A stretch of DNA of 63,970 nucleotides from a virus: the IMG/VR virus record IMGVR_UViG_3300013108_000662, positions 1 to 63,970 of that record; one strand, 5' to 3'. The notes below the pieces were generated by a model. The model made no database searches, was not told the origin of the DNA, and was given only the letters and a program-made list of their open reading frames with translations. Position numbers and translations under genes: made by a program. Every line of letters begins with the position of its first letter. Position 1 is the stretch's first letter. Shown here in pieces: positions 1 through 63,970 of the stretch.

Positions 1-3
1 TCT

Positions 4-2733
4 TTATTCGCTAGGATTTACTATCCCAGTGTTCTTAAAAGTTATATTTAGATCCAGTTTTCTTCCTGTCTTCTTGCTGGTTGTTCGTATTTTGAACGTC
101 TTTTCCCAGACTTTATCTATTTCCGGCGCTCCCAGGATACTTGAAATCGGGGCTGATAGGATGTTGGGGGTGCCCAGTGCGGACGGGTCCTCTTCATCAA
201 CTGCCAGCTGCTGAAAGCTCGGCTCTATATAAATAAACCTTCGTCCTGATTTGGTGTATTGGTTCGTCGGTGCTTCAAACATAAATAGTTCTTGGCGTAA
301 AAAGATCTGTCCTCCGTTATCCACCATTTCAACTTTAAAAATAGGCGTAGGATTGGAGACATTCCCATGCACATCGATTGCGCGGGCGCAATAATAATAA
401 ACTGTATTTGGAATTATCTCGTCTTTAAGGTCCTCGGAAGGGGAGACATTGCCGGCAATAGTTCGCACTAGCCCAGATTCAAAATCTGCATAAGTGGTAG
501 GCTCTGTGTTTATTCTAAATAACTGATATGATTCCACAGGATCATCGGATAGGAAACTGAGTCTCTCGATGTTATCGAATGATGTCTGGATGCCCGTCTC
601 GGCCAAATATTGCTCAACAAAATATGACTTATCCTGCTCTAGAATGGCTACTGGCTTTTGAGATTCTCTGCCCGTCGATGGTTGGAGAAGGATCTTTACT
701 CGGTTATTAATTCCCTGAAAGGGGTAAAAGGATATGTCCGGCTGGACGGGTGGTTTATCGTGGATAACTGTTGCTAGAGTACCATTAATATACGGAACCA
801 GCACTGCTTTAACATTGGAGGTGTTAAAGGCTTTAACAGTAGTATCATAACGAGTATATACTTCGGACAATTCAACTTGAGTTTGAATGGGTGTAGCCTC
901 GACTTCCAGGGTGCCGTTCGGGAATGCATATCTATACTCATTGCCAAATATCAATGCTACTCTTTCTACAGTATATCGATATTTTACTCCCATCTTTACC
1001 TGACTATCATAATAGGTAATGTTTCGCGACTCAAGGTCCATAAAATTAGTGAGATAAAAAGTTTGGCGTGGGGCTGCGTTTGGCCCATCGCTATCGCGGT
1101 ATTTCTTGACGACAAACATTAATGTTTCCACATGACATGAGTTGCCATTAAGCATTTGCTGAAAGGATCGAGTTGATTGGTCGGACAGGATTTCTAGGGT
1201 CGCGACTGCGGAGTCGATCTGATCATTAACATCAATGGAGGGGTCCTGCTCTGTTCCAACCGGGGGGCGATCATGGAGACCGCCGACGCCCGCAATTACG
1301 TGGTCTTGTGCGATTTGATCGGCAATCTCGGATGATTCCTCATCAATTTCATCCGTGGCCGATTCGAGATCATAAACCAGGGGATATTCAATAGTAGGTG
1401 CCCTGTTGGTAAAAGGCGCATCGTCGGTTGCGGCTGTCACATGTTTTATCTGGGCTTTGAAACTCATCGTTTGGGCATCTGTTGCCCTCAGACTTTCGAT
1501 GGCTTTTACCTGCAGCATATCTATTAAGTCTAATCCATTCTCGACAGGCTGGCCAGTATGTCCGGCTAGGGTTGGGAGAATCTCCCCATCGACAGAGTAG
1601 CCCGGGGTGGGAATAGTAATAACGTTATAAAAAGGAGCATCAGGGCTAACATTATTCTCCTCTAAAATCTCGTGATCTCGATGGAGAACAAAAATATCTT
1701 TTTCAATAATGGTCGAAAGTGACGCTAAGTTAATGGTTGGGGCGGCTAGAGCTTCAGAATAAAGACGATAAAAACCAGTAACATGCTGTTCGGTATAGCC
1801 GAAGCCATTGGCCCAGGAAACGGTCTGTTGGAACCATCGACGATCAGATCCGTCCGCTGCATCAGCGATTTCTTGATGATCCAGAGATAGAGCTGTTACA
1901 TACCGTCCGCCAGCCAATGGAGACTCAGATTCGTTTTGTAGTTCAAGCTGCAAATAGTAGCCATTTGGGATAAGATGCTCGGGAACATTGTCGGGTGCAA
2001 TAACATCTTCATAAGCAGGAAACCCGCCTTCGTATCTCTCATATACAGATTGGATAGAAAATTCGGAGCCGGCTCGTTCTCTTATAAGAGGATCAGCTGA
2101 GTCTAGGAAGAATTTGGTTGTATGGTCGTGGAGGGGGGTGTCTATGAGTCCATGAAAGATCCCCGGAGTTTGGTCAGCATGAGTTAGGGGGCGCTCGGGG
2201 GCTGGCCGATTATCGAGGACATTCTTTAGTCGAGATGCGATTGCCTGGGCAGGAGCGAAGACTGAAAGGTCCCCATTATTGGGTATGCCAACGTATCGAA
2301 AATAGTTTCTGGCTGTTTCAGAGATACCGGCATAACTAGACCATGCAGCGTCTGAAAATTGCAAGTTTATGGTATTCTCTCCTGTGGGGTAGGGCGCAAG
2401 ATCACCAACAATGTTATAATCGAGGATGATGTTGGTGCCATGATTGGGTCCGACGAATTGTGCTGCCACGCTGCCGCCCATGGCGCCTTGAGTGGGATCT
2501 AGAGCATTAGGGTTAGTCGGGGTCACTTGTGCGCCGGCAGACCATAGGGCGTTACCTTGGGTGCCGGGATACTCTAAGTAATAGGCTCCAAGCAGACCGC
2601 GGAACCTGTCGATGGTTCCCCATCGGGTTCGAATCATAGGGTGGAAGCCGTCTGGATTATTAGTGCGCTGGCGCGTGCCAACTTGTGTAGAATTCACCAA
2701 TGTAATTCTATCCTGATAGGTGCTAACAGGCAT
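4..2733 (-). CDS. Large virion structural protein, fibronectin-III-like C-terminal half
   Basis: The product is 909 residues with no membrane segment or signal peptide. Its last third contains two stretches with fibronectin type III character: beta-strand patterns followed by VKYRYTVERVA and by NTVYYYCARAIDVHGNVS, the usual Tyr-x-Tyr-x-Val/Ala strand of such domains. It is the last gene of the tail/baseplate run and lies 4 bp downstream of another large unknown structural gene, so a tail, baseplate or fibre role is inferred from context only. The stop codon is at the very left edge, so the gene is complete. I do not recognise a specific family. Confidence 0.65.
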   Translation of the reverse strand: MPVSTYQDRITLVNSTQVGTRQRTNNPDGFHPMIRTRWGTIDRFRGLLGAYYLEYPGTQGNALWSAGAQVTPTNPNALDPTQGAMGGSVAAQFVGPNHGTNIILDYNIVGDLAPYPTGENTINLQFSDAAWSSYAGISETARNYFRYVGIPNNGDLSVFAPAQAIASRLKNVLDNRPAPERPLTHADQTPGIFHGLIDTPLHDHTTKFFLDSADPLIRERAGSEFSIQSVYERYEGGFPAYEDVIAPDNVPEHLIPNGYYLQLELQNESESPLAGGRYVTALSLDHQEIADAADGSDRRWFQQTVSWANGFGYTEQHVTGFYRLYSEALAAPTINLASLSTIIEKDIFVLHRDHEILEENNVSPDAPFYNVITIPTPGYSVDGEILPTLAGHTGQPVENGLDLIDMLQVKAIESLRATDAQTMSFKAQIKHVTAATDDAPFTNRAPTIEYPLVYDLESATDEIDEESSEIADQIAQDHVIAGVGGLHDRPPVGTEQDPSIDVNDQIDSAVATLEILSDQSTRSFQQMLNGNSCHVETLMFVVKKYRDSDGPNAAPRQTFYLTNFMDLESRNITYYDSQVKMGVKYRYTVERVALIFGNEYRYAFPNGTLEVEATPIQTQVELSEVYTRYDTTVKAFNTSNVKAVLVPYINGTLATVIHDKPPVQPDISFYPFQGINNRVKILLQPSTGRESQKPVAILEQDKSYFVEQYLAETGIQTSFDNIERLSFLSDDPVESYQLFRINTEPTTYADFESGLVRTIAGNVSPSEDLKDEIIPNTVYYYCARAIDVHGNVSNPTPIFKVEMVDNGGQIFLRQELFMFEAPTNQYTKSGRRFIYIEPSFQQLAVDEEDPSALGTPNILSAPISSILGAPEIDKVWEKTFKIRTTSKKTGRKLDLNITFKNTGIVNPSE

Positions 2734-2737
2734 ATCC

Positions 2738-5446
2738 TTAGTACCTCACTCCAGCGATAGCTGCTTTCTGCCGGCGCTCTTGTCTAGAATCGCGACTGCC
2801 GCGGGTGACGTCTATGGCGCCAGCCCTAGGGGTGTCCGCTGGAATATTCTTGGCATATATCATCTCTGTTGAATTGATGTACTTGAGCATCTGTTTGTTC
2901 GCTCTGTTGATGTTTTGATATATCGAAGAATAAAGTTGTCTGTAACCGGGGGAACTGGACAGCTTTGCCGAGGGAGCGGGACCCAAAATAAAGATAGAGG
3001 CCAGAGGCTCTAGTCCCACTTGGGCTGTTGGGACGTCCAGGGTGTTGGAGATCTTCACTAATCGACATATCAAAGAAGCACCGGTGGCTACAGCCTTTTC
3101 ATATATTGCCGGGGTCATAAGGTCCCAGTTCTGACTTCCAATCTCCACAGATTTCTTATCTCCGTATTCAGCTAAATATTGTACCTGAACTATAGATCCA
3201 AAATTAAGTATATTTGTCATAGTATCAGATTGCTGAATAACATTAAAGTCTTCTTGGGCTTTTTGCAGCGCCAATGAGCCGCGGACGCTGTCCGAACTCA
3301 CCATATGCGTTATATTTTCAAAGTTGGTTATAGATTTATTAACCAGTTCCATAACTAAGTCGGATTCAGCTGGGCGGTGTAAGAGATCTTGAATGTATTG
3401 GGGAGCCGCAACAGATCCACTAGCCATAGAATCGGCACGTGTTTGGGGGGTTGCAAAGACAGATCCAGAGGAAAAATATTCCGTTGATGAAATGCCTGTT
3501 GGATTCTGAATTTCGGTGTCAAAGACCATCTTTCGAAGACTCTTTTGGTTTGCTTCTGCCGTGATTCCAGATGCAGCTATTATCTCTACTGTATTTGTTT
3601 GGGGAGTTTTTGAAGGCTGTAAGTTAGTTGTGTCGGAGTCTTCTACATTGCTCCGTAGAAAAGAAAGAAAATTACCAGTTGTGTTCTCCAAACTAGTGGT
3701 GGGAACGACAACTGGATTCGCGCGAAGACCAACGGATTGGGGTGTTAAAAACCCTACCTGATTTATGGCTCCTGCTGATGGGTTGTTAATAGAGAACTTC
3801 TGTAGCTCAGCGGCTACTCTTGATTGCATAGAATTATAACTTATGGTGGGGACCGGAGAACTAGAGCCCATAATACTCGCTTCGATATAGTTTAACCCTA
3901 CGCTTTTCGTGTCGGGAATTTGAAAGCGCTGTGAGAGAACCTTGACGAGTCGGGGCGCCGAATTGCCACGTGGGTTAGAAATATTATCCTGAACATGTTT
4001 AGCATCCGGACGCAGCGATAATCCCGGCGATACACTAGTCTGCAAATGAACACAGAAATTCTGTATCATATCTATCACCAGCGCTCGATTACTCTCAGCA
4101 TCCAGAGCACTAACAGACATCATAGCCATCAGATAGCGCTGCCAGGCCGAGCGAGAGATTGTGCGGAAAGGCGCGCGACCAAAAATAAATTGTATACAAG
4201 CGATGTATGTATCTATTAAGTCCTTAATTGATTCAGAGGAAGGCTGAGGTCCGGCGCCGGTGTATCTGCTCAGGGCGGTCGATAGGTTGGAATAAGACGC
4301 CTTAATAGAGTCTAGGGTATCATCATGTAAGATGATCTCTATTTTATACTCCACCATATTGTGACTCAGCTTATCTGTCGTTTTATCTATAAAGCTCATA
4401 TTCACGATTGTATTATTGTTAAATTTACTAAGGATGCGAAGCCCTTGATTTAGAGAAGCCACCTGAACATAATCGTTCTGAGCCTGCAATCCGCCCTGAA
4501 TTGCTATTCCTGGCGTTAAACTGTTCGACCTGTTGTTTAGTTGAGTCTGCTTCTGATATACTACAACATCTTTTATTTGAGCTGCTGAGAGCAGTGTCGC
4601 TGGATTTACAATGGACCTTCCAAGATTAGTATTATTTTGTGCGAAGCTCAAGTGATTAAAGGAAAACACTGCATGTACGTATCCCGATTTATTTCTTGAA
4701 AAAGTTGCAGGGGATAGGTAGGCTGGCTTGGTATTCAGAAGATCTTCTTTGCGGCGCCGGGGAGAGAAGGTTAGACTTTCACCTAGACTCAGTATTCGGT
4801 GATCTTTGTTCTTCGCATTTAACGCTGGCATTGACAATAGTCGGGGCTGAGAATGGGTAGTAGGGGCGTACCCCGCTGTTGGGGTGTCAGCGATATGATG
4901 GGCTGATCCAGGCCAAATCTGATTCTCTGATCCGTAATCGGGGGTGGTATCGGCTAATCTATATAAGTTAGTGGCAGAGGGTGTAACACCATTCACCATA
5001 ATAGTCTCACGGACCATATTTCCAATCCTTAGTCCAGTAGGAGTCTCTATATAGGAAACCACTAGCGCATAAATGTTTTTTGTATTTCTGGGGAATGACT
5101 TGGTGACCTGATGTGTCATGGAATAAACCGACTGCGCATTGGTGGTTTGGATGTTGGCGGTTAGCTCAAAGTCAGCCGGAACAAGAGACAAATTATACCG
5201 ATCTGTCGGGGAGGCTGCAATCATTTCCAATAACTGCTGAGGATTGGCAGTCAGAAGCTCTATTGCGCGAGCGGTGGGGGCACAATAAACATAATTAGAA
5301 ACCTGAGTTAGTGGATTAAGACGCGTAACTTGATTGGCAATAGATAAGGAAACAACAATGTTTCTCTCTACATCCAAGCGTGTCTGTATCTCCCTAATCA
5401 ATACGAACGGGGTCGAGCGCTGATATGGTCCTGTTGCGACGCTCAT
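2738..5446 (-). CDS. Large unknown protein of the tail/baseplate run
   Basis: The product is about 902 residues, rich in Ser, Asn, Thr and Gln, without recognisable motifs or membrane segments. I start at 5446 rather than 5452. An AGGAG motif sits 8 nt before the second ATG but only 2 nt before the first, and the second ATG forms an ATGA overlap with the stop of the upstream gene. Its place between virion genes suggests a structural protein, but the sequence itself gives no function. Confidence 0.6.
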   Translation of the reverse strand: MSVATGPYQRSTPFVLIREIQTRLDVERNIVVSLSIANQVTRLNPLTQVSNYVYCAPTARAIELLTANPQQLLEMIAASPTDRYNLSLVPADFELTANIQTTNAQSVYSMTHQVTKSFPRNTKNIYALVVSYIETPTGLRIGNMVRETIMVNGVTPSATNLYRLADTTPDYGSENQIWPGSAHHIADTPTAGYAPTTHSQPRLLSMPALNAKNKDHRILSLGESLTFSPRRRKEDLLNTKPAYLSPATFSRNKSGYVHAVFSFNHLSFAQNNTNLGRSIVNPATLLSAAQIKDVVVYQKQTQLNNRSNSLTPGIAIQGGLQAQNDYVQVASLNQGLRILSKFNNNTIVNMSFIDKTTDKLSHNMVEYKIEIILHDDTLDSIKASYSNLSTALSRYTGAGPQPSSESIKDLIDTYIACIQFIFGRAPFRTISRSAWQRYLMAMMSVSALDAESNRALVIDMIQNFCVHLQTSVSPGLSLRPDAKHVQDNISNPRGNSAPRLVKVLSQRFQIPDTKSVGLNYIEASIMGSSSPVPTISYNSMQSRVAAELQKFSINNPSAGAINQVGFLTPQSVGLRANPVVVPTTSLENTTGNFLSFLRSNVEDSDTTNLQPSKTPQTNTVEIIAASGITAEANQKSLRKMVFDTEIQNPTGISSTEYFSSGSVFATPQTRADSMASGSVAAPQYIQDLLHRPAESDLVMELVNKSITNFENITHMVSSDSVRGSLALQKAQEDFNVIQQSDTMTNILNFGSIVQVQYLAEYGDKKSVEIGSQNWDLMTPAIYEKAVATGASLICRLVKISNTLDVPTAQVGLEPLASIFILGPAPSAKLSSSPGYRQLYSSIYQNINRANKQMLKYINSTEMIYAKNIPADTPRAGAIDVTRGSRDSRQERRQKAAIAGVRY

Positions 5447-6417
5447 TCGCATGGCTCCTCATTTATTGTAGTATAAAGATTACGATTGAATCTGAGTCGG
5501 CTTGCTGTTGTAGTAAGAGACGCAGGAGCAATGTTCAACTCCTCAATGACTTCATCACTTACTTCTTCGTCGACAAATACATTCATATAATATTCTACAT
5601 TCTCCGTGGTGGGTGCCACAAATTCTCCGCCGGAGAGGTCGGCGAATGCCTTCTGGCTCCAAGTGGTGCCGGGGCCACTAGTTGGCTCCTGCTCATATAC
5701 TTCTAGCTCAAAGTTTTCTGATTCAAAATCAGTGTTATTTTCTATAATCTCAAGCATAAGGTAATTATCCCTTAATGCTAAAAATACTTCTGTTTCTCCT
5801 AAGCGGTCTGTAATGGCGGCGGCAAGAGAGGCATCGTTGCTAAAATAGGTCTCGTAATCTATCGTGATATTGATTTGAGGGATATTCCGAATGACGGTTC
5901 GATCGTTATCAGTTTCCAGACCGGGCAGCTCTTCTTCAGTATATCTTTCGGCTGAAACAATTGTTGGTTCAGAGAGAAGAGTGAGTTGCCATGCCGCGTT
6001 GTACGGAGTGTTAAGCGATGAATTGCCGATTATATGATTAGTAAGGTATTGTTGTTCTGCATAAATCTGTTGGTTGCGGCGAGTATGCTCTTCAACGGTG
6101 GGCTCCGAGTTAACGCTGATGTTTGCTAACGAAGACCCCTCTTCATCTAGGAACTGAGTAACTCTTCGTTCTGCACTTGTCGTTTGGTTTTGAATTTTCA
6201 GACGGGGAGTATTATACTGAATTCTGGGTTTCGTCTCGTTCTGGACTTCCTGGAGCTGTACTCCTGAGGAGTCCTGACTTCCTCCTACATCATATAAGAT
6301 GTCATCATCAAAGAATGCATAGTAAGTAGGGTTTAACTGCCCGCGTCCTAGAAGCTGCTTTCCATATTCCGTTAGCTGAACGTCTAACACTTCCTCTTTT
6401 TTGTTAAAGAATTCCAT
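5443..6417 (-). CDS. Conserved tail-region structural protein (MEFFNKKEEVLDVQLT type)
   Basis: The product is 324 residues and strongly acidic. The N-terminus (MEFFNKKEEVLDVQLTEYGK, then YYAFFDDDILYD) is of a kind I remember from structural proteins in the tail clusters of environmental myoviruses; the exact role is unknown. It follows the 2831-residue gene by 22 bp and overlaps the next gene by 4 bp. The rest of the protein is rich in Asn, Glu and Thr with no membrane segment. A tail or baseplate component is the best guess. Confidence 0.6.
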   Translation of the reverse strand: MEFFNKKEEVLDVQLTEYGKQLLGRGQLNPTYYAFFDDDILYDVGGSQDSSGVQLQEVQNETKPRIQYNTPRLKIQNQTTSAERRVTQFLDEEGSSLANISVNSEPTVEEHTRRNQQIYAEQQYLTNHIIGNSSLNTPYNAAWQLTLLSEPTIVSAERYTEEELPGLETDNDRTVIRNIPQINITIDYETYFSNDASLAAAITDRLGETEVFLALRDNYLMLEIIENNTDFESENFELEVYEQEPTSGPGTTWSQKAFADLSGGEFVAPTTENVEYYMNVFVDEEVSDEVIEELNIAPASLTTTASRLRFNRNLYTTINEEPCE

Positions 6418-6439
6418 TTAGTACATCGCCTCCATTAAC

Positions 6440-9400
6440 TTAGTTCTCTGTTCGGTCGACATCGAGCGACTCATTGGTTGAGATATTGGTGTTCTGTTTA
6501 AGGTCCGTGGAGACATATTGAACTTGTTCGTTGATCTTTGCTAGCTCCACAAGAGAACAGAAATCATATGGCCAGTTATATGAATAGGGGCTCGTAATAT
6601 TAGGTGTGATAGAATCAGTATTTTCGCTCACAAGCGACCGGCGGTAGGTCTCAAAATCCTTCTTCGCACGTTGCTTAACTTTAAAAACCATCCACTGCAC
6701 AGGAGAATTCTCAGCAATCAGAAGATCAATAAGCTCTTTTTCTTCGACGTAGGCTTCTTGAGTTTGAAATTTCTCACCAATTTTAGGAGGTAGTCCTTGC
6801 CAAATATCTACCAAGTCTTGTTGAGTCAAATTAACAGAGTATTCAAACACATACATCATAATCGGGAGAACTGAGTCAAACTCTACAAAATCAAACTTTG
6901 GAGGAAATACATATTTATTCAGCGCATTAACGGCTTTCTCATATGTGGCAGTGTCTTTCGCGCCCGGTGGCATCGCGATAAACTGGCGCTCATTGTCCTT
7001 GTTTCGGAATGGAATAGCCACCAAAGCCTCGCTCATCGTAAAGCCGGGTTGGAGAGTGCCGATTCGCTTCGGAATACCGGTTGGCATGCCAATAATTTGT
7101 GCTAAATCTCCCTGTATGCTTCCGGAGCCGGCACTAACAACAGCAAAGATACCATCTTTTGAGTCCTCTGGGATCTGCCCGTACTGATGCCACATTCCCT
7201 TTACCTTAAATTCCTCAGCTCCAATGCCCGCGAGGACGGTTGATTCTGGAGGCACAGAAGCAGAAACGTGGGCAAAATTAAGGGCTGGGGTCTCAAACTT
7301 AGATTGGATTAGCCATCGATCCTTTTGCTCTACGGTGCCCGCGGGAACCGTCTCAAGTGTGTCTGTTAGGTTGAAACAGCTATCGATATTCATTTGCATA
7401 GGTGATGTGGATGCATCCGTGGTGCCGTTCATCGAGTTGCGCGTGAAGGTCATCGTGGTGTTGGCAAATATCTCTTGTAACGAGGGGATCCCTGACCATG
7501 TGGCTGTATACTCAAACTTACAGTATGCCGCGGCGCCGTAATAAGGAGGCGTAACGTGCGTCATCGATAGTCCATTGGCCGAGGTGGGCTTTGCCACTAA
7601 CGGCTGTCCGAATGCCAGGGAGTTATCATATAAGGTAAATCGCTCAGTGTCAGGTCCCTGCTTGGCATTAGACGGAATAGGGGTCCTAAACAGCTTGAGT
7701 TGCATAGAATAAGTAGAGCCCGAGCGCACAGGCTGAAAACTCTCTTCGCGGGCGGACTGGAAGTTTGTCAGGCGTCCCATGAACATATTTGTTGTCTCAC
7801 ACAAAAAGTTGTCCATCGCCAGTTTATAAAGCTGGTCGCCCTGGAATGATACAAAGTCAATCGAGGAGTTTTGTCCCGAGGGGTAGGGTGTGGGCTCCGC
7901 GGCGCTATCTTTCGTACCCGTGTCATAGAGTTTAGTGCTTAGGGCGCCCCCTAATGGCAGCTGTTGCAATACGGTATTGTTGAAGAAACTTTCAGGCTTA
8001 TAAAGAGCCTCAAAAGGAATTTTATTCGGTACATATCCGCCGGCGGCATCAGTGTCATCAAGCGGCACATTCAAAGGTATAGTGTAAGGGATCGCTATGG
8101 TTTTCTCCCGCTCATCACTATAAGTAAATAGATTAGACGGAGGTCCGGACGCGGGAGGTCTGTTCATAAAATCTGGGGATGAGGAGGTGTTTGCCAAAAC
8201 AAAGTTAGATACAGCGATTCCCGACTTAATGGTATTATACAAGATCCCGGGGGAGACCATAGGTTCTAGTAAAATACGTAGGCTCTCGGCATTTGCATTA
8301 ATAGAGGAACCATAGGATTGGGATAACAGTTGTGCTATTACCGCAGTACGCTCGGCTGGATAAAAGCCCTTATATGGTAAGAACTTAACCAGTGCGTCGC
8401 ATTTGAGGGCTATCTTGTCTCTGATAATTTTAAGATCGCCAGACCTCTGTTCATTAAGATCGTTGTCAATAACACTAAAATATTTAAGGAAATCGCCATT
8501 TGTATAAATTCTGTAAAAACCATCTTGTGCGCTAGAGCTAAGACTAGATCCTGTTAATTCTAGGATATTATCCAGTGATGCCTGAAAATCACCCTCGTAA
8601 GTATTAATGTAGGTTTCTATGAGTCCGCTCATCCTAAATTCAGGAACGATCGAGTAGTCCTTTCCATGCGCGCGCATCTTCTCAGCATAAGACACATAAT
8701 TTGAGTAGGGGCTCTTGCCTGACTGAGAGCCAGCTAGCCACTGCGCGTCGCCCACAAACACTGGGAATTCGGAGACCGGATCCTCCCCTAGCGGGAGACG
8801 CATGGCATATGTTGGGGCAGCGATGATGGCAGTTCGATCGCCTTCGAGGCTATAGCCGCTGTATCGAGAATAAGCATTTAGCAGTTCGCCTGCACCATCA
8901 TTAAGGTTTGTTGATGCACTGGTGGTGAAATTTAGGTGCCCATCCATTGGCCACGTACTTTCGTACGCTACTGTTTGCCCCATTGATCCGAGCTGTCCGC
9001 CATAAGTTAAACTGCGTTTATCGCGACTATCGTCCCAGATATTAGTGATAGTGAATCTCGTGCGCGATCGAATTGCGGCTTTATATACATTTAGGGCCGA
9101 GGGGTATACTCGCTGGGAATAATTAACGGCGACGCTTAGTGGGCTGTATAGGGTATAGCTAGCTACTTGCTTATATGGACTCGCTGTATTAAATTCTGTG
9201 TTTATACCTAGAAGTTGGTTGAGTCCTCGATGGTTGAAATGTTCGAGAGAAGCATGAAATGGGACCGACACCACCATGTTGTTAGCGGGATTTGAGTTCG
9301 CTGTATTATCTTCAAAATAAAACTGAATAGGGGACGAGTTGTTCGATATCGGCGGCTCATAATAATCTATAAAGGCATTGGGATTCTGGGGCTGTATGAA

Positions 9401-12400
9401 TCCAATCGTATTTCCACCTATGATATTAGGGATCTTGGGAGGAACAAGTGTAGCCCCGATCTTATTGGTCTGTCGTAGCTGGCGTACAATGGGGTGTTCT
9501 GAGGTGCGAATTTGCTTCCAACTAGGTGTGCCGTATACGTTCCCTCGATTATTCATCAATACATTAAAGTAGTCGGCGCCATTACTTAGTCCCAAACCTA
9601 GAGTGCTATTGTAATAGGAGGAACTAGCTACCGACGATAAAGGAAATCCCAATATGTGCGAGGAGGCTGTTACTGGGTCGAGGATCCTATTGCGAATACC
9701 AACAAAGTTTGACCCAGGATAGGTGCCGCTGATTACTATTTGACTGAGGGTTGAGGCACTATTAAAGCTCGGCGGTTGCAGTCCCAGTATGGCGGTGCCG
9801 CTGATCATCGATCCTGTCACCCAGCTGTATTGCTGTGTTGATCGTGGAATAGCGTGCTGGACATAAAGGTTATCATATACGGTACCTGTGGCATACACAG
9901 CGATATATCCCTTGCCGGGTCCCGCGAACTGTTCGCCGGTCTGGATGATGCGGCGACGGGGGTTTCGGTTAGTTTTGTGCCATGATGGGAACTGGGCTAT
10001 CGTTGCGAGGGTGCCGTAAGCAGCGTCCATACCAAATTTACCGGCATGAAGAGTAGATAACTGATTAAGTCCGCGGTTCTTCTGAATTTGATCGACAACA
10101 CGAATTGTGTTCTGAATTGATGGATCCATTGAGGCGGAGCCTGGGAAGCCAAAGTTTATTACGCGCTGGTTACGATAAGGTCCGGCATTATTAACAGATA
10201 ACTCTTCATGCGCGGGCTCCATATATCCCCGTGATAGCGTGCTATATTCGCCGGGAGAGGAAAATCTATTAACAATAATTGTCTGATTAGAGTTAGCTCC
10301 AGTACGATTAGGCAGTGCATAATCGATTTCTCCGCCAGGATTTGCGGTGGATGTTGCGTCGAGAGGAAATTTGCCTCTAGTAGCTAGTGTTTCGGGATAT
10401 AGGGCGAAATCAAATGATTGATCATTGAAGAAAGGATCGTTAGTGGTGCGGCCATTCGTACTAATGACTTGATAGTTTTTCTGATAGTTTCCTATCCTAT
10501 CGTGAGCAATCGTTCCGGATAGAGTGACGCCCATCGACGCTGTCGTCATTAGAATATTCTTAATATTCACCGGGCGCTTAGCCGTTTCTTCTCGCATGCG
10601 GAAAGCGGTTGGTATCTGTGGAACGGGGGCACCACCTGTGGAATTTGCCGGAATAATAGCCAGAGAGTCGGCAAACACGGTCCCAGCTGAGGATGTTACT
10701 CCCGTGAATTGAATGCGGAAACCTTCTGCACGGGACAAAACCGTATCGTCACCGCTATTGATTGGCGTGTGTCGATAAAATCGTCCGCCAACGAACTTCT
10801 CGCTAAATGGTCCCTGCAGGGGTTTATCGTGACCTAGAACAAAATCATCATGCAAGTTGGTAATAAGAGTTCCCGACCTGTATTGAGTCACTACTGCCTC
10901 ATTATAACCTGTCTTAACTGACGAGCTGTAAAGACTAAAGGGCGCATAATTATTGCCATCTTGTTTTTGATCATCGCTAGCGCCTCTATTAATACCCGGG
11001 TCGAGGGAGAAACCTAGACGCTGCTTATAGGAGGAGCTGGGATAGAATTGATCGTTGGTCTCTATCAGCTGTTCGACCTCTGTACCCAGACCAACCATAA
11101 TATTTTGTGGTATTTGTGCTGTGCCGGGGACGGTCGGACCAAAAGGTGCAGTTGCGGCAAAAACATAATTTGGTCGGTTGTTTGGGTGGCGGCTGACACC
11201 ACCTAGCTCTAGCTGGGCCCGCATAGACAGACGCGCATTGGATTGATTGCCGCGATGGAAACGCTCTTGAATCACAGAGGTGATCGCGTCCAGATCAGAG
11301 GTGGAAGCCTCTGCGCGGTAACGATGCCAGTACAAATTATTGTTTTCGGAGCCGGGTCCAATGGGCGCATGGAGATATTGCCACGAGCGCATTGAGGGGG
11401 GATTAGAGCTGCCAATCTGTCGGTAAGTTAAGTCCTGAGAATTATTAAATCCAGGCTGAGCCGGTGGCGATGGTGGTGGGGGTGATGTAATGTTACTTAT
11501 CGACGACCCTATCTCATTGCCTCCGATTTTCTCTAGGAATGGAAACTTATGACGATATTTAGGTCGCTCCAGGATGTGATTTTCAATCACAGTCAGAATG
11601 CTATCTGTAACATCGGCACTAGCGGGAACAAACTGGGAGAGTATAACAGACAGCGAACTATCAAACCATTTATAAAACTCATAGAACTTATCAAAGTCTA
11701 GGACAGGATTTTCGATGCTTTCAAAAAACTTCTGTCGCATGAACGATAGTTTCTTATAGTCTGTACGATATCTCTCTACGGGGTCGCCGATCAGGTTATT
11801 AAAATCTTTAAGAGTAGCAAAATAATTCACCATTTCTTCCGAAATCACCTGATACATGCTTTTTTCAAAAGCAAAGGAGTAATTAACGGGTCGCGAATCA
11901 GACGTCAGAGCATGAAGCTCTTGGGCTCCTAGGGTTCTGACCATCTCTTCTCCGTATAGCTGCTCCGGGAGATTTAACTTGGACGATACTATGAAATCTT
12001 TATCGATTGCAGTAGTGGAGGATGGCGAGAAATAATTACCTAAGCCCGTGTATTGCTTATTAAGAATATTTCCTAAGGCGCCGAACCGCGAGGGGGACGC
12101 GGATCCAGAACTCAAATCGGTGACTGAGAACTGTCCCGATGCATTAGAGCCGGTGTTGTTGAGAAACTCCCAATTAAACACAAGTGTGTCAAACTTAGTG
12201 ATCTCGCCAAAAGACGCAGATGGATTAAACGGAAATGCGTAGAGATGGGGTTGGAGCGCCCCATGGTTTTGACTATCCAGCGCATGGCCGCGGAGGGCTT
12301 CGTCTTCAACATAATCTAACCAATACCGCGCGGCATTCACCTTAACATCTGAAGAAGCCAGCACTGATCCTGTGAAGTTTTGTCTATGCGCTCCGATATA

Positions 12401-14935
12401 GGCTCGTCGGGATCCTGTCATGAATCCGACAGGAGGCGCTAAGATTGTACCAGAGACCGTAAACTCATCTAAAATTACGCCGGAATCAGCATGGACGCCG
12501 TGGAGTTCTATAACATAATCGTTATTAACAGCAGAGGCTGGAGCCGGAGCGGAGCCAGTGGGCATACCCTTGAACGGAAAGGTTAGAGGTTTAATGCGAA
12601 CGGACAAATTCCATCTTGTGTTATCATAAACTTCTTGATATAAATCCGACACAAGCCTTGGAACATAGCCGCCGGTCGATCCAGTCAGAACAAACCTTAC
12701 ATTCGAGGACTGTAGCTCATCTCTTTCTGCATATACTTGAAAGTTTGTTCCGTCTAGTGTGGGCCACGTAGTGTCGGCGGCAGTAGTGAGGGCGCCATGC
12801 ACACCAAAAAGTGAAGCACTAATAACATTAGTATTAATATATGCAATAGATGCTTGGTCGACTTTTTTGGGAAACAAGATTTCTGTTTCCATCGTAAGAG
12901 CATAGCCGCCGGTCAAATGAGTATTAGAGGCGATGAAGCCAACAGAATTTGTATTTAAGGGATCAGCATAGTTATAGACTGTGGCATTGTTTCCGGGAGT
13001 GGTATTAAAATCCACATAGTTATCGGCTTCTACAACATTGCGCCTATTGTTGCGCAGCTCGTATTCAATATTGTTAGCATACATATTGAACTTAACTAAC
13101 TCATCATCAATCCCGAAACAACGAAGAATATTTCGGAACGCCTTAATCGTCCCCTTCGTCTTATAAAGATACGAGAGATTGTTGTATAGATTTTGATAGA
13201 TAATATTCTTAGTGTCAGCTAGGGTTTGTTCATATACCTTATCTTCGCTCCTGTCAGCTAATCTCTCTAATATATCCGCATCAAGAAATATCTCAGGGGC
13301 TACCAAGCCCTTAGCCGCTAGCAAGTTTTGCGCAAAAGGTAGTGGCTTGTTGCTTCCACTAGGATACTGGACATCTTGAAGTGTATTGAGACTTTCGATT
13401 TGAAGCTGCAAAGTGTCAAAATAACTTGACATGATCTGAGTTAGGTATCGAAGATTACCCTCTCCCTCTTGATCTTCTTCGGTGATCCAGGCTGGAATAG
13501 AATTATAGACGGCAGCGTTGTTAATACCATCATATGCTGATCCCGATGTCTTCAGCGAACTAGCGAGCGCGACGACCTCCGGGTGGAAGGAGTATATAAT
13601 AGGATCCCGGAATTCCTTAATGGCTGCGCTAGAAGAAACTATAGCTGACCCGGTGTTTCGCGATCCTGCGCTGTACCCAGTCCAGCTACCGTTGGAGATG
13701 CGACCAGAATAGTCCAGTACGACACTATCAGTCGCCGCCACACCCGTTATACCTTCGTTAAACTTATAATAGACCCCTAGATCTACATTGCCGGATTCAG
13801 CAGTCTCTATGAAGGGCTGAGGGTCTGTGTTAACGCCTCCCCCTACTTGTGTGAACCAGTAGCGACCGATATCTTTCGAAGAACGTTGAGTTTTCCAATA
13901 GCGGAATTCGTCCAAGGATGCGGCTAGCTTGCCGTCGCCGGCTTTTGTAGCGCTAGGCGTGGCGGTGCCAGATACTGGGGCGATAAGTGCGCCGAGATAT
14001 GCTTGAAGTCCCGGAATGGCAATGTCATTTATGCCGGCAGATCCCAGCGTTTGGTCTCCATCAAGTCCGCCATCAACATAAAAACGTGTCTTTATTCCTG
14101 CAGAAGCGGACCTGAGTGTTACGGCGTAATGATGCCAGCGCCCGTCAGCAACCGAGGCGCTTGTGACTGTGGCACTTCCAATGGGCTGTCGATAAATGCC
14201 CGCGTTGCCGGACATGACGGTTAATAAGAACGGGTCCGATCCATCTGACAGGTTACCTGTGAGTTCTAGCCTTAATCGCGCGTAAGTAGCTGATGAGGAT
14301 ATTTCTCCATTCCACATGTCGAATATCACTTCGCGACTAGAAGTGGCAGGATCCAAGAATGTATCCTTCTTTAGCCAAAACTCAACCGAGGCGCCATGAG
14401 AAGCCAAATCGAAGGCCAGGTTTGAAGTCCGGCGCATTGAGGGTTCATAGTAGTTGGAGCCCGTAAATCCTACTGCGAGATTCTCCATCCCGTTTGGGTT
14501 GGTATTAGGTCCGCCCTTTACATAGATAAACTCCTGGGTGCTGGGGCGGCCGTAGCCGTCGATGACCTGGGTTGTTGCGGAGCCTTCTGCAGACATAATG
14601 ACATACCCAGTGGTACGGGGGTATTTCTCGTCATAGATGTAAAGATCTAGGTATGTGGAAGCATTAACCCACTTTAATCGTTCTTGGAGCGAACCGTCAT
14701 AAGGATATGTATTGTAGATGCGCCGGAGGGAACTGTCGTAGTATTCTTCAGCCGAGCCATACCGGGCGAAGTTTTCCGGCTTGGAAAAATCGACACGAGG
14801 TATGAATCTCTCTTCTTCGATGATATCTTGCTCGTGATACCCAACAGATTCAACTTCTGATCCTATGTCAGCGGCTGACTTGTTTGCGAGAGACTGTATG
14901 TTTTCGGCAACTTCGAAATACTTCTTAATGGTCAT
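6440..14935 (-). CDS. Giant 2831-residue tail/fibre protein with an N-terminal LamG-like lectin domain
   Basis: This is one uninterrupted reading frame of 8.5 kb. Residues about 155-375 look like a concanavalin A/LamG domain: VEFWLKKDTF, then DGRWHHYAVTLRS, KTRFYVDGG and a closing LDEFRYWK strand, which are the usual LamG strand signatures. Such domains bind sugars. The remainder is Ser/Asn/Gly/Thr-rich with a Pro-rich break (SPPPPSPPAQPG) near residue 1160, typical of long fibre-like or baseplate-peripheral proteins. It lies directly downstream of the gp25-gp6-504-residue gene run, so I infer a virion protein at the tail tip that may contact host glycans. No protease or hydrolase motif was seen. 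Confidence 0.7.
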   Translation of the reverse strand: MTIKKYFEVAENIQSLANKSAADIGSEVESVGYHEQDIIEEERFIPRVDFSKPENFARYGSAEEYYDSSLRRIYNTYPYDGSLQERLKWVNASTYLDLYIYDEKYPRTTGYVIMSAEGSATTQVIDGYGRPSTQEFIYVKGGPNTNPNGMENLAVGFTGSNYYEPSMRRTSNLAFDLASHGASVEFWLKKDTFLDPATSSREVIFDMWNGEISSSATYARLRLELTGNLSDGSDPFLLTVMSGNAGIYRQPIGSATVTSASVADGRWHHYAVTLRSASAGIKTRFYVDGGLDGDQTLGSAGINDIAIPGLQAYLGALIAPVSGTATPSATKAGDGKLAASLDEFRYWKTQRSSKDIGRYWFTQVGGGVNTDPQPFIETAESGNVDLGVYYKFNEGITGVAATDSVVLDYSGRISNGSWTGYSAGSRNTGSAIVSSSAAIKEFRDPIIYSFHPEVVALASSLKTSGSAYDGINNAAVYNSIPAWITEEDQEGEGNLRYLTQIMSSYFDTLQLQIESLNTLQDVQYPSGSNKPLPFAQNLLAAKGLVAPEIFLDADILERLADRSEDKVYEQTLADTKNIIYQNLYNNLSYLYKTKGTIKAFRNILRCFGIDDELVKFNMYANNIEYELRNNRRNVVEADNYVDFNTTPGNNATVYNYADPLNTNSVGFIASNTHLTGGYALTMETEILFPKKVDQASIAYINTNVISASLFGVHGALTTAADTTWPTLDGTNFQVYAERDELQSSNVRFVLTGSTGGYVPRLVSDLYQEVYDNTRWNLSVRIKPLTFPFKGMPTGSAPAPASAVNNDYVIELHGVHADSGVILDEFTVSGTILAPPVGFMTGSRRAYIGAHRQNFTGSVLASSDVKVNAARYWLDYVEDEALRGHALDSQNHGALQPHLYAFPFNPSASFGEITKFDTLVFNWEFLNNTGSNASGQFSVTDLSSGSASPSRFGALGNILNKQYTGLGNYFSPSSTTAIDKDFIVSSKLNLPEQLYGEEMVRTLGAQELHALTSDSRPVNYSFAFEKSMYQVISEEMVNYFATLKDFNNLIGDPVERYRTDYKKLSFMRQKFFESIENPVLDFDKFYEFYKWFDSSLSVILSQFVPASADVTDSILTVIENHILERPKYRHKFPFLEKIGGNEIGSSISNITSPPPPSPPAQPGFNNSQDLTYRQIGSSNPPSMRSWQYLHAPIGPGSENNNLYWHRYRAEASTSDLDAITSVIQERFHRGNQSNARLSMRAQLELGGVSRHPNNRPNYVFAATAPFGPTVPGTAQIPQNIMVGLGTEVEQLIETNDQFYPSSSYKQRLGFSLDPGINRGASDDQKQDGNNYAPFSLYSSSVKTGYNEAVVTQYRSGTLITNLHDDFVLGHDKPLQGPFSEKFVGGRFYRHTPINSGDDTVLSRAEGFRIQFTGVTSSAGTVFADSLAIIPANSTGGAPVPQIPTAFRMREETAKRPVNIKNILMTTASMGVTLSGTIAHDRIGNYQKNYQVISTNGRTTNDPFFNDQSFDFALYPETLATRGKFPLDATSTANPGGEIDYALPNRTGANSNQTIIVNRFSSPGEYSTLSRGYMEPAHEELSVNNAGPYRNQRVINFGFPGSASMDPSIQNTIRVVDQIQKNRGLNQLSTLHAGKFGMDAAYGTLATIAQFPSWHKTNRNPRRRIIQTGEQFAGPGKGYIAVYATGTVYDNLYVQHAIPRSTQQYSWVTGSMISGTAILGLQPPSFNSASTLSQIVISGTYPGSNFVGIRNRILDPVTASSHILGFPLSSVASSSYYNSTLGLGLSNGADYFNVLMNNRGNVYGTPSWKQIRTSEHPIVRQLRQTNKIGATLVPPKIPNIIGGNTIGFIQPQNPNAFIDYYEPPISNNSSPIQFYFEDNTANSNPANNMVVSVPFHASLEHFNHRGLNQLLGINTEFNTASPYKQVASYTLYSPLSVAVNYSQRVYPSALNVYKAAIRSRTRFTITNIWDDSRDKRSLTYGGQLGSMGQTVAYESTWPMDGHLNFTTSASTNLNDGAGELLNAYSRYSGYSLEGDRTAIIAAPTYAMRLPLGEDPVSEFPVFVGDAQWLAGSQSGKSPYSNYVSYAEKMRAHGKDYSIVPEFRMSGLIETYINTYEGDFQASLDNILELTGSSLSSSAQDGFYRIYTNGDFLKYFSVIDNDLNEQRSGDLKIIRDKIALKCDALVKFLPYKGFYPAERTAVIAQLLSQSYGSSINANAESLRILLEPMVSPGILYNTIKSGIAVSNFVLANTSSSPDFMNRPPASGPPSNLFTYSDEREKTIAIPYTIPLNVPLDDTDAAGGYVPNKIPFEALYKPESFFNNTVLQQLPLGGALSTKLYDTGTKDSAAEPTPYPSGQNSSIDFVSFQGDQLYKLAMDNFLCETTNMFMGRLTNFQSAREESFQPVRSGSTYSMQLKLFRTPIPSNAKQGPDTERFTLYDNSLAFGQPLVAKPTSANGLSMTHVTPPYYGAAAYCKFEYTATWSGIPSLQEIFANTTMTFTRNSMNGTTDASTSPMQMNIDSCFNLTDTLETVPAGTVEQKDRWLIQSKFETPALNFAHVSASVPPESTVLAGIGAEEFKVKGMWHQYGQIPEDSKDGIFAVVSAGSGSIQGDLAQIIGMPTGIPKRIGTLQPGFTMSEALVAIPFRNKDNERQFIAMPPGAKDTATYEKAVNALNKYVFPPKFDFVEFDSVLPIMMYVFEYSVNLTQQDLVDIWQGLPPKIGEKFQTQEAYVEEKELIDLLIAENSPVQWMVFKVKQRAKKDFETYRRSLVSENTDSITPNITSPYSYNWPYDFCSLVELAKINEQVQYVSTDLKQNTNISTNESLDVDRTEN

Positions 14936-14942
14936 GTTCTAA

Positions 14943-16457
14943 TTATTCTTCAACTCGAAATTTGAACGTTTGTGGTTGTTCCTGCCATGCTCCTATGCTA
15001 TCGTTGTAATAAGACAACTTAATTTCATACATATATCCGGGCTCCAAAAGACCCATATCCAGGTCAAAGTAGTTGCCATCCTTGTCGTAGGAGAGGTAAG
15101 TACTGTAATTAGACCCGGTGCCGTACTGGATAGCTCTGTGGTTATCGGTTACGCGAGTGATGCTATACGAGGCACTCGGAATAATATCTGTTGGATTATT
15201 GGCGGTAGAAACCACATACACTGTAGGGCTCCAATTTCGGTCTCGTACGAAGAAACGGAAACGTCCGGTGTCTTGACTTGAATACACTTTCTTAAGATTT
15301 GTGCAACTCGTAATACGATTAAATGTTGGCGCATAAGCATATGTAGGCATCAATTCGGGGTAGAAGGAACCGGTGAGGAACTCAACGCCTCCGGAGTGCC
15401 ATACATCATGAATAGCCATTAAAGGCGTAGCTGCCGCTGTGAGAGCCACGGAGCATGAATAGATACCGGGACTCACATAACTAGCAGTAGTGTTAAAATC
15501 GCCAGCTGTAGCTGTTCCGCCGCCTACCGACAGTGCGAGCTTGGAGCCGGCTGGGTCTCCATTGGAACTAGAATAGAAAGAGACTAATAGGTCATTGGTT
15601 CCCACGGAGGGAATATTGACAAGCCGGCCGCGGATATAGTTATAAATATGAAGATTATTTAAGTTGTCTAAGGCTGGGGCTAGGGAGCTGGAGAAGTAAA
15701 AGTTTTCTCGGTCATCCTGGATCCTGGAGTCCCATCGAGCCTCAATTACGGGGCGCTTATAAAAGAATTCAGTCGAGCGCGCGAAGAACTTTTTGGTATA
15801 ATAAGATTGTGTGGCTCCGTCGAGGTTTTGGATTGTGCCGTTGGCGCCTGCGGCTAGGGCATATGCTTCCTGACTAGCTGTGAGTCTAACGCCAAAACCA
15901 TAATTAGTAAATTCGTTACCCGATGTGATCCAGCGTTCAACAATCTCTGAGACATCTAGATCGATGTCTTCGTAACCGAGGGGGAAGGATACATTGTAGT
16001 TGGATGCCGTAAGATAGTCGCCACCCTGGTTCGTCCAATCAGTTGCCGGGGCGCGTTGTCCCCAGTTGGCTTGACCAATATCTTGGTAATTGTCCATATC
16101 CAGACCCGAACCTTCAGTCCAGGAGGCTGAGACTGGGGCAACTATAAGATTAAAATCCTGCGGTAGCGTGAAGGGTGTTCGGGCGTTGAACATCCTCAAG
16201 TAAAAAGAGACGCTTCCCGAAGCGGGAATAATACCGGCGGCCCGATTGGAGGAGATGCTGTCAATAGGAAAGTTAATCAAGATCCGAGACAGCTCCTGAG
16301 ATTGACCATTTGAGCCAGATTCTTGTCCGTAGATAGAGAATACCTCCAGCGCGTCTGCATATCCCATATTGGAGCCGGTGCCGCGAGTAACCAAGTTGGA
16401 CTCGAAGGCGTTTGTTATGGTAGTGTCAGCACTAGCTGTGTATCGAAGAATAGCCAT
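14943..16457 (-). CDS. Tail/baseplate-associated protein, DNRLRE-like N-terminal half
   Basis: The product is 504 residues. The first 200 residues (SADTTITNAFESN, a shared RILINFPIDSIS strand, VSASWTEGSGLDMDNY and DVSEIVERWITSGNEFTNYG) follow the strand order of DNRLRE/carbohydrate-binding-like beta-sandwich domains found in extracellular and virion proteins. It starts inside the stop of the gp6-like gene and is followed 7 bp later by the giant LamG gene, so it is probably a wedge-to-fibre connector. This function is inference; the domain resemblance is moderate. Confidence 0.6.
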   Translation of the reverse strand: MAILRYTASADTTITNAFESNLVTRGTGSNMGYADALEVFSIYGQESGSNGQSQELSRILINFPIDSISSNRAAGIIPASGSVSFYLRMFNARTPFTLPQDFNLIVAPVSASWTEGSGLDMDNYQDIGQANWGQRAPATDWTNQGGDYLTASNYNVSFPLGYEDIDLDVSEIVERWITSGNEFTNYGFGVRLTASQEAYALAAGANGTIQNLDGATQSYYTKKFFARSTEFFYKRPVIEARWDSRIQDDRENFYFSSSLAPALDNLNNLHIYNYIRGRLVNIPSVGTNDLLVSFYSSSNGDPAGSKLALSVGGGTATAGDFNTTASYVSPGIYSCSVALTAAATPLMAIHDVWHSGGVEFLTGSFYPELMPTYAYAPTFNRITSCTNLKKVYSSQDTGRFRFFVRDRNWSPTVYVVSTANNPTDIIPSASYSITRVTDNHRAIQYGTGSNYSTYLSYDKDGNYFDLDMGLLEPGYMYEIKLSYYNDSIGAWQEQPQTFKFRVEE

Positions 16458-18262
16458 TATCTTACGGATCCTTTAATATCTACGTTGGGGAACTTAAGCT
16501 CAAAAGCTACATTTTCCGTGCCGTTAATGCGTCGTCCATCAGGAGATGTCTTTCCGTGGAAGTTGTAGTAGGCATCAGAATAACTTGCTCCGGCTACTGA
16601 GTCGACCCCTATATCTACCACATCGATCACCCCATCAACCTTGTTGAGTACTCTATAGAAGTCCCCAAATACTATAGACTCGCCGATCTGGTATGGATTG
16701 TCCAACAAATATTGCCTCAGCGCGGTGACACAGCGACTCAGCACGGTTGCAGCGCTTGAATTAATATCTGCCGTTACTGTAAAGTTAAGGACAAAATTCA
16801 CTACTTGAGCGTCGAGAATATCAACTGTATCATTTATCATTCTATATTGATTGATCCAATTCTTTAAATTACTTTTCAAAGTAATATTGGGAGGTATCAG
16901 TTTGCCGCTGGTATTTTCTGACAATACGTAGATATTGAGATTTCTCTTAAATTCGTCAAAATCTCTGACGACTGCAGCTCTTTTGACTGCTCCAAATTTG
17001 CCGGGCATGCCATAACACACAGAAACATAATCCTGTGCCGTTACCGCGCGGTTCTGGGCGGCATAGTGCCCCATTACTCTCTGTTTTAATTCTTCTGAGG
17101 ATGGGAGTGATATGTCTCCCACAAAACTCTCTTCATTTATTACTTCAAGGGAATTAACTACTCCCTGTCGGGTTGCTACGGATAAAGACCCCTGTGATCT
17201 AAAGTGGAGGAGCGGCCGTGTTACTTGGGTTATGGTTCCCACACCTGCATTAACGTCCGAGGTGGTATTTAATCTATAACCAATTCTGAGTGTTGTATCC
17301 GCCGGCGCAATGCCAAATTTATCTGTACTTATTAATTTGGACGGATCAAAATCAATGTCGGTGATGTAGGTGCGTCCCTGCTGGTCCAAAACAACGTTAG
17401 AGGGGTTAGCGACTGCATTAGCGAGTAGTTGGGAATCTGATCCATAGCCAAACTGAATAAAAGTTTGGTTTCTGGCTCTGTCTACGGTGAATCGGCGGGC
17501 TACTGGAGTAGCTTTAAGGATGTTTTTTACTGTATCATTCGTGGCAGGATTGGAGTTGCGTAAGGCTTTGTAGATAATATTTTGAGATAAATAATCGACC
17601 TCCACATATTCATGTCCTTCGGAATCTATAACAGATAATACCTCCGCAACGTTTTGCACGCCCAAATCAATACGACGAAATCGCTGGAAACTCCCTACAG
17701 TAACCTCCTTGAAGGCCGTGCGTCCGGAGACCGCTCGTCCTGAGGCGCGAATAATATAGCTTGTCGGGCTTCCTGTCGATGAGTCGACTTCGCCGACGAC
17801 TACCTGATTAGTTGTACGCGAGAAATCAACATCTGTCATTAAACTATAAAGTCCGCCGCCAGTGGATGAAAAAGTAGAGCCAGCTCGAAGAACTGGTGCA
17901 TAGGAGGTATCTGGTCCGGGATTGCCAACTGTTCCCAGCGCTGGGACTTTTATATAGAAGCTAAGTTGTCCATAGGAGGAGGGGCTAGTATCTAGCTTGA
18001 ATCCCAGCTGTTTCGCTATGCGAACTACATTGTCATATTCAATTGCAGTATTTAAAAAGCTCTCATTAGATTGATAGTCGAGATAAAAAGATAAAATATC
18101 TCCCACATAAGCTACCGTATCAAGCATCAGAGACCCAAACGATGCTTTGTTAAAGTCTTTATATGTATCGGGATAATATCTCTTGGCGTAATTTTCTAAA
18201 TCTTTGCGGATAGAATCAAAATCACGGGATGTATATTTAATCGGTTGTAGTTTCTTGGGCAT
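16457..18262 (-). CDS. Baseplate wedge protein, T4 gp6-like
   Basis: The product is 601 residues. The N-terminus carries YTSRDFDSIRKDLENY, followed by SFGSLMLDTVAYVGDILSFYLDYQ, which is the signature of T4-type gp6 and its long-tailed phage relatives (J-like baseplate wedge family). The middle region (SSEELKQRVMGHYAAQNRAVTAQDYVSVC) is also characteristic. In T4, gp6 dimers form the ring that holds the six wedges together around the hub. The gene lies 12 bp after the gp25-like gene, the same pairing as in T4 and cyanophages. Confidence 0.9.
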   Translation of the reverse strand: MPKKLQPIKYTSRDFDSIRKDLENYAKRYYPDTYKDFNKASFGSLMLDTVAYVGDILSFYLDYQSNESFLNTAIEYDNVVRIAKQLGFKLDTSPSSYGQLSFYIKVPALGTVGNPGPDTSYAPVLRAGSTFSSTGGGLYSLMTDVDFSRTTNQVVVGEVDSSTGSPTSYIIRASGRAVSGRTAFKEVTVGSFQRFRRIDLGVQNVAEVLSVIDSEGHEYVEVDYLSQNIIYKALRNSNPATNDTVKNILKATPVARRFTVDRARNQTFIQFGYGSDSQLLANAVANPSNVVLDQQGRTYITDIDFDPSKLISTDKFGIAPADTTLRIGYRLNTTSDVNAGVGTITQVTRPLLHFRSQGSLSVATRQGVVNSLEVINEESFVGDISLPSSEELKQRVMGHYAAQNRAVTAQDYVSVCYGMPGKFGAVKRAAVVRDFDEFKRNLNIYVLSENTSGKLIPPNITLKSNLKNWINQYRMINDTVDILDAQVVNFVLNFTVTADINSSAATVLSRCVTALRQYLLDNPYQIGESIVFGDFYRVLNKVDGVIDVVDIGVDSVAGASYSDAYYNFHGKTSPDGRRINGTENVAFELKFPNVDIKGSVR

Positions 18263-18274
18263 CTTATTGTCTCA

Positions 18275-18673
18275 TTAAATAGGCTGATTTACTTGTATTT
18301 GCAAGGCGACAGAAGCGCGGACTGGCACAATTGTAAAAAATATGTTGATATTTAGGGAATTTGGAAATAGATCGGGCTGATTTTCAGGTGATGAGAATCT
18401 TATTTCATTTATGGTAATATAGGGCAAATATCTTTGAACTTGTTCTTGAATAGCTGTAGATATAGCTCCGTAAGTGGAACTATTTTGAAGCTCGAACAGT
18501 CCGGACTGAATTCCCACTCCAAAGTTGGGATCCATCATACGCTCGCCTGGATTGGTAAGTACCAGCATGCGCATATTTTGTTTGGCTAGTTCAACAAAAG
18601 TAGTATTCAGGCGATATGCACCAAACACATCGTCTGTAACAAGAGGCAAAGATACTGATAGTCCAGAACTCAC
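18275..18673 (-). CDS. Baseplate wedge protein, T4 gp25-like
   Basis: The product is 132 residues, the normal size for gp25. The motif LVLTNPGERMMDPNFGVGIQ, with its conserved pattern of turn plus Asn-Pro-Gly-Glu-Arg, and the later YLPYITINEIRFS strand identify the gp25/GPW family. These proteins join the baseplate wedge to the hub and start sheath assembly. It is followed by the gp6-like gene, which confirms the assignment. Confidence 0.92.
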   Translation of the reverse strand: MSSGLSVSLPLVTDDVFGAYRLNTTFVELAKQNMRMLVLTNPGERMMDPNFGVGIQSGLFELQNSSTYGAISTAIQEQVQRYLPYITINEIRFSSPENQPDLFPNSLNINIFFTIVPVRASVALQIQVNQPI

Positions 18674-18676
18674 GAA

Positions 18677-20575
18677 TTAGTCTCCTTCTTCCGGGTCGCA
18701 ACCAGGGTCCGTTGTGGGCTGATCCACATTTTGTGTTTCATTACGGTTATTTCTAATTAGTTCCAGTAACAAATAAAGTAGTCCCAGCGGTAAAGGTGGC
18801 GCCATGATCATGCCGCTTACCGTGCCAGTGAAGTCGATACCGCCATCAAGAGTAGCTGTGGGGAAGAAGTTAGCAGGGGGCTCTGGTAGTCCTTGACTAT
18901 CAATCGCAGCCCAAAGTCCATTTTCGCCTGCTGTGAAGCCAGCCTCGACTAAACAGACTATTAATCCCATTAGTTGTTCTCCCGATGTGCGGAGAGGTGT
19001 ATCTTCGCCAAACTCTTCTTTAAGCATTTGGTTTATCGCGTCCGCGGGTCCTGCGTCTAGTGCTATTACACCATTATTAAAGGCGGCGGCGGATCCTGTT
19101 TTAATCAACTTTGTTATGGCCACATGGGGATCAACCAGTTCCACAATGCCCTTGAGAATCTCGATAGGTGTCTCAATAAGCATTTTGAGTATAAAGTCGC
19201 GGGCTTCGAAGTTGAAGTTATTATCACCGTTTGCTGCAGCAATGGCGGCGGCTGCAGCTGGACGGTTCATGTTAGGTTCTTTTAAGAAATCATGATCTTC
19301 TCGGAGAATGTCTATGAGCATGTCGAGCGCTCGGATCTTCGGTGCTGAAAAGGCTTGACTAATCCCATCAAAGTATTTTTCAGTTAAATAGAGGTTGTGT
19401 ATAATGGGAACCGATTCGATAACCCCTTGCTGAAATGTGGTATTAAAATAGTTCTTATATTTGGTATTGCCAGCAAATGTAGAGATCTCTGTTTCGGTGG
19501 GCTGGCGGAGGGAGAACCCGGTCTCCTCTAGTGTAGCGTTCAAAGCGTCGAGGGCTGCATCTTCTCGGGCTTGCTGCTTGGCGGGTGCGGTTTCTCGTAG
19601 CTCTTCTATATCTGCCACTAATACCTCGATGGCTGCGTAAATATTAGCTATGATCATATCCCAGACTTGAGTGTTGATGTGTCCGGACGTCCGTACTCTA
19701 AACAAGTCGTATGAAAATGGATCTATCTCACTCCCGTATAACGCGTTGTGAAGGGCGGCGATTCGAACCAGGATTCTTGTACCAACATAAGTAGTAGAGT
19801 TGGGATATGGAGTATTGGCAGCTGCAGCGTTGAGCGTAAAAAGATTGGGCTCTGGTCTGTTGTGTGCCTTCCTCTCTAAAAGTAGGAAATCCTCCAGGGA
19901 CCAGGACGACATGCTGGTAGAGTGTCCCGTATATGTTGTTCTACTGTCGTTCCCCGTTGCGTACGCCATGGCATAATAAAGGCTGCTCTTGGTCGGTCGG
20001 GTTCCGGCTGATGGATCATCGGAGTCTTTCAGGGTGTAATAGTTTCTCATGCGTCGCAACTCTTCTTTCATTGCGTTCTTGAGGGTGTCGCCTGTTCTGT
20101 AATCACCGGTATCTAGTCCGGCGGCGATTGCTAGGCTCTCCGACATGGTGGCAGGATTGCCAAAAGTAAAAAATTCATCAGCCGCCAGATTTTGTAGAAT
20201 AGAATCGTTCATTGTCTTTAGGCGAATAAACCAATCACGGCGTCTAGAGGGAGCCTGAGGGTTGGTTTTACGATCGCCGATCCCGGCGGTCTTGATCTGC
20301 CCAGGAAGATCACTTCCTAGAAAGCGTTCCATCCAGTTGTTTTCTGCACCGAGAGATGTGAGGACGTCCTGTTCTGCTTGCCAGGAATCAATAGTTATCT
20401 CGTTTTGTCCGGAAGTGTAGGATTCGCGACGGAACCCCAAATCACTCCGGGGTTTAAACACTAATTGTGGGTTGGGGGGCTGAATGTCAGGATCACTGGC
20501 GGTGCCCATATTCCAGCCTGTGCCAAAAAGGGCGCGGTAGATCTGTGTTCGCGTTAAATATGATGAGTCAGACAT
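18677..20575 (-). CDS. Unknown baseplate-region protein
   Basis: The product is 632 residues, with no recognised family. It has Ala-rich helical stretches in the middle and one hydrophobic segment near the C-terminus (LPLGLLYLLLELI, about residues 598-610) followed by a short acidic tail. It lies 3 bp upstream of the gp25-like gene and overlaps the preceding gene by 11 bp, so it is translated with the baseplate genes. A structural or assembly role is inferred from location only. Confidence 0.55.
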   Translation of the reverse strand: MSDSSYLTRTQIYRALFGTGWNMGTASDPDIQPPNPQLVFKPRSDLGFRRESYTSGQNEITIDSWQAEQDVLTSLGAENNWMERFLGSDLPGQIKTAGIGDRKTNPQAPSRRRDWFIRLKTMNDSILQNLAADEFFTFGNPATMSESLAIAAGLDTGDYRTGDTLKNAMKEELRRMRNYYTLKDSDDPSAGTRPTKSSLYYAMAYATGNDSRTTYTGHSTSMSSWSLEDFLLLERKAHNRPEPNLFTLNAAAANTPYPNSTTYVGTRILVRIAALHNALYGSEIDPFSYDLFRVRTSGHINTQVWDMIIANIYAAIEVLVADIEELRETAPAKQQAREDAALDALNATLEETGFSLRQPTETEISTFAGNTKYKNYFNTTFQQGVIESVPIIHNLYLTEKYFDGISQAFSAPKIRALDMLIDILREDHDFLKEPNMNRPAAAAAIAAANGDNNFNFEARDFILKMLIETPIEILKGIVELVDPHVAITKLIKTGSAAAFNNGVIALDAGPADAINQMLKEEFGEDTPLRTSGEQLMGLIVCLVEAGFTAGENGLWAAIDSQGLPEPPANFFPTATLDGGIDFTGTVSGMIMAPPLPLGLLYLLLELIRNNRNETQNVDQPTTDPGCDPEEGD

Positions 20576-21278
20576 AATTGGTTATTCCTGCCTTTTCGGG
20601 GAGAGGCGTATTGACGACTGTTGTAAAATCAAAATCCTCACGTAATTCAATAGGGGGGCGTCTATAAGTTCGCCCGTTTTTCATTTTTTCTTTTTGTTTA
20701 AGTGACGGAAACACGTTATATCCCATGCCTCCCGGAAATTTCCATAAAAAATTCGACAGCTTTTCTGGATGTGGGTGTCTTCTGATATGTGATTTACCAT
20801 TTTTTGTCCATGTACGCCCTATTGCAACCATGTCATAGTCCATTGGAGGAGAGTCGAGAGTGAGAGTACCACCGGTGCTGCTAATATTTTTAGGTCTTAT
20901 ACTAATGATATCACCATCGAGACCGGGGCCCGGGCTTGTAAGGTGTGTGGTAGTTCTCTCAAAGTAGTTTGCCAACGAATCATTCCAATTAATGTCTATT
21001 AATTGCTTGAGATCCAGCCCTAGTTGGGTGGCTTTAACCAAGATATTCTCTAATTCTTCATAGGATTCAATCTTGCCCTGAGCTACTATATCTGTGTCCC
21101 AGGTATCCCACTGCTCCAAGACGCCGCCACATACCCAAAATTTATAGTTTTGCGTTCCCGGGATGCGGAAAAACTCTTCTTTCCACAAATTCAATAGGCT
21201 ACCATCGGGACGGTACCAGGGCTTGGTTGTATGGGCTGGTCCTTTAGTATATTCAAATTTCTGTGTATGTGTCATCAT
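20568..21278 (-). CDS. Candidate polymerase-beta-like nucleotidyltransferase within the baseplate run
   Basis: The product is 236 residues. After a conserved-looking lead (KPWYRPDGSLLNLWKEEFF), residues 51-63 read GG-VLEQWDTW-DTD, with D61 and D63 spaced as D-x-D, and a third acidic residue at D95 in QLIDINW. Gly-Gly/Ser, D-x-D and a later Asp is the active-site layout of polymerase-beta-type nucleotidyltransferases. The C-terminal half (about residues 130-236) is basic and unknown. It starts 2 bp after the stop of the 1695-residue gene. An enzyme here is unexpected, and a purely structural protein that resembles this motif by chance is the alternative. Confidence 0.45.
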   Translation of the reverse strand: MMTHTQKFEYTKGPAHTTKPWYRPDGSLLNLWKEEFFRIPGTQNYKFWVCGGVLEQWDTWDTDIVAQGKIESYEELENILVKATQLGLDLKQLIDINWNDSLANYFERTTTHLTSPGPGLDGDIISIRPKNISSTGGTLTLDSPPMDYDMVAIGRTWTKNGKSHIRRHPHPEKLSNFLWKFPGGMGYNVFPSLKQKEKMKNGRTYRRPPIELREDFDFTTVVNTPLPEKAGITNYV

Positions 21279-21280
21279 CT

Positions 21281-24200
21281 TTAACTAGGCTCTTCTCCGC
21301 GGTCCTCTGAGCGATTAGAGCGGGGATCCTGCGGGTCTGGTGAGGGATCACCGCCGCCGCCTTGTTCCGGCGGGGAGTTTTGTTCCCATGGGTCGGGGGG
21401 ACTCGGAGAACCATCACCGCCGCCGCCGCCCTGGGACGCGGCGCGGAGATCTTCGTCCGTAATGGTCGCGACAGATGGGAAGTCGGCAAAGTACGCTTCA
21501 TAAACTTCATCAACATACCCTGGGAGGGCGCGGCGTGGTCCGAGGCTTTCAATTGGAAGAGCCTCCGTATTCCACGGCAATCTATAAGGATCACCGGGAA
21601 AGGAGCGTGCTCCCCGGCCGGGTTCATTAAGGGGCTCGGGCCATGAATTCGTCTCGTAGCGGGACTCATAAATACGTGTCCAGCCGTAGGTGCTATCAAA
21701 TTCCTCAAAAATGAGTATCTGTTCTTCATACCATTTTTCAAAATGGGCATCAGTGCCGGGGTAGGATGCGCCCAGAGAGCGCTGATATGGTTTTGAGGGT
21801 CCGGCCCAATAACTCCAAGAATATAATAAAGGCGGTGCCATACTATTCTCTTGAGCTGGTGGATCTGTTTGTTCGCCAGTTGCCGGGTCGATCCAGACGC
21901 GTCGGGAATAAATATTTTCAATCAACGGCATCACAAAACCAGTGCCACGAGGAGGTGGTTCGTCCCGGAATTGAACCGGACCTGAACTAGGGTCTGTGAG
22001 GGGTTCGGGGTTGGAGCCGGGGGTGGTGTCCCACATAAGAGGAGGAGTGGCGTGGCTATGGGGTCCGGTGATATTATCGTGGTCGCTGTGGATCACGGGT
22101 TCCCCTGACGGATCAAGGTGAGTGTGTGCTCCCGGAGGGGATTCGGGCGCTTCGATCGATGTGGTTAAGTCTCCCGAATAATACCACAGCGAATAAACGC
22201 GCTGTTGATAGTGTGAGATAGGGGGCTGGACACTATCAACTTCATCTACTATAAAGACTCTAGAGCGAGAAGAGAATGAGATCTGGGCGGCGATTTGAAT
22301 ATCTGTTATAGAAGAGGGCTCTTGTAATGCCGATTGAAGAACGGGATAAGTAGAGATAAGTGCTTGGTCCATGGGGCGAGGGAACTTATTGGTCTTAGCG
22401 AGTGCTCGTTGGATCGTATTTGTTATAGGGGTGGCGGCAAAATGGAGTCGCTCAGACACCAGATAATCTATTATATCCTCAAAGCCGGCCGTGGTTGAAG
22501 CCGCAGATGTGGTGTTTGTGAAAACTGTCCCTGTAGGGAAAGCTATATCTCCGGGAGTGCCGCTATAGCGGATTCCACCATTGGCTGTGATTGAGGGTCT
22601 AACGATCTTCTTACCGAAATAACTCAATATGTCATTCTTAATAGCTGTCACATTACCCGGGCGCATAGAAGGGGGGAGTTTGATTGCCGTGGGATTTTCG
22701 ATAAATGCGATCGCGCGGGACTTAACTTGTTGTTTGATAAACCTGAATAGATATCCGTTGTGGTCCGTGAGCAATGAGTCCAGATTGAAGGCAGCAAAAA
22801 CAAAGATATTTTTAACCACTATTTCAGCTAACGCAATCTGAATATATAAGAGCATCAATCCAAGCTTGAGGGCGCGGCGGACTTTATCGCGGGCAGTGTC
22901 TCTTAGGTCGTTGCACGCCTGTTCAGCATACTCACGCGTCATTTGCTCTAAGATTCCTTGGATATCCAGCAAGTCTGCCACCTTATCGGGAGGACAGTCC
23001 TCATTTAGATGAAAGAGCTGCAGCGTTTTAAGCGTTGCTGCATCAAATGCCCCGTTTTCTATAATATAGTCAAACATGTTTTTTAACAAGGTCGCATAGA
23101 CCTGGGGGAATTGATTTTCGAGGACAAAGGAACGGTTTTCGACCATCTCTTCTTCTCTTGCGTCTTCTTGTTCATTTGAAGGTAGGGTAGAAAAATTGAA
23201 TTGAGTGTCAATATAGTTCTCTAAAAACTGTTGAAGATAAATATTTGTTGCAGAGGAGTGGGAGTTCTCTGGTTCGGACAAGCCTAATTCTGTCAGTTGG
23301 GGCTGAAGTTCATTTAGAATCCCGTTGCTTAGTACAAGTTGTGACGTCGATTGGGCTTGTATTTCCACCAATTGTGACTGTCCCGGAGTATTTAGTGGAT
23401 ATACTATTTGTAGATATTCATGAGTGGGGGCTGTAACCGTGGAGGGTATAGGGGGCGGAAAACTAAACCGGATGTTATGGGGCTTTACAGGATTCATGGA
23501 GAGGTCGTCGATGCTTAACGTGTTTGGGTCTGTCTCCGTGGGAAAAGCACTAAAATGGACTGGGGCATTATATAATCCAGTAGCACTAATAAACGTTGCT
23601 TTAGAGGGTTGCACATAGTCTCGGAAGTCTCGGAAAAAGTCCTGCTTAAAACGATAAGTACGGATTACTGGTCCGTCACCTTCAGCGAGATTAGTTAGAT
23701 TGTTAGATAGACCCTGAAGTCCAGCGTTAAATTGACTTGTGGCTAATGCCCTGATCATCTCTTCAACAATATCGCCAAAGAGTCCGAAGTTCTCAGTAAC
23801 GTCAAAGCCGACGACATCTTCCAAAGATGGGTCACAGTCTATAGTGAGATCCCTTATTATATCGGCCCCTCCTTCCAGTTGAGTCATAACTGAACTAATT
23901 TTTTCTTCAATATCGTTAAGAATGGCAGGATCTAAATCCTCTAGCGAACCTGTTGCTTCTACGGGGCGCCATAGATTTGCAGTATCCGCCGTACCTAAAA
24001 CATTTGACTCGGCTCCCCTAACCAGTACGGGGTCAAGAAGAATCTCTTTTATTGATTCGGCGGAACTTATAAACTGGACCTCTACCGTTTCTGCCACCGC
24101 ATTGAACACTTCTGGGATAGCTTTAGTAATAGTAGGGTCATTAATGAAGTTCTCTCTGTCCATGCAATCAAAATTAACTTCAGGGAGATTGGGCAGCAGA

Positions 24201-26368
24201 TCTCCCAGGTCTTCAAGATTCGGCAGGTTTAAGCAAATATTCTCCTGATTTAAAGTTACAACCGTGTTGGCTATCTCATCGCAAAGTTCTGTTACATCAG
24301 TGATCCCGGAGAGGTCACTAATGAACCCCATTACAGAAGTGATATCTGATAATTGCTGTTGAATGATACTATTATCATAATTCTGGTTGAATTCCACAAT
24401 CCGATTTACGAGCGACATTGGAGGCTTTCCAAGAGGATTGAGAAGATTACATACGTCGACGGAACTTAATATTTGAGAGAGAGCGCTTAAGTACTGTCGT
24501 AGTACCGATGGATGCAGTCCATTTTTGGAAGCGAGCCCAGCTAGTCCGTCTTCTACGCTACCGGGTTCCGTGAGTAGTCCGTTTATATTACTGGCACCAT
24601 AGTCGCCGGCGAAAGGATTATTCACAGCGCATGCCTCTCTAATAAGATTGGCCATCTGCTCCACGATCGTAACAGCCATTCGCTGTAGAGCACTCACAGC
24701 CGCCTGCTTGATAAGGTTTCCGATATCTCCATCTTTCAGCTTAGGCTTCAAACTCTTGAAATCAAACTTAGGGATCTGTATAAATTCTCGTGGCTCAGGG
24801 GGCTTTCGATAATATACATTTAATGCTTGGGAGTGTAGTGCTGTCTTTACTGCGCTAACAAGTCGGCTAGCCTCAAAATTGGCCCCAAAAGTGAGACACA
24901 ACATTACCTCCTTTAAGAGCTGATCTATGCCCAGAGAGCGTATTAGCCTAGCTACTGCTGGATTGAGCTTCCCAACTAACCCTAAAGGCATAAGGGGGTT
25001 TGCCAATATGTCCTCCACCACAGATGCGGCTGAGGCTGCTGCGGTGAATCCTTTAGTTTTCTGTACAGCGAAAACTTTACGCCGAACGTCTCTATTGCTT
25101 CGTATTTCTTTGCTGATTTTTTCTATTTCAGCCTCTGTATATAGTGTACTGAACCCCTCCTTTAAGGCGGTTACATCTGTCGCTGAGATCAGCCCAAGTT
25201 CTTTGGCGGCCTTAATATATTCATTTTGAATTGATTCTTGATGTTGTGCCGCCAGCTCGGCTGGTGTCATGGGTCGCGGGAGAGCGACAGAACCGCTAGC
25301 GATATCTCCTAGGCTCCCGAAAGTTCCAAAGTTGAGTCCAAATGAGCCTGATAAGGTGGACATAACGTTGGGAGACTCCAAGAACTGCCACACCGTATAT
25401 GGTGGGGCGTCCGGATTGATTGAACCATTTTCCACCTGCTCTACAATCGTTCGGTAGTTCTGTAATATTGCAACGGTCATTGGATCGTGGAATTGTGTCT
25501 TGTAGAGAACTGCTGAGAAGACTCCCACTTTGAGTGGGCTATTTTGAATGGACTCTTCCACCAATAGATAGGACATTCTCACGACTGCGGGTTTATTGTT
25601 CTTTTTTCCAAATTCTAAAGTAAGAGTGTCGGCATCCGTAAGATTAGCGGCTGAGGAGCGTCGTAATTGGGCGACCAAGCTACTCACGAGCCAATTTAGC
25701 GTTAGCTGAACGCTCGTTTGTGTGAAAGTAAAATCAAGATTTATGTTTAATTGTCCTTCGAACCCTTGGTGCTGTTGGTTAAAAGCCCGGAGTCCATCAT
25801 TAAGGAAGTTGTTTTGGCGCCCCAATGATGCGATCGCTAATGTTGTGGAAGATGTAGGAACAGACACATTATTTTTAGTACGGAAATATTCGTAGTTGGA
25901 CTCATAAGAGGGCATCTTGCCCTCAGCTTCCAACTTCTCTCGTCGGGCGAGGAAATCGAGGTTTGTGCTCACAACAACAACGCTCTTGTTAGCCATGGGG
26001 GGTGCGGCGTTAAAGTAATGTTCTATCTTTATTGAGCGCTGAATACTTGACATCAACTCTATTGTTTCGGTCATAGATATCATCGGCTGCGGCTCGTTGT
26101 CCCCGGGGAGGGTCAATTTAGGACTATTATCTAGTATTTCTTGGAACGTCGTCTCATTGAAAAGATAGGTGTAGAACTCCGGAAGATAATGCGTGACATA
26201 ATAGCGGAGTGCTTTCTCCTTTAATTCTGCCTCTCTCTCCCTTTGTTCGGAAGCATTTCGGATACGAGGACTAACCTTGAACTTAAGTTTATAGGACTTA
26301 GTAGATTCTTCATAAAATGGAATCTTAAAATCCTGATTGAGATATCTTTTAGGAGGTAATAAAGGCAT
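21281..26368 (-). CDS. Very large baseplate/tail protein (1695 residues) with His-rich and Gly/Pro-rich C-terminus
   Basis: I see no known family. The N-terminal 1300 residues are mixed alpha/beta with one hydrophobic stretch (about residues 1170-1195, LMLLYIQIALAEIVVKNIFVF). Around residues 1411-1440 a His/Asp-rich segment (HTHLDP, VIHSDHD, GPHSHATPP) could bind metal, and the last 50 residues are Gly/Pro/Ser repeats that should be disordered. The gene lies between a hub-like gene and the gp25/gp6 genes, so it should be a virion component near the tail tip. Whether the His cluster works like the metal-binding tips of phage spikes is speculation. Confidence 0.55.
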   Translation of the reverse strand: MPLLPPKRYLNQDFKIPFYEESTKSYKLKFKVSPRIRNASEQREREAELKEKALRYYVTHYLPEFYTYLFNETTFQEILDNSPKLTLPGDNEPQPMISMTETIELMSSIQRSIKIEHYFNAAPPMANKSVVVVSTNLDFLARREKLEAEGKMPSYESNYEYFRTKNNVSVPTSSTTLAIASLGRQNNFLNDGLRAFNQQHQGFEGQLNINLDFTFTQTSVQLTLNWLVSSLVAQLRRSSAANLTDADTLTLEFGKKNNKPAVVRMSYLLVEESIQNSPLKVGVFSAVLYKTQFHDPMTVAILQNYRTIVEQVENGSINPDAPPYTVWQFLESPNVMSTLSGSFGLNFGTFGSLGDIASGSVALPRPMTPAELAAQHQESIQNEYIKAAKELGLISATDVTALKEGFSTLYTEAEIEKISKEIRSNRDVRRKVFAVQKTKGFTAAASAASVVEDILANPLMPLGLVGKLNPAVARLIRSLGIDQLLKEVMLCLTFGANFEASRLVSAVKTALHSQALNVYYRKPPEPREFIQIPKFDFKSLKPKLKDGDIGNLIKQAAVSALQRMAVTIVEQMANLIREACAVNNPFAGDYGASNINGLLTEPGSVEDGLAGLASKNGLHPSVLRQYLSALSQILSSVDVCNLLNPLGKPPMSLVNRIVEFNQNYDNSIIQQQLSDITSVMGFISDLSGITDVTELCDEIANTVVTLNQENICLNLPNLEDLGDLLPNLPEVNFDCMDRENFINDPTITKAIPEVFNAVAETVEVQFISSAESIKEILLDPVLVRGAESNVLGTADTANLWRPVEATGSLEDLDPAILNDIEEKISSVMTQLEGGADIIRDLTIDCDPSLEDVVGFDVTENFGLFGDIVEEMIRALATSQFNAGLQGLSNNLTNLAEGDGPVIRTYRFKQDFFRDFRDYVQPSKATFISATGLYNAPVHFSAFPTETDPNTLSIDDLSMNPVKPHNIRFSFPPPIPSTVTAPTHEYLQIVYPLNTPGQSQLVEIQAQSTSQLVLSNGILNELQPQLTELGLSEPENSHSSATNIYLQQFLENYIDTQFNFSTLPSNEQEDAREEEMVENRSFVLENQFPQVYATLLKNMFDYIIENGAFDAATLKTLQLFHLNEDCPPDKVADLLDIQGILEQMTREYAEQACNDLRDTARDKVRRALKLGLMLLYIQIALAEIVVKNIFVFAAFNLDSLLTDHNGYLFRFIKQQVKSRAIAFIENPTAIKLPPSMRPGNVTAIKNDILSYFGKKIVRPSITANGGIRYSGTPGDIAFPTGTVFTNTTSAASTTAGFEDIIDYLVSERLHFAATPITNTIQRALAKTNKFPRPMDQALISTYPVLQSALQEPSSITDIQIAAQISFSSRSRVFIVDEVDSVQPPISHYQQRVYSLWYYSGDLTTSIEAPESPPGAHTHLDPSGEPVIHSDHDNITGPHSHATPPLMWDTTPGSNPEPLTDPSSGPVQFRDEPPPRGTGFVMPLIENIYSRRVWIDPATGEQTDPPAQENSMAPPLLYSWSYWAGPSKPYQRSLGASYPGTDAHFEKWYEEQILIFEEFDSTYGWTRIYESRYETNSWPEPLNEPGRGARSFPGDPYRLPWNTEALPIESLGPRRALPGYVDEVYEAYFADFPSVATITDEDLRAASQGGGGGDGSPSPPDPWEQNSPPEQGGGGDPSPDPQDPRSNRSEDRGEEPS

Positions 26369-26372
26369 TATC

Positions 26373-27344
26373 TTAGTTGGTATTGTTATACTTGCTTAAA
26401 ATATAAGCACTAGTGTTTTCTTCTGTGACAAACTCTACAACACCGGTCGCTCCTAAGTAGTTAGTTTCTATCATAGCACACTTTGTAGCATGAAGTCCTA
26501 GTTGAGCCGTGACATCCGCTACGATCGATACTAGTCCCTTAATGGAGGCTTGCGTGCCCCCCGTCCAGGGTGGGCTAGTAGGTGTGCCATAGAATGGTGA
26601 GTTGTGTGTATGGTTAGCCATGGCAATCGTTACTTGGCGATATTCATCTACATAGTTATTGAAGAGTCCTCGAAGTTCATTAATAGCGCCCACGATCTCC
26701 GTGAGGCATGCCACTAAGTTCTCGCCCTTTACTAAGGGCTGCATATCACTAGAATCATTCATTGCTATCAAGTCAATTCCATAGCGTTGCATCCCCACAT
26801 TCTTTAGCTCGCCTCCCTGCGAATTATACGCGTCGGTGCGAGTGACAAGCTTGATGTTCTCTCTACCGATGAGCCTAACAGTGTCGGCTTTTATGGCGAC
26901 CGTGCTCCGGGGGGCGGCCTCCGTAGTGTTGCCGACGCGTCCGGGAGTAAGATCAAACTCGGCGTCGACGTTACAACGTTGAGAAAGGTAGATCCGCGCG
27001 GCATCTAGTTTTTGATCGGAATTCACTTGGATAAGTTGTTCGTTATCGTCGCGGCGGCGGGCGCGGAAGCCCTTGCGTCCGGCAACAATATCAATCGCTG
27101 CCGTATGAGTTCCTACCCGACTTGATAGTGAGTCTCCCAACCTATCTTTGCCGAGCACCAGAAAAGCATTTCCGCGAGAATATACGCTCTCGTAGGGAGT
27201 GGAGTTGAACGCGGGGACATCAAAATCATATCCCGTCACATCCTCACCAATCCCTATAAATGCCTCTTTTTCATCTGGAGTCAATGACTCATACTGGGCC
27301 CGGGCATGGGGCGACATAAGATCAAGATTGATGGCTTTAGTCAT
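26373..27344 (-). CDS. Baseplate hub/spike-associated protein candidate
   Basis: The product is 323 residues. The central part (VAIKADTVRLIGRENIKLVTR) has the alternating short-strand pattern seen in spike-type beta-helix proteins. The segment TIAMANHTHN about 100 residues before the end resembles the tail of many phage spike and puncturing proteins. The gene overlaps the lysozyme-hub gene by 4 bp (ATGA), so it may supply the beta-helical spike part that T4 gp5 carries in one chain. That division of labour is my inference. Confidence 0.5.
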   Translation of the reverse strand: MTKAINLDLMSPHARAQYESLTPDEKEAFIGIGEDVTGYDFDVPAFNSTPYESVYSRGNAFLVLGKDRLGDSLSSRVGTHTAAIDIVAGRKGFRARRRDDNEQLIQVNSDQKLDAARIYLSQRCNVDAEFDLTPGRVGNTTEAAPRSTVAIKADTVRLIGRENIKLVTRTDAYNSQGGELKNVGMQRYGIDLIAMNDSSDMQPLVKGENLVACLTEIVGAINELRGLFNNYVDEYRQVTIAMANHTHNSPFYGTPTSPPWTGGTQASIKGLVSIVADVTAQLGLHATKCAMIETNYLGATGVVEFVTEENTSAYILSKYNNTN

Positions 27345-29095
27345 GTCGGGGAGCCTCCGGAGGGCGAAGGAGTCCCTGTAGCGACGTTCGTCTGAGGCGT
27401 GGGGTCACTTATAAAGGACGCATCCGGATTAACAGTGAATCCAGCAGCGCGCAGGACGCGGACAGCATCGATGTCATTCAAGAGATTCCACCGGGCGCGC
27501 TTTAAATAATGAACCGCATCACAAGGAGTGTGCCCAGTGTTACCCTGGGTGTTTGCCTCCGAGGCCCAATAAGATTGTCCTGCGTTCAGGAGTTCTTCAT
27601 CTGGTCCTGGTGTCAGATCTTGTAGCACCGGAGTGGATGAGCCCGGCTTTCTCCATCTCTTAAATGGAATTCCGCCCGATGCCCATTCCGCTGCATATTG
27701 CCAAGCGGCGAGACCCACATTGTCGTGGAGACCGAGAAGATAACCACCCAGCTTTGGTTGTTTTCGAAAAAGAAGCGATACTCCAAGCTTGTTCTGTCCT
27801 GTTCGGTCGAAGTTCTTTTGCCAGACTGCAGTGGTGAAGTACTTCTTCACAGTAAATCGGAAGGTGCTGGGGATGAACTGAAATCTTCCGGCTGTATAGA
27901 AGCCGTTATTCTTCCACGCAGCATTGGACTGGGCGACGAGCCCGGCATTTAGCCAACGGCGAAGGACGTCGTCCGGAGGGTTCTGGTTATCCCCGTGGAG
28001 TTTGGTCTTGTCACTTTTGGGATCTCCGGCGGTTCGGTCCATGATAACATATCGCGCATTGGATCCCGGTGGATTCCATGATCCCCCTGATTTATATCCC
28101 ATCATTAGCGAAGATACCTCTTCAATTTTTAGTGTCTCAAAATTTCGGCCTCGGAGGGGCCCCCCGGAAATCCAGGCGCCATTATCTCCTGGGGTATCTC
28201 CCCCATAGGTACGGTTAGTAGAATTTACTTTTCCTTCGTGGGCTGCAATCCAGTCCAACAGTTCTGCAAGGGGAGGAATGAGAATCTCTGTGTCATCCCA
28301 ATTCAATTTAGCGGAGCGATTGGCATTGCGAGCCGAGACATTTCTCTTTGCCCATGCTTCAGGTGGAGTAAGGGGCGTCCATGCCGGTACCGGGGGATAC
28401 CCCTCCGGGTTATCGCACGGCTCGCCGGGCTCGGACCGGACTCTGGCGGCGCCGGAGCCGCCGGGGGCTGGAGGGGTTGGCGCTGAGGTGGGAGCCGTGG
28501 AATCTTGCGAAGGTACGGTACCTGCCGCTTCACGGGTTCTCTGTACAGTTCCCCCGGGGCGACTTGGACGAGAATTTGGGGATGTTGGGGATGACCAGTT
28601 AGGAGGGCGCCGGCTGATTTTTTTCACTATCCTAGGATTGTTTAAAAGTTCCGCATCTTGATACCTTACCTTCACTACATCTCCTAGATTAAACGTGATG
28701 TTTGGATCCAGAAGTGCATCAGTGGGGATTTCCTGATATCCTCCGAGAATCGGATCTTTATCTGACTCTGGGGGGCGAAGGGGCTCAAGTTCTGGAATAT
28801 AGACCCGGTATAGATAATTAATAAAAGTGGATTGTTCGCCCGCTGCCTCTGCGGCAAGGACCGTGGCAGGGTACTGGGCTGTTGCATAGTCTATCCTTCG
28901 TTTGCCTACTACAACCCCTTGAAACTCGTCTATGGATTTTAGCGAACTCTTTTCGAACGCTTTTTCGGCAGCCATTCGCAAAGCTGTTGCTGGTTTAGTC
29001 CTTCTTCGGTCGCCCGACGGATTACCGTCGTTTTCTTTTAAATTATTCAGATCCCCGTGTTCAAGATCTTTGAGTTTACCAAAAGATATAGGCAT
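27341..29095 (-). CDS. Baseplate hub protein with lysozyme-like domain (gp5-like)
   Basis: The product is 584 residues. Residues about 55-165 (EFQGVVVGKRR, YRVYIPEL, NFNLGD-like NITFNLGDVVKVRYQDAE) look like the OB-fold typical of phage hub proteins. A Pro/Ser-rich linker follows at about 165-245. Residues about 275-455 match a phage lysozyme-like domain: LLDWIAAHEGKVNSTN with the likely catalytic Glu near residue 284, EVSSLMMGYKS, and GRFQFIPSTFRF near residue 400. It would cut peptidoglycan locally during DNA injection, as T4 gp5 does. It is followed directly by a spike-like gene. The family assignment of the lysozyme domain is good; the OB-fold is less certain. Confidence 0.75.
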   Translation of the reverse strand: MPISFGKLKDLEHGDLNNLKENDGNPSGDRRRTKPATALRMAAEKAFEKSSLKSIDEFQGVVVGKRRIDYATAQYPATVLAAEAAGEQSTFINYLYRVYIPELEPLRPPESDKDPILGGYQEIPTDALLDPNITFNLGDVVKVRYQDAELLNNPRIVKKISRRPPNWSSPTSPNSRPSRPGGTVQRTREAAGTVPSQDSTAPTSAPTPPAPGGSGAARVRSEPGEPCDNPEGYPPVPAWTPLTPPEAWAKRNVSARNANRSAKLNWDDTEILIPPLAELLDWIAAHEGKVNSTNRTYGGDTPGDNGAWISGGPLRGRNFETLKIEEVSSLMMGYKSGGSWNPPGSNARYVIMDRTAGDPKSDKTKLHGDNQNPPDDVLRRWLNAGLVAQSNAAWKNNGFYTAGRFQFIPSTFRFTVKKYFTTAVWQKNFDRTGQNKLGVSLLFRKQPKLGGYLLGLHDNVGLAAWQYAAEWASGGIPFKRWRKPGSSTPVLQDLTPGPDEELLNAGQSYWASEANTQGNTGHTPCDAVHYLKRARWNLLNDIDAVRVLRAAGFTVNPDASFISDPTPQTNVATGTPSPSGGSPT

Positions 29096-29397
29096 CAGTC
29101 TTTATTCTCGTTCAAGAGGTCAAATAGTTCTTCTTTGTCATTTTCAGTGAGTCCGACGTTTGTTGTCTTTTGGCGCTGGAGGATCGAAGCAAGTTTAACC
29201 ATTTGCTCGTTGGAGCGCTGGAGGTTCTCTACGAACTTAGCAGCGATTGGTCCCATCTCTCGGCGGTCGGTTGCAGACGCAGCCATGTCAGCCATAACAT
29301 CCATAAGGAGTGTCTTGGCCATTGCCCTGTCTTCTCTGATGTTTTTTGTGGTCTCTTCTAGATATTCGTCTAGGCTTAGATCTCGCCGTTTTGCCAT
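29095..29397 (-). CDS. Small helical conserved protein next to the late sigma factor
   Basis: The product is 100 residues, charged and almost wholly helical, rich in Met and Glu/Lys, with no Cys and no membrane segment. Its start lies 22 bp inside the end of the gp55-like gene and its stop overlaps the hub gene start, so it is translationally linked to both. I considered a gp33-like late co-activator because of its size and neighbour, but saw no sequence match. Function unknown. Confidence 0.6.
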   Translation of the reverse strand: MAKRRDLSLDEYLEETTKNIREDRAMAKTLLMDVMADMAASATDRREMGPIAAKFVENLQRSNEQMVKLASILQRQKTTNVGLTENDKEELFDLLNENKD

Positions 29398-30068
29398 TTG
29401 TTCTTAAACGTCCTATATCGTTTTCTTAGTTTATTAAGATTATTAACGACTTGTTTGGTATTCAGTCCTGTAATCTCCCTAAGATATAAGTAAATAGCTT
29501 TTTTATTGAAAATTTCTATCTGGTCGGCTGATTCTAAGAGGATCCGGACTGCCATCAGAACCTTTTTTTCATTTTCCTTAAGCATGAAGGAGTCCCAAGT
29601 GTCGATCTCGCCATGAAGGGAGGACCAGAACTCCATCTCCGAACGCATCTGAAAATAAGTTTTCTCTTGCGATACCAGATCTTCGTCCAGCTGGCTGATA
29701 ATATCTTCCATGAAGATCTCAGTTCTGTTTCGCTTTTGCGTTCTCTTGACCTTGTGGATAAACCAGTTCTTGGTTACTACCGAAAAATAGGAAAACGCTT
29801 TGGATCCCTTGCTCGGATCGTATTTGTTTAAAATTGTGGTGAGCCACACCTTGCAGTCAGCCTTTAAGTAATCAATATTTGGTAGCGTGGTGAACCGATA
29901 AGTATAGATAATCTTATCTACCATTTGATCAAAGGCCGGCTGGATATACTCTTCGTACAGTTTGGAGCGCAGCTCTCTATCATCAGTGTTCGCGTACTTA
30001 ATGATCGCATCCTCATGGACGCTCGTAAAATAATGATTCTTTTTTCTAGTTCTCTTCTTGCGTGGCAT
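29376..30068 (-). CDS. Late-transcription sigma factor, T4 gp55-like
   Basis: The product is 230 residues and basic at both ends. The segment KADCKVWLTTILNKYDPSKG followed by AFSYFSVVTKNWFIHKVKR corresponds to sigma region 2 in the T4 gp55 family, which directs host RNA polymerase to phage late promoters together with the sliding clamp. The C-terminal basic helix (RKRYRTFKNKWQ) could serve the clamp- or polymerase-binding tail. It overlaps the neighbouring small genes at both ends. Its presence implies late promoters of the short TATAAATA type, but I found no unambiguous copy before the tail genes. Confidence 0.85.
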   Translation of the reverse strand: MPRKKRTRKKNHYFTSVHEDAIIKYANTDDRELRSKLYEEYIQPAFDQMVDKIIYTYRFTTLPNIDYLKADCKVWLTTILNKYDPSKGSKAFSYFSVVTKNWFIHKVKRTQKRNRTEIFMEDIISQLDEDLVSQEKTYFQMRSEMEFWSSLHGEIDTWDSFMLKENEKKVLMAVRILLESADQIEIFNKKAIYLYLREITGLNTKQVVNNLNKLRKRYRTFKNKWQNGEI

Positions 30069-30363
30069 TTAACTCTTCCTCTAGTTCTGCATCAAGACCA
30101 TATTCAAATATGCCTCGAAAATCTTCCATCTCCTCTAAGACTTCCTGTACTCTCATCATTAGCTCTTGGATCATGGGTTCGCCATGGTAATTCTCCATGC
30201 TATACATTGATTTAAGAAAAGTATGGAATGCCTTATTGGTCAGGAATAGGTCGGCCAGGTTCTCAGATATAAACACAAACTTTCGTAAAAGTCGTGTAAC
30301 ATACCACACCAAAAAGCCATTTATTACTACCGAAACTGCCAGCAATAGATAAACTTGCATCAT
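30046..30363 (-). CDS. Small protein with one N-terminal membrane helix
   Basis: The product is 105 residues. Residues 3-24 are a clear transmembrane helix (VYLLLAVSVVINGFLVWYVT) followed by basic residues, so the C-terminal 80 residues should face the cytoplasm. That part is amphipathic with an acidic tail. It begins with an ATGA overlap on the zinc-ribbon gene and ends 23 bp inside the sigma gene. Unknown function; this gene order may be conserved in related phages. Confidence 0.6.
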   Translation of the reverse strand: MMQVYLLLAVSVVINGFLVWYVTRLLRKFVFISENLADLFLTNKAFHTFLKSMYSMENYHGEPMIQELMMRVQEVLEEMEDFRGIFEYGLDAELEEELNATQEEN

Positions 30364-30608
30364 GTGTTTTTCCCAACATCTTTCTGTTGTTGTTTGAGGT
30401 CTTCTCTAGCATCCGCTATAAATTCTTCAGTTACTTGACCCACTTTTTTATGCAGGGCCTTCTTAGGTGCGGTGGAAAAGCGGCTCAACAACTTTACCAT
30501 TGTTCCCACCTCCTTGCAGTCACTGCAGTCTGCAATGCTCTCAGATGAAAGATGTTGCACGGTGCTTGTTTGCCGGCAAGCGCTGCAGCGATAGCTATAG
30601 CGGGGCAT
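30360..30608 (-). CDS. FmdB-type zinc-ribbon protein
   Basis: The product is 82 residues. The start PRYSYRCSACRQ is typical of FmdB-family small zinc ribbons, with Cys at 8, 11, 28 and 31 as two CxxC pairs. The C-terminal 40 residues are charged and helical. FmdB-family proteins are proposed regulators of unknown mechanism. It lies one gene away from the gp55-like sigma factor. Confidence 0.75.
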   Translation of the reverse strand: MPRYSYRCSACRQTSTVQHLSSESIADCSDCKEVGTMVKLLSRFSTAPKKALHKKVGQVTEEFIADAREDLKQQQKDVGKNT

Positions 30609-30609
30609 C

Positions 30610-30831
30610 TCAGCCCTCAGGAATTAAGACAGTAGAGTCGGTAATCGTCTCAGTGTCTGTGAGTTCCACGCCTTCAAGGGATACAACGGGGGGATTTGCT
30701 ACCACTAGAGTACCGTCATCCGCTACTACCAGATCCATCTCTGTAAGTACAGGAACAATATCACTCTGTTCCAGTAGTGATTTCTGGAGAGCCATCATCA
30801 GGGCTCCGACTGCTTGATTTGATAATTTCAT
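30610..30831 (-). CDS. Small conserved phage protein
   Basis: The product is 73 residues from the chosen ATG at 30831. AGGAG lies 9 nt before this ATG but only 3 nt before the ATG at 30837, so the inner start is preferred. The sequence (KLSNQAVGALMMALQKSLLEQ, then a beta-rich second half with VVANPPVVSL) is of a type I remember near head/tail genes in marine myoviruses, without known function. It is the last gene before the sugar island. Confidence 0.6.
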   Translation of the reverse strand: MKLSNQAVGALMMALQKSLLEQSDIVPVLTEMDLVVADDGTLVVANPPVVSLEGVELTDTETITDSTVLIPEG

Positions 30832-30844
30832 AATCATTTTCTCC

Positions 30845-31822
30845 TTATTCTAGATCCTCTGACATCCATCGCTCGATCATCTCTTCCAACATGGATTCAA
30901 AGGTATATTCTGGTTTCCATCCGAGTACTTCTCGTGACTTGGAGGAATCACCCTTGAGATACTTCAATTCCTCAGGGCGCATATACTTGGGATTTTGTAC
31001 TACATAATCTTCGTAGTTCAGATCTAATTTTGTAAATACTATCTCACATAAATCGCGGACAGTATGAGTTTCGCCGGTGGCGACTATAAATTCTTCGGGT
31101 GTATCATGATTAATAATCATGTGCATAGCTCTTACATAGTCTTTAGAGTGTCCCCAGTCCCGGGAGGAGTCCATATTGCCTAATTCTAGCTTATCAACGA
31201 GGCCCTTCTTAATCTGTACTGCGGTTTTCACGACTTTGTTCGTCACAAAGTTAGTGCCGCGGCGCGGGGATTCGTGATTAAAGAGGATACCATTGCATGC
31301 GTGCAGCCCATAGGCGTGACGATAATGGCGTACTAGGTTATATCCCATCACCTTAGCACAGCCGTAGGGGCTCACAGGGGTCATCGGAGTAGTGAGGCGC
31401 TGGATTCCGTCGTCATCGACCGAATTTCCAAACATCTCAGATGAGCTAGCTTGATAGAATTTTGCGGTGGGGCAAATAGTTCTATAGACTTCAAGCATAT
31501 TTAAGACCCCCATGGCATTAGTCTGAATAGTGAATGAAGGCATATCAAAGCTTACTCTCACATGGCTCATAGCTCCGAGGTTATAGATTTCGTCGGGTTG
31601 TACCTCAGACATAATACGAACTAATGAAGGGTAGTCTAGCAGATCACCATAATGAGTATGCACATTTTCTAGGTGAGCTAATTTAGCAAGTCGGAAGTTT
31701 TGGTTTTCTGCGACCGAGTGCCGGCGGACAATACCATGCACCTCATACCCCTTGGAACTTAACAGTTCGGTTAGATAACTGCCGTCTTGTCCAGCAATTC
31801 CGGTTATCAGTGCTTTTTTCAT
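30845..31822 (-). CDS. gmd: GDP-mannose 4,6-dehydratase
   Basis: The product is 325 residues of the short-chain dehydrogenase family. TGIAGQDGSYL at the N-terminus is the NADP-binding Gly motif in the form special to Gmd, SSSEMFGN holds the Ser/Glu part of the active site, and YGCAKVMGYNLV supplies the Tyr-x3-Lys pair. Further hallmarks are NHESPRRG and RDWGHSKDYVRAM. It converts GDP-mannose into GDP-4-keto-6-deoxymannose, the precursor of fucose, rhamnose and perosamine. It overlaps the half-size DegT gene by 4 bp, which suggests that the keto sugar is next aminated. Length and motifs are complete. Confidence 0.95.
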   Translation of the reverse strand: MKKALITGIAGQDGSYLTELLSSKGYEVHGIVRRHSVAENQNFRLAKLAHLENVHTHYGDLLDYPSLVRIMSEVQPDEIYNLGAMSHVRVSFDMPSFTIQTNAMGVLNMLEVYRTICPTAKFYQASSSEMFGNSVDDDGIQRLTTPMTPVSPYGCAKVMGYNLVRHYRHAYGLHACNGILFNHESPRRGTNFVTNKVVKTAVQIKKGLVDKLELGNMDSSRDWGHSKDYVRAMHMIINHDTPEEFIVATGETHTVRDLCEIVFTKLDLNYEDYVVQNPKYMRPEELKYLKGDSSKSREVLGWKPEYTFESMLEEMIERWMSEDLE

Positions 31823-32412
31823 TTTCTAAAAATCTCCATTTGTGTTAGATCAGGCCAATCGGTTACCACCCATTTCTTGGGAGGGGTGGCAATCGCAGCA
31901 GGTAATTTACTTAATCCTAGTTGTGCTGTTTCCGGGGTCATATAATAATGATAACCCATTGTGTCTATGTCCTGCTCTCTCCAAGGTATATTAGGTATTC
32001 TACCATCATATGACATCTTTTTTAACATTTTCGCATCTTTTGGGTTATCCGTTAGAATCATTCCGCCTCGACCGAGGCTCAGGTGCTTTCTAAACTGAAA
32101 ACTTAAGCACATGAACGTGTCCGGGATATATGAGCCTTGTTCCCAGAGGACCGCAGCATCGACTATGTTGGTTCCTCCTAGAAAATAATAATCTTCCCAA
32201 TCTTCATCTCTCCATTCAAATTCAATACCTAGCTTGGTGGCTAGAAATGGAACGGATATATAGGTTCTTTTTGGCACGGTATAATGTGTAACGCCTTGAT
32301 GGCGTAAGCACAACTCTAAACCATGAGTGCAGCAGTCTATTGCTACCGCATAGGGAGCGCCGAAGTAGTCGGCGACCTTAGTCTCTAGTTCTTCAATGGC
32401 TTCAAACGACAT
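31819..32412 (-). CDS. Half-size DegT/DnrJ-type aminotransferase-like protein
   Basis: The product is 197 residues; full DegT-family sugar aminotransferases have about 370. It keeps the N-terminal cofactor-binding part: an EELETKVADYFGAPYAVAID start, PKRTYISVPF, and SFQFRKHLSLGRGGMI, where the Lys corresponds to the PLP-binding Lys and the Gly-rich stretch follows it. The large C-terminal domain is replaced by about 60 residues. It sits between gmd and a beta-helix acetyltransferase gene, an order that fits a GDP-perosamine-type pathway. It might be an active mini-enzyme, one half of a pair, or a decaying gene, though the frame is intact. Confidence 0.75.
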   Translation of the reverse strand: MSFEAIEELETKVADYFGAPYAVAIDCCTHGLELCLRHQGVTHYTVPKRTYISVPFLATKLGIEFEWRDEDWEDYYFLGGTNIVDAAVLWEQGSYIPDTFMCLSFQFRKHLSLGRGGMILTDNPKDAKMLKKMSYDGRIPNIPWREQDIDTMGYHYYMTPETAQLGLSKLPAAIATPPKKWVVTDWPDLTQMEIFRK

Positions 32413-32937
32413 TTATTCAGTCCTCGCGGTCAATAATTCATAGCGTCGGTGGGCTTCAGTGGCATCGATGATCTTGACAAGTTTTGCTGGATTTCCCTTA
32501 TAGACGCCCCAGGGTACAGTATCTCCCATTAATAGAGAGCCGGCGCCCAGAAGCACTCCTTCTCTCAAAATACTTCCAGGCAAAACAACAGCATTGGTCC
32601 CCACATTTGAGAATTTCTCTAGAACCACAGGGGCCATCACTTGCCTTCCTTTTAAATCATCCGGGATCATTGCACCAAATAGTCCGGAGCCATCGAAGCG
32701 ATCAGAGCCGCAAATGAGGCGGGCTCCAGCCATGATATTATTAACGCCGTGGATCTCCAGGGTTGTTGTCAAACCTCCAATGCTGGTTACATATGGAGAA
32801 ATATGAACATAGCTCCCTATTTGTAGCCTAGTTGTACAATAAAATCCCTTATCTATTGCATTATTGGATCCGATAGTATATGAATCGTCTTTAATATATA
32901 CGTCTTCATGGATAAAATTATTATTTTCGAATATCAT
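32413..32937 (-). CDS. Left-handed beta-helix acyl/acetyltransferase
   Basis: The product is 174 residues. It has repeating hexapeptides (IGSNNAIDKG, IGSYVHISPYVTSIGG, FSNVGTNAVVLPGSILREGVLLGAGSLLMG) and the typical end VPWGVYKGNPAKLVKI of acetyltransferases of the LacA/WbbJ/PerB kind. It probably acetylates a sugar hydroxyl or amino group. It overlaps the upstream cupin gene by 4 bp (ATGA) and lies directly before the DegT-like gene, so acetylation of a sugar made by gmd and that protein is likely. Confidence 0.8.
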   Translation of the reverse strand: MIFENNNFIHEDVYIKDDSYTIGSNNAIDKGFYCTTRLQIGSYVHISPYVTSIGGLTTTLEIHGVNNIMAGARLICGSDRFDGSGLFGAMIPDDLKGRQVMAPVVLEKFSNVGTNAVVLPGSILREGVLLGAGSLLMGDTVPWGVYKGNPAKLVKIIDATEAHRRYELLTARTE

Positions 32938-33353
32938 ATAAAGATCTTATCTTTATCGATTCCAAGGTAGGGTCCCGACTTATATTCATATACGGTGGTA
33001 TTGTCTTCTAGTATTTCATAGGTATGTCCTCCGTAGAGAGTCACCGACATGTCGCCAGCTTCCAGCTCCCACTCGCCAAGCAGAGAATCATCAACATCGT
33101 AAAAAAAGCACTTAACCCTTCCTGCTGTCACCACCCAGGACTCCTGAGCTATGGTTTTGCCAGGGATCTCTTTCCATACATGCTTGTGAGGTCTAAAAGT
33201 TCTACCTTTGCTGAATCTCAGTGCGGAACACTGAAGATAGTGTTCTTCTGCTATGATGTCTTCACGAGACTCCTCTCCCGTAGGCGCCTCCGGTCGATAA
33301 ATAATATGCAGTAGCTTCCCGGGCTCTACTTTAGAAAATATTTCTTCTTTCAT
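32934..33353 (-). CDS. Cupin-fold protein of the sugar cluster
   Basis: The product is 139 residues from the ATG at 33353, which forms an ATGA overlap with the upstream stop and has GGAAGG ahead of it; an in-frame TTG at 33365 is a poorer start. The strands around FRPHKHVWKEIPG, ESWVVTAGRVKCFFYDVDD and LEAGDMSVTLYGGHTYEI follow the two cupin motifs, including His-x-His and a late Gly-Gly-His. It may act on or bind an activated sugar. No exact reaction can be given. Confidence 0.6.
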   Translation of the reverse strand: MKEEIFSKVEPGKLLHIIYRPEAPTGEESREDIIAEEHYLQCSALRFSKGRTFRPHKHVWKEIPGKTIAQESWVVTAGRVKCFFYDVDDSLLGEWELEAGDMSVTLYGGHTYEILEDNTTVYEYKSGPYLGIDKDKIFI

Positions 33354-34087
33354 CCTGCCTTCCAATCTTTCAGTGAGGTGAAAATATCGTATTCCTCGTC
33401 ATTAAGTCTCTGAAACTTATTCCAGCCAAAGTTTCGGCCACTCTTGCTTGCCAACATGTTATTGTGCTGCTTTGCGTTGTAGCCGCCCTTCACTACCGAA
33501 TTAATCCATGGAGCGATGGGCTTAGACTTGGGAACCAATAAGGTATGTCCATCATTCTTAGCTCGGGGAATATTATTAATCTCTAAAGCCCACATATTCG
33601 GTTGATCAAAATACTTGAGATAGTAATCCTTACGAATAAGACTCTGGGCTGCAGTATATCTATAATCCATATCTTGTGGAAAAATATTAAAATCGTCACT
33701 AAAGGGGCGTGATGACATATATTGATAGCGCGCTCCTAGGAATAATTCGATCTTCGATGCCTTGTTCTCACGGAGAAGAGTGGCGCCTTTACTCAGTAGG
33801 TCTTGATCAACCGTGTCTATTAGAAAGGCGTCCTCTAACATCAACACGAAAATATCAGTATCGAGGCTCTCAAGAATGGGGCGAAAGGGCTCTACGACTG
33901 ACTTTGGAGGGAAATCCTCTTGTTTTCCAGCCGAGATAAATTTAAAGTTGTCGGGCAATTTTGTCTCTGGTGGTTTAAAGCCCAGAATATTAACTTTCTG
34001 ATCTGGGGACCAATGTTTATTGAATAGATAAGCGAATTTGTCCAGTAACGAGACATATCTATCGGATGTAAAAACTATAACTTCCAT
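33350..34087 (-). CDS. Unknown protein of the sugar cluster, possible GT-A glycosyltransferase
   Basis: The product is 245 residues from ATG 34087, which has GGAG 6 nt upstream; the ATG at 34099 has no such site. The N-terminus VIVFTSDRYVSLLDKFAYLFN and the acidic motif VLMLEDAF (about residue 83) resemble GT-A glycosyltransferase cores in which an acidic pair holds the metal and sugar nucleotide. Family assignment is weak. It overlaps the upstream gene by 13 bp and the downstream gene by 4 bp. Confidence 0.5.
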   Translation of the reverse strand: MEVIVFTSDRYVSLLDKFAYLFNKHWSPDQKVNILGFKPPETKLPDNFKFISAGKQEDFPPKSVVEPFRPILESLDTDIFVLMLEDAFLIDTVDQDLLSKGATLLRENKASKIELFLGARYQYMSSRPFSDDFNIFPQDMDYRYTAAQSLIRKDYYLKYFDQPNMWALEINNIPRAKNDGHTLLVPKSKPIAPWINSVVKGGYNAKQHNNMLASKSGRNFGWNKFQRLNDEEYDIFTSLKDWKAG

Positions 34088-34908
34088 TCTTTTCTCCATT
34101 TATTAAACTCTGCGAACACATACTCGGGCGTAGGGTGCCATGATTTTTCAGACAAAAACAGAACTGGTGTTGCATGGGGGTTCCATGTATTAATATATCT
34201 ATCCCTGTTGCCTTCTTTCGACCACACCACATGGGGGGCCCCGCATAAACTGGCAAGATGCATCGGTCCGGAGGAAGGTCCAAAAACACAGTCGCTATTG
34301 CGAATCACATCAAAAACAGTCGCCAAATCCCCATCACGTAAATCTGTGGTGTCCTCAATATACGCGGACTCAGCTGATGTTCCTATGCAGGCTATGGTGG
34401 ATCCATCATTTTGTAGCTTATCCCGAAGGTGTTTCCAGTTCGTCAGACTCCAATTATCTTCCTTGCGCAGATCTCGGTCGCGAATGTGGAAAATATAGTC
34501 ATAGGATTTATCTCCTATATCTCCAAATTTGAGATAGTGAGGTATTATGTGCCTTTCCCCAAATACTTCGGACTGTGTGCAGGGCGTAAAAGGAGGCATC
34601 CCCAGGCGCCTGGGAGGAATAAGAGTGGTACCTGGCTTGAAGAGTTGAGTATGAGATTGTAGCACCTCCTTCAAGACGCGGTTTGTATCTACTCCATGCA
34701 TAAAGAAAGAATCCGCTAGCCCACTGAGTTGTGGCAGAGATATGAACTCATCAGCAAAGTCCGCATATAAAGCCTGCGAGCTAGAGCGACATATAACAAC
34801 AGTATTATCGTAATGCTGGGAAAGAGAGCGCATATACGCCTGCCACGCAAATAGTTCCCAACCAAATTCCCCAACCCAAGGTCCGACGATTAGCTGCTTT
34901 ATACTCAT
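34075..34908 (-). CDS. Glycosyltransferase, GT9/GT-B-like
   Basis: The product is 277 residues. The motif DCVFGPSSGPMHLASLCGAPHVVW near residue 220 is the donor-site signature of heptosyltransferase-type (GT9) and similar GT-B enzymes, and YDYIFHIRDRDLR resembles the start of the second Rossmann domain. It probably transfers a sugar, possibly heptose, to a surface polysaccharide. It lies 3 bp after the DegT aminotransferase gene. Confidence 0.65.
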   Translation of the reverse strand: MSIKQLIVGPWVGEFGWELFAWQAYMRSLSQHYDNTVVICRSSSQALYADFADEFISLPQLSGLADSFFMHGVDTNRVLKEVLQSHTQLFKPGTTLIPPRRLGMPPFTPCTQSEVFGERHIIPHYLKFGDIGDKSYDYIFHIRDRDLRKEDNWSLTNWKHLRDKLQNDGSTIACIGTSAESAYIEDTTDLRDGDLATVFDVIRNSDCVFGPSSGPMHLASLCGAPHVVWSKEGNRDRYINTWNPHATPVLFLSEKSWHPTPEYVFAEFNKWRKEWKL

Positions 34909-34911
34909 TGC

Positions 34912-36021
34912 TTACTGCTTCTGAGATAAATATCTCTTTAGCTCATCGCAAACCTTTACGATTTGTTCTTGCGTAAGCTCTGCATACATCGGCAGACTCA
35001 GACAGTGGCTAGCATTATATTCGGCATTCGGAAACTGGCCGCGGGAACCATATGAGTCTGCCAACACCTCTTGCAAATGGAGGGGGGTAGGGTAATGTAG
35101 CCCTGTGGCTACTCCATTTTCTTTTAAAAATGCCTGGGCATCTTTAGGATCTGCGAGATGTACAACAAATAGGTGCCATACGGGATTCGCCCACTCTTCT
35201 ACTACGGGCAGTGTCAGTCCGGGGACATCAGAAAGATGCTCTAAGTAGGTGGCCGCATTATCGCAGCGCTGTTTGGTCCAGTCTGCGATATAATCTAGTT
35301 TAATGGCTAGTCCAGCAGCCAGGACCGATGAGAGACGCGAGTTATTGCCTAAAACATTATGTACATATTTTTCGCTAGAGCCATGGTTTCGGACTTGTTG
35401 TATAATATTAGCTAATTCTGTGCTATTTGTTGTAATGGCACCACCTTCGCCGGTTGCTCCCAAGTTCTTTCCGGGATAGAATGAGAATGCTGCAGCATCT
35501 CCCAATGATCCACAAGGAGAACCCTTATATGTTGCAAGATGAGCTTGTGCGCTATCCTCTAGTACCCAGAGGCTTCGTTCATGAGCTATTTCCTTGAGCG
35601 CGTCCATATCACACGGCTGTCCATACAAATGTACCCCGATAATACCCGCTGTACGGTCAGTGATCGCTGCGCGGACACTTTCGGGATCTATGTTCCAGGT
35701 GCCCCACTTGCAATCAACTAGCACCGGGATAGCACCCACTAACATGACCGCTTCAGCAGTGGCCACAAAAGTATTGGCAGGTAGGATTACCTCATCCCCG
35801 GGTTCCACGCCAAGTCCTCGTAGGGCAACCTCTAAGGCGTCTGTACCACTGGAGACTGCGATGCATTCTGTGGTGTTACATAGATCTGCAAACCCAGTCT
35901 CCAGGCGATCAACCCAGGGTCCTCCAACGAAGCCTGTGCAATCTATAATTTCTTCCCATGCGGTGAGCAATCTTTCTTTAATCTGCTTATGCTGGGGCTT
36001 TAAGTCTACAAATGGAATCAT
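34912..36021 (-). CDS. DegT/DnrJ/EryC1 family sugar aminotransferase (WbpE-like)
   Basis: The product is 369 residues, the full family length. Marks are IPFVDLKPQHKQIK at the start, SSGTDALEVALRGLGVEPGDEVI, VLEDSAQAH with the Asp that contacts the PLP ring, and AFSFYPGKNLGATGEGGAI with the Schiff-base Lys. It overlaps a WbpD-like acetyltransferase and follows a WbpB-like oxidoreductase. This is the order of enzymes that turn UDP-GlcNAcA into the 2,3-diacetamido uronic acid. The first enzyme of that route (a UDP-GlcNAc 6-dehydrogenase) is not in the window, so the substrate is inferred. Confidence 0.9.
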   Translation of the reverse strand: MIPFVDLKPQHKQIKERLLTAWEEIIDCTGFVGGPWVDRLETGFADLCNTTECIAVSSGTDALEVALRGLGVEPGDEVILPANTFVATAEAVMLVGAIPVLVDCKWGTWNIDPESVRAAITDRTAGIIGVHLYGQPCDMDALKEIAHERSLWVLEDSAQAHLATYKGSPCGSLGDAAAFSFYPGKNLGATGEGGAITTNSTELANIIQQVRNHGSSEKYVHNVLGNNSRLSSVLAAGLAIKLDYIADWTKQRCDNAATYLEHLSDVPGLTLPVVEEWANPVWHLFVVHLADPKDAQAFLKENGVATGLHYPTPLHLQEVLADSYGSRGQFPNAEYNASHCLSLPMYAELTQEQIVKVCDELKRYLSQKQ

Positions 36022-36500
36022 GATTCTCTCCTATGTATGATTCGAGCAGGATTGCCTACTACGGTTGTGTTGGGTGCCACATCTCTAGTGACTACAGCAC
36101 CGGCGCCAATTACAGCTCCGTCGCCGATAGTGACTCCGCACATAATTGTGGCACCTGTTCCTATACTTACTCTGGTGCCAACTGTGGTCTTCTCCAGAGT
36201 CCAATCCTCATCTGAGGCTAACTGCCCTTCTGTATTAGTGGAGGCAGGAAATCTGTCATTTATGAACATTACTCCATGTCCCACAAAACAGCCATCTCCG
36301 ATTGTGACACCCTCACAAATAAAGGTATGGCTAGATATTTTACACAGCTTTCCTATAACAGCATTTTTTTGTATTTCAACAAAAGTTCCAATTTTAGACT
36401 CATCGCCGATTGTACAACCATACAGGTTAGTGTAATGATACACCGACACACCTGCTCCTAGAGAGACAGAATCACTGACTAGAGCTGTGGGAGCTATCAT
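36018..36500 (-). CDS. Sugar N-acetyltransferase, left-handed beta-helix (WbpD/WlbB-like)
   Basis: I start at ATG 36500, giving 160 residues. This ATG forms ATGA with the stop of the oxidoreductase gene and has GGAG 8 nt before it, and the protein then begins MIAPTALVSDSVSLGAGV, the normal start of this family. An ATG at 36536 would add 12 residues without support. Hexapeptide repeats run through the protein and VFINDRFPAS is the usual loop of the WbpD/FdtC group. It should acetylate the amino group set by the downstream aminotransferase, using acetyl-CoA. Confidence 0.85.
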   Translation of the reverse strand: MIAPTALVSDSVSLGAGVSVYHYTNLYGCTIGDESKIGTFVEIQKNAVIGKLCKISSHTFICEGVTIGDGCFVGHGVMFINDRFPASTNTEGQLASDEDWTLEKTTVGTRVSIGTGATIMCGVTIGDGAVIGAGAVVTRDVAPNTTVVGNPARIIHRRES

Positions 36501-37501
36501 CTGGAAATCTCCATAGTCTCTGCTGTGTCTAGGCACTGATCTGCAAGTTCTAGAATTTGAACTATTTGAGCGGCTGTGGTGCCAGGAGCGACTGGCTCTT
36601 CTCCTGTCATAACACAGCGAGCAAAATCGTTTGCTACTTCTAGTAGCGGCTCCGTCATATCGATGGCCGGGGCGGTGGTTCCCTCATCCGTATAGATAAA
36701 TGTATCATTATCCTTTTTCATGTTCTTATGGCATATTTTAACTTTATCAGTAGGACTTAGATCATCCCAAAGAAGCATTTTTTCGGTGCCAATAATACTA
36801 AACTGCCGCGTCTTTGTTGGGGCGAGCCAACTATTATGAATAGAAATATTAATGTTATTCTCTAATTGAACATGAAGGTGGGCATCGGCAGCAAAAGGAG
36901 AATCTGGGTGTTTTGCACCCGAAGCCCTTACAGAGACGGGAACGTAGGTGTCACCTAAGACATATTCACAAATGGATAAATCATGGGGGGCGAGATCCCA
37001 CAGCACATTCACATCCTTCTGGAACAGTCCCAAATTTGTGCGTGTGGAATTAATCGCTAGAATATCCCCCAAGATGCCACTCTCCACCACCGTCCGAATG
37101 CTACGGACCGGTCCGGAGTAACAGAAAGTGTGATCGCACATAAGAGTAAGATTATTAGTGCTAGCTACTGTGACCAGCTCTGTAGCTTGCTCATAGTTTA
37201 AAGCTATCGGTTTCTCGATCAATACATGCTTCCCTTGTTCTAGAGCTGCTAGCGCCAGTTGATAATGGGTACGTACGGGGGTTGCGATTGCGACAGCGTC
37301 AATCTCGGCACTATTAAGCATAGTGTTAATATCAGAATAAATTTCTATATTCTCATAGTCTTCAATACGCGATTGAGCTAATTCAGTATTAGCATCACAA
37401 ACAGCGGTCACTTTTGTGAGTGAGCAGTTAACAAAGTTGCGAAGGAGATTCTTCCCCCAATAGCCGGTTCCGACGAGTCCTATTTTAACACGTTCATTCA
37501 T
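36497..37501 (-). CDS. Gfo/Idh/MocA-type sugar oxidoreductase (WbpB/WlbA-like)
   Basis: The product is 334 residues. KIGLVGTGYWGKNLLRNF is the NAD-binding Gly motif, AVAIATPVRTHYQLALAAL and HVLIEKPIALN are the family hallmarks (the Lys of EKP is catalytic), and WDLAPHDLSICEYVLG is the His-Asp motif of the WlbA/WbpB group. These enzymes oxidise C3 of UDP-N-acetylglucosaminuronate before transamination. It is the first gene of the three-gene module and overlaps its upstream neighbour by 4 bp. Confidence 0.88.
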   Translation of the reverse strand: MNERVKIGLVGTGYWGKNLLRNFVNCSLTKVTAVCDANTELAQSRIEDYENIEIYSDINTMLNSAEIDAVAIATPVRTHYQLALAALEQGKHVLIEKPIALNYEQATELVTVASTNNLTLMCDHTFCYSGPVRSIRTVVESGILGDILAINSTRTNLGLFQKDVNVLWDLAPHDLSICEYVLGDTYVPVSVRASGAKHPDSPFAADAHLHVQLENNINISIHNSWLAPTKTRQFSIIGTEKMLLWDDLSPTDKVKICHKNMKKDNDTFIYTDEGTTAPAIDMTEPLLEVANDFARCVMTGEEPVAPGTTAAQIVQILELADQCLDTAETMEISR

Positions 37502-38385
37502 GAGTTGGATACTTTCTCTTTATAAATTTCTAGGATTTTAGTTGCCCAAGCATCTTTTGACATACCTTGAACTTTGTGATATCCTTGTTCTCTTATTTTA
37601 TTCCTCTTTTCGGGGTTTTTTAAGTAATAAGCTATCTTTTCATTGAGATCGCGCGCGTCGGTATAAATCACCAAGTCCTCCCCATCCACAAATAACTCCT
37701 CGCGGCCTTGCCAATCTGTACTAAGAAGAAGCCCCTTAGCTCCCAATACTTTATAAACCCTGTCGGATGCACCTCCGGTCGTCGCAAGATTTAAATTTAT
37801 CTTTGACCTAGAAACAACGCGGGCATGATCGGCGGCATATGCGTTAGACACATGGGTCACAGGGTGTTCGATGGTTGCTAGCCACTTCTGTCTTTCTGAG
37901 TGGAGTGATCCTATAAAGCTGACATCTAGATCTTGCTCCAGGTCATATGGTTTATGGAACAACGGATCGTATCCTTCGAGGACATACTCTACACAAGGAT
38001 TAGCTTGTCTAAACACCTCCACCGTATTCGCGACGCCTGTACAAACATAACTACTAAATCTGGCTTTTTCGAGAATTCCGGGAGTCTGGTTTAATGTACT
38101 AAGGGGGTCCATCCACCACAAGCACGTGGTAGTCATGGCGGTACATTCCCAAAAGACGCGAGGATCTAGCTCTGCGCATTTCGAGAAAACCACCAGATCT
38201 GGCTGGCGCTGCCGGCATGTCTCTATAATGAGCTGATCCAGTGCTGTCGGACCGATATCCATGCGTTTTTGTCGAAAATTAATTCCTATAACCTCGGCGC
38301 CCGTCTTAAGGAAGCCGCGGAGTTGGGCATTATTTGTAGAGCGATTGGCGCTATCAAATACTCCAATAAATAAAATCTTAACCAT
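37498..38385 (-). CDS. Glycosyltransferase, CgeB-like GT-B
   Basis: The product is 295 residues. KILFIGVFDSANRSTNNAQL opens a first Rossmann half, VSFIGSLHSERQKWL starts the second, and SDRVYKVLGAKGLLLSTDWQGREELF is the donor-binding part of the CgeB/spore-coat glycosyltransferase family. EDLVIYTDARDLNEKIAYYL follows as in most members. It should transfer a sugar to a cell-surface glycan or protein. It starts inside the end of the methyltransferase gene. Confidence 0.8.
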   Translation of the reverse strand: MVKILFIGVFDSANRSTNNAQLRGFLKTGAEVIGINFRQKRMDIGPTALDQLIIETCRQRQPDLVVFSKCAELDPRVFWECTAMTTTCLWWMDPLSTLNQTPGILEKARFSSYVCTGVANTVEVFRQANPCVEYVLEGYDPLFHKPYDLEQDLDVSFIGSLHSERQKWLATIEHPVTHVSNAYAADHARVVSRSKINLNLATTGGASDRVYKVLGAKGLLLSTDWQGREELFVDGEDLVIYTDARDLNEKIAYYLKNPEKRNKIREQGYHKVQGMSKDAWATKILEIYKEKVSNS

Positions 38386-38989
38386 AAGGTTGTCTCTTAT
38401 CTACCACCACCATTAAACACCACTGGTTCATCTGTACATCCCGCGGTTTAGAGCGGATCTTAGTGATACTAGTAGAATAGGGCTTTGACATTGTAATAAA
38501 TTCAGCTGCGGGTGTATATCCCTCTTTGCCCGGGCGGAGGGACCAATAATTGCAGTGACCTTGTGGTGGGGGTCCGGGCATATCAAAGGATCGTTCATAT
38601 GGAACTGTAACTATTAACCTTTCTGTTGCTAAACTTAGAAGCTTTGCGTAAAAATCTTTATAGTTGGGTAGATGTTCGATAACTTCGGAACACATCACCA
38701 CTTCATAGCTATCTTCAAGCTTATCTGTTACCATGAAATCATCTTCTATAAAATTAACTCCGGCGGGGTGTGTCCAACTGGTGCGTGCTTCGATGTCTAT
38801 TGCGGTGACTGAAAGTCCCATGTTATGTAAAGTTCGAGGTACGGAGCCATGACCGCACCCAACATCTAGGATCTGGGGAGGATCCCCAAAAACCGGAAGT
38901 GCATCAATAATGCTCCTGTGTCGTATATCAAAGGGGATCTGAATGTCTCCTGCTGCGATGTGATGCAAACTATCTTTTGTATTACTCAT
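38378..38989 (-). CDS. Class I SAM-dependent methyltransferase
   Basis: The product is 203 residues. ILDVGCGHGSVPRTL is motif I for S-adenosylmethionine binding, AIDIEAR gives the acidic end of beta-2, and YEVVMCSEVIEHLPNYKDF is motif II/III of the UbiE/small-molecule type. Within this island it most likely methylates a sugar or polysaccharide end. It overlaps the downstream glycosyltransferase gene by 8 bp. Confidence 0.85.
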   Translation of the reverse strand: MSNTKDSLHHIAAGDIQIPFDIRHRSIIDALPVFGDPPQILDVGCGHGSVPRTLHNMGLSVTAIDIEARTSWTHPAGVNFIEDDFMVTDKLEDSYEVVMCSEVIEHLPNYKDFYAKLLSLATERLIVTVPYERSFDMPGPPPQGHCNYWSLRPGKEGYTPAAEFITMSKPYSTSITKIRSKPRDVQMNQWCLMVVVDKRQPYG

Positions 38990-39007
38990 TTTTTATACCT
39001 TGTGTGT

Positions 39008-39766
39008 TTATAATGAAAAGACCACATTTTCCACAACTTCATGAAGTGGTCGTACGCGATCATAGATTCCTTTTCCTCGTCCGAAATATACTAAGTCTAT
39101 CTCTTTATCCATGGCATGGCACGCGTGATAAAACACTGAGTCAGGAATACAGACCGCGGACGCGCGGCGGAGGATCTCAAATTGAACATTTATATTGTAA
39201 TCAAGGTGTCCTATCTCTTTTCCGATCTCTATCACTTTTTCTAGTCCTCGGTTCTTTTTAAGCCACTGGCGCCCATAATCTGCTGGTAAGTCTTTGGATG
39301 GTACTCCAGTTGATGTCTGCACAAAGCCGAAGGGGTCACTTCCCACCTTGTCTTCTATAATTCTTTCAGCGGTCGTAGTGTCCTCAGGCGTAGTATGCAA
39401 TTCGGTTTTAGGATCCTGGTAAGGATCGATTCCCAAATACTTAAAATTAAGAAGTATTTTGCTTATGGGGTCTGTATGCATGGGCATAACAACTCCGCGG
39501 AGACCTTTATCGCGGGCGGCCGCCTTCCAGTCGTTATAGACGGCATTAAAACCCACCTGCGAGTTGGGGTAATCTAACCAAGCATCTTTGGTATAATAGA
39601 CCTCATCGACATAGGGATTATGGTCGAAGAACTGCGCAGATCGGAATCTCTCTAGAGTCGCAACATTAAGCTTCTGTCCATGTTTATTGTAGTATTCTCT
39701 TAGCGCTGGCGTTAAGAGAACACAATCCCCAAGCCCATGAGGATAGATGACTAAGATATCTTTCAT
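39008..39766 (-). CDS. Glycosyltransferase family 9-like (heptosyltransferase-like)
   Basis: I use ATG 39766, 4 nt after the stop of the FkbM gene, giving 252 residues that begin MKDILVIYPHGLGDCVLLTPALREY. This is the acceptor-side Gly-Asp motif of GT9 enzymes. The donor part is SAVCIPDSVFYHACHAMDKEIDLVYFG near residue 215. An ATG at 39796 would add ten residues lying in the FkbM gene. An ADP-heptose donor is suggested by the rfaE/hldD genes a few kb away, but not proved. Confidence 0.75.
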   Translation of the reverse strand: MKDILVIYPHGLGDCVLLTPALREYYNKHGQKLNVATLERFRSAQFFDHNPYVDEVYYTKDAWLDYPNSQVGFNAVYNDWKAAARDKGLRGVVMPMHTDPISKILLNFKYLGIDPYQDPKTELHTTPEDTTTAERIIEDKVGSDPFGFVQTSTGVPSKDLPADYGRQWLKKNRGLEKVIEIGKEIGHLDYNINVQFEILRRASAVCIPDSVFYHACHAMDKEIDLVYFGRGKGIYDRVRPLHEVVENVVFSL

Positions 39767-39770
39767 ATTT

Positions 39771-40610
39771 TTAATCCCACCGTAATAACCAATCATTTTG
39801 CGTGTGGATTGGGGTCATAATCAGGCCGCTCGGAAGAATAGAAGTTAGCTTCTTTATTTCTTGGGGTCTCTTTTTTGCATTATTCATTTCTATCAGAAGT
39901 GCAGGCTTATAGCGTTTAATGGTCTCAAGACCTCCGGCAATAACTTCCAGATCGGCACCTTCGCAATCTATTTTAATCAGGTCGACCTTTTCTAGTTTTA
40001 ACGAATCTATAGAAATAGAGGGCACCTTATAAACTAGATCAATTAAAACTTCTTGTCCGGACAGGCTCTGGGAGCCGCGGGCTGCCTCTTCCGGTCGAAC
40101 ATATCCATACTGTCCCGTTATAAGTCCAGTTTTTATGTTATGAACCGGGAAGGATATCTTTTCCTCCGTAGTGTCGGCTAGGCACACGCGGTTGAGCACG
40201 GTGTTTGTGACGTTTTCCGGGGAATTGCTCTCTATGTTATATTTGGCGCAAACATAGTTTTGAGGTGATGCCTCCACAGAGATTATTTCCCCTCCCCCCT
40301 TCCGGGACAGATATCTTCCAAACATCATTGACATAGTTCCCATATGAGCGCCAATGTCCAATATAACCGATCCTTTTTTAATGTAAGGGAGGCTGGCTTT
40401 TATTATGTGTGAAGACAAGAGCTTTCCTTCGGCTAAATTCCCCACATCTCCGTGGATCCCCTTCAGAGATCCCCCCAGATAGTCGGGCACGTATTGTTGA
40501 GGCAACAATAGGGTGCCAAATTCATTCAAGACCTTTACGTATTCCGTAATCACGACTTCTTCGAAGCCTGTGGAGTGTCTATAAGCCATAGATTCTACTT
40601 TGGTTTTCAT
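39771..40610 (-). CDS. FkbM family methyltransferase
   Basis: The product is 279 residues from ATG 40610, which overlaps the upstream stop as ATGA; the in-frame start at 40691 would read 80 nt into the previous gene. SVILDIGAHMGTMSMMFGRYL is SAM motif I and KVDLIKIDCEGADLEVIAGG is the FkbM signature with Asp-x-Glu-Gly. FkbM enzymes O-methylate sugars and other small molecules. It is one of two methyltransferases in the island. Confidence 0.85.
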   Translation of the reverse strand: MKTKVESMAYRHSTGFEEVVITEYVKVLNEFGTLLLPQQYVPDYLGGSLKGIHGDVGNLAEGKLLSSHIIKASLPYIKKGSVILDIGAHMGTMSMMFGRYLSRKGGGEIISVEASPQNYVCAKYNIESNSPENVTNTVLNRVCLADTTEEKISFPVHNIKTGLITGQYGYVRPEEAARGSQSLSGQEVLIDLVYKVPSISIDSLKLEKVDLIKIDCEGADLEVIAGGLETIKRYKPALLIEMNNAKKRPQEIKKLTSILPSGLIMTPIHTQNDWLLRWD

Positions 40611-41422
40611 AGCTTTATTCCAAACAGGGCGTCGCCCAATTCTACAATTTCGTCGTCGACAAGGTGTCTGAACGCGGAGTGATCTTTCCATTCTTCATGC
40701 CGAGTGAGTACCTTCATCTGTTGAGCATTGCCATCGAACTTCTCACGATCGAAAGAGCTGCCGCTCCCGAAATTCATTACCTTATTCAAGCCGCGATCCG
40801 TAAATTCTAAACCAAGGCGATCGCAAATTCCTTTGCGATACTCGGCACTCACAAACCATTCATTAAAGTTTATTACTTCAATCTCTTGATGAGTCTCAGA
40901 GCCGTGTAGGGCTTGGCGGGCATGCCGTTTCCATTCTCGGAGGCGTTGGGGCAACTGAGTGCCCACATCAGTGGCCCCGGGGTCGGGAGGGTTCTTCAGC
41001 CTCTGTAAGCAAGAGGCAATAAAGTTATAAGGATCCCGAACAATTAAAATTGTTTTTCCTCCATTCTTCATTTCTGCGAAATTCCACATCTCCAAGCGAC
41101 TGTAGTCCTCCAGAGTGAGATCTTCAATGTTATAGAGATTATCTACAACTCTGGAGAAATCGGAATTATGAAATTCTTGACGGAGTTTGTTGCTGGCTGC
41201 TAGGTCTATCTTGTGATCTACAAAATAGTTCTTTACTTCGTGGCCATTGGAATTAGGAACATAATGAACCACCATATGCTCCTTCATGGGCAAGAGGCGT
41301 TTATCCGCCCAACCCTGAATGCAGTTATTATAATGTAGGACCTCGTGGCTATTCTGTTGGGCAAACCAATTGACAACGCCATGCTGTCCGCTCCTCTTCA
41401 TGCAAATAAATAAATAATTCAT
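40607..41422 (-). CDS. Sulfotransferase-like P-loop protein
   Basis: The product is 271 residues, with AGGA 7 nt before the ATG. FICMKRSGQHGVVNWF near the N-terminus has the shape of the 5'-phosphosulfate-binding loop (Lys/Arg-Ser-Gly-x-Ser/His), and KTILIVRDPYNFIASCLQRL supplies the Arg-Asp-Pro and Ser of the 3'-phosphate-binding motif of PAPS sulfotransferases. The His-Gly in place of Ser/Thr in the loop is unusual. It should transfer sulfate from PAPS to a glycan, if active. It lies 17 bp after a second sulfotransferase gene. Confidence 0.7.
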   Translation of the reverse strand: MNYLFICMKRSGQHGVVNWFAQQNSHEVLHYNNCIQGWADKRLLPMKEHMVVHYVPNSNGHEVKNYFVDHKIDLAASNKLRQEFHNSDFSRVVDNLYNIEDLTLEDYSRLEMWNFAEMKNGGKTILIVRDPYNFIASCLQRLKNPPDPGATDVGTQLPQRLREWKRHARQALHGSETHQEIEVINFNEWFVSAEYRKGICDRLGLEFTDRGLNKVMNFGSGSSFDREKFDGNAQQMKVLTRHEEWKDHSAFRHLVDDEIVELGDALFGIKL

Positions 41423-41439
41423 CTTGGTATTCCTGTGTT

Positions 41440-42162
41440 CTATTCAAAAGTGTAATTAAAGTATTTTACATCTTCGATGCACTTCTCTAGCATGATTTGC
41501 TGAGTTTGTGGGGTATAATATTCTTGATATGGTATTGACTTTGTTTTTCTAGGGACTTGTCCAAAGGGCGATGCCTTACCGCCGGCGACGTCACCGTGAT
41601 AGGTGCCAAGTTTATCGGAGTATCTTTTTAGCTTCATCTTATCAAAGATATTACCCGTATCGCGCTCTAGGTTCTCGTACCGTCCGATATAATCACTCAT
41701 TACGGTTCCGGTTTTAGGACACCTAAACCAATCCAACTGGAATCTATGGTATGAAGGATTTACTTGGCAAAATGTTGCACCATCATACATATCTACAAAT
41801 TTTTCGAACGTACTACACTGATGGCGTCCTTTTCGATTCTCGTACAGTGATACTGCTCGACACCATGGGTTTCGAACGAAACCAAACTTATACGCGGCTT
41901 GATATAATTTTTCTCCTTCGACGGCTCCTTTCAGACGATGTAACCCGCTACGATACTCATTCAAATTAAAATGTGTTCTATTACCCACCAATCTGTATCC
42001 CTTTTCTATAGGGCTTCGCACCGCTAGGCGGGAAATCGTCGTACTGGCCGTTTTGGGAACTGCAACAAAAATGAATCGATAATTAAAATATTCGCCCCAA
42101 TACCTAAGACACTTTGTCATAATGTGGCGATGTTGAGCTTCGTCATCGGTTGGAGTTTGCAC
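41440..42162 (-). CDS. Sulfotransferase family protein, GTG start
   Basis: The product is 240 residues. FIFVAVPKTASTTISRL is the PAPS 5'-phosphosulfate loop and FGFVRNPWCRAVSLYEN the 3'-phosphate motif of the carbohydrate sulfotransferase family 2. The start is GTG at 42162. AAGGAG lies 6 nt upstream of it, inside the end of the cupin gene, while the ATG 14 codons later has no such site. It probably sulfates a surface sugar. PAPS would have to come from the host, since no PAPS synthesis gene is seen here. Confidence 0.8.
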   Translation of the reverse strand: MQTPTDDEAQHRHIMTKCLRYWGEYFNYRFIFVAVPKTASTTISRLAVRSPIEKGYRLVGNRTHFNLNEYRSGLHRLKGAVEGEKLYQAAYKFGFVRNPWCRAVSLYENRKGRHQCSTFEKFVDMYDGATFCQVNPSYHRFQLDWFRCPKTGTVMSDYIGRYENLERDTGNIFDKMKLKRYSDKLGTYHGDVAGGKASPFGQVPRKTKSIPYQEYYTPQTQQIMLEKCIEDVKYFNYTFE

Positions 42163-42163
42163 T

Positions 42164-42523
42164 TTAGTCTCCTTTTACAATTCGATGACTATCCTCGTCA
42201 AAATGCTGTGTTGAGAACTCGAAAAGTTCTGTATCTTCTAGAGCAATCATCTGATGTCTCAGTCCCCGATAAACATGGAAGTTATCGCCACGTTCTAGGA
42301 TTAATTCATGGGCTGCATTGAGATCGTCACGATCAGAATATTTAACGAGCATTTTACCGGATTGAATATAAAATACTTCATCCTTCTTTACGTGATAGTG
42401 CCAGGAGCATCGCTTCCCCTTAACAAAGTACAGCAACTTCCCACAGTACTCCTCATTATTAACAATCCATTTTTCAAAGCCCCACCCCTTAGGGACGAAC
42501 GTCATTGGTAAAGAAGTCTTCAT
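42164..42523 (-). CDS. Cupin protein, mannose-6-phosphate isomerase/RmlC-type
   Basis: The product is 119 residues from ATG 42523, which has AAAGGA 7 nt upstream; ATGs at 42541 and 42505 have weaker sites. KGWGFEKWIVNNEEYCGKLL, CSWHYHVKKDEVFYIQSGKM and the late FHVYRGLRHQMIAL give both cupin motifs, with His-x-His, Glu and a final His as metal ligands. Cupins of this type isomerise or bind phosphorylated sugars. It overlaps the HAD gene by 35 bp. Confidence 0.75.
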   Translation of the reverse strand: MKTSLPMTFVPKGWGFEKWIVNNEEYCGKLLYFVKGKRCSWHYHVKKDEVFYIQSGKMLVKYSDRDDLNAAHELILERGDNFHVYRGLRHQMIALEDTELFEFSTQHFDEDSHRIVKGD

Positions 42524-42821
42524 CTTTAATTCCTTTGTCATCTATATAAATATCGCCAGCTGGCTTTCCTAAAAAGAGGGAATGAAATTTAACACCCCAC
42601 TCTGTTAGTTGGTTAAACGTGAATACATAAAACAAATCAAATGCATGTGAAGGATTGTTATGTGTTCGTCCCATTCCTCTGGCAGTTTGGAAAATGATTT
42701 TATGCCCTTCATCATAGAGGGCATTAACGCGATCTATTCGGTCCTGTAATGGCTGGGCGGTGTCATAGTCGCCGTCCGTAAGTGTACAGATGGTGCCATC
42801 AATATCAAAAACATAATTCAT
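42489..42821 (-). CDS. Small HAD-superfamily phosphatase of polysaccharide clusters
   Basis: The product is 110 residues. FDIDGTICT holds the nucleophile D6 and general acid D8, IIFQTARGMG holds the Thr of motif II, and GDIYIDDKGIKDEDFF gives the acidic motif IV. Small HADs of this kind occur in capsule and LPS operons. It sits next to the heptose genes, so it might remove a phosphate in ADP-heptose formation, but it is not of the GmhB type by length or motif and the role is open. Confidence 0.8.
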   Translation of the reverse strand: MNYVFDIDGTICTLTDGDYDTAQPLQDRIDRVNALYDEGHKIIFQTARGMGRTHNNPSHAFDLFYVFTFNQLTEWGVKFHSLFLGKPAGDIYIDDKGIKDEDFFTNDVRP

Positions 42822-42822
42822 T

Positions 42823-43593
42823 TTATATCATATCCTCGGGACGTAAGCAGTACGTCCCAAACTTTTGTACCACTATTCTAGCACAATTATTAGCGAATTT
42901 AAGCGCTGTAGGCATATCTGTTGTTCCTAGGTATTCACATACGAGGGCTGCTAAGAAAGTATCACCTGCTCCGGATACATCAAATACCTCACATTCTTCT
43001 GTGGGGTATATAGCGCCATCGTATTTCACGCCTCTGGCTCCAAGGGTTACAATAAGTTTAGCCGACGCACTTATCTGTTTCATTTCATTGCTTTCTTTTT
43101 CATTTATCTTTATGAAGCAATGCTCGTAGCATTCAAGATTTTTCTTTTTGGAATCTACAAATAATGGAATACTAGATTCATGGCACTTTCCGGAAAGATA
43201 TAGTGCTACTTCTCGACTGATAAACCCCTTGTCATAGTCTGATACTACCACCGCATCGTAGCCCGAGATATCTATCTGTTCTGGATCAATAGGTTGTACT
43301 TTATTACTCTCTCCAAAATCTGCCCTCAGAAGATGCTGTTTTGTTTTGGTATCAACGAAGCGATCTTTGTAGATCATCTCGTCATTCTTAAGAACATCCA
43401 CAGAGGCGCCCAGAGCCTCTAGGTTGGCTCCTACGTTCAGACACATGCCTAGGCGCTCTTCCGTATATAAATGCTTTAAAACGGGAACAGGAGCTTCTGG
43501 ACTAAGACGAGTAACAGAACCGTAATAATAGCGATCTGTACAGGCATCACCTATCAGTAATACTTTCAATGATTTTGGTTGTGGAGTATCCAT
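42823..43593 (-). CDS. rfaE1: PfkB-family kinase, RfaE domain I-like (heptose-7-phosphate kinase)
   Basis: The product is 256 residues, shorter than the usual 310-320 of RfaE domain I. VLLIGDACTDRYYYGSVTRLSPEAPVPV is the RfaE start, with the substrate-loop Pro-Glu-Ala-Pro, and EVFDVSGAGDTFLAALV is the PfkB GAGD anion-hole motif with the catalytic Asp. It would phosphorylate heptose-7-phosphate at C1. It overlaps the cytidylyltransferase-like gene by 47 bp. The two together equal a split HldE. The short length comes from a compact middle part, while both motifs remain intact. Confidence 0.85.
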   Translation of the reverse strand: MDTPQPKSLKVLLIGDACTDRYYYGSVTRLSPEAPVPVLKHLYTEERLGMCLNVGANLEALGASVDVLKNDEMIYKDRFVDTKTKQHLLRADFGESNKVQPIDPEQIDISGYDAVVVSDYDKGFISREVALYLSGKCHESSIPLFVDSKKKNLECYEHCFIKINEKESNEMKQISASAKLIVTLGARGVKYDGAIYPTEECEVFDVSGAGDTFLAALVCEYLGTTDMPTALKFANNCARIVVQKFGTYCLRPEDMI

Positions 43594-43945
43594 CTATTCT
43601 CTCAAAGTACTTAATCTCTTGAGCCCAGTGACCACCGACGATGGTTTTACCCTTCCAGTCAGAGCCCACTATCATTATGTCCGGTGCTGTGCTCTTTACT
43701 AGCTCCTCTAATTCCTCAGGAGTATCAAAGACCTCAACACGATCAATGTATCGTAAGGATGATAGCATAAATTTTCTATCTTCTACATTATTGATCGGGC
43801 GGTCAGGTCCCTTGGCTGCTTTAACTTTTTCATCAGAATCTATAGCGACGACCAAAGTCGTGCCTAACAGCGCCCCATATTTAAATAGTTCTAAATGACC
43901 GCGGTGCAAGATATCAAAGCACCCATTAATAAATACTGTCGTCAT
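43547..43945 (-). CDS. rfaE2: ADP-heptose synthase, RfaE domain II-like nucleotidyltransferase
   Basis: The product is 132 residues, the normal size of a stand-alone RfaE domain II. TTVFINGCFDILHRGHLELF carries the HxGH nucleotide-binding motif, AAKGPDRPINNVEDR is the RfaE-specific substrate stretch, and YSTTKIIESI ends with the ISST-like motif. It would join AMP to heptose-1-phosphate. It begins with ATGA on the hldD stop. Confidence 0.92.
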   Translation of the reverse strand: MTTVFINGCFDILHRGHLELFKYGALLGTTLVVAIDSDEKVKAAKGPDRPINNVEDRKFMLSSLRYIDRVEVFDTPEELEELVKSTAPDIMIVGSDWKGKTIVGGHWAQEIKYFERIDGYSTTKIIESITDR

Positions 43946-44799
43946 ATGAGCGGCAGCGTCTTTCTGATCCCTTCTTCTAAGCCTAGGCGTGGCATAATAT
44001 AGCCGTTTGTTGAGATCTTATAGTTGTCGCTGCAAGTGTGGGTTTGATATTTTCCTTTTAGATGCTCGGGAAAGGGAACCTCTACAATCTTAGCACCTGT
44101 CTCGGCTGCTATAATCTTGGCTACGTCGTAAAACGAACGAGCGACACCAGTTCCCACATTATAGATTCCAGAATGTTTAAAATTTGGTGCAGCGAGAGTC
44201 ATAGCTACCACATCATCAATATGAACAAAGTCACGACGATAGTTCTCGCTCCCTTCAAAAATCTTTATCTCACCAGTCTCTCGGGCTTGCATCGTAAATT
44301 TATGGACTGGGCTGGCCATATCACCTTTATGATGCTCTTCGTGCCCAAAAACGTTAAAATATCGTAACCCAAAAATACGGGCATCAGGATTTAGGTTGAT
44401 CTGCTGTGTCACGAAGAGGTCTAAAGCAGTTTTACTAATAGCATAGGAATTAATGGGGGAGGGGGCTTGAGACTCCTTTTGCGTACCTTCTGCTGGTCCA
44501 TACACGGAGGCAGATGAGGCATACACAAATGGGATGCTCTTTTCAATACAAAGCTGAAGCAGTTGCAGACTATATGTTACATTATTTTGACTTAGTAACA
44601 CAGCGTCCGTTTCTGTGGTAGAAGATATAGCACCAAGATGATAGACGCACGAAACACAATCGGTTTGCTTCAACCAAACCAAAGATTCGTCGGGCGTGAG
44701 CATTGTATCGTTTGTTGGATCACAACTAATCACTGGTCCGTCTATGTTTTCCACAAGACATCCACCAATAAACCCATTTGCTCCCGTTACCAAAATCAT
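43942..44799 (-). CDS. hldD: ADP-L-glycero-D-manno-heptose 6-epimerase
   Basis: The product is 285 residues. ILVTGANGFIGGCLVENI is the NADP-binding motif, VYHLGAISSTTETD is the HldD active-site loop, SSASVYG and INSYAISKTALDLF bring Ser and Tyr-x3-Lys, and RYFNVFGHEEHHKGDMASPV is almost diagnostic for HldD. GVARSFYDVA follows as in bacterial enzymes. It epimerises ADP-D,D-heptose to the L,D form used in inner-core LPS. Usual length is about 310, so it is slightly compact. Confidence 0.92.
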   Translation of the reverse strand: MILVTGANGFIGGCLVENIDGPVISCDPTNDTMLTPDESLVWLKQTDCVSCVYHLGAISSTTETDAVLLSQNNVTYSLQLLQLCIEKSIPFVYASSASVYGPAEGTQKESQAPSPINSYAISKTALDLFVTQQINLNPDARIFGLRYFNVFGHEEHHKGDMASPVHKFTMQARETGEIKIFEGSENYRRDFVHIDDVVAMTLAAPNFKHSGIYNVGTGVARSFYDVAKIIAAETGAKIVEVPFPEHLKGKYQTHTCSDNYKISTNGYIMPRLGLEEGIRKTLPLI

Positions 44800-45632
44800 G
44801 CTGTTATAACTCCATAAAAATATTCCAGCGCTTCCGCTACTTTCTTTTCTAATACGTCAATGAGTTCTCCCCCGGACATGTTGCCGTAAGGTTCACTTAG
44901 GAACCCAATAAGTTTGGGGTTGGTATATACCCTACAATTAAGCATTTTAGCTTCAGCTACAAGGCGACAGAACGTCTCCAGGACTTGAGGAATGAATACT
45001 AGTCCCTCGTATTCACTTAATTTTCTTAAAAACTCATATTGATCATCTGACGCTATCAAATCGAAATTGATTCCCCTGTCTGTGCAAAATTGGATTGCGG
45101 CACCGCGGCCTTTGGTGGGGTTTGAGGAATTGACGACTGCAAATTCTTTGGATTTCTCTTTTGAACAATTTCTCAAGAAGTCTAGCTTTTCTGGGGACCA
45201 GAGGCTAGTACCGATAGAATGTATAGTAGTGTTCTCTAGATTTTGTGCCATCACTCTCTTGCAGATTTCACTGAGAACTACAACCGCGGTGGCGTCCTGA
45301 TAAAAGCCTACATTTACGAGCTGATCGTGAGGAATTTTAAAACCCGCAAACCTAGAGGGATCCCGGGTCTTAACATATTTATGATCGTGTTCATAGATTA
45401 TATACTCACAATTCTTTCTCAGGTGATCTTTAATCTCGGCTGACAGGAGTACAAAATTAGCTACTATTACTTTATCGGCAGAATTCAAGACTTCTTTAGT
45501 TATATCTTTAGTATGGACTAAATTAACTACTAATCCGCGGGAGCGGAGATAGTTTATCAGGACTGCGTCGTTATTTTCACCGCCGCCATTGATCTGGTTG
45601 CTAAAGAAATCAGCCAGAAAGACGACACGCAT
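44796..45632 (-). CDS. Glycosyltransferase, GT4-like
   Basis: The product is 278 residues. VVFLADFFSNQINGGGENND is the Gly-rich acceptor loop of GT4 enzymes, VNVGFYQDATAVVVLSEICK follows as a second-domain start, and PQVLETFCRLVAEAKMLNCRVY corresponds to the donor-binding Glu-x7-Glu motif. The enzyme should add a sugar to a glycan. It overlaps hldD by 4 bp and the upstream glycosyltransferase by one base. Confidence 0.75.
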   Translation of the reverse strand: MRVVFLADFFSNQINGGGENNDAVLINYLRSRGLVVNLVHTKDITKEVLNSADKVIVANFVLLSAEIKDHLRKNCEYIIYEHDHKYVKTRDPSRFAGFKIPHDQLVNVGFYQDATAVVVLSEICKRVMAQNLENTTIHSIGTSLWSPEKLDFLRNCSKEKSKEFAVVNSSNPTKGRGAAIQFCTDRGINFDLIASDDQYEFLRKLSEYEGLVFIPQVLETFCRLVAEAKMLNCRVYTNPKLIGFLSEPYGNMSGGELIDVLEKKVAEALEYFYGVITA

Positions 45633-46885
45633 TAGAGAATCTCAATTTCTCCCAGTGCCTGCATCCACTCTAGTTCCTCTTCGGAGGGATCATAGATATG
45701 CGAAACAAAATCTTTATACAATTTTTCATCCGTAAATGTTTCGAGTATATGATTCTGGAGAGTTGTGGCTTCTTTCCTATAGTGAGTCTCTTTTTCTAGT
45801 GCGTCTAGGAGCGCTCGCTTAAAAGATGCTTCACGCGCGTAAGCCCACATAGAGTCTTTCTCGATCACCCCGGGCCAGACAGCTTGGGGTTGCACCGTCT
45901 TAACATCATAATCTACTTTGATGATGCGCGGGACTGCCTTCTTTTTCTTGTTAGGCTTAGTAATAAAATCTAACTGTCCGCTCCAAGTTACAGTAATCAA
46001 TGGCAGCCCGTTATATGCGGCCTCAAACATAGGAAGCCCGTAACCCTCTCCATGCGCAATATTAATCAATGCTTTCATGGTCGGGTGCTGATACAGCCAT
46101 GTAAGGTTTTCTGGGGTAACCTCGCCATGAATTAGATATACCTTACATTTCCGATCGGGTACTTGTTGCAATAAGGTCTCCAGCCGAGCGGAGGTGAGTT
46201 CTCTGTCGCGTACGCAGTCTGAAGCCGTATTGGTTTTAAGAATGAGTCCGGCTGTAGGGTCATCCTTGAATGCCTCGGCGAACCACTTAATCGTATTGTC
46301 TAGATTTTTTCGAGGGCCCCACTGAGAGACTGCGAGAAAATTATTCTCCGTCTCCAGATTAATGTTTAGGGGATCCGCATCATGGTGTCTTACGGGATAA
46401 TTGACACAACTAACTGGCACTGTCACGCCCCAATTAGGCACCTCATTTCCTTGTTGATCTTTTACATCATAGGTGGTTGATTCCATCACTTTTTGAGAAT
46501 GGGATGACACCGTGATAACACTGTCCATCACCGTATTAATCTTATCAATCCACTGGGGAGATATCTTAGTGGTTTCGATACCGGCAGTATATCCGATGTT
46601 CTGATCTGCTATCTTCTCAAATTCATTGGGGACCGTGATTTGTAGCGATAAATCAAATTTGCCGCCGCTTTGAATATGATGAACCGTTTGTTGAGTTTTG
46701 TTTGTAATAAAGGAGCGCTCCTCCGACTCCTCAGCTATTTGTCCGGTCTGTCCCCATCCCGTATTAACAATATATATCTCAAAGAGATCTTCTCGGCTTC
46801 GCAGGGCGCGGAGAGCGAATCTGGACTGTTCGCCATATCCAGATCTGGACAACAATGGTCCTTTTACTAAAATCTTCTTTTTCAT
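45632..46885 (-). CDS. Glycosyltransferase, GT4
   Basis: The product is 417 residues. ILVKGPLLSRSGYGEQSRFAL is a typical GT4 start, LAVSQWGPRKNLDNTIKWF begins the donor domain, and NIAHGEGYGLPMFEAAYNGLPLI is the Glu-x7-Glu motif that binds the sugar nucleotide. It lies directly after another GT4 gene (1 bp before it), so the two may add consecutive sugars. Confidence 0.85.
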   Translation of the reverse strand: MKKKILVKGPLLSRSGYGEQSRFALRALRSREDLFEIYIVNTGWGQTGQIAEESEERSFITNKTQQTVHHIQSGGKFDLSLQITVPNEFEKIADQNIGYTAGIETTKISPQWIDKINTVMDSVITVSSHSQKVMESTTYDVKDQQGNEVPNWGVTVPVSCVNYPVRHHDADPLNINLETENNFLAVSQWGPRKNLDNTIKWFAEAFKDDPTAGLILKTNTASDCVRDRELTSARLETLLQQVPDRKCKVYLIHGEVTPENLTWLYQHPTMKALINIAHGEGYGLPMFEAAYNGLPLITVTWSGQLDFITKPNKKKKAVPRIIKVDYDVKTVQPQAVWPGVIEKDSMWAYAREASFKRALLDALEKETHYRKEATTLQNHILETFTDEKLYKDFVSHIYDPSEEELEWMQALGEIEIL

Positions 46886-48136
46886 CTAAAAAGTCCTCAC
46901 TTCGTAGGGGGTATATCCGGTTCGGGTATCCCAGGAGCCAAAGTTCTCATGGATCTCAGTAAAGAGGGTGTCCCACCTTTCGACATACTGATCAAAACTA
47001 AATTGGCGCTCAGTCCATTCGCGTCCGGAGGCACCGAGATCTGCTCGTTCTTCAGGGGTCATTTCGTACATTTTTACTAATGCATTAACCACTTGCTCTT
47101 CATTGAGACGATCCTCATAAATATAGGGAACGTCTTGGGATCCAATGATAGCTCTGGATGCGGGTTCTAGTCCTATACCGTACCAGTTTTCTCCGTCTGT
47201 GAGCTGATCTTGCAGACCACCAGTCAGAGTTGCAATGATCGGAGTTCCGCATGATAGGGATTCCAATGTTGATAGTCCGAAGCCTTCGGCGTCTGCTACA
47301 TTAATAGTGACGTCGGCTATATTATACATCATGGCAAGATCTTTAGATTCCACTTTATTCTGCGAAAAAAGAACCTGTCGATCTGTGAGACCAAGTTCAT
47401 GGATAATGGCTTCTAGATCTTGTCCATGGGGGTCCTTAACGTCCGTATGCATGATGAGGGCGGCGTTCTCATGTCCCACCTTGTCCAAGAATGCCTTAAA
47501 CCAAAAGATTAAGCTTCCAGATTGCTTGCGGCGAGCGTTACGATTATTCCAAAAACAAACAAATTTCCCATCTAGCTGCTGTTCTTTTTTAACCTGTGCA
47601 ATTTGTTCGGCACTGGCAGGCTTATAAATTGTGCCATCTACAGCATGGGGAATATAAGAACTTCCCACCTCGGGGGTTACTGTCTGAACTATATCATGTG
47701 TGAGCTTGGAAATGCATGCCACATGGTCATTGGAGAGGTACCACGGTCGGTTAAAATTAGGGTAAGGATAATTATCCCAAACATGATAATATACCATGGG
47801 TACATGCGTCCGGATCTCGTTCTCAATCTGCCACAGCCACGTGTAAAAGCGTGGATCTGTCATGAACCAAAGAATATCTGGCTTTTGTTGGTGGATCATG
47901 GCGCGAACTTGTTCTGCATTACCATAGCCATCCACGGGCCAAATGATCCAATCTGTCCCCCATTCGTCGGTCTGTTGAGGCTGGTGATTGGGGTGCTTGA
48001 TGGCGCCGCCAAAAGAAACAAACTGGTACTTGCCAGTTTTAAGCATTCCTTCAATGATGTATTTGGTTTGTGTTCCCACCCCAGAAGGAGATAATGGATG
48101 GTCACTGATCGTAAAGATCTTAATCTTATCTGACAT
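46886..48136 (-). CDS. Glycosyltransferase, GT4
   Basis: The product is 416 residues. IFTISDHPLSPSGVGTQTKY is the N-terminal acceptor loop, DGKFVCFWNNRNARRKQSG starts the donor domain with the basic phosphate-binding residues, and VADAEGFGLSTLESLSCGTPII is the GT4 donor motif. It is the first gene of the sugar island in the direction of transcription and lies 8 bp after the Cas4-like nuclease gene. Confidence 0.88.
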   Translation of the reverse strand: MSDKIKIFTISDHPLSPSGVGTQTKYIIEGMLKTGKYQFVSFGGAIKHPNHQPQQTDEWGTDWIIWPVDGYGNAEQVRAMIHQQKPDILWFMTDPRFYTWLWQIENEIRTHVPMVYYHVWDNYPYPNFNRPWYLSNDHVACISKLTHDIVQTVTPEVGSSYIPHAVDGTIYKPASAEQIAQVKKEQQLDGKFVCFWNNRNARRKQSGSLIFWFKAFLDKVGHENAALIMHTDVKDPHGQDLEAIIHELGLTDRQVLFSQNKVESKDLAMMYNIADVTINVADAEGFGLSTLESLSCGTPIIATLTGGLQDQLTDGENWYGIGLEPASRAIIGSQDVPYIYEDRLNEEQVVNALVKMYEMTPEERADLGASGREWTERQFSFDQYVERWDTLFTEIHENFGSWDTRTGYTPYEVRTF

Positions 48137-48144
48137 ATTGGTTC

Positions 48145-48924
48145 CTAGCGACAGTGTTCGGTCTTATAAAGCTTACAACGATAGGGCTTTAAACAATTCA
48201 ACTTGTTTTTGATAGTAACCCCTTTTATTATATTATAGATTGCTTGATATAGAAGTTTAAGGGCGTTTTCAGTTTTCTTTTCGCCACTGGTTACTCTAAA
48301 TATCTCCACTCTGTCTTTTTTGGCTGTTCTTTTTAACAGCGCAAAATGAGTCTCTACTTGAGATGGATCAATGTTGTGCTTCTGACAGAAGAAATGTTTG
48401 TAAAGTGTGAGCTGGTACGTTACGAGCTTCTCAGCCTTTTTCCGAGAGTCCCAGCCCCAAGAGCATGTCTTCCAGTCAAAGAGGTGGTAAGTATCCCCCA
48501 CTTTCACTACGGCATCCACAAAACCCTTAAAGTATACGTTGAAGTTCTCAATGGGAACATAAAGCATCTCTTCAGAGGAGAAAACCTCATAATCACCGAA
48601 ATAATCTTCTAGAGCATCTTCAACTTCTGCCAGAATAGCTGGTCCAGCGACTTTCATGTCTTGGACCCGGCCGGCATCAAATTCAATGTTCTTTTCTAGA
48701 AGATCTTGAAGTCTTTTAGCAAACCCAAGCTGGAAGACTTCTGCTTCGTTAATATCTTCCTTTAGAAGCTTCTTCTCGCATACATCATGAATGGCTGATC
48801 CAAAGGCAGTATATTCATTTCCCTCAAAGGGTGCAACCTTCTCAACCCAGGCTTTTTTGTGGTAGTGGGGACAGTGTGCCCAGTCTTTCATTTCAGAATA
48901 AGAAATATGTTCTCGTTTAGACAC
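48145..48924 (-). CDS. Cas4/RecB-like PD-(D/E)XK nuclease with predicted Fe-S cluster
   Basis: The product is 259 residues. SYSEMKDWAHCPHYHK begins the fold. GSAIHDVCEK brings the His, GFVDAVVKVGDTYHLFDWKTCS gives the Asp near residue 134 and the Asp-x-Lys near 147-149, and KLVTYQLTLYKHFF is the Gln-Tyr helix of Cas4/AddB nucleases. Cys18 plus Cys244, Cys250 and Cys258 repeat the four-Cys iron-sulfur arrangement of that group. No cas genes are near, so a phage recombination, DNA-processing or host-DNA-degrading role is likely. Confidence 0.88.
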   Translation of the reverse strand: MSKREHISYSEMKDWAHCPHYHKKAWVEKVAPFEGNEYTAFGSAIHDVCEKKLLKEDINEAEVFQLGFAKRLQDLLEKNIEFDAGRVQDMKVAGPAILAEVEDALEDYFGDYEVFSSEEMLYVPIENFNVYFKGFVDAVVKVGDTYHLFDWKTCSWGWDSRKKAEKLVTYQLTLYKHFFCQKHNIDPSQVETHFALLKRTAKKDRVEIFRVTSGEKKTENALKLLYQAIYNIIKGVTIKNKLNCLKPYRCKLYKTEHCR

Positions 48925-49528
48925 TTATCACCGTCTCAATCTTATCAAAGAGGACGGGGCTCACCTTTTTTAAATTCCAAGGTTCTTCAAGATAATATTT
49001 CTCAAACCCATTCGCGAAATACTCCTGAATGGACGTCGCAGCATAGGGCGATGCAAATAAACCCATTGTCAGATTTAAGAGTGTCGGGTAGCCAACTACA
49101 TCGGAAAGATACTTATCCCACTGGGCGCTGTACTCAGTATGAGTTGCATGGGCTTTGTGCGGATTAAATCCGTGCGCCTGGAGGATGTGAAAGAGCTTCT
49201 TTCGCTTTCCCTTAAATTCGTCAATAAGGTCTTGTGTGTAAATCTCCGTGCCGAAGGCGCTCTCTAGGGAGTGCGCAACTTCGTGGATGAAGTTCTCCAG
49301 CATATCATCAATTGTCGGCTCCATATTAGTCATATAAATTGCACCGTTATGATATGTGGCATTGCGACCGTTTAGCTCCCTCATCTCCCCAATATAGACT
49401 ACATCCACATTAACTAAGATAGCGGACGCAATGGTCTCTTCAGCATCTGCACAGAATTCAGGAATACTCACATGTGGGGGCGGCTCCCCTATGACAAAGA
49501 CAGGGATGTTATAGATGTAATATTCCAT
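48917..49528 (-). CDS. Zinc metallopeptidase-like protein (HExxH)
   Basis: The product is 203 residues. NFIHEVAHSLESAFG near residues 77-91 gives His-Glu-x-x-His, and SIQEYFANGFEKYYLEEP about 90 residues later supplies a Glu that can act as third zinc ligand, as in gluzincin-type peptidases of the anthrax lethal-factor-like group. No signal peptide, so it should act inside the cell. Target unknown. It overlaps the nuclease gene by 8 bp. Confidence 0.7.
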   Translation of the reverse strand: MEYYIYNIPVFVIGEPPPHVSIPEFCADAEETIASAILVNVDVVYIGEMRELNGRNATYHNGAIYMTNMEPTIDDMLENFIHEVAHSLESAFGTEIYTQDLIDEFKGKRKKLFHILQAHGFNPHKAHATHTEYSAQWDKYLSDVVGYPTLLNLTMGLFASPYAATSIQEYFANGFEKYYLEEPWNLKKVSPVLFDKIETVISV

Positions 49529-49530
49529 TA

Positions 49531-49785
49531 TTAGCCCAGGAACTCATCTCGTCCTGCGGACATGTTCTCAGCATCGGTGAGTGCCTGCTCATAGCCGCGG
49601 AGGAAGTTCTCTTCGGCGATCGCCATTAGAAATTCTGGGAACTCTGCAGCAAATACCTGCACAGCCATATCAACTGTGACAGTTTCTTCAGCAAGAAGTC
49701 TTTCACCAATGTAGGTAACTACGAGTTCTTTCAGACCTGTCTCAGTTCCAACAGGATTTTGTAAATCGGGGTTTTCGTTTTCCAT
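49531..49785 (-). CDS. Small acidic protein, unknown
   Basis: The product is 84 residues, with pI clearly acidic, mostly helical after residue 20 (MAVQVFAAEFPEFLMAIAEE). No motif. It is 2 bp upstream of the metallopeptidase gene and 7 bp after phoH, so expressed with them. Function unknown. Confidence 0.6.
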   Translation of the reverse strand: MENENPDLQNPVGTETGLKELVVTYIGERLLAEETVTVDMAVQVFAAEFPEFLMAIAEENFLRGYEQALTDAENMSAGRDEFLG

Positions 49786-49792
49786 CTTAATC

Positions 49793-51112
49793 TCACAAGT
49801 TTTGTGCGGCGAAGGTGGCGACTCTAGACCTCTCTCCCTTATGTAGGGTAATGTGTGAAGCTAGCTCAAAATCCTTGAACTTTTCAACAGCATGAGTTAA
49901 TCCGTTAGTAGTAGCGTCAATGTAAACATTGTCAATCTGTTCTACGTCACCAGTCAGTACAATCTTTGTTCCTTCACCTACTCTCGTTATTATAGTCTTT
50001 AATTCGTGTGTTGTCAAGTTTTGTGCTTCATCAATAATAATAAAAGCGTTTGCTATTGACCGCCCACGAATGTAAGTGAGAGCTTCTATCTCTATTGTAC
50101 CCTTTTGCATGTAAATGTCAAGGGTTACTTTGTCATTTCCCATTAAAGTTTGCAGATTGTCCTGAATTGGCATCAACCAGGGGGACATTTTCTCCTCCAT
50201 AGTTCCGGGCAGGAAGCCAATGTCCTTTCCGAGGGGCTGTACGGGTCGTGAGACGATTATGCGGGAATACTTCTGTTGCACCTCGTCTATGGTCTGTTCA
50301 AGCCCTGCAGCGATGGCACAGATCGTCTTACCACTTCCTGCTTTACCGATGGCCGTGATGACCTCGATAGACGGGTCCATGAGAGCGTCTATCAAAAAGT
50401 GTTGCTCTTTGTTGCGCGGCTTGATTCCCCACACCGTTTTCTTATTGTGCATGAGTTGCCTCAGAGGTACCGAGGGGCTGATGAAGCGTGCAAGGGCTGT
50501 CTTCTTCTCGTTGGCGCTTGAAACCAACATCACATATTGATTAGCATGGAGCTTGTGTTCTTCGAGGTACACCTCTTCTTTAGCATAAAATTGATCAACC
50601 AACTGGTCATCTACTAAAATGGTAGCATAGCCCGTATAAATGCTTTCGCTGTTATCAACAATCTGATTATTCTGAAAGTCCTCGGAGGTTAGACCCACTG
50701 CATCCGCAATAACACGCATGTTGATATCACGCGAGACGAGAATAACCTTTCGTGGAGACTCTCGGTGCTCTCGCAATGCTGTCGCGATGATCAGGTGATC
50801 GGGGACACTAAGGTTAAGGTCCTCTGGGAGGTCCTGACGCTTGATTCCTTGCCCGCTGACTGCGCGGACGATGCCCAGACCCTTACGGATGCGCACACCG
50901 GTCTCCAGGGAGCCCTGAGAGCGCAGGTCGTCCCAGATACGAATAATCTTTCGTGCCTGCGCTCCGACGGCATCCTGACGCTTCTTATGGTTGTCTATTT
51001 CCTCAAATACCTTGAGAGGAACATGAATATCGTGATTTTTAAATGCATATATTGCATCTGCATTGGTAAGATAGACACTGGTGTCTAGGACGTATGTTTT
51101 CTTGCGGCTCAT
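49793..51112 (-). CDS. PIN-PhoH ATPase/ribonuclease (PhoH2 type)
   Basis: The product is 439 residues. Residues 1-150 are a PIN domain (KKTYVLDTSVYLTN with its first Asp; VFEEIDNHK; VPDHLIIATAL; VILVSRDINMRVIA). The PhoH ATPase follows: GKAGSGKTICAIAA (Walker A, about residue 256) and NAFIIIDEAQNLTTHELKTI (Walker B, about 357). PIN-PhoH proteins couple an RNA helicase-like ATPase to RNA cutting. PhoH genes are common in marine phages, usually without the PIN domain. It lies beside a tRNA cluster. Confidence 0.9.
   Translation of the reverse strand: MSRKKTYVLDTSVYLTNADAIYAFKNHDIHVPLKVFEEIDNHKKRQDAVGAQARKIIRIWDDLRSQGSLETGVRIRKGLGIVRAVSGQGIKRQDLPEDLNLSVPDHLIIATALREHRESPRKVILVSRDINMRVIADAVGLTSEDFQNNQIVDNSESIYTGYATILVDDQLVDQFYAKEEVYLEEHKLHANQYVMLVSSANEKKTALARFISPSVPLRQLMHNKKTVWGIKPRNKEQHFLIDALMDPSIEVITAIGKAGSGKTICAIAAGLEQTIDEVQQKYSRIIVSRPVQPLGKDIGFLPGTMEEKMSPWLMPIQDNLQTLMGNDKVTLDIYMQKGTIEIEALTYIRGRSIANAFIIIDEAQNLTTHELKTIITRVGEGTKIVLTGDVEQIDNVYIDATTNGLTHAVEKFKDFELASHITLHKGERSRVATFAAQNL
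49989..50017 (-). promoter_or_regulatory. Perfect sigma70-type consensus (TTGACA-17-TATAAT) inside phoH
   Basis: On the minus strand TTGACA (50012-50017) and TATAAT (49989-49994) are separated by exactly 17 nt. The site lies in the coding sequence for the conserved Walker-B-following stretch of PhoH, so it may be a by-product of codon choice. If active it would transcribe the end of phoH and the nuclease genes downstream. Confidence 0.35.
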
Positions 51113-51167
51113 ATAAACCTTTCAGTTCTATTGTAACTAGAGCTGAGTTTAGTAATGTTACTTTTTG

Positions 51168-51677
51168 TTAGCTGTCGCAAGTACTGGACACCACCTCTAC
51201 TGAGTCAGGTTGCAGGTCATCTCCATCCAAAGTAGATTGAGAGACCATACCAGTCGATTCTACGAGAGTGGAGGAAGACTGGATCTTCCCACCTCCCACG
51301 GCCCAGAGAAGCTTGATGCCTAGGCGATCGCATACATCCATTTCTGGGGTGTTATCAGTTTTTCGGTCTCCACCATTGGCAAAATAGTCTGGATTCATAC
51401 GCTCCAGAGCCTCACAAACAGTGTTGTCTGTATCATCTACGTGAGTAGTGGTGGCAACGCACCCAAACCCTTCAATAATCTCGCAGCGCTCCTCAAAAGG
51501 CATAAAAATATACCCCTTCTTTCTCATGAGCCATTCATCCGAATTAACAATCACTATGACTTTACCGAACTTAGCTGCTTCTTGCATCATTCGCAAGTGT
51601 CCTACATGGACCGGATCAAAGCCACCCGAGACGCAGACTGTGGTGTAAGGGGTGGGGGTTGCTTTTTCTTCACTCAT
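51168..51677 (-). CDS. HxGH nucleotidyltransferase (cytidylyltransferase-like)
   Basis: The product is 169 residues from ATG 51677, which has AGAGG 7 nt upstream. The frame stays open further up, but that part is the tRNA-Asn gene and spacer. CVSGGFDPVHVGHLRMM carries the HxGH motif, EWLMRKKGYIFMPFEERCEII is the substrate loop, and GGGKIQSSSTLVE is an ISST-like motif. It would join a nucleotide to a phosphorylated sugar or similar compound. The last 30 residues are a Ser/Asp/Val-rich tail. Confidence 0.8.
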   Translation of the reverse strand: MSEEKATPTPYTTVCVSGGFDPVHVGHLRMMQEAAKFGKVIVIVNSDEWLMRKKGYIFMPFEERCEIIEGFGCVATTTHVDDTDNTVCEALERMNPDYFANGGDRKTDNTPEMDVCDRLGIKLLWAVGGGKIQSSSTLVESTGMVSQSTLDGDDLQPDSVEVVSSTCDS

Positions 51678-51703
51678 TTCGAACCTCTTTCCTAAGGTAA
51701 TGT

Positions 51704-51780
51704 TGGCTGCGGCGGTTGGATTCGAACCAACGACCCTCCGATTAACAGTCGGACGCATCTACCAGCTGAGCTACGCCGCA
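51704..51780 (-). tRNA. tRNA-Asn (anticodon GTT)
   Basis: A full cloverleaf can be drawn: acceptor UGCGGCG paired with CGCCGCA, D-arm GCUC-AGCUGGUAGA, anticodon loop CUGUUAA, T-loop UUCGAAU. Discriminator G and the 3' CCA are encoded. Confidence 0.95.
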
Positions 51781-51789
51781 CCATTACTA

Positions 51790-51795
51790 ATTATA
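51790..51795 (-). promoter_or_regulatory. Possible -10 element before tRNA-Asn
   Basis: TATAAT on the minus strand ends 10 nt before the 5' end of the tRNA, a natural spacing for a tRNA promoter. The best -35 (TTGATG) is 20 nt away, so this is weak. Confidence 0.25.
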
Positions 51796-51824
51796 CAGCA
51801 TTCTTCTTATTTTTACATCAAATA

Positions 51825-51913
51825 TGGCAGAGGGAGCGGGATTTGAACCCGCGGTGGCTACAAACCACACAGCCTTTCCAAGACTGCACCATAAACCGCT
51901 CGGACATCCCTCT
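51825..51913 (-). tRNA. tRNA-Ser (anticodon GGA)
   Basis: This is a class II tRNA with a long variable arm. Acceptor AGAGGGA pairs with UCCCUCU, the anticodon loop is UUGGAAA, and the T-loop is UUCAAAU. Discriminator G and encoded CCA are present. Confidence 0.93.
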
Positions 51914-51920
51914 TGATTGT

Positions 51921-51995
51921 TGGAGCGGGTGATCAGATTCGAACTGACGACATTCGCGTTGGCAACGCGATGCTCTACCACTGAGCTACACCCGC
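51921..51995 (-). tRNA. tRNA-Gly (anticodon GCC)
   Basis: Acceptor GCGGGUG, anticodon loop UUGCCAA and T-loop UUCGAAU form a normal cloverleaf with encoded CCA. The first base of the tRNA touches the last base of the thermonuclease gene at 51995. Confidence 0.94.
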
Positions 51996-52333
51996 TAATA
52001 CTCTTTCTTTACTGCTAACTGTTTTTCTACTAATAGTTCGTTGATATTCTCGTCTTTGAGGTATATTACACCAATATAACGCCCATATTTACCTTTTTTA
52101 TCTTTTTGTGTCTGAATAATGACCTCTTTGTCTAGAATAAGGTCTCTAAGGAAATCTCTGGTCTTTAATCCTTCGGGTCTGCTCTTTCCGCGGACCTCTG
52201 GCGCATTAATCCCGGCTAATCTAACTTTTATAGTTGTTTTGATCTTGAATCCTAAATCAACTAAAGCTGTGACCGTATCCCCATCATAGACCTTTACGAT
52301 CAGGGCATTGTAACAGTAGGGCTTTATATCCAT
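51995..52333 (-). CDS. Thermonuclease/SNase-like nuclease
   Basis: The product is 112 residues from ATG 52333; a GTG at 52345 is an alternative. VKVYDGDTVTALVDLGF, TIKVRLAGINAPEVRG with the Arg and Glu of the active site, and GRYIGVIYL with the second Arg match staphylococcal-nuclease folds. There is no signal peptide, so it should act in the cytoplasm, on DNA or RNA. Its 5' end overlaps the guanidino-hydrolase gene and its 3' end abuts tRNA-Gly. Confidence 0.88.
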   Translation of the reverse strand: MDIKPYCYNALIVKVYDGDTVTALVDLGFKIKTTIKVRLAGINAPEVRGKSRPEGLKTRDFLRDLILDKEVIIQTQKDKKGKYGRYIGVIYLKDENINELLVEKQLAVKKEY

Positions 52334-53106
52334 AGCGCCATACACTGGAGTGAGCCGCCGGATTTGAGGAACTCAGATGTATCCAACAGATGAACATCAA
52401 ACCCACGTTCTGTTAGCAAGAATTTTAGTCCTTCATTGCCTGCGGGCATAAGTATATGATCTTTAAATACAATGGAGTTACAAGCAAACCTGTTGGCTTC
52501 TTCTTCCGAAACTGCGAGAAGTTCTATATCTTTTACTTTGTTGATAGTGTGCTTGCTGAACGCGCCAGGATAATAGATAGCAAAATCTTCTCTCAGTAGC
52601 GAAAAGCAGGTATCCAAGTGATAGAAATTAGGGTTTTTAAGTTTCAGAGGAAGAAGATCCAGCTCAAGGATCTCAGCAGCCCGACGGATAGCCTTAAGAT
52701 CCGATCGGAACCCATAACCTGCAATCATCTGATTATTCGTTACGATAGTGTCTCCGCAGCCTTCAAAGTTCATCTCCTCAGGCAAGACAAAAGTTTCATA
52801 TCCCTTTTCATCAAACCACTGCTTGAAGACTTGGCGCTCCATTTTGCGCTCAACATGCTTGAAGTTACTTAATACTACCTTGTTATTATGAACAGTTCCT
52901 GCATTGGCTGTAAATACCATGTCCGGCAGGAGTGGCCACTGCCCTATGAGTTTTGTTTTGGCACCTAGAAACTCTAGAGTATTCTTCATATTGAACCACT
53001 GCTTCATAACGAGTTCGCTATTTACAGGTTCGCCCTTCATCCAGGGGTTAATAGAGTAGGTGACATCAAAGTGGATAGGGGGACAAAGTAAGACAGTATT
53101 GTTCAT
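52324..53106 (-). CDS. Amidinotransferase-superfamily hydrolase (arginine deiminase/DDAH-like)
   Basis: The product is 260 residues. The family motifs are all present: PDMVFTANAG, FEGCGD (Glu near residue 113), FYHLDTCF (His near 162) and SGGSLQCMAL with Cys255 as the nucleophile. Such enzymes act on guanidino groups of arginine, methylated arginines or related compounds. The exact substrate cannot be told; closest by feel to the dimethylarginine hydrolase/citrulline-forming branch. As a phage metabolic gene it may feed nitrogen or polyamine routes. Confidence 0.85.
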   Translation of the reverse strand: MNNTVLLCPPIHFDVTYSINPWMKGEPVNSELVMKQWFNMKNTLEFLGAKTKLIGQWPLLPDMVFTANAGTVHNNKVVLSNFKHVERKMERQVFKQWFDEKGYETFVLPEEMNFEGCGDTIVTNNQMIAGYGFRSDLKAIRRAAEILELDLLPLKLKNPNFYHLDTCFSLLREDFAIYYPGAFSKHTINKVKDIELLAVSEEEANRFACNSIVFKDHILMPAGNEGLKFLLTERGFDVHLLDTSEFLKSGGSLQCMALWI

Positions 53107-53134
53107 ACTTTATATAGTAGGTGAGAAGAGTAAA

Positions 53135-53211
53135 TGGTCGGAGTGGTAGGATTCGAACCTACGACTTTCGCGTCCCAAACGCGACGGACTGCCAGACTGT
53201 CCTACACTCCG
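53135..53211 (-). tRNA. tRNA-Pro (anticodon TGG)
   Basis: Acceptor CGGAGUG paired with CACUCCG, anticodon loop UUUGGGA and T-loop UUCGAAU form a full cloverleaf. Discriminator A and CCA are encoded. First member of a four-tRNA cluster at its left end. Confidence 0.94.
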
Positions 53212-53214
53212 ATA

Positions 53215-53292
53215 TGGTGGGCAATGAGGGACTCGAACCCCCGACTTCCTCCGTGTAAAGGAGGCACTCTAAACCAACTGAGTTAATTGCCC
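53215..53292 (-). tRNA. tRNA-Val (anticodon TAC)
   Basis: Acceptor GGGCAAU paired with AUUGCCC, anticodon loop UUUACAC and T-loop UUCGAGU. Encoded CCA. Only 3 nt separate it from tRNA-Pro. Confidence 0.93.
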
Positions 53293-53297
53293 GAAAA

Positions 53298-53373
53298 TGG
53301 TGGAGGTGATAGGGATCGAACCTACGACATCCAGCTTGCAAAGCTAGCGCTCTCCCAACTGAGCTACACCCCC
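53298..53373 (-). tRNA. tRNA-Ala (anticodon TGC)
   Basis: Acceptor GGGGGUG paired with CACCUCC includes the G3-U70 wobble that marks alanine tRNAs. The anticodon loop is UUUGCAA and CCA is encoded. Confidence 0.95.
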
Positions 53374-53380
53374 ATTATTT

Positions 53381-54057
<677 letters not shown>

Positions 54058-54061
<4 letters not shown>

Positions 54062-54330
54062 TTTAGTTTAGGATCCAGAAGATCTGCATAGGGGTCTTTA
54101 TCAGCCTCTATATCAGCATGTGTTAAGACATGCGTAGGATAAGTAACTACCACGTAGAGATCATGAAACATCATAGGGGCAAGCTGGCGAATATAAGATG
54201 AATCTTCCTTACAAAGACAATCTATATAAAGAGTCATCCCAAGAGTCCCAGGTTGGATATCGTACATGGCGTCTGCGCCCCATTCAAGGGCGGCTTCTAA
54301 GATAATGTTATCTCTTTCTAAGGGGGTCAC
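54058..54330 (-). CDS. Small unknown protein, GTG start
   Basis: The product is 90 residues and acidic. It begins with GTG overlapping the TAG stop of the previous gene, and it ends by overlapping the aldolase start by 4 bp. The middle (IDCLCKEDSSYIRQLA, then HDLYVVVTYPTHV) has no known motif. Function unknown. Confidence 0.55.
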
Positions 54331-54518
54331 TAATTTTTCTTTCGTCTAGTTTTCTTATGGAGCTTTTCAAATAATAGCTTTTTCCATAAGGTTCCTTCTA
54401 TCTCTTCTTTGGACATTCCCAGCGAATAAAGTCCCGCCAAGATTAATCTTATCTCCCGGTTAGAGAGATACACTGTCTTTAAAAAGGCTGGAAGCTTCTT
54501 TTCTTTCTCGTCGGACAT
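54330..54518 (-). CDS. Small basic protein, unknown
   Basis: The product is 62 residues, Lys-rich at both ends, with two predicted helices (NREIRLILAGLYSLGMSKEEIEG). The helix-turn-helix-like spacing could bind nucleic acid or a polymerase, but there is no family match. A candidate promoter (TTGACA, 16 nt, TAAAAT at 54636-54663) lies upstream, inside the preceding gene. Confidence 0.5.
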   Translation of the reverse strand: MSDEKEKKLPAFLKTVYLSNREIRLILAGLYSLGMSKEEIEGTLWKKLLFEKLHKKTRRKKN

Positions 54519-54559
54519 ATCAACTGGTCCCTTTCTATTCCTAATAAATAGTGATGCGT

Positions 54560-54790
54560 CTACGTATTCCCCTCTTTCCAGAGGAACATTGCTTCAATTG
54601 GCCAATAGACTGTCTTCCCAGTATCCAATACTTGTATTTTACATACTGTGATGGATTTGTCAAGTACCAGACCCACGAATCGCGATGGAAGGGGTGAGGA
54701 TTCCGAGCGCGCCGGATCTAAACAGATTACGATATCCCCTATCGTTGGGCAGATCTTAGACCGAGAGTGTCCCAACCGCCCATTTCCCAT
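54560..54790 (-). CDS. Small unknown protein overlapping the metalloprotease gene
   Basis: The product is 76 residues. The core PTIGDIVICLDPARS and FVGLVLDKSITVCKIQVLDTGKTVYW looks like a small beta-barrel of the kind phages use for interaction domains. Fifty-two bases overlap the upstream gene and no clear ribosome site precedes ATG 54790; a TTG at 54775 is an alternative start, so the N-terminus is uncertain. Confidence 0.5.
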   Translation of the reverse strand: MGNGRLGHSRSKICPTIGDIVICLDPARSESSPLPSRFVGLVLDKSITVCKIQVLDTGKTVYWPIEAMFLWKEGNT

Positions 54791-55323
54791 TTTTGATTCA
54801 TCACGTGATTTATTCGGTTAAAGTGTAAGAAACCCAGGGCATGTCCCAATTCATGTTCTAATACTGTTTCTCGTACGTCGGGACGCATATGAATGGCGGC
54901 CCAGCTAATCTTGCCCGTGAGGTTATCAACGAAAAAGCGGGTCTGTGCGAGCGCTTCTGGGTCTAAGCGGGTTTCTTTAGCTACTAGATGAATTACAATG
55001 TACCCCCAAGGTCTTTCGGATGTGCATGCTCCTTCGGGATCATCCTTATATCTAACCTTTTTGAATGTATATCCTAGATTTTGCCAGAATTTGACGGCAC
55101 TTTTAATCTGTATTTCACTTACGGGCGCATGTTCGCACACAAGCACCACTGGAGGGCGTGACCACATTGCGACCTGCGGAGGAACATTATTTACAGCTGG
55201 AACTCTCGGATAGTTAGCGATGGTCTCGGATGCATCCACTGGCTCCACTAAACTCACAATGGAATATGTCATTAGAGCAAAATATAAAACCACCGAAACT
55301 AAAAAACGGACTGTATCAGACAT
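54739..55323 (-). CDS. Exported or membrane-anchored metzincin-type zinc metalloprotease
   Basis: The product is 194 residues. Residues 7-25 form a hydrophobic helix (FLVSVVLYFALMTYSIVSLV) that could be a signal or anchor. VLEHELGHALGFLHF near residue 154 is the extended HExxHxxGxxH site of metzincins (matrixin-like), and NHVMNQKW may supply the Met-turn. It should act in the periplasm or at the cell surface. It lies 7 bp after a lipoprotein gene, which suggests both act on the envelope. Confidence 0.82.
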   Translation of the reverse strand: MSDTVRFLVSVVLYFALMTYSIVSLVEPVDASETIANYPRVPAVNNVPPQVAMWSRPPVVLVCEHAPVSEIQIKSAVKFWQNLGYTFKKVRYKDDPEGACTSERPWGYIVIHLVAKETRLDPEALAQTRFFVDNLTGKISWAAIHMRPDVRETVLEHELGHALGFLHFNRINHVMNQKWEMGGWDTLGLRSAQR

Positions 55324-55330
55324 ACTATAT

Positions 55331-55852
55331 TTAGTTTACATCAAGCGTTTTGTAATAAACTCTTCCTTCAACTCGTTGAGATACTTCGGGTTTTGGGATA
55401 AATAATGTTAAAACCTTACCTAGATCATCTTCTGGGCGCCAAATAAGCTGCAGGATCCCCATATCCTCAGACCACAACCAATCAAACTCATTACCTAGCT
55501 TTGTTTCATAAGAATCTATGCATGCATATGTATTGGTAGTTAAGGCTGCTACTGACATGTCATGAAGTGCATAGCCACTATTCAGCACAACATTTGTGCC
55601 ACAGATAGAAAAGAAATACTCTCCTACCAGGTCTTCCAGGATCGCTAAACTTACATACCCTGATATTAGTTCTGTTTCTAGTGTTTCGGTACAGTTAAAA
55701 ACAGCCGATGATGTAGACTCAGGATCAGCCCACCAGCATGACATGAGCGCATATAGCTCTCCATATTCTTCTTCTCTAACGTCTTCAGGGGTGAGAGGGA
55801 TGGCGCATGCTGTTAAAATTATTAATATTATTAAAGTAAATAATTTATACAT
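55331..55852 (-). CDS. Predicted lipoprotein
   Basis: The product is 173 residues. MYKLFTLIILIILTAC is a signal peptide ending in the lipobox LTAC, so Cys16 would be lipidated. The mature part is acidic with four further Cys. No family recognised. It is the first gene after the promoter at 55941-55972. Envelope-directed roles such as exclusion of other phages are possible but unproved. Confidence 0.75.
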   Translation of the reverse strand: MYKLFTLIILIILTACAIPLTPEDVREEEYGELYALMSCWWADPESTSSAVFNCTETLETELISGYVSLAILEDLVGEYFFSICGTNVVLNSGYALHDMSVAALTTNTYACIDSYETKLGNEFDWLWSEDMGILQLIWRPEDDLGKVLTLFIPKPEVSQRVEGRVYYKTLDVN

Positions 55853-55940
55853 GCTGTTATAACTAGCAATATAATTAATATTATTAAGAAGATACAGAAG
55901 ATTGCAGTGGTGGCTTCTTTAAGATAAACTAGCATTCAAT

Positions 55941-55972
55941 ATTATAATATATATTATATTTGTAGGTGTCAA
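55941..55972 (-). promoter_or_regulatory. Sigma70-type promoter before the lipoprotein gene
   Basis: On the minus strand TTGACA (55967-55972) is followed after 17 nt by TATTAT (55944-55949), with an overlapping TATAAT at 55941-55946 (20-nt spacing). It is in an AT-rich non-coding stretch, which leaves a leader of about 80 nt before the ATG at 55852. This suggests an early promoter read by host RNA polymerase for the lipoprotein and metalloprotease genes. Confidence 0.65.
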
Positions 55973-55987
55973 GTAAAAAGTATATTT

Positions 55988-56299
55988 TTATTCACAACAG
56001 TCGTGTTTATCTTGATTATCTTCCCTATTGGATAGTTTAACCCACAGACCCCAGAGGATCGGAATTGCTAACCAATGAAAACACAAGATAAGAGATGCGG
56101 GGATTCCAGCATAGAAAGCTGGATGTACATAGTTCCCCAAGGCGCCAAAGATAATCGGAAATACAACGTCCTCGACAATCTCCCACCCAACAAATATGAT
56201 AACAAAAGCTAATCCATTTTTCCTCAGGAAGGCTCTTAACCTCTCTTTGGAGAAGTTGGCCAACTTGTGAGAGATTCTAGATTTTAACCATGTAATCAT
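55988..56299 (-). CDS. Small membrane protein, two predicted helices
   Basis: The product is 103 residues. A basic N-terminus is followed by two hydrophobic segments (about residues 29-53 and 60-86) and a charged tail ending in Cys-Cys-Glu. Size and shape would fit a holin, but nothing in the sequence proves it. The start codon is only 8 nt after the 3' end of the tmRNA-like RNA, with no clear ribosome site between. Confidence 0.6.
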   Translation of the reverse strand: MITWLKSRISHKLANFSKERLRAFLRKNGLAFVIIFVGWEIVEDVVFPIIFGALGNYVHPAFYAGIPASLILCFHWLAIPILWGLWVKLSNREDNQDKHDCCE

Positions 56300-56307
56300 A
56301 AGTTTTT

Positions 56308-56389
56308 TGGTGGAGGTGCACGGAGTCGAACCGTGGTCCTGAGAATACCCTTGCAGGTCTTAATCCCAGTCGAAACCCAAACCACCCCC
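56308..56389 (-). ncRNA. tmRNA-like RNA consisting only of the tRNA-like domain
   Basis: The 82-nt RNA starts GGGGGUG and ends CACCUCC-ACCA, a 7-bp acceptor with the G3-U70 pair of alanine RNAs. The 5' segment UUUGGGUUUCGACUGGG is the stemless D-loop signature of tmRNA, and the 3' segment GGACCACGGUUCGACUCCG is the tmRNA T-arm end. The anticodon arm is replaced by a long irregular helix: CUGGGA pairs with UCUCAG (one G-U pair), the helix continues past one U-U mismatch to UA/UA pairs and an AGA bulge, and ends CCU/GGG closed by a GCAA tetraloop. No tag reading frame or pseudoknots are present. No anticodon loop with U33 can be drawn, so it is not an ordinary tRNA. Confidence 0.75.
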
Positions 56390-56398
56390 ATTTGGATG

Positions 56399-56427
56399 TT
56401 GACATAAGTAAATATATCAGTTATTAT
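56399..56427 (+). promoter_or_regulatory. Possible plus-strand sigma70 promoter, antisense to local genes
   Basis: On the plus strand TTGACA (56399-56404) and TATTAT (56422-56427) are 17 nt apart. Transcription would run rightward, against every gene here. Possible antisense RNA start, or chance in AT-rich DNA. Confidence 0.3.
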
Positions 56428-56774
56428 AGATCATCACTAAAGGAATCTCTAATCTTATACTTATTCTTCAATTTATTAAACTGTAAATCTGTAATACCTA
56501 ATATTCTAGTGCATTCTTTATTACTGTTTCCAATGCTAATGACAGCATTGTATAGAGCTTCTTTAACAACTTCTACTGTGATTGACCAAAGGTTAAAACC
56601 ATACAATCTTCCAGCAGTTAGCCGGCTTGAGCACTCTAGTTTAAGGGCTAATAGTTCTTCCAGGGTCAAGGATGAGAGCATTATTTCAAATGCTTCATTA
56701 GACTTACCTTCTTTTCTCAGCTTGTTAGAGAAGGAAATATTTCTACTAAACCCCTCAGTACGGGATTTTGTCAT
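56424..56774 (-). CDS. Small possible DNA-binding protein, Fis-type C-terminal helix-turn-helix
   Basis: The product is 116 residues and basic. The C-terminal third (NAVISIGNSNKECTRILGITDLQFNKLKNKY) resembles the Fis/NtrC-type helix-turn-helix (small residue, Leu-Gly-Ile, turn, Leu-x-x-Lys-Leu). The N-terminus is helical. It could act as a regulator. The tmRNA-like RNA begins 34 nt past its stop. Confidence 0.55.
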   Translation of the reverse strand: MTKSRTEGFSRNISFSNKLRKEGKSNEAFEIMLSSLTLEELLALKLECSSRLTAGRLYGFNLWSITVEVVKEALYNAVISIGNSNKECTRILGITDLQFNKLKNKYKIRDSFSDDL

Positions 56775-56780
56775 AGGGTT

Positions 56781-57617
56781 CTACAGGAGATGTTCTATAA
56801 TATCATCAATGTCCAAGAACTTTAAAACCTCTTGGAGTTCAAAGGCCGGCATATCAGTTTCTGCATCAACACCATTCTCTGGTTCATCTGCTACAGCATC
56901 GGCTGCAACTGCAGGCTCTGGGACGTTAGTTTGCAGCTCACCTTCAAATTTCTCAAAATATAGAGCCAAGTTCTTCATGAGATACTCTTCAAACATTGCA
57001 GTATCTTCTGGGTTATCCAGATCATCAAAGGCTCTTAGGATTACTTTCTCGATGTCTCCGAAGTCTGTGAAGGCTCTATTGCGACCAGTTTTATCTTCAC
57101 CTTCAATTCCAAATTCGTCTTTTTCATCCACTTCGACTTCTTCAACTTCTTCATCATCAACGTTGATAAAGTCTGGGTCGTCTTCCGGACGATCGCCGAC
57201 GTCAATGTCGATCTCTTCGTCAATTTCTTCTGTGATTTCCGCATCTTCTCCGGCTTCCTTACGAGACTCTTCTGGAGCCAGAGAGTTTTTAACGGCGTTC
57301 AGGATGTGGTTCTTGTATGACTCACGCTGCTGCAAGTCGGTAGTGAGAGATTTGTATCCGGTCTGGAGTACTGAGAGTACATTAGTATTCTTCAGGAGAT
57401 CTTCAAGGGCATTGATGCCCGTGCTATCATGTTTGGCCACAGAGGCAACAGCTGCTTGGCTTTCAGAGAGCATAGAACGTACTACAGCTCGTAGTCGCTC
57501 TTCGTTTTTGTGCTCAACAAGCTTACTTTTATTACGCCGGCGCAATACAGCTGTAATGGCTTTCCGTACGTTCTCACGAAGGATTAATTCTTCTGCAAAT
57601 TCTTTACGATCAATCAT
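56781..57617 (-). CDS. Acidic helical protein, possible scaffold or internal head protein
   Basis: The product is 278 residues. The N-terminal 110 residues are helical and basic-mixed; residues about 120-175 are almost pure Glu/Asp/Val/Ile (EITEEIDEEIDIDVGD and on). The C-terminus is again acidic. Such charge patterns are common in phage scaffold or core proteins. The start (MIDRKEFAEELILRENV) resembles the short N-terminal motifs of other genes to the right. Function inferred only. Confidence 0.55.
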   Translation of the reverse strand: MIDRKEFAEELILRENVRKAITAVLRRRNKSKLVEHKNEERLRAVVRSMLSESQAAVASVAKHDSTGINALEDLLKNTNVLSVLQTGYKSLTTDLQQRESYKNHILNAVKNSLAPEESRKEAGEDAEITEEIDEEIDIDVGDRPEDDPDFINVDDEEVEEVEVDEKDEFGIEGEDKTGRNRAFTDFGDIEKVILRAFDDLDNPEDTAMFEEYLMKNLALYFEKFEGELQTNVPEPAVAADAVADEPENGVDAETDMPAFELQEVLKFLDIDDIIEHLL

Positions 57618-57619
57618 CT

Positions 57620-59695
57620 CTAGCCCACCGTTATACCTAATAAATAGTCCATTACTTCAGTAACCAACTCTTCTTTTAGGAACTCGTCTTTCTTACGCTT
57701 CTTCTTTTCAGACCCTGCGACATCCGGGTACCTCGGTTTCGCACCCAGAGGAAGTGAATACCCGGCGATACCACTAGAGGAGACACCTCCGACGCCGCCG
57801 GCAGCACTTATCTCATCTAACTCACCGCCAAGAACTCTCATTATATCATCAACATCGACATCATTTAACTCGTCCGGTAATCCAGCAAGGAATGTCTTAT
57901 CATCATTATCTACCAATGCCTTACGCATTTGAGTGGCACTAACACCACCCATCTGTGGAGGGATCGGAATTTCTGTAACTTCAACACCTTCTCGACGACC
58001 CGCAGCTGTCTTGAATCTACCACCCTCGACATCCTTCTCGCCGAGAACAAGGAAGAGGTTGTCTCCCATATCAGCTTCTTCATCAATATATTCATATACA
58101 GAACGAACTGGGGTAATATCTGATACTCGTACATCAACCTCGCCGGGCAAGTACTTTTCATATATTTTCCATACATCGACTGCTTGCTGCGGGGTAAGAC
58201 CTTCATGCACCTTGGGAGAGACGAAGATAATGATCTTATCCACTCCCGGGTTCTCAAGTACTGATTTGGCCACATTGAAGTGTCCGCCGTGTGGTGGCTT
58301 GAACTTTCCAGGGTAGAGAGCAACATTTTGCCCTAACTGCTCGTTGAGGGTGAAGTCAATGGTACTCACAATCCCCGCTGGAAGCTTCAGATGTCCTTGT
58401 AGTTCCTTCTTCTCTGCCAGGGCAGGTATGCCCTTGCGTCCGTACTTAAACAACCCTAGAATCTGATTCATTGGCGCGAAACCACCGGTGAATTTGTACG
58501 TATTGCCGTCGTAGTCAAAGACGAATCCTTCGGCAGCTGAAGATACACCTTCGATATTCTTAAGCTTTTCCATCTGGACTTTGAGAATTTCCATAGCATC
58601 TTCATTACCAGAGGCTTCAATAGCCTTGATAGCTTTATCTACTTCGGCTCGCTGTCGTTCTAGTTCTTCATCACTGTCCAAAACAAAGGCGCTTTTAAGG
58701 CTACGAAGCATTTCAACAGCAAAATCATGGATGATATCTTCAATAGGAAAGATAATTTTCTTAAGATACTGCGGATAGTTAGAAGCTAAATGTTTAACTC
58801 TATCATTCACTTCGGGGTCGTCGGCCACTTTAAGGATTTGTCTTGTTTCAAGTCCCCGAACCTTTTTGGGACCAGCTTCACCCTCAATAACCCCATAGTA
58901 ATCTTCCATGATTCGCTTAATCAAGAGCTTCTTAGCATCTCGGTTAAGTTCGGGAATCTGTTCGGAAATAAGTTTATCCAGGCTTTTCACAATATAGGTT
59001 CCGATACTATCGTTATCGCCTACACCCACATCAGACATAAATTGATCTAGTCGCCCTAACGCAATCATTAAATCTTCGTCATTACCTAAACCTTCAAGGT
59101 TTCTAATGGCATTAACCTCAACCTTAAAGTCTCTCTTTGACATCTTATCTTGAGTTCTCTCAAGTGCTGCTTGAAGTTTAGCCGCTTGTTCTTCGCCAAA
59201 GTCTCTCCCACTTTTATCTGGAATGGGTTTGCCAGTTTCTCGGTCGTAAGCAGCATGTCCTGCTCGGTGAATCAGGAATGTCTTCTTATCATAGTTAATG
59301 ACATTGGCACTACCTGGATCCATGACCTCGGCATTATAGTAGATATTAGTATCCGGACCAAACAGTTCTAGTTGCTCCTCGTCAGAGAGTGATTCTACAG
59401 CTTCCTCAAAAGCATAGAATGAATTAACAAAAGCGTCGGTGAGAGCACCTCGTCCCTCAAACTTAGCAAGAAGTTCAGCCGGAGTCATACCGCCGGCTTT
59501 GATATTCCCTTTGTTACGAGCTGCCCGAACAGTTCCGTCCTGGACATTATAAGAAACAAACAGGTTTTGTCCATCTGTTTTTTCAGTCCCCTGTAGCTCA
59601 CCAGCCGAAGCTGCATGCATTATCTCCTTAATCTGACCAAAGGTCATATAAGGATTGTCATAAATGTGGGACATATGTCCAAAGACGCCGCCCAT
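57620..59695 (-). CDS. Fusion of RNA-ligase-like domain and HxGH nucleotidyltransferase
   Basis: The product is 691 residues, with AAGGAG 7 nt before the ATG. The N-terminal part begins GHMSHIYDNPYMTFGQIK. LQGTEKTDGQNLF gives the ligase motif I Lys (K39, KxDG). ARNKGN, NIYYNAEVMDP (motif III-like), AAEGFVFDYDG near residue 387 (motif IV) and YKFTG (motif V) follow in order. The C-terminal part begins VALYPGKFKPPHGGHF near residue 457, an HxGH nucleotidylyltransferase, and GGVSATQMRKAL near 582 is its ISST-like motif. The ligase half should form an enzyme-AMP intermediate; the second half should join a nucleotide to a phosphate. RNA repair, capping or NAD-linked chemistry are possible. Confidence 0.75.
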   Translation of the reverse strand: MGGVFGHMSHIYDNPYMTFGQIKEIMHAASAGELQGTEKTDGQNLFVSYNVQDGTVRAARNKGNIKAGGMTPAELLAKFEGRGALTDAFVNSFYAFEEAVESLSDEEQLELFGPDTNIYYNAEVMDPGSANVINYDKKTFLIHRAGHAAYDRETGKPIPDKSGRDFGEEQAAKLQAALERTQDKMSKRDFKVEVNAIRNLEGLGNDEDLMIALGRLDQFMSDVGVGDNDSIGTYIVKSLDKLISEQIPELNRDAKKLLIKRIMEDYYGVIEGEAGPKKVRGLETRQILKVADDPEVNDRVKHLASNYPQYLKKIIFPIEDIIHDFAVEMLRSLKSAFVLDSDEELERQRAEVDKAIKAIEASGNEDAMEILKVQMEKLKNIEGVSSAAEGFVFDYDGNTYKFTGGFAPMNQILGLFKYGRKGIPALAEKKELQGHLKLPAGIVSTIDFTLNEQLGQNVALYPGKFKPPHGGHFNVAKSVLENPGVDKIIIFVSPKVHEGLTPQQAVDVWKIYEKYLPGEVDVRVSDITPVRSVYEYIDEEADMGDNLFLVLGEKDVEGGRFKTAAGRREGVEVTEIPIPPQMGGVSATQMRKALVDNDDKTFLAGLPDELNDVDVDDIMRVLGGELDEISAAGGVGGVSSSGIAGYSLPLGAKPRYPDVAGSEKKKRKKDEFLKEELVTEVMDYLLGITVG

Positions 59696-59699
59696 GGGG

Positions 59700-59948
59700 T
59701 TACTCCTTAGATTCTTCTAGAACCTGAACTTGTTCTTCTAGAACATTAACGCGCTCTTGCAAGCGTCGCATTTGGCGCCTTACCTCTTTGAGATTTGCCT
59801 TCGCACGTTCCATGCGTAAAGTGTCAGTCTTGGTACGGGGTGTAATAGCCTCCAGTACTTCAGAGATGGACTGCAGATAGCTGGCCAAGCTGGGCTTAGA
59901 GGTTTTACCTTCTTGCAAGAACTCTCGCGTCATTCGGCGAAAGTCCAT
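59700..59948 (-). CDS. Coiled-coil protein
   Basis: The product is 82 residues. After the N-terminal MDFRRMTREFLQEGKTSKP, residues 40-82 form a heptad-repeat coiled coil (LKEVRRQMRRLQERVNVLEE). The first part ends Phe-Leu-Gln-Glu-Gly, which fits the (Leu/Ile)-x-Glu cut site of prohead proteases. Function unknown; internal head or assembly protein possible. Confidence 0.6.
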   Translation of the reverse strand: MDFRRMTREFLQEGKTSKPSLASYLQSISEVLEAITPRTKTDTLRMERAKANLKEVRRQMRRLQERVNVLEEQVQVLEESKE

Positions 59949-59950
59949 GA

Positions 59951-60244
59951 TTAGCCCTTCTTGGTCTTGTTAGTTGATCGCTTGCGAGCTGCCTTTTTTG
60001 GTGCAGGAGCTAGATCCTTCTCGGCTTGGTCCCAATCGGCGAGTCCTAATTTTGGAGCCTTTTTCTTAACAGACACTTTAGGTGCCTCTACGGACTCAGG
60101 GGCTTCAGGTGCTGCCTGTGGTACAACCTTCGGGGCTGCTTTGACTTTGGGAGCTGCTTTGGGAGCAGCCTTCTTTGGCGCTGGCGCCTGAGCCTTAGGG
60201 GCAGCTGCTGCTGCTCGGCGTCGTTTAATCCATGGTGCTACCAT
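59951..60244 (-). CDS. Ala/Lys/Pro-rich low-complexity protein
   Basis: The product is 97 residues made largely of Ala, Lys and Pro (KKAAPKAAPKVKAAPKV), highly basic, like histone-H1-tail or ribosomal-type disordered proteins. It could bind DNA inside the head. A Ser/Thr-Asn-Lys tail follows. It lies 2 bp after the metalloprotease-like gene. Confidence 0.6.
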   Translation of the reverse strand: MVAPWIKRRRAAAAAPKAQAPAPKKAAPKAAPKVKAAPKVVPQAAPEAPESVEAPKVSVKKKAPKLGLADWDQAEKDLAPAPKKAARKRSTNKTKKG

Positions 60245-60245
60245 T

Positions 60246-61460
60246 TTACTTATTCTCCTGTTTTACTCGCTCAATGATTCGGCGAGTGATTTCTTTTGCT
60301 TCACGAACAGAGATCTTGCTCTCCGATGTGGTAAAGACATTACGACCACCTACAGTCTGATCGCGATGGGGACGTTTTGCCTTCTTCTTCTTTGGAGTCG
60401 CTGTATCTTTGCTCATGAATGCGCGGGGGAATCCGGGGACATCCGTTGGGTCCTCTTCTTCGTCGGCTATCTTAGCCCACTTGCCGGCACCTTCTGCAAC
60501 AGCCTCATCCTTGCGGTCGTCCTCGTAGTCATCGTGGTCATACTCGGCTTCGTCGCGTTCGTGGTCTCGGTCGTCCCGAAGCGCGCGAAGATGTCGCTCA
60601 ATCTCTTTGATGTGATCGTCGTCAGCATGCTCGTTCTTCCAGTCGTTCCAGGCTTGGTCTTCGCCGGAGTCTTCCTCTAGAGCCTTTCCGTGCTTGAGGT
60701 CATCAATAGCCTCTTCTTCATCCTTCTCGGTGCCTGTAAAGGCAGCCGGGCTCTTGCCCCAGTCGTCCTCTTTACGATACATAGCATCGTCGCCCTCTTG
60801 GACGGGGCAACCACACTCAAGTCCGTGCGGACCATCATGCATCTCAGCGAGTTCCTCAGCTGCATCTTCGCCAGCCTCTTCGCCCGAAAGGACGCGGTCT
60901 GCGTGAGCTACGTCTGCAGGTTCATTCTTCTCTTCTTTAAGAAGTCCCCACTTCTTCATCAACTTTGTGTTCATTTCGTTGTTTTTCCACTCTTTAAGTG
61001 ACATTTTAGGTTCTCCTGAATCCGAGAAATCTATCTCGATGTTAATTTTTCCTGTCTTAATTAGGTCCTCAAAGTCCCTAAAGATCAAATTTCCTCTCTC
61101 ATACGCCTCACGTTCCATATCACGGAGGTGTGGGTCTTCCTGAGCATACCCAGGCGACGTAGAATCGGCACTGGTAAAATCGCCCCGACAGTTTTGGGCG
61201 TGATGCACAAGCTCATGTGATAAGGATCTCATGACATCCTTGGGGTGGCGCCCATCTGTATAGAGTACCACTTCAAGCTGCTCAGGATCGTAATATGCTG
61301 TTTTTCCTAGCATTTTGGCTGCATTATCTTCATCACTTTGAAAAATAATGCTCACTGGCTTATCGAAACCAAGTTGTTCCTGAGAGTAAGGGAAGAAGTT
61401 GTCTACCCACTGCTCTAGATGATATACATTACCGATGGTGTTATTTACGCACTTGTGCAT
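60246..61460 (-). CDS. Protein with N-terminal HExxH metallopeptidase-like domain and acidic C-terminal half
   Basis: The product is 404 residues. Residues 1-140: VVLYTDGRHPKDVMRSLSHE then LVHHAQNC gives His-Glu-x-x-His (about 83-87), and DMEREAYERGNLIF about 40 residues later offers the third zinc ligand Glu. Residues 190-330 are dominated by Glu/Asp/Ala (EEAGEDAAEELAEM) with HDDYEDDRKDE stretches, and the end (VREAKEITRRIIERVKQ) is basic. It may be a head protein with protease activity or a protease fused to a scaffold-like tail. Confidence 0.65.
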   Translation of the reverse strand: MHKCVNNTIGNVYHLEQWVDNFFPYSQEQLGFDKPVSIIFQSDEDNAAKMLGKTAYYDPEQLEVVLYTDGRHPKDVMRSLSHELVHHAQNCRGDFTSADSTSPGYAQEDPHLRDMEREAYERGNLIFRDFEDLIKTGKINIEIDFSDSGEPKMSLKEWKNNEMNTKLMKKWGLLKEEKNEPADVAHADRVLSGEEAGEDAAEELAEMHDGPHGLECGCPVQEGDDAMYRKEDDWGKSPAAFTGTEKDEEEAIDDLKHGKALEEDSGEDQAWNDWKNEHADDDHIKEIERHLRALRDDRDHERDEAEYDHDDYEDDRKDEAVAEGAGKWAKIADEEEDPTDVPGFPRAFMSKDTATPKKKKAKRPHRDQTVGGRNVFTTSESKISVREAKEITRRIIERVKQENK

Positions 61461-61466
61461 GGTCTA

Positions 61467-61784
61467 TTAAATAGTTGAAAAGAGGAGAAAAAGAACTCCC
61501 CAAAGATGATACATGAAAACTGCTATGTATATTAAGTTTAAAGCTAGTAAAATCTTAAAGACTTTGCGACGGAACCTTTTGCGAAAATAATAAAGGATGT
61601 AAATCCCCACCCCACTCAGTCCAAGTTTGGCCACCACAAAAAGAAGAGGTGAGACCTGTAAAAAGAAATCCATTATAGGATTTGCTTCAGTAGCTAGGTC
61701 GTTTGTTACCCAGAAAAGAGTTGCAGACAGATCAATGAGAATCAACACTGCCAGAATGTAAACCAGTCTGACAATGTTTCTCAC
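61467..61784 (-). CDS. Small membrane protein (DUF5658-like)
   Basis: The product is 105 residues with three predicted membrane helices. LIDLSATLFWVTNDLATEANPIMDFFLQ with the Asp, Thr and Glu-Ala-Asn-Pro motif, then VAKLGLSGVGIYIL, is the DUF5658 pattern. No function known. Confidence 0.65.
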   Translation of the reverse strand: MRNIVRLVYILAVLILIDLSATLFWVTNDLATEANPIMDFFLQVSPLLFVVAKLGLSGVGIYILYYFRKRFRRKVFKILLALNLIYIAVFMYHLWGVLFLLFSTI

Positions 61785-61787
61785 TAC

Positions 61788-62132
61788 TTATTCCTTCAGT
61801 TCCTGCTGTTCTCGTCTTGCCTTTCTCCATATCTGTCCCGGCGTTAAAGGGGTTTCTTCACTGTCGTCCTCGCCAGACTCCTCAAGCACCTCCGACTTAG
61901 ATTCCCAACTAGCAAACACCTTATCGTTCTGTTCGCCTCGACGGCTCACAATCAGCGCCTTTAGAGAGTCTACTACTCGTTCCACCCGAAGAAACTTTGG
62001 TTGCTGCCAAAAAGGAAGCAAGATGTGCAAGAGCATCGCTGCTCCAGATAATAGAAGCAAGCCCGCCATTTGAGCTGCTCGCATTGAATGACGAAGCCAA
62101 CCTTCGCCTTTAAGATGATTCCAGTCCCACAT
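61788..62132 (-). CDS. Small protein with one membrane helix (DUF6356-like start)
   Basis: The product is 114 residues. HSMRAAQMAGLLLLSGAAMLLHILLPFW (residues 15-42) resembles the membrane part of the DUF6356 family; the remaining 70 residues are charged and cytoplasmic. Unknown function. Confidence 0.55.
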   Translation of the reverse strand: MWDWNHLKGEGWLRHSMRAAQMAGLLLLSGAAMLLHILLPFWQQPKFLRVERVVDSLKALIVSRRGEQNDKVFASWESKSEVLEESGEDDSEETPLTPGQIWRKARREQQELKE

Positions 62133-62473
62133 TATTCCTGTACTCCTGTTGATGCGTCACGATGACTCATCGTTTTAAATACTTGGTCTAGCGCTTTATA
62201 AGCAGCTTCAATTGTTTTTCTATCTTGATCATCGATAGGGGGAGTTGAATCTCCCGACATCATGGCATGAAGAGTCTGAGCCTGATTCATGATGTGAAAC
62301 AGCGCCTGCGCCGTATAATCAATATCAGCAACTTGGTTTGAGTTGGGAAGATTGTCTAATCCTCCCATGGACATCCCGCTGGTCGAACCCATGGGCATTT
62401 CTAATAAGACAGAATTAGATTGTGCAATCTCTTCATTGATTAGTTTTTGTAATTCGGAACGTGTAATTTTCAT
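62132..62473 (-). CDS. Small protein with N-terminal SELxxLIxEE motif
   Basis: The product is 113 residues from ATG 62473, preceded by GAGG 11 nt upstream; the frame also has an ATG at 62497. It begins MKITRSELQKLINEEI, a short amphipathic head seen on neighbouring genes. Then follows a Met/Gly-rich segment and a helical C-terminus (QTLHAMMSGDSTPPIDDQDR). Function unknown. Confidence 0.55.
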   Translation of the reverse strand: MKITRSELQKLINEEIAQSNSVLLEMPMGSTSGMSMGGLDNLPNSNQVADIDYTAQALFHIMNQAQTLHAMMSGDSTPPIDDQDRKTIEAAYKALDQVFKTMSHRDASTGVQE

Positions 62474-62493
62474 TTTTTGATTTTCCTCAAGAT

Positions 62494-63225
62494 TCATTTA
62501 TTTTTGTTGGCACGCGCGCGACCGGCCGACGTCGCGATCAAGCGCTTCATAAAACTCTGCAACTCTGAGCGGAAGTAGGTTAAATCATCATCGTCGGCTA
62601 TTTTGGTTAAGATCTTTTCAATATCACTTAAAATGCCTCGCTCTTTAGTATCTACACCTTGTAAAATCTTACCAGCTCCAACATCTCTGGACCGACTTAG
62701 AGTTTGTTTTGCATGATCGCCCTGAGTTTGCGCTTTTGTCCCAAAACCTGCTAGAGCGTCTTCGCCTCCTGCTGACACTTCTTGCATGCCACCAAAACCA
62801 CCATCGCCCATTCCAACCATAGCACCACCGGCGTAGTCCCCCATGGCACCACCAGCGACATATCGCTGTTGATCCGGAGGAAGCGCCACCACGCGCTGAA
62901 CGGGCATCGGGTGTGCCCCAACTCCTACAAGCTCGTTGAGAGCCTCTCCTAGCGCTCTGGTTGCCTTGAAAGCGTGCTCATAGGCGCCGTCATAGATGGG
63001 CTCGTCTAGAGCCTCTACGAGCTTCTCTGTGGCTTCTCTAGCTGCGAGGGCAATCTCATATTTTTCGTTTGCCTCTTCATCACCCATATCCTGCTCATTG
63101 TCATCGGTATCTGCAGCAGGCATCCGATGCGGAACGCCTTCTGGGGCTGACGGTTCGTTGATACCTCCGCCGGTGAACATAGCTTCTCGTACGAGAGCTT
63201 CTAGTTGTTTATAATCAATTGACAT
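62494..63225 (-). CDS. Unknown protein, Gly/Ala-rich, possible internal head protein
   Basis: The product is 243 residues from ATG 63225; a TTG at 63249 is the alternative. The head MSIDYKQLEALVREAMF has the same amphipathic form as its neighbours. The middle is rich in Gly and Ala (GGAMVGMGDGGFGGMQEV) and the end is helical with a basic tail (RLIATSAGRARANKNK). No family recognised. Confidence 0.5.
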   Translation of the reverse strand: MSIDYKQLEALVREAMFTGGGINEPSAPEGVPHRMPAADTDDNEQDMGDEEANEKYEIALAAREATEKLVEALDEPIYDGAYEHAFKATRALGEALNELVGVGAHPMPVQRVVALPPDQQRYVAGGAMGDYAGGAMVGMGDGGFGGMQEVSAGGEDALAGFGTKAQTQGDHAKQTLSRSRDVGAGKILQGVDTKERGILSDIEKILTKIADDDDLTYFRSELQSFMKRLIATSAGRARANKNK

Positions 63226-63229
63226 TTTT

Positions 63230-63583
63230 TTAGTCTTTTCCTTGATCAATATCCGGAAACTTCCTCTTCACGGCCGCGCGGACTTTCGCCTTTTCCTCTG
63301 CAGTCCCGTGTTTGGACACCATGGCCAAAGCCATCCGTGCATGCTCTTCATCGGGGATAGGGTAAGAACCTGCCTGTTTGCCTTCGGGGCCCTCGCCTTT
63401 ACCTGGAAGGGCAAAGTCACTATCAGGTAATGCACGCCTTTCGGCGGCCGAGAGATCCTCTTCCTTGAGCATTTCATCAATTAATGCAGCTGGATCGAGG
63501 TTAAATACTTCAATCGCTTCCGCATTCGTGAGTACTACTTCTACTTCTTCTCTAATAATCTTCATTAATTCTGATTTCTTCAT
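63230..63583 (-). CDS. DUF6582-like protein with N-terminal SELxxIIREE motif
   Basis: The product is 117 residues. It begins MKKSELMKIIREEVEVVL. The C-terminus YPIPDEEHARMALAMVSKHG then KVRAAVKRKFPDI matches the conserved His-Ala-x-x-Ala-Leu and Lys-Arg-Lys-Phe-Pro pattern I remember for DUF6582. The C-terminal pattern is found in many phage head or DNA-associated proteins. Function unknown. Confidence 0.65.
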   Translation of the reverse strand: MKKSELMKIIREEVEVVLTNAEAIEVFNLDPAALIDEMLKEEDLSAAERRALPDSDFALPGKGEGPEGKQAGSYPIPDEEHARMALAMVSKHGTAEEKAKVRAAVKRKFPDIDQGKD

Positions 63584-63607
63584 AACTGTGCTCCAAGCCT
63601 CTTATAA

Positions 63608-63970
63608 TTAGTCTTTACTATCGGCTTCTTTGATTTCTTTTTTAGCTCTGAGTACTTTTGCTACGGTTGCTTGTGCTCTTTCTTGTCCATACCCTTTGGT
63701 TCGCTTCATACACTTTACTTTGCCGTCAAAGGTCTTGCGACTAAAACAATCATCACCCTCACCCTCGGCTTGTAAGCCATCAGGTTCCATATATGGATGA
63801 TTCTTAAGATATGTTTTCATCTTATTTTCTTGTTTCACGTTTGAGATGCCACCAGGAAAAACCTTTTTGATTCTAATGTCTTCAATCTCGGGGAAATCAT
63901 TTCGTAGCTGCTTGACATCACTTAGGTGGATGTCCGAGTCGTCAAAGAAGTGAATACTCTCGATCGAAGT
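63608..63970 (-). CDS. Partial gene at the window edge: HAD-like end fused to a small basic domain
   Basis: The reading frame is open from the right edge to the stop at 63608. The first visible part reads SIESIHFFDDSDIHLSDVK, like the final motif of a HAD-superfamily phosphatase or nucleotidase (motif IV Asp-Asp), then FPEIEDIRIKKVFPGG. After a Lys-rich join the last 70 residues (MKTYLKNHPYMEPDG, then CFSRKTFDGKVKCMKRTKGYG) form a separate small domain. An internal ATG at 63820 could start a shorter product. The 5' end lies outside. Confidence 0.6.
   Translation of the reverse strand, partial: TSIESIHFFDDSDIHLSDVKQLRNDFPEIEDIRIKKVFPGGISNVKQENKMKTYLKNHPYMEPDGLQAEGEGDDCFSRKTFDGKVKCMKRTKGYGQERAQATVAKVLRAKKEIKEADSKD

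What the first reader, a model, noticed from the sequence alone, without database searches (positions are those of the whole stretch)
56308..56389. tmRNA reduced to its tRNA-like domain in a phage genome
An 82-nt minus-strand RNA has the tmRNA 5' hallmark (GGGGGUG, then UUUCGAC in a stemless D-loop), the tmRNA T-arm and CCA end, and the alanine G3-U70 pair. Where the mRNA-like domain should leave the molecule, it has a P2-like helix capped by a GCAA tetraloop, with no tag frame or pseudoknots. Complete tmRNAs are about 350 nt, and I recall domain-free tmRNAs only from some mitochondria. It could be charged with alanine and enter stalled ribosomes with SmpB without tagging, or act as a decoy that blocks host trans-translation. 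No smpB gene is seen here.
Basis: partly seen in the sequence, partly recalled or inferred. Interest (0 to 1): 0.92.

Follow-up and report, generated by a model that had tools for sequence, protein, structure and literature searches.

The report
Phage tmRNA without its messenger part
A phage gene makes a miniature version of the bacterial ribosome-rescue RNA that keeps the part charged with alanine and held by its partner protein but lacks the message; one such phage RNA was already known, and this work finds the same design in dozens of unrelated phages, where it probably interferes with the host's ribosome-rescue system.

Summary
Window 56308-56389(-) is an 82-nt tmRNA tRNA-like domain (TLD): Rfam RF00023, 67.2 bits, E 5e-24, aligned end to end with the 302-position mRNA-like part skipped. 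It is not unique. Pattern scans found the same design in over 100 IMG/VR contigs (69 distinct phage or MAG sequences; 46 groups by shared proteins), and BLAST found it in cultured Streptomyces and Stenotrophomonas phages, where it is not annotated. The helix replacing the mRNA-like domain covaries: 91% standard pairs against 43% when partners are swapped between sequences. The alanine determinant G3:U70 was never replaced: a scan for any other base at position 70 found nothing in 2.9 million contigs. The A that packs SmpB Trp122 (A334 in E. coli) is kept in 99 of 99. None of 51 phage records searched holds smpB, nor a full-length tmRNA. The kind is not new: mycobacteriophage DS6A carries a TLD-only tmRNA, and a similar RNA inhibits tmRNA in E. 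coli (Mao 2009, cited in PMC4131195 and PMC11915505). Most likely it is a host-charged, SmpB-binding competitor that blunts trans-translation; that function is inferred. Its breadth, covariation, strict alanine identity and a chromosomal counterpart in Poribacteria appear unreported.

The parts
56308..56389 (-). TLD-only tmRNA, 82 nt including encoded CCA
   Evidence: RF00023 67.2 bits, E=5.4e-24, full-length alignment with 302-position skip
56383..56389 (-). acceptor stem 5' strand GGGGGUG; G3 at 56387
   Evidence: sequence; pair 3 is G:U in 69/69 distinct relatives
56370..56382 (-). stemless D-region GUUUGGGUUUCGA with the UUCGAC tmRNA signature (U17, C18, G19 in E. coli numbering)
   Evidence: SmpB contacts of U17 and G19 from PMC8363625
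56339..56369 (-). P2-like capped arm: CUGGGA/UCUCAG helix, internal loop UUAAG/AU, ACCU-GCAA-GGGU hairpin, in place of the mRNA-like domain
   Evidence: fold of arm; covariation in relatives
56336..56339 (-). GGAC linker; its A (56337) is equivalent to E. coli A334 in the SmpB Trp122 pocket
   Evidence: A in 99/99 distinct sequences although not required by the search patterns; role from PMC8363625
56319..56335 (-). T-arm CACGG-UUCGACU-CCGUG
   Evidence: T-stem pairs 1-3 all standard in 69/69 with four pair types
56312..56318 (-). acceptor stem 3' strand CACCUCC; U70 equivalent at 56314
   Evidence: U70 in 99/99 with the position left open; no hit with A, C or G there
56308..56311 (-). discriminator A and encoded CCA
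53135..53456 (-). tRNA cluster Pro(tgg), Val(tac), Ala(tgc), Thr(tgt), same strand, about 3 kb away
   Evidence: ARAGORN and Rfam
51704..51995 (-). tRNA cluster Asn(gtt), Ser(gga), Gly(gcc), same strand
55988..56299 (-). downstream ORF, 103 aa, hydrophobic, no family; present at the same place in L029, L035, L047 but replaced by dnaK in L041

Best explanation
The gene encodes a tmRNA consisting only of the tRNA-like domain, its P2 helix closed by a hairpin. After RNase P trimming, host AlaRS charges it (G3:U70, A73), host SmpB binds its elbow (U17, G19, A334 equivalents), and EF-Tu carries the complex into ribosomes whose mRNA channel is empty. There it occupies SmpB and the A site and takes the nascent chain onto a single alanine, but offers no resume codon or tag. 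It therefore competes with host tmRNA, so proteins on broken mRNAs made during infection are not tagged for proteolysis. Shown here: identity, conserved structure, conserved charging and SmpB determinants, absence of smpB and of full-length tmRNA in the phage records. Inferred: expression, charging, binding, competition, and the benefit to the phage.
For: tmRNA identity. Over 100 viral contigs with the same design. P2 arm pairs 2-7: 91.1% standard against 42.8% (sd 2.4, maximum 51% of 2000) with partners swapped and 36-42% with partners slid; 89.1% against 43.5% with one sequence for each of 46 protein-sharing groups. U70 in 99/99 with the position left open and no A/C/G70 in the whole collection. 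A334 equivalent in 99/99, not imposed by the patterns. 0 of 50 other phage records hold SmpB and each has exactly one tmRNA match, the short one, including 193.8-kb, 162-kb and 141.7-kb contigs; none in the window record. Cultured-phage copies found by BLAST without the pattern keep G3:U70 even where pair 4 changed from G:C to U:A (LuckySocke, BRock). Literature: DS6A is TLD only, and a similar molecule, chargeable or not, strongly inhibits tmRNA, perhaps by titrating SmpB (PMC4131195; PMC11915505). In the ribosome H2 points out between the subunits and a tmRNA fragment with SmpB and EF-Tu binds (PMC8363625), so a capped arm should fit.
Against: No expression, charging or binding data. Pure SmpB titration would not need charging, since uncharged RNA also inhibits (PMC4131195), so invariant G3:U70 argues that charging matters and that simple titration is not the whole story. 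Single-sequence folding energy is not unusual. The TTCGAC and acceptor positions were imposed by the search patterns and are not independent evidence.
Confidence: 0.5

Rival explanations
1. A working minimal rescue factor: alanine-charged TLD with host SmpB accepts the stalled chain and lets it be released by another factor (ArfA/RF2, ArfB, or drop-off), clearing ribosomes without tagging, as supposed for MLD-less mitochondrial tmRNA. The phage gains ribosomes and keeps its truncated proteins.
For: Strict G3:U70 and A334 equivalents mean charging and SmpB binding both stay under selection. MLD-less tmRNAs persist in mitochondria that have SmpB (PMC11915505). Poribacteria keep one next to a full tmRNA in the same genome.
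Against: A similar RNA inhibited rather than helped in E. coli (PMC4131195). No release step is known for peptidyl-TLD without a tag stop codon.
Confidence: 0.25
2. An alanine-carrying RNA with a non-rescue role, for example a decoy for host nucleases or modification enzymes that attack tRNA elbows during phage defence, or an alanine donor to another enzyme.
For: Often sits in phage tRNA arrays (19 of 133 loci have a tRNA within 500 nt; the Streptomyces phages), where tRNAs that replace host tRNAs cut by defence nucleases are also found (own knowledge).
Against: The SmpB-pocket A is invariant and the tmRNA D-loop is kept, which such a role would not need. It has no anticodon loop for anticodon nucleases.
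Confidence: 0.12
3. A non-functional remnant, such as a prophage attachment-site copy of host ssrA or a decaying full-length tmRNA.
For: Many viral contigs do carry only the tmRNA 3' end (38 of 119 matches), as expected for att sites; Alone3 looks decayed.
Against: Both ends are present and paired, P2 covaries with all pair types, and the gene sits in tailed-phage genomes next to capsid, portal, helicase or tRNA genes.
Confidence: 0.03
4. One half of a two-piece tmRNA, with the mRNA-like piece encoded elsewhere in the phage.
For: Two-piece tmRNAs occur in marine phages (PMC9004378).
Against: P2 is closed on itself, leaving no strand to pair with a second piece; no other RF00023 or permuted-tmRNA match at gathering score in the window, and no second RF00023 match in a 193.8-kb relative.
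Confidence: 0.02

Closest known systems
TLD-only tmRNA of mycobacteriophage DS6A (Mao et al. 2009; tmID 11587)
   Same: [quoted passage not shown] no tag frame (PMC4131195, PMC11915505).
   Different: DS6A was not held in the collections under the accessions tried, so no direct sequence comparison was possible. The window copy lies in a myovirus-like genome and belongs to a broad covarying family.
Standard bacterial tmRNA (ssrA, RF00023)
   Same: Acceptor with G3:U70, UUCGAC D-loop, GGAC, T-arm, CCA, P2 start.
   Different: No mRNA-like domain, tag frame, H5 or pseudoknots; 82 nt instead of about 350.
MLD-less organellar tmRNAs (mitochondrial, RF02544; Mallomonadaceae plastids, about 65 bp)
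   Same: TLD retained without a coding part (PMC11915505).
   Different: Organellar, and the mitochondrial genes are usually permuted; these are phage genes that act in bacteria, which normally have a full tmRNA of their own.
Two-piece tmRNA of phage Melnitz (PMC9004378)
   Same: Phage-encoded tmRNA in an aquatic phage.
   Different: Melnitz keeps an mRNA-like piece and is permuted; here there is none.

Membership tests
tmRNA (RF00023) | TLD acceptor/T-arm/D-loop core scoring above the gathering threshold | tested here: met
   67.2 bits against 47
tmRNA (RF00023) | G3:U70 alanine determinant | tested here: met
   present; 99/99 with position 70 open, 0 exceptions in IMG/VR
tmRNA (RF00023) | nucleotides contacting SmpB (U17, G19, A334) | tested here: met
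   present; A334 equivalent 99/99; contacts from PMC8363625
tmRNA (RF00023) | mRNA-like domain with tag reading frame | tested here: not met
   302 model positions skipped, arm of 31 nt
tmRNA (RF00023) | pseudoknots and H5 | tested here: not met
   no sequence for them
tmRNA (RF00023) | charged with alanine, binds SmpB, rescues ribosomes | not testable with these tools
   needs experiment
TLD-only phage tmRNA (DS6A type) | phage gene with little more than the TLD | tested here: met
TLD-only phage tmRNA (DS6A type) | inhibits host tmRNA | not testable with these tools
   reported for a similar molecule (PMC4131195)
Two-piece (permuted) tmRNA | 5' end downstream of 3' end, separate coding piece | tested here: not met
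   standard order; no permuted-model match above gathering
tRNA-Ala | anticodon arm with 7-nt loop and D-stem | tested here: not met
   no D-stem or anticodon loop; not called by ARAGORN
Prophage ssrA attachment remnant | only the 3' end of tmRNA, as left by integration into host ssrA | tested here: not met
   complete 5' and 3' ends that pair with each other

The most novel reading that the evidence does not exclude
A widespread phage RNA family, found in many tailed-phage lineages, that uses the host's own AlaRS, EF-Tu and SmpB to seize stalled ribosomes and add one alanine without a tag: an RNA-based anti-trans-translation (or tag-free rescue) device in which charging is essential and not mere SmpB titration, with a chromosomal counterpart in Poribacteria.
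Probability: 0.4. Interest if true: 0.82.

Novelty: new member of a known kind. Interest (0 to 1): 0.6.

Why it matters
One phage case (DS6A) was on record as an oddity. Finding the same RNA in dozens of phage groups, with covarying structure and an alanine determinant that is never lost, indicates that many phages profit from an MLD-less tmRNA. That makes the question of how and why phages interfere with ribosome rescue testable in cultured systems such as Streptomyces phage LuckySocke on S. lividans. A charged TLD that stops after one alanine would also be a natural tool for dissecting trans-translation.

Tried and rejected
Two-piece tmRNA: rejected (self-closed P2, no second piece). Prophage att remnant: rejected (both ends kept, covariation). 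Degenerate tRNA-Ala: rejected (tmRNA D-loop, no anticodon arm). Cis-regulation of the downstream 103-aa gene: unlikely, since neighbours differ among close relatives (dnaK in L041) and across lineages. Folding energy as evidence: uninformative. BLAST of the window RNA against cultured phages: no real relative, only short matches to tRNAs and unrelated sequence. Promoter scan: sites near the gene on the minus strand are consensus matches only; the single terminator-like hit overlaps the RNA itself and is taken as a pattern artefact. DS6A under NC_023744 and JN698994 (accessions from memory) was not held, and Mao et al. 2009 is not in the library, so the inhibition result is cited second-hand. 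MAFFT alignment A1 misplaces the 5' acceptor strand because D-loop length varies; pair counts were therefore made by fixed registers in a script.

Full report
What is there. The minus strand of 56308-56389 reads GGGGGUG-GUUUGGGUUUCGA-CUGGGA-UUAAG-ACCU-GCAA-GGGU-AU-UCUCAG-GAC-CACGG-UUCGACU-CCGUG-CACCUCC-A-CCA. The Rfam tmRNA model aligns over its whole length with the mRNA-like part skipped: 67.2 bits, gathering score 47, E=5.4e-24 in the window search and 1.8e-25 in the local search. ARAGORN does not report it. The record is a 63,970-base viral contig with a baseplate-wedge homologue, a PhoH-like protein and seven tRNAs on the same strand, which suggests part of a larger myovirus-like genome; its relative L035 comes from a 193.8-kb contig.

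It is not chance and not unique. Together with 3 MAG loci, these make 69 distinct sequences (more than 6 edits apart) after setting Poribacteria aside, in 46 groups when loci are joined by two or more shared proteins. Group counts are rough because many contigs are short. Among matches to a tmRNA 3' end in viral contigs, about 3% were TLD-only, against 33 full-length and 35 permuted of 119, so the form is a minority one.

The structure is under selection. In fixed, ungapped registers the P2 arm pairs 2-7 are standard in 91.1% of cells against 42.8% (sd 2.4, maximum 51% in 2000 trials) when 3' strands are swapped between sequences, and 36-42% when slid. With one sequence per group the figures are 89.1% and 43.5%. 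All four Watson-Crick pairs and G:U occur at the inner positions. T-stem pairs 1-3 and acceptor pair 5 are standard in 69 of 69 while changing type. Most arms carry a second short hairpin; where it reads CCN-loop-NGG, the third pair is standard in 35 of 42. Nine arms are short simple hairpins.

Functional determinants kept. The first scan required U70, so I left that position open: 99 of 99 distinct sequences have U. A scan for A, C or G at that position found nothing in the collection. G3 itself was required by these patterns, but the Streptomyces and Stenotrophomonas copies were found by BLAST, and they keep G3:U70 although pair 4 is U:A in LuckySocke, GiJojo and BRock and other acceptor pairs differ in Shaeky and Jojan60. 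The linker A equivalent to E. coli A334, part of the pocket for SmpB Trp122 (PMC8363625), is A in 99 of 99 without being required, while its neighbours vary. U17, C18 and G19 were required by the pattern and so do not count as independent evidence, though all intact cultured-phage copies keep G19.

Genome context. None of 50 relatives' records holds SmpB (Pfam PF01668; the control search rang in all ten bacterial controls) and each holds exactly one tmRNA match, the short one; the window record has no SmpB. Many records are fragments, so absence is strong only for the large ones. Neighbours differ between lineages: between head maturation protease and major capsid protein (L003 group), next to DnaB-like helicase (L015, L051, L131), exonuclease (L056), portal (L100), or inside tRNA arrays. 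In the window's own group the following gene is a 103-aa hydrophobic protein in some and dnaK in L041. This speaks against a cis-role tied to one gene.

Cultured phages. Streptomyces phages LuckySocke, GiJojo, BRock, pSt2308 and Shaeky and Stenotrophomonas virus Jojan60 carry RF00023 matches of 57-65 bits and 81-83 nt, none annotated as tmRNA. Alone3 holds a decayed copy with T-stem mismatches and a changed D-loop, below the gathering score.

How it probably works. AlaRS recognises G3:U70; SmpB binds the TLD elbow; [quoted passage not shown] and a tmRNA fragment with SmpB and EF-Tu has been seen on the ribosome (PMC8363625). A capped TLD should therefore be charged, bind SmpB and enter stalled ribosomes. 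With no resume codon it should compete with host tmRNA. Published work agrees: DS6A has little more than a TLD, and a similar molecule, chargeable or not, strongly inhibits tmRNA, perhaps by titrating SmpB (PMC4131195; PMC11915505). The invariant G3:U70 adds something: if titration were all, charging would not need to be kept. I therefore favour a charged competitor (0.5) over a tag-free rescue factor (0.25). Steps from charging onward are inference.

Membership and novelty. It should work like a tmRNA up to ribosome entry but fails two defining features of full tmRNA (mRNA-like domain, pseudoknots). It meets the sequence description of the DS6A-type TLD-only phage tmRNA, so it is a new member of a known kind. 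What I did not find in the literature I could search is the breadth of the family, its covariation, the strict alanine identity and the Poribacteria case. The tmRNA database of 2025 lists only 9 standard-form sequences without a coding part (PMC11915505).

Noticed in passing
L112-L115, L117, L118, L121, L122 (Candidatus Poribacteria MAGs): An 83-86 nt TLD-only tmRNA gene in bacterial MAGs, beside a gene for a PLP-dependent decarboxylase (checked in L113). About 10 of 59 sampled genomes of the phylum have one, and most of these also have a full-length tmRNA with smpB next to it. A cellular second tmRNA without a message; I know of no report.
   Followed up: partly
L156 (OR725497 17977-18057), L157, L159, L160, L161, L163: Unannotated TLD-only tmRNAs in cultured Streptomyces phages and Stenotrophomonas virus Jojan60; in GiJojo a hypothetical protein is annotated over it.
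   Followed up: yes
L158 (OR725492 around 18169-18231): Streptomyces phage Alone3 has a decayed copy (T-stem mismatches, altered D-loop) of the RNA that is intact in its close relative LuckySocke: a natural loss.
   Followed up: partly
L041:10183-12009(-): A complete DnaK/Hsp70 gene (Pfam HSP70 E 3e-240) directly downstream of the TLD RNA in a relative of the window phage.
   Followed up: no
L116 (Sinomicrobium MAG) and L120 (Mycobacterium MAG): TLD-only tmRNAs in bacterial genomes that also have a full tmRNA; L116 lies by a terminase gene, so probably a prophage or phage contig.
   Followed up: partly
L034:9494-9696(-): Rfam match to RAGATH-24 (54 bits) about 1 kb from a TLD-only tmRNA in a phage contig.
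   Followed up: no
window 34912-48136: A long run of sugar and surface genes: glycosyltransferases, aminotransferase, sulfotransferase-like, methyltransferases.
   Followed up: no
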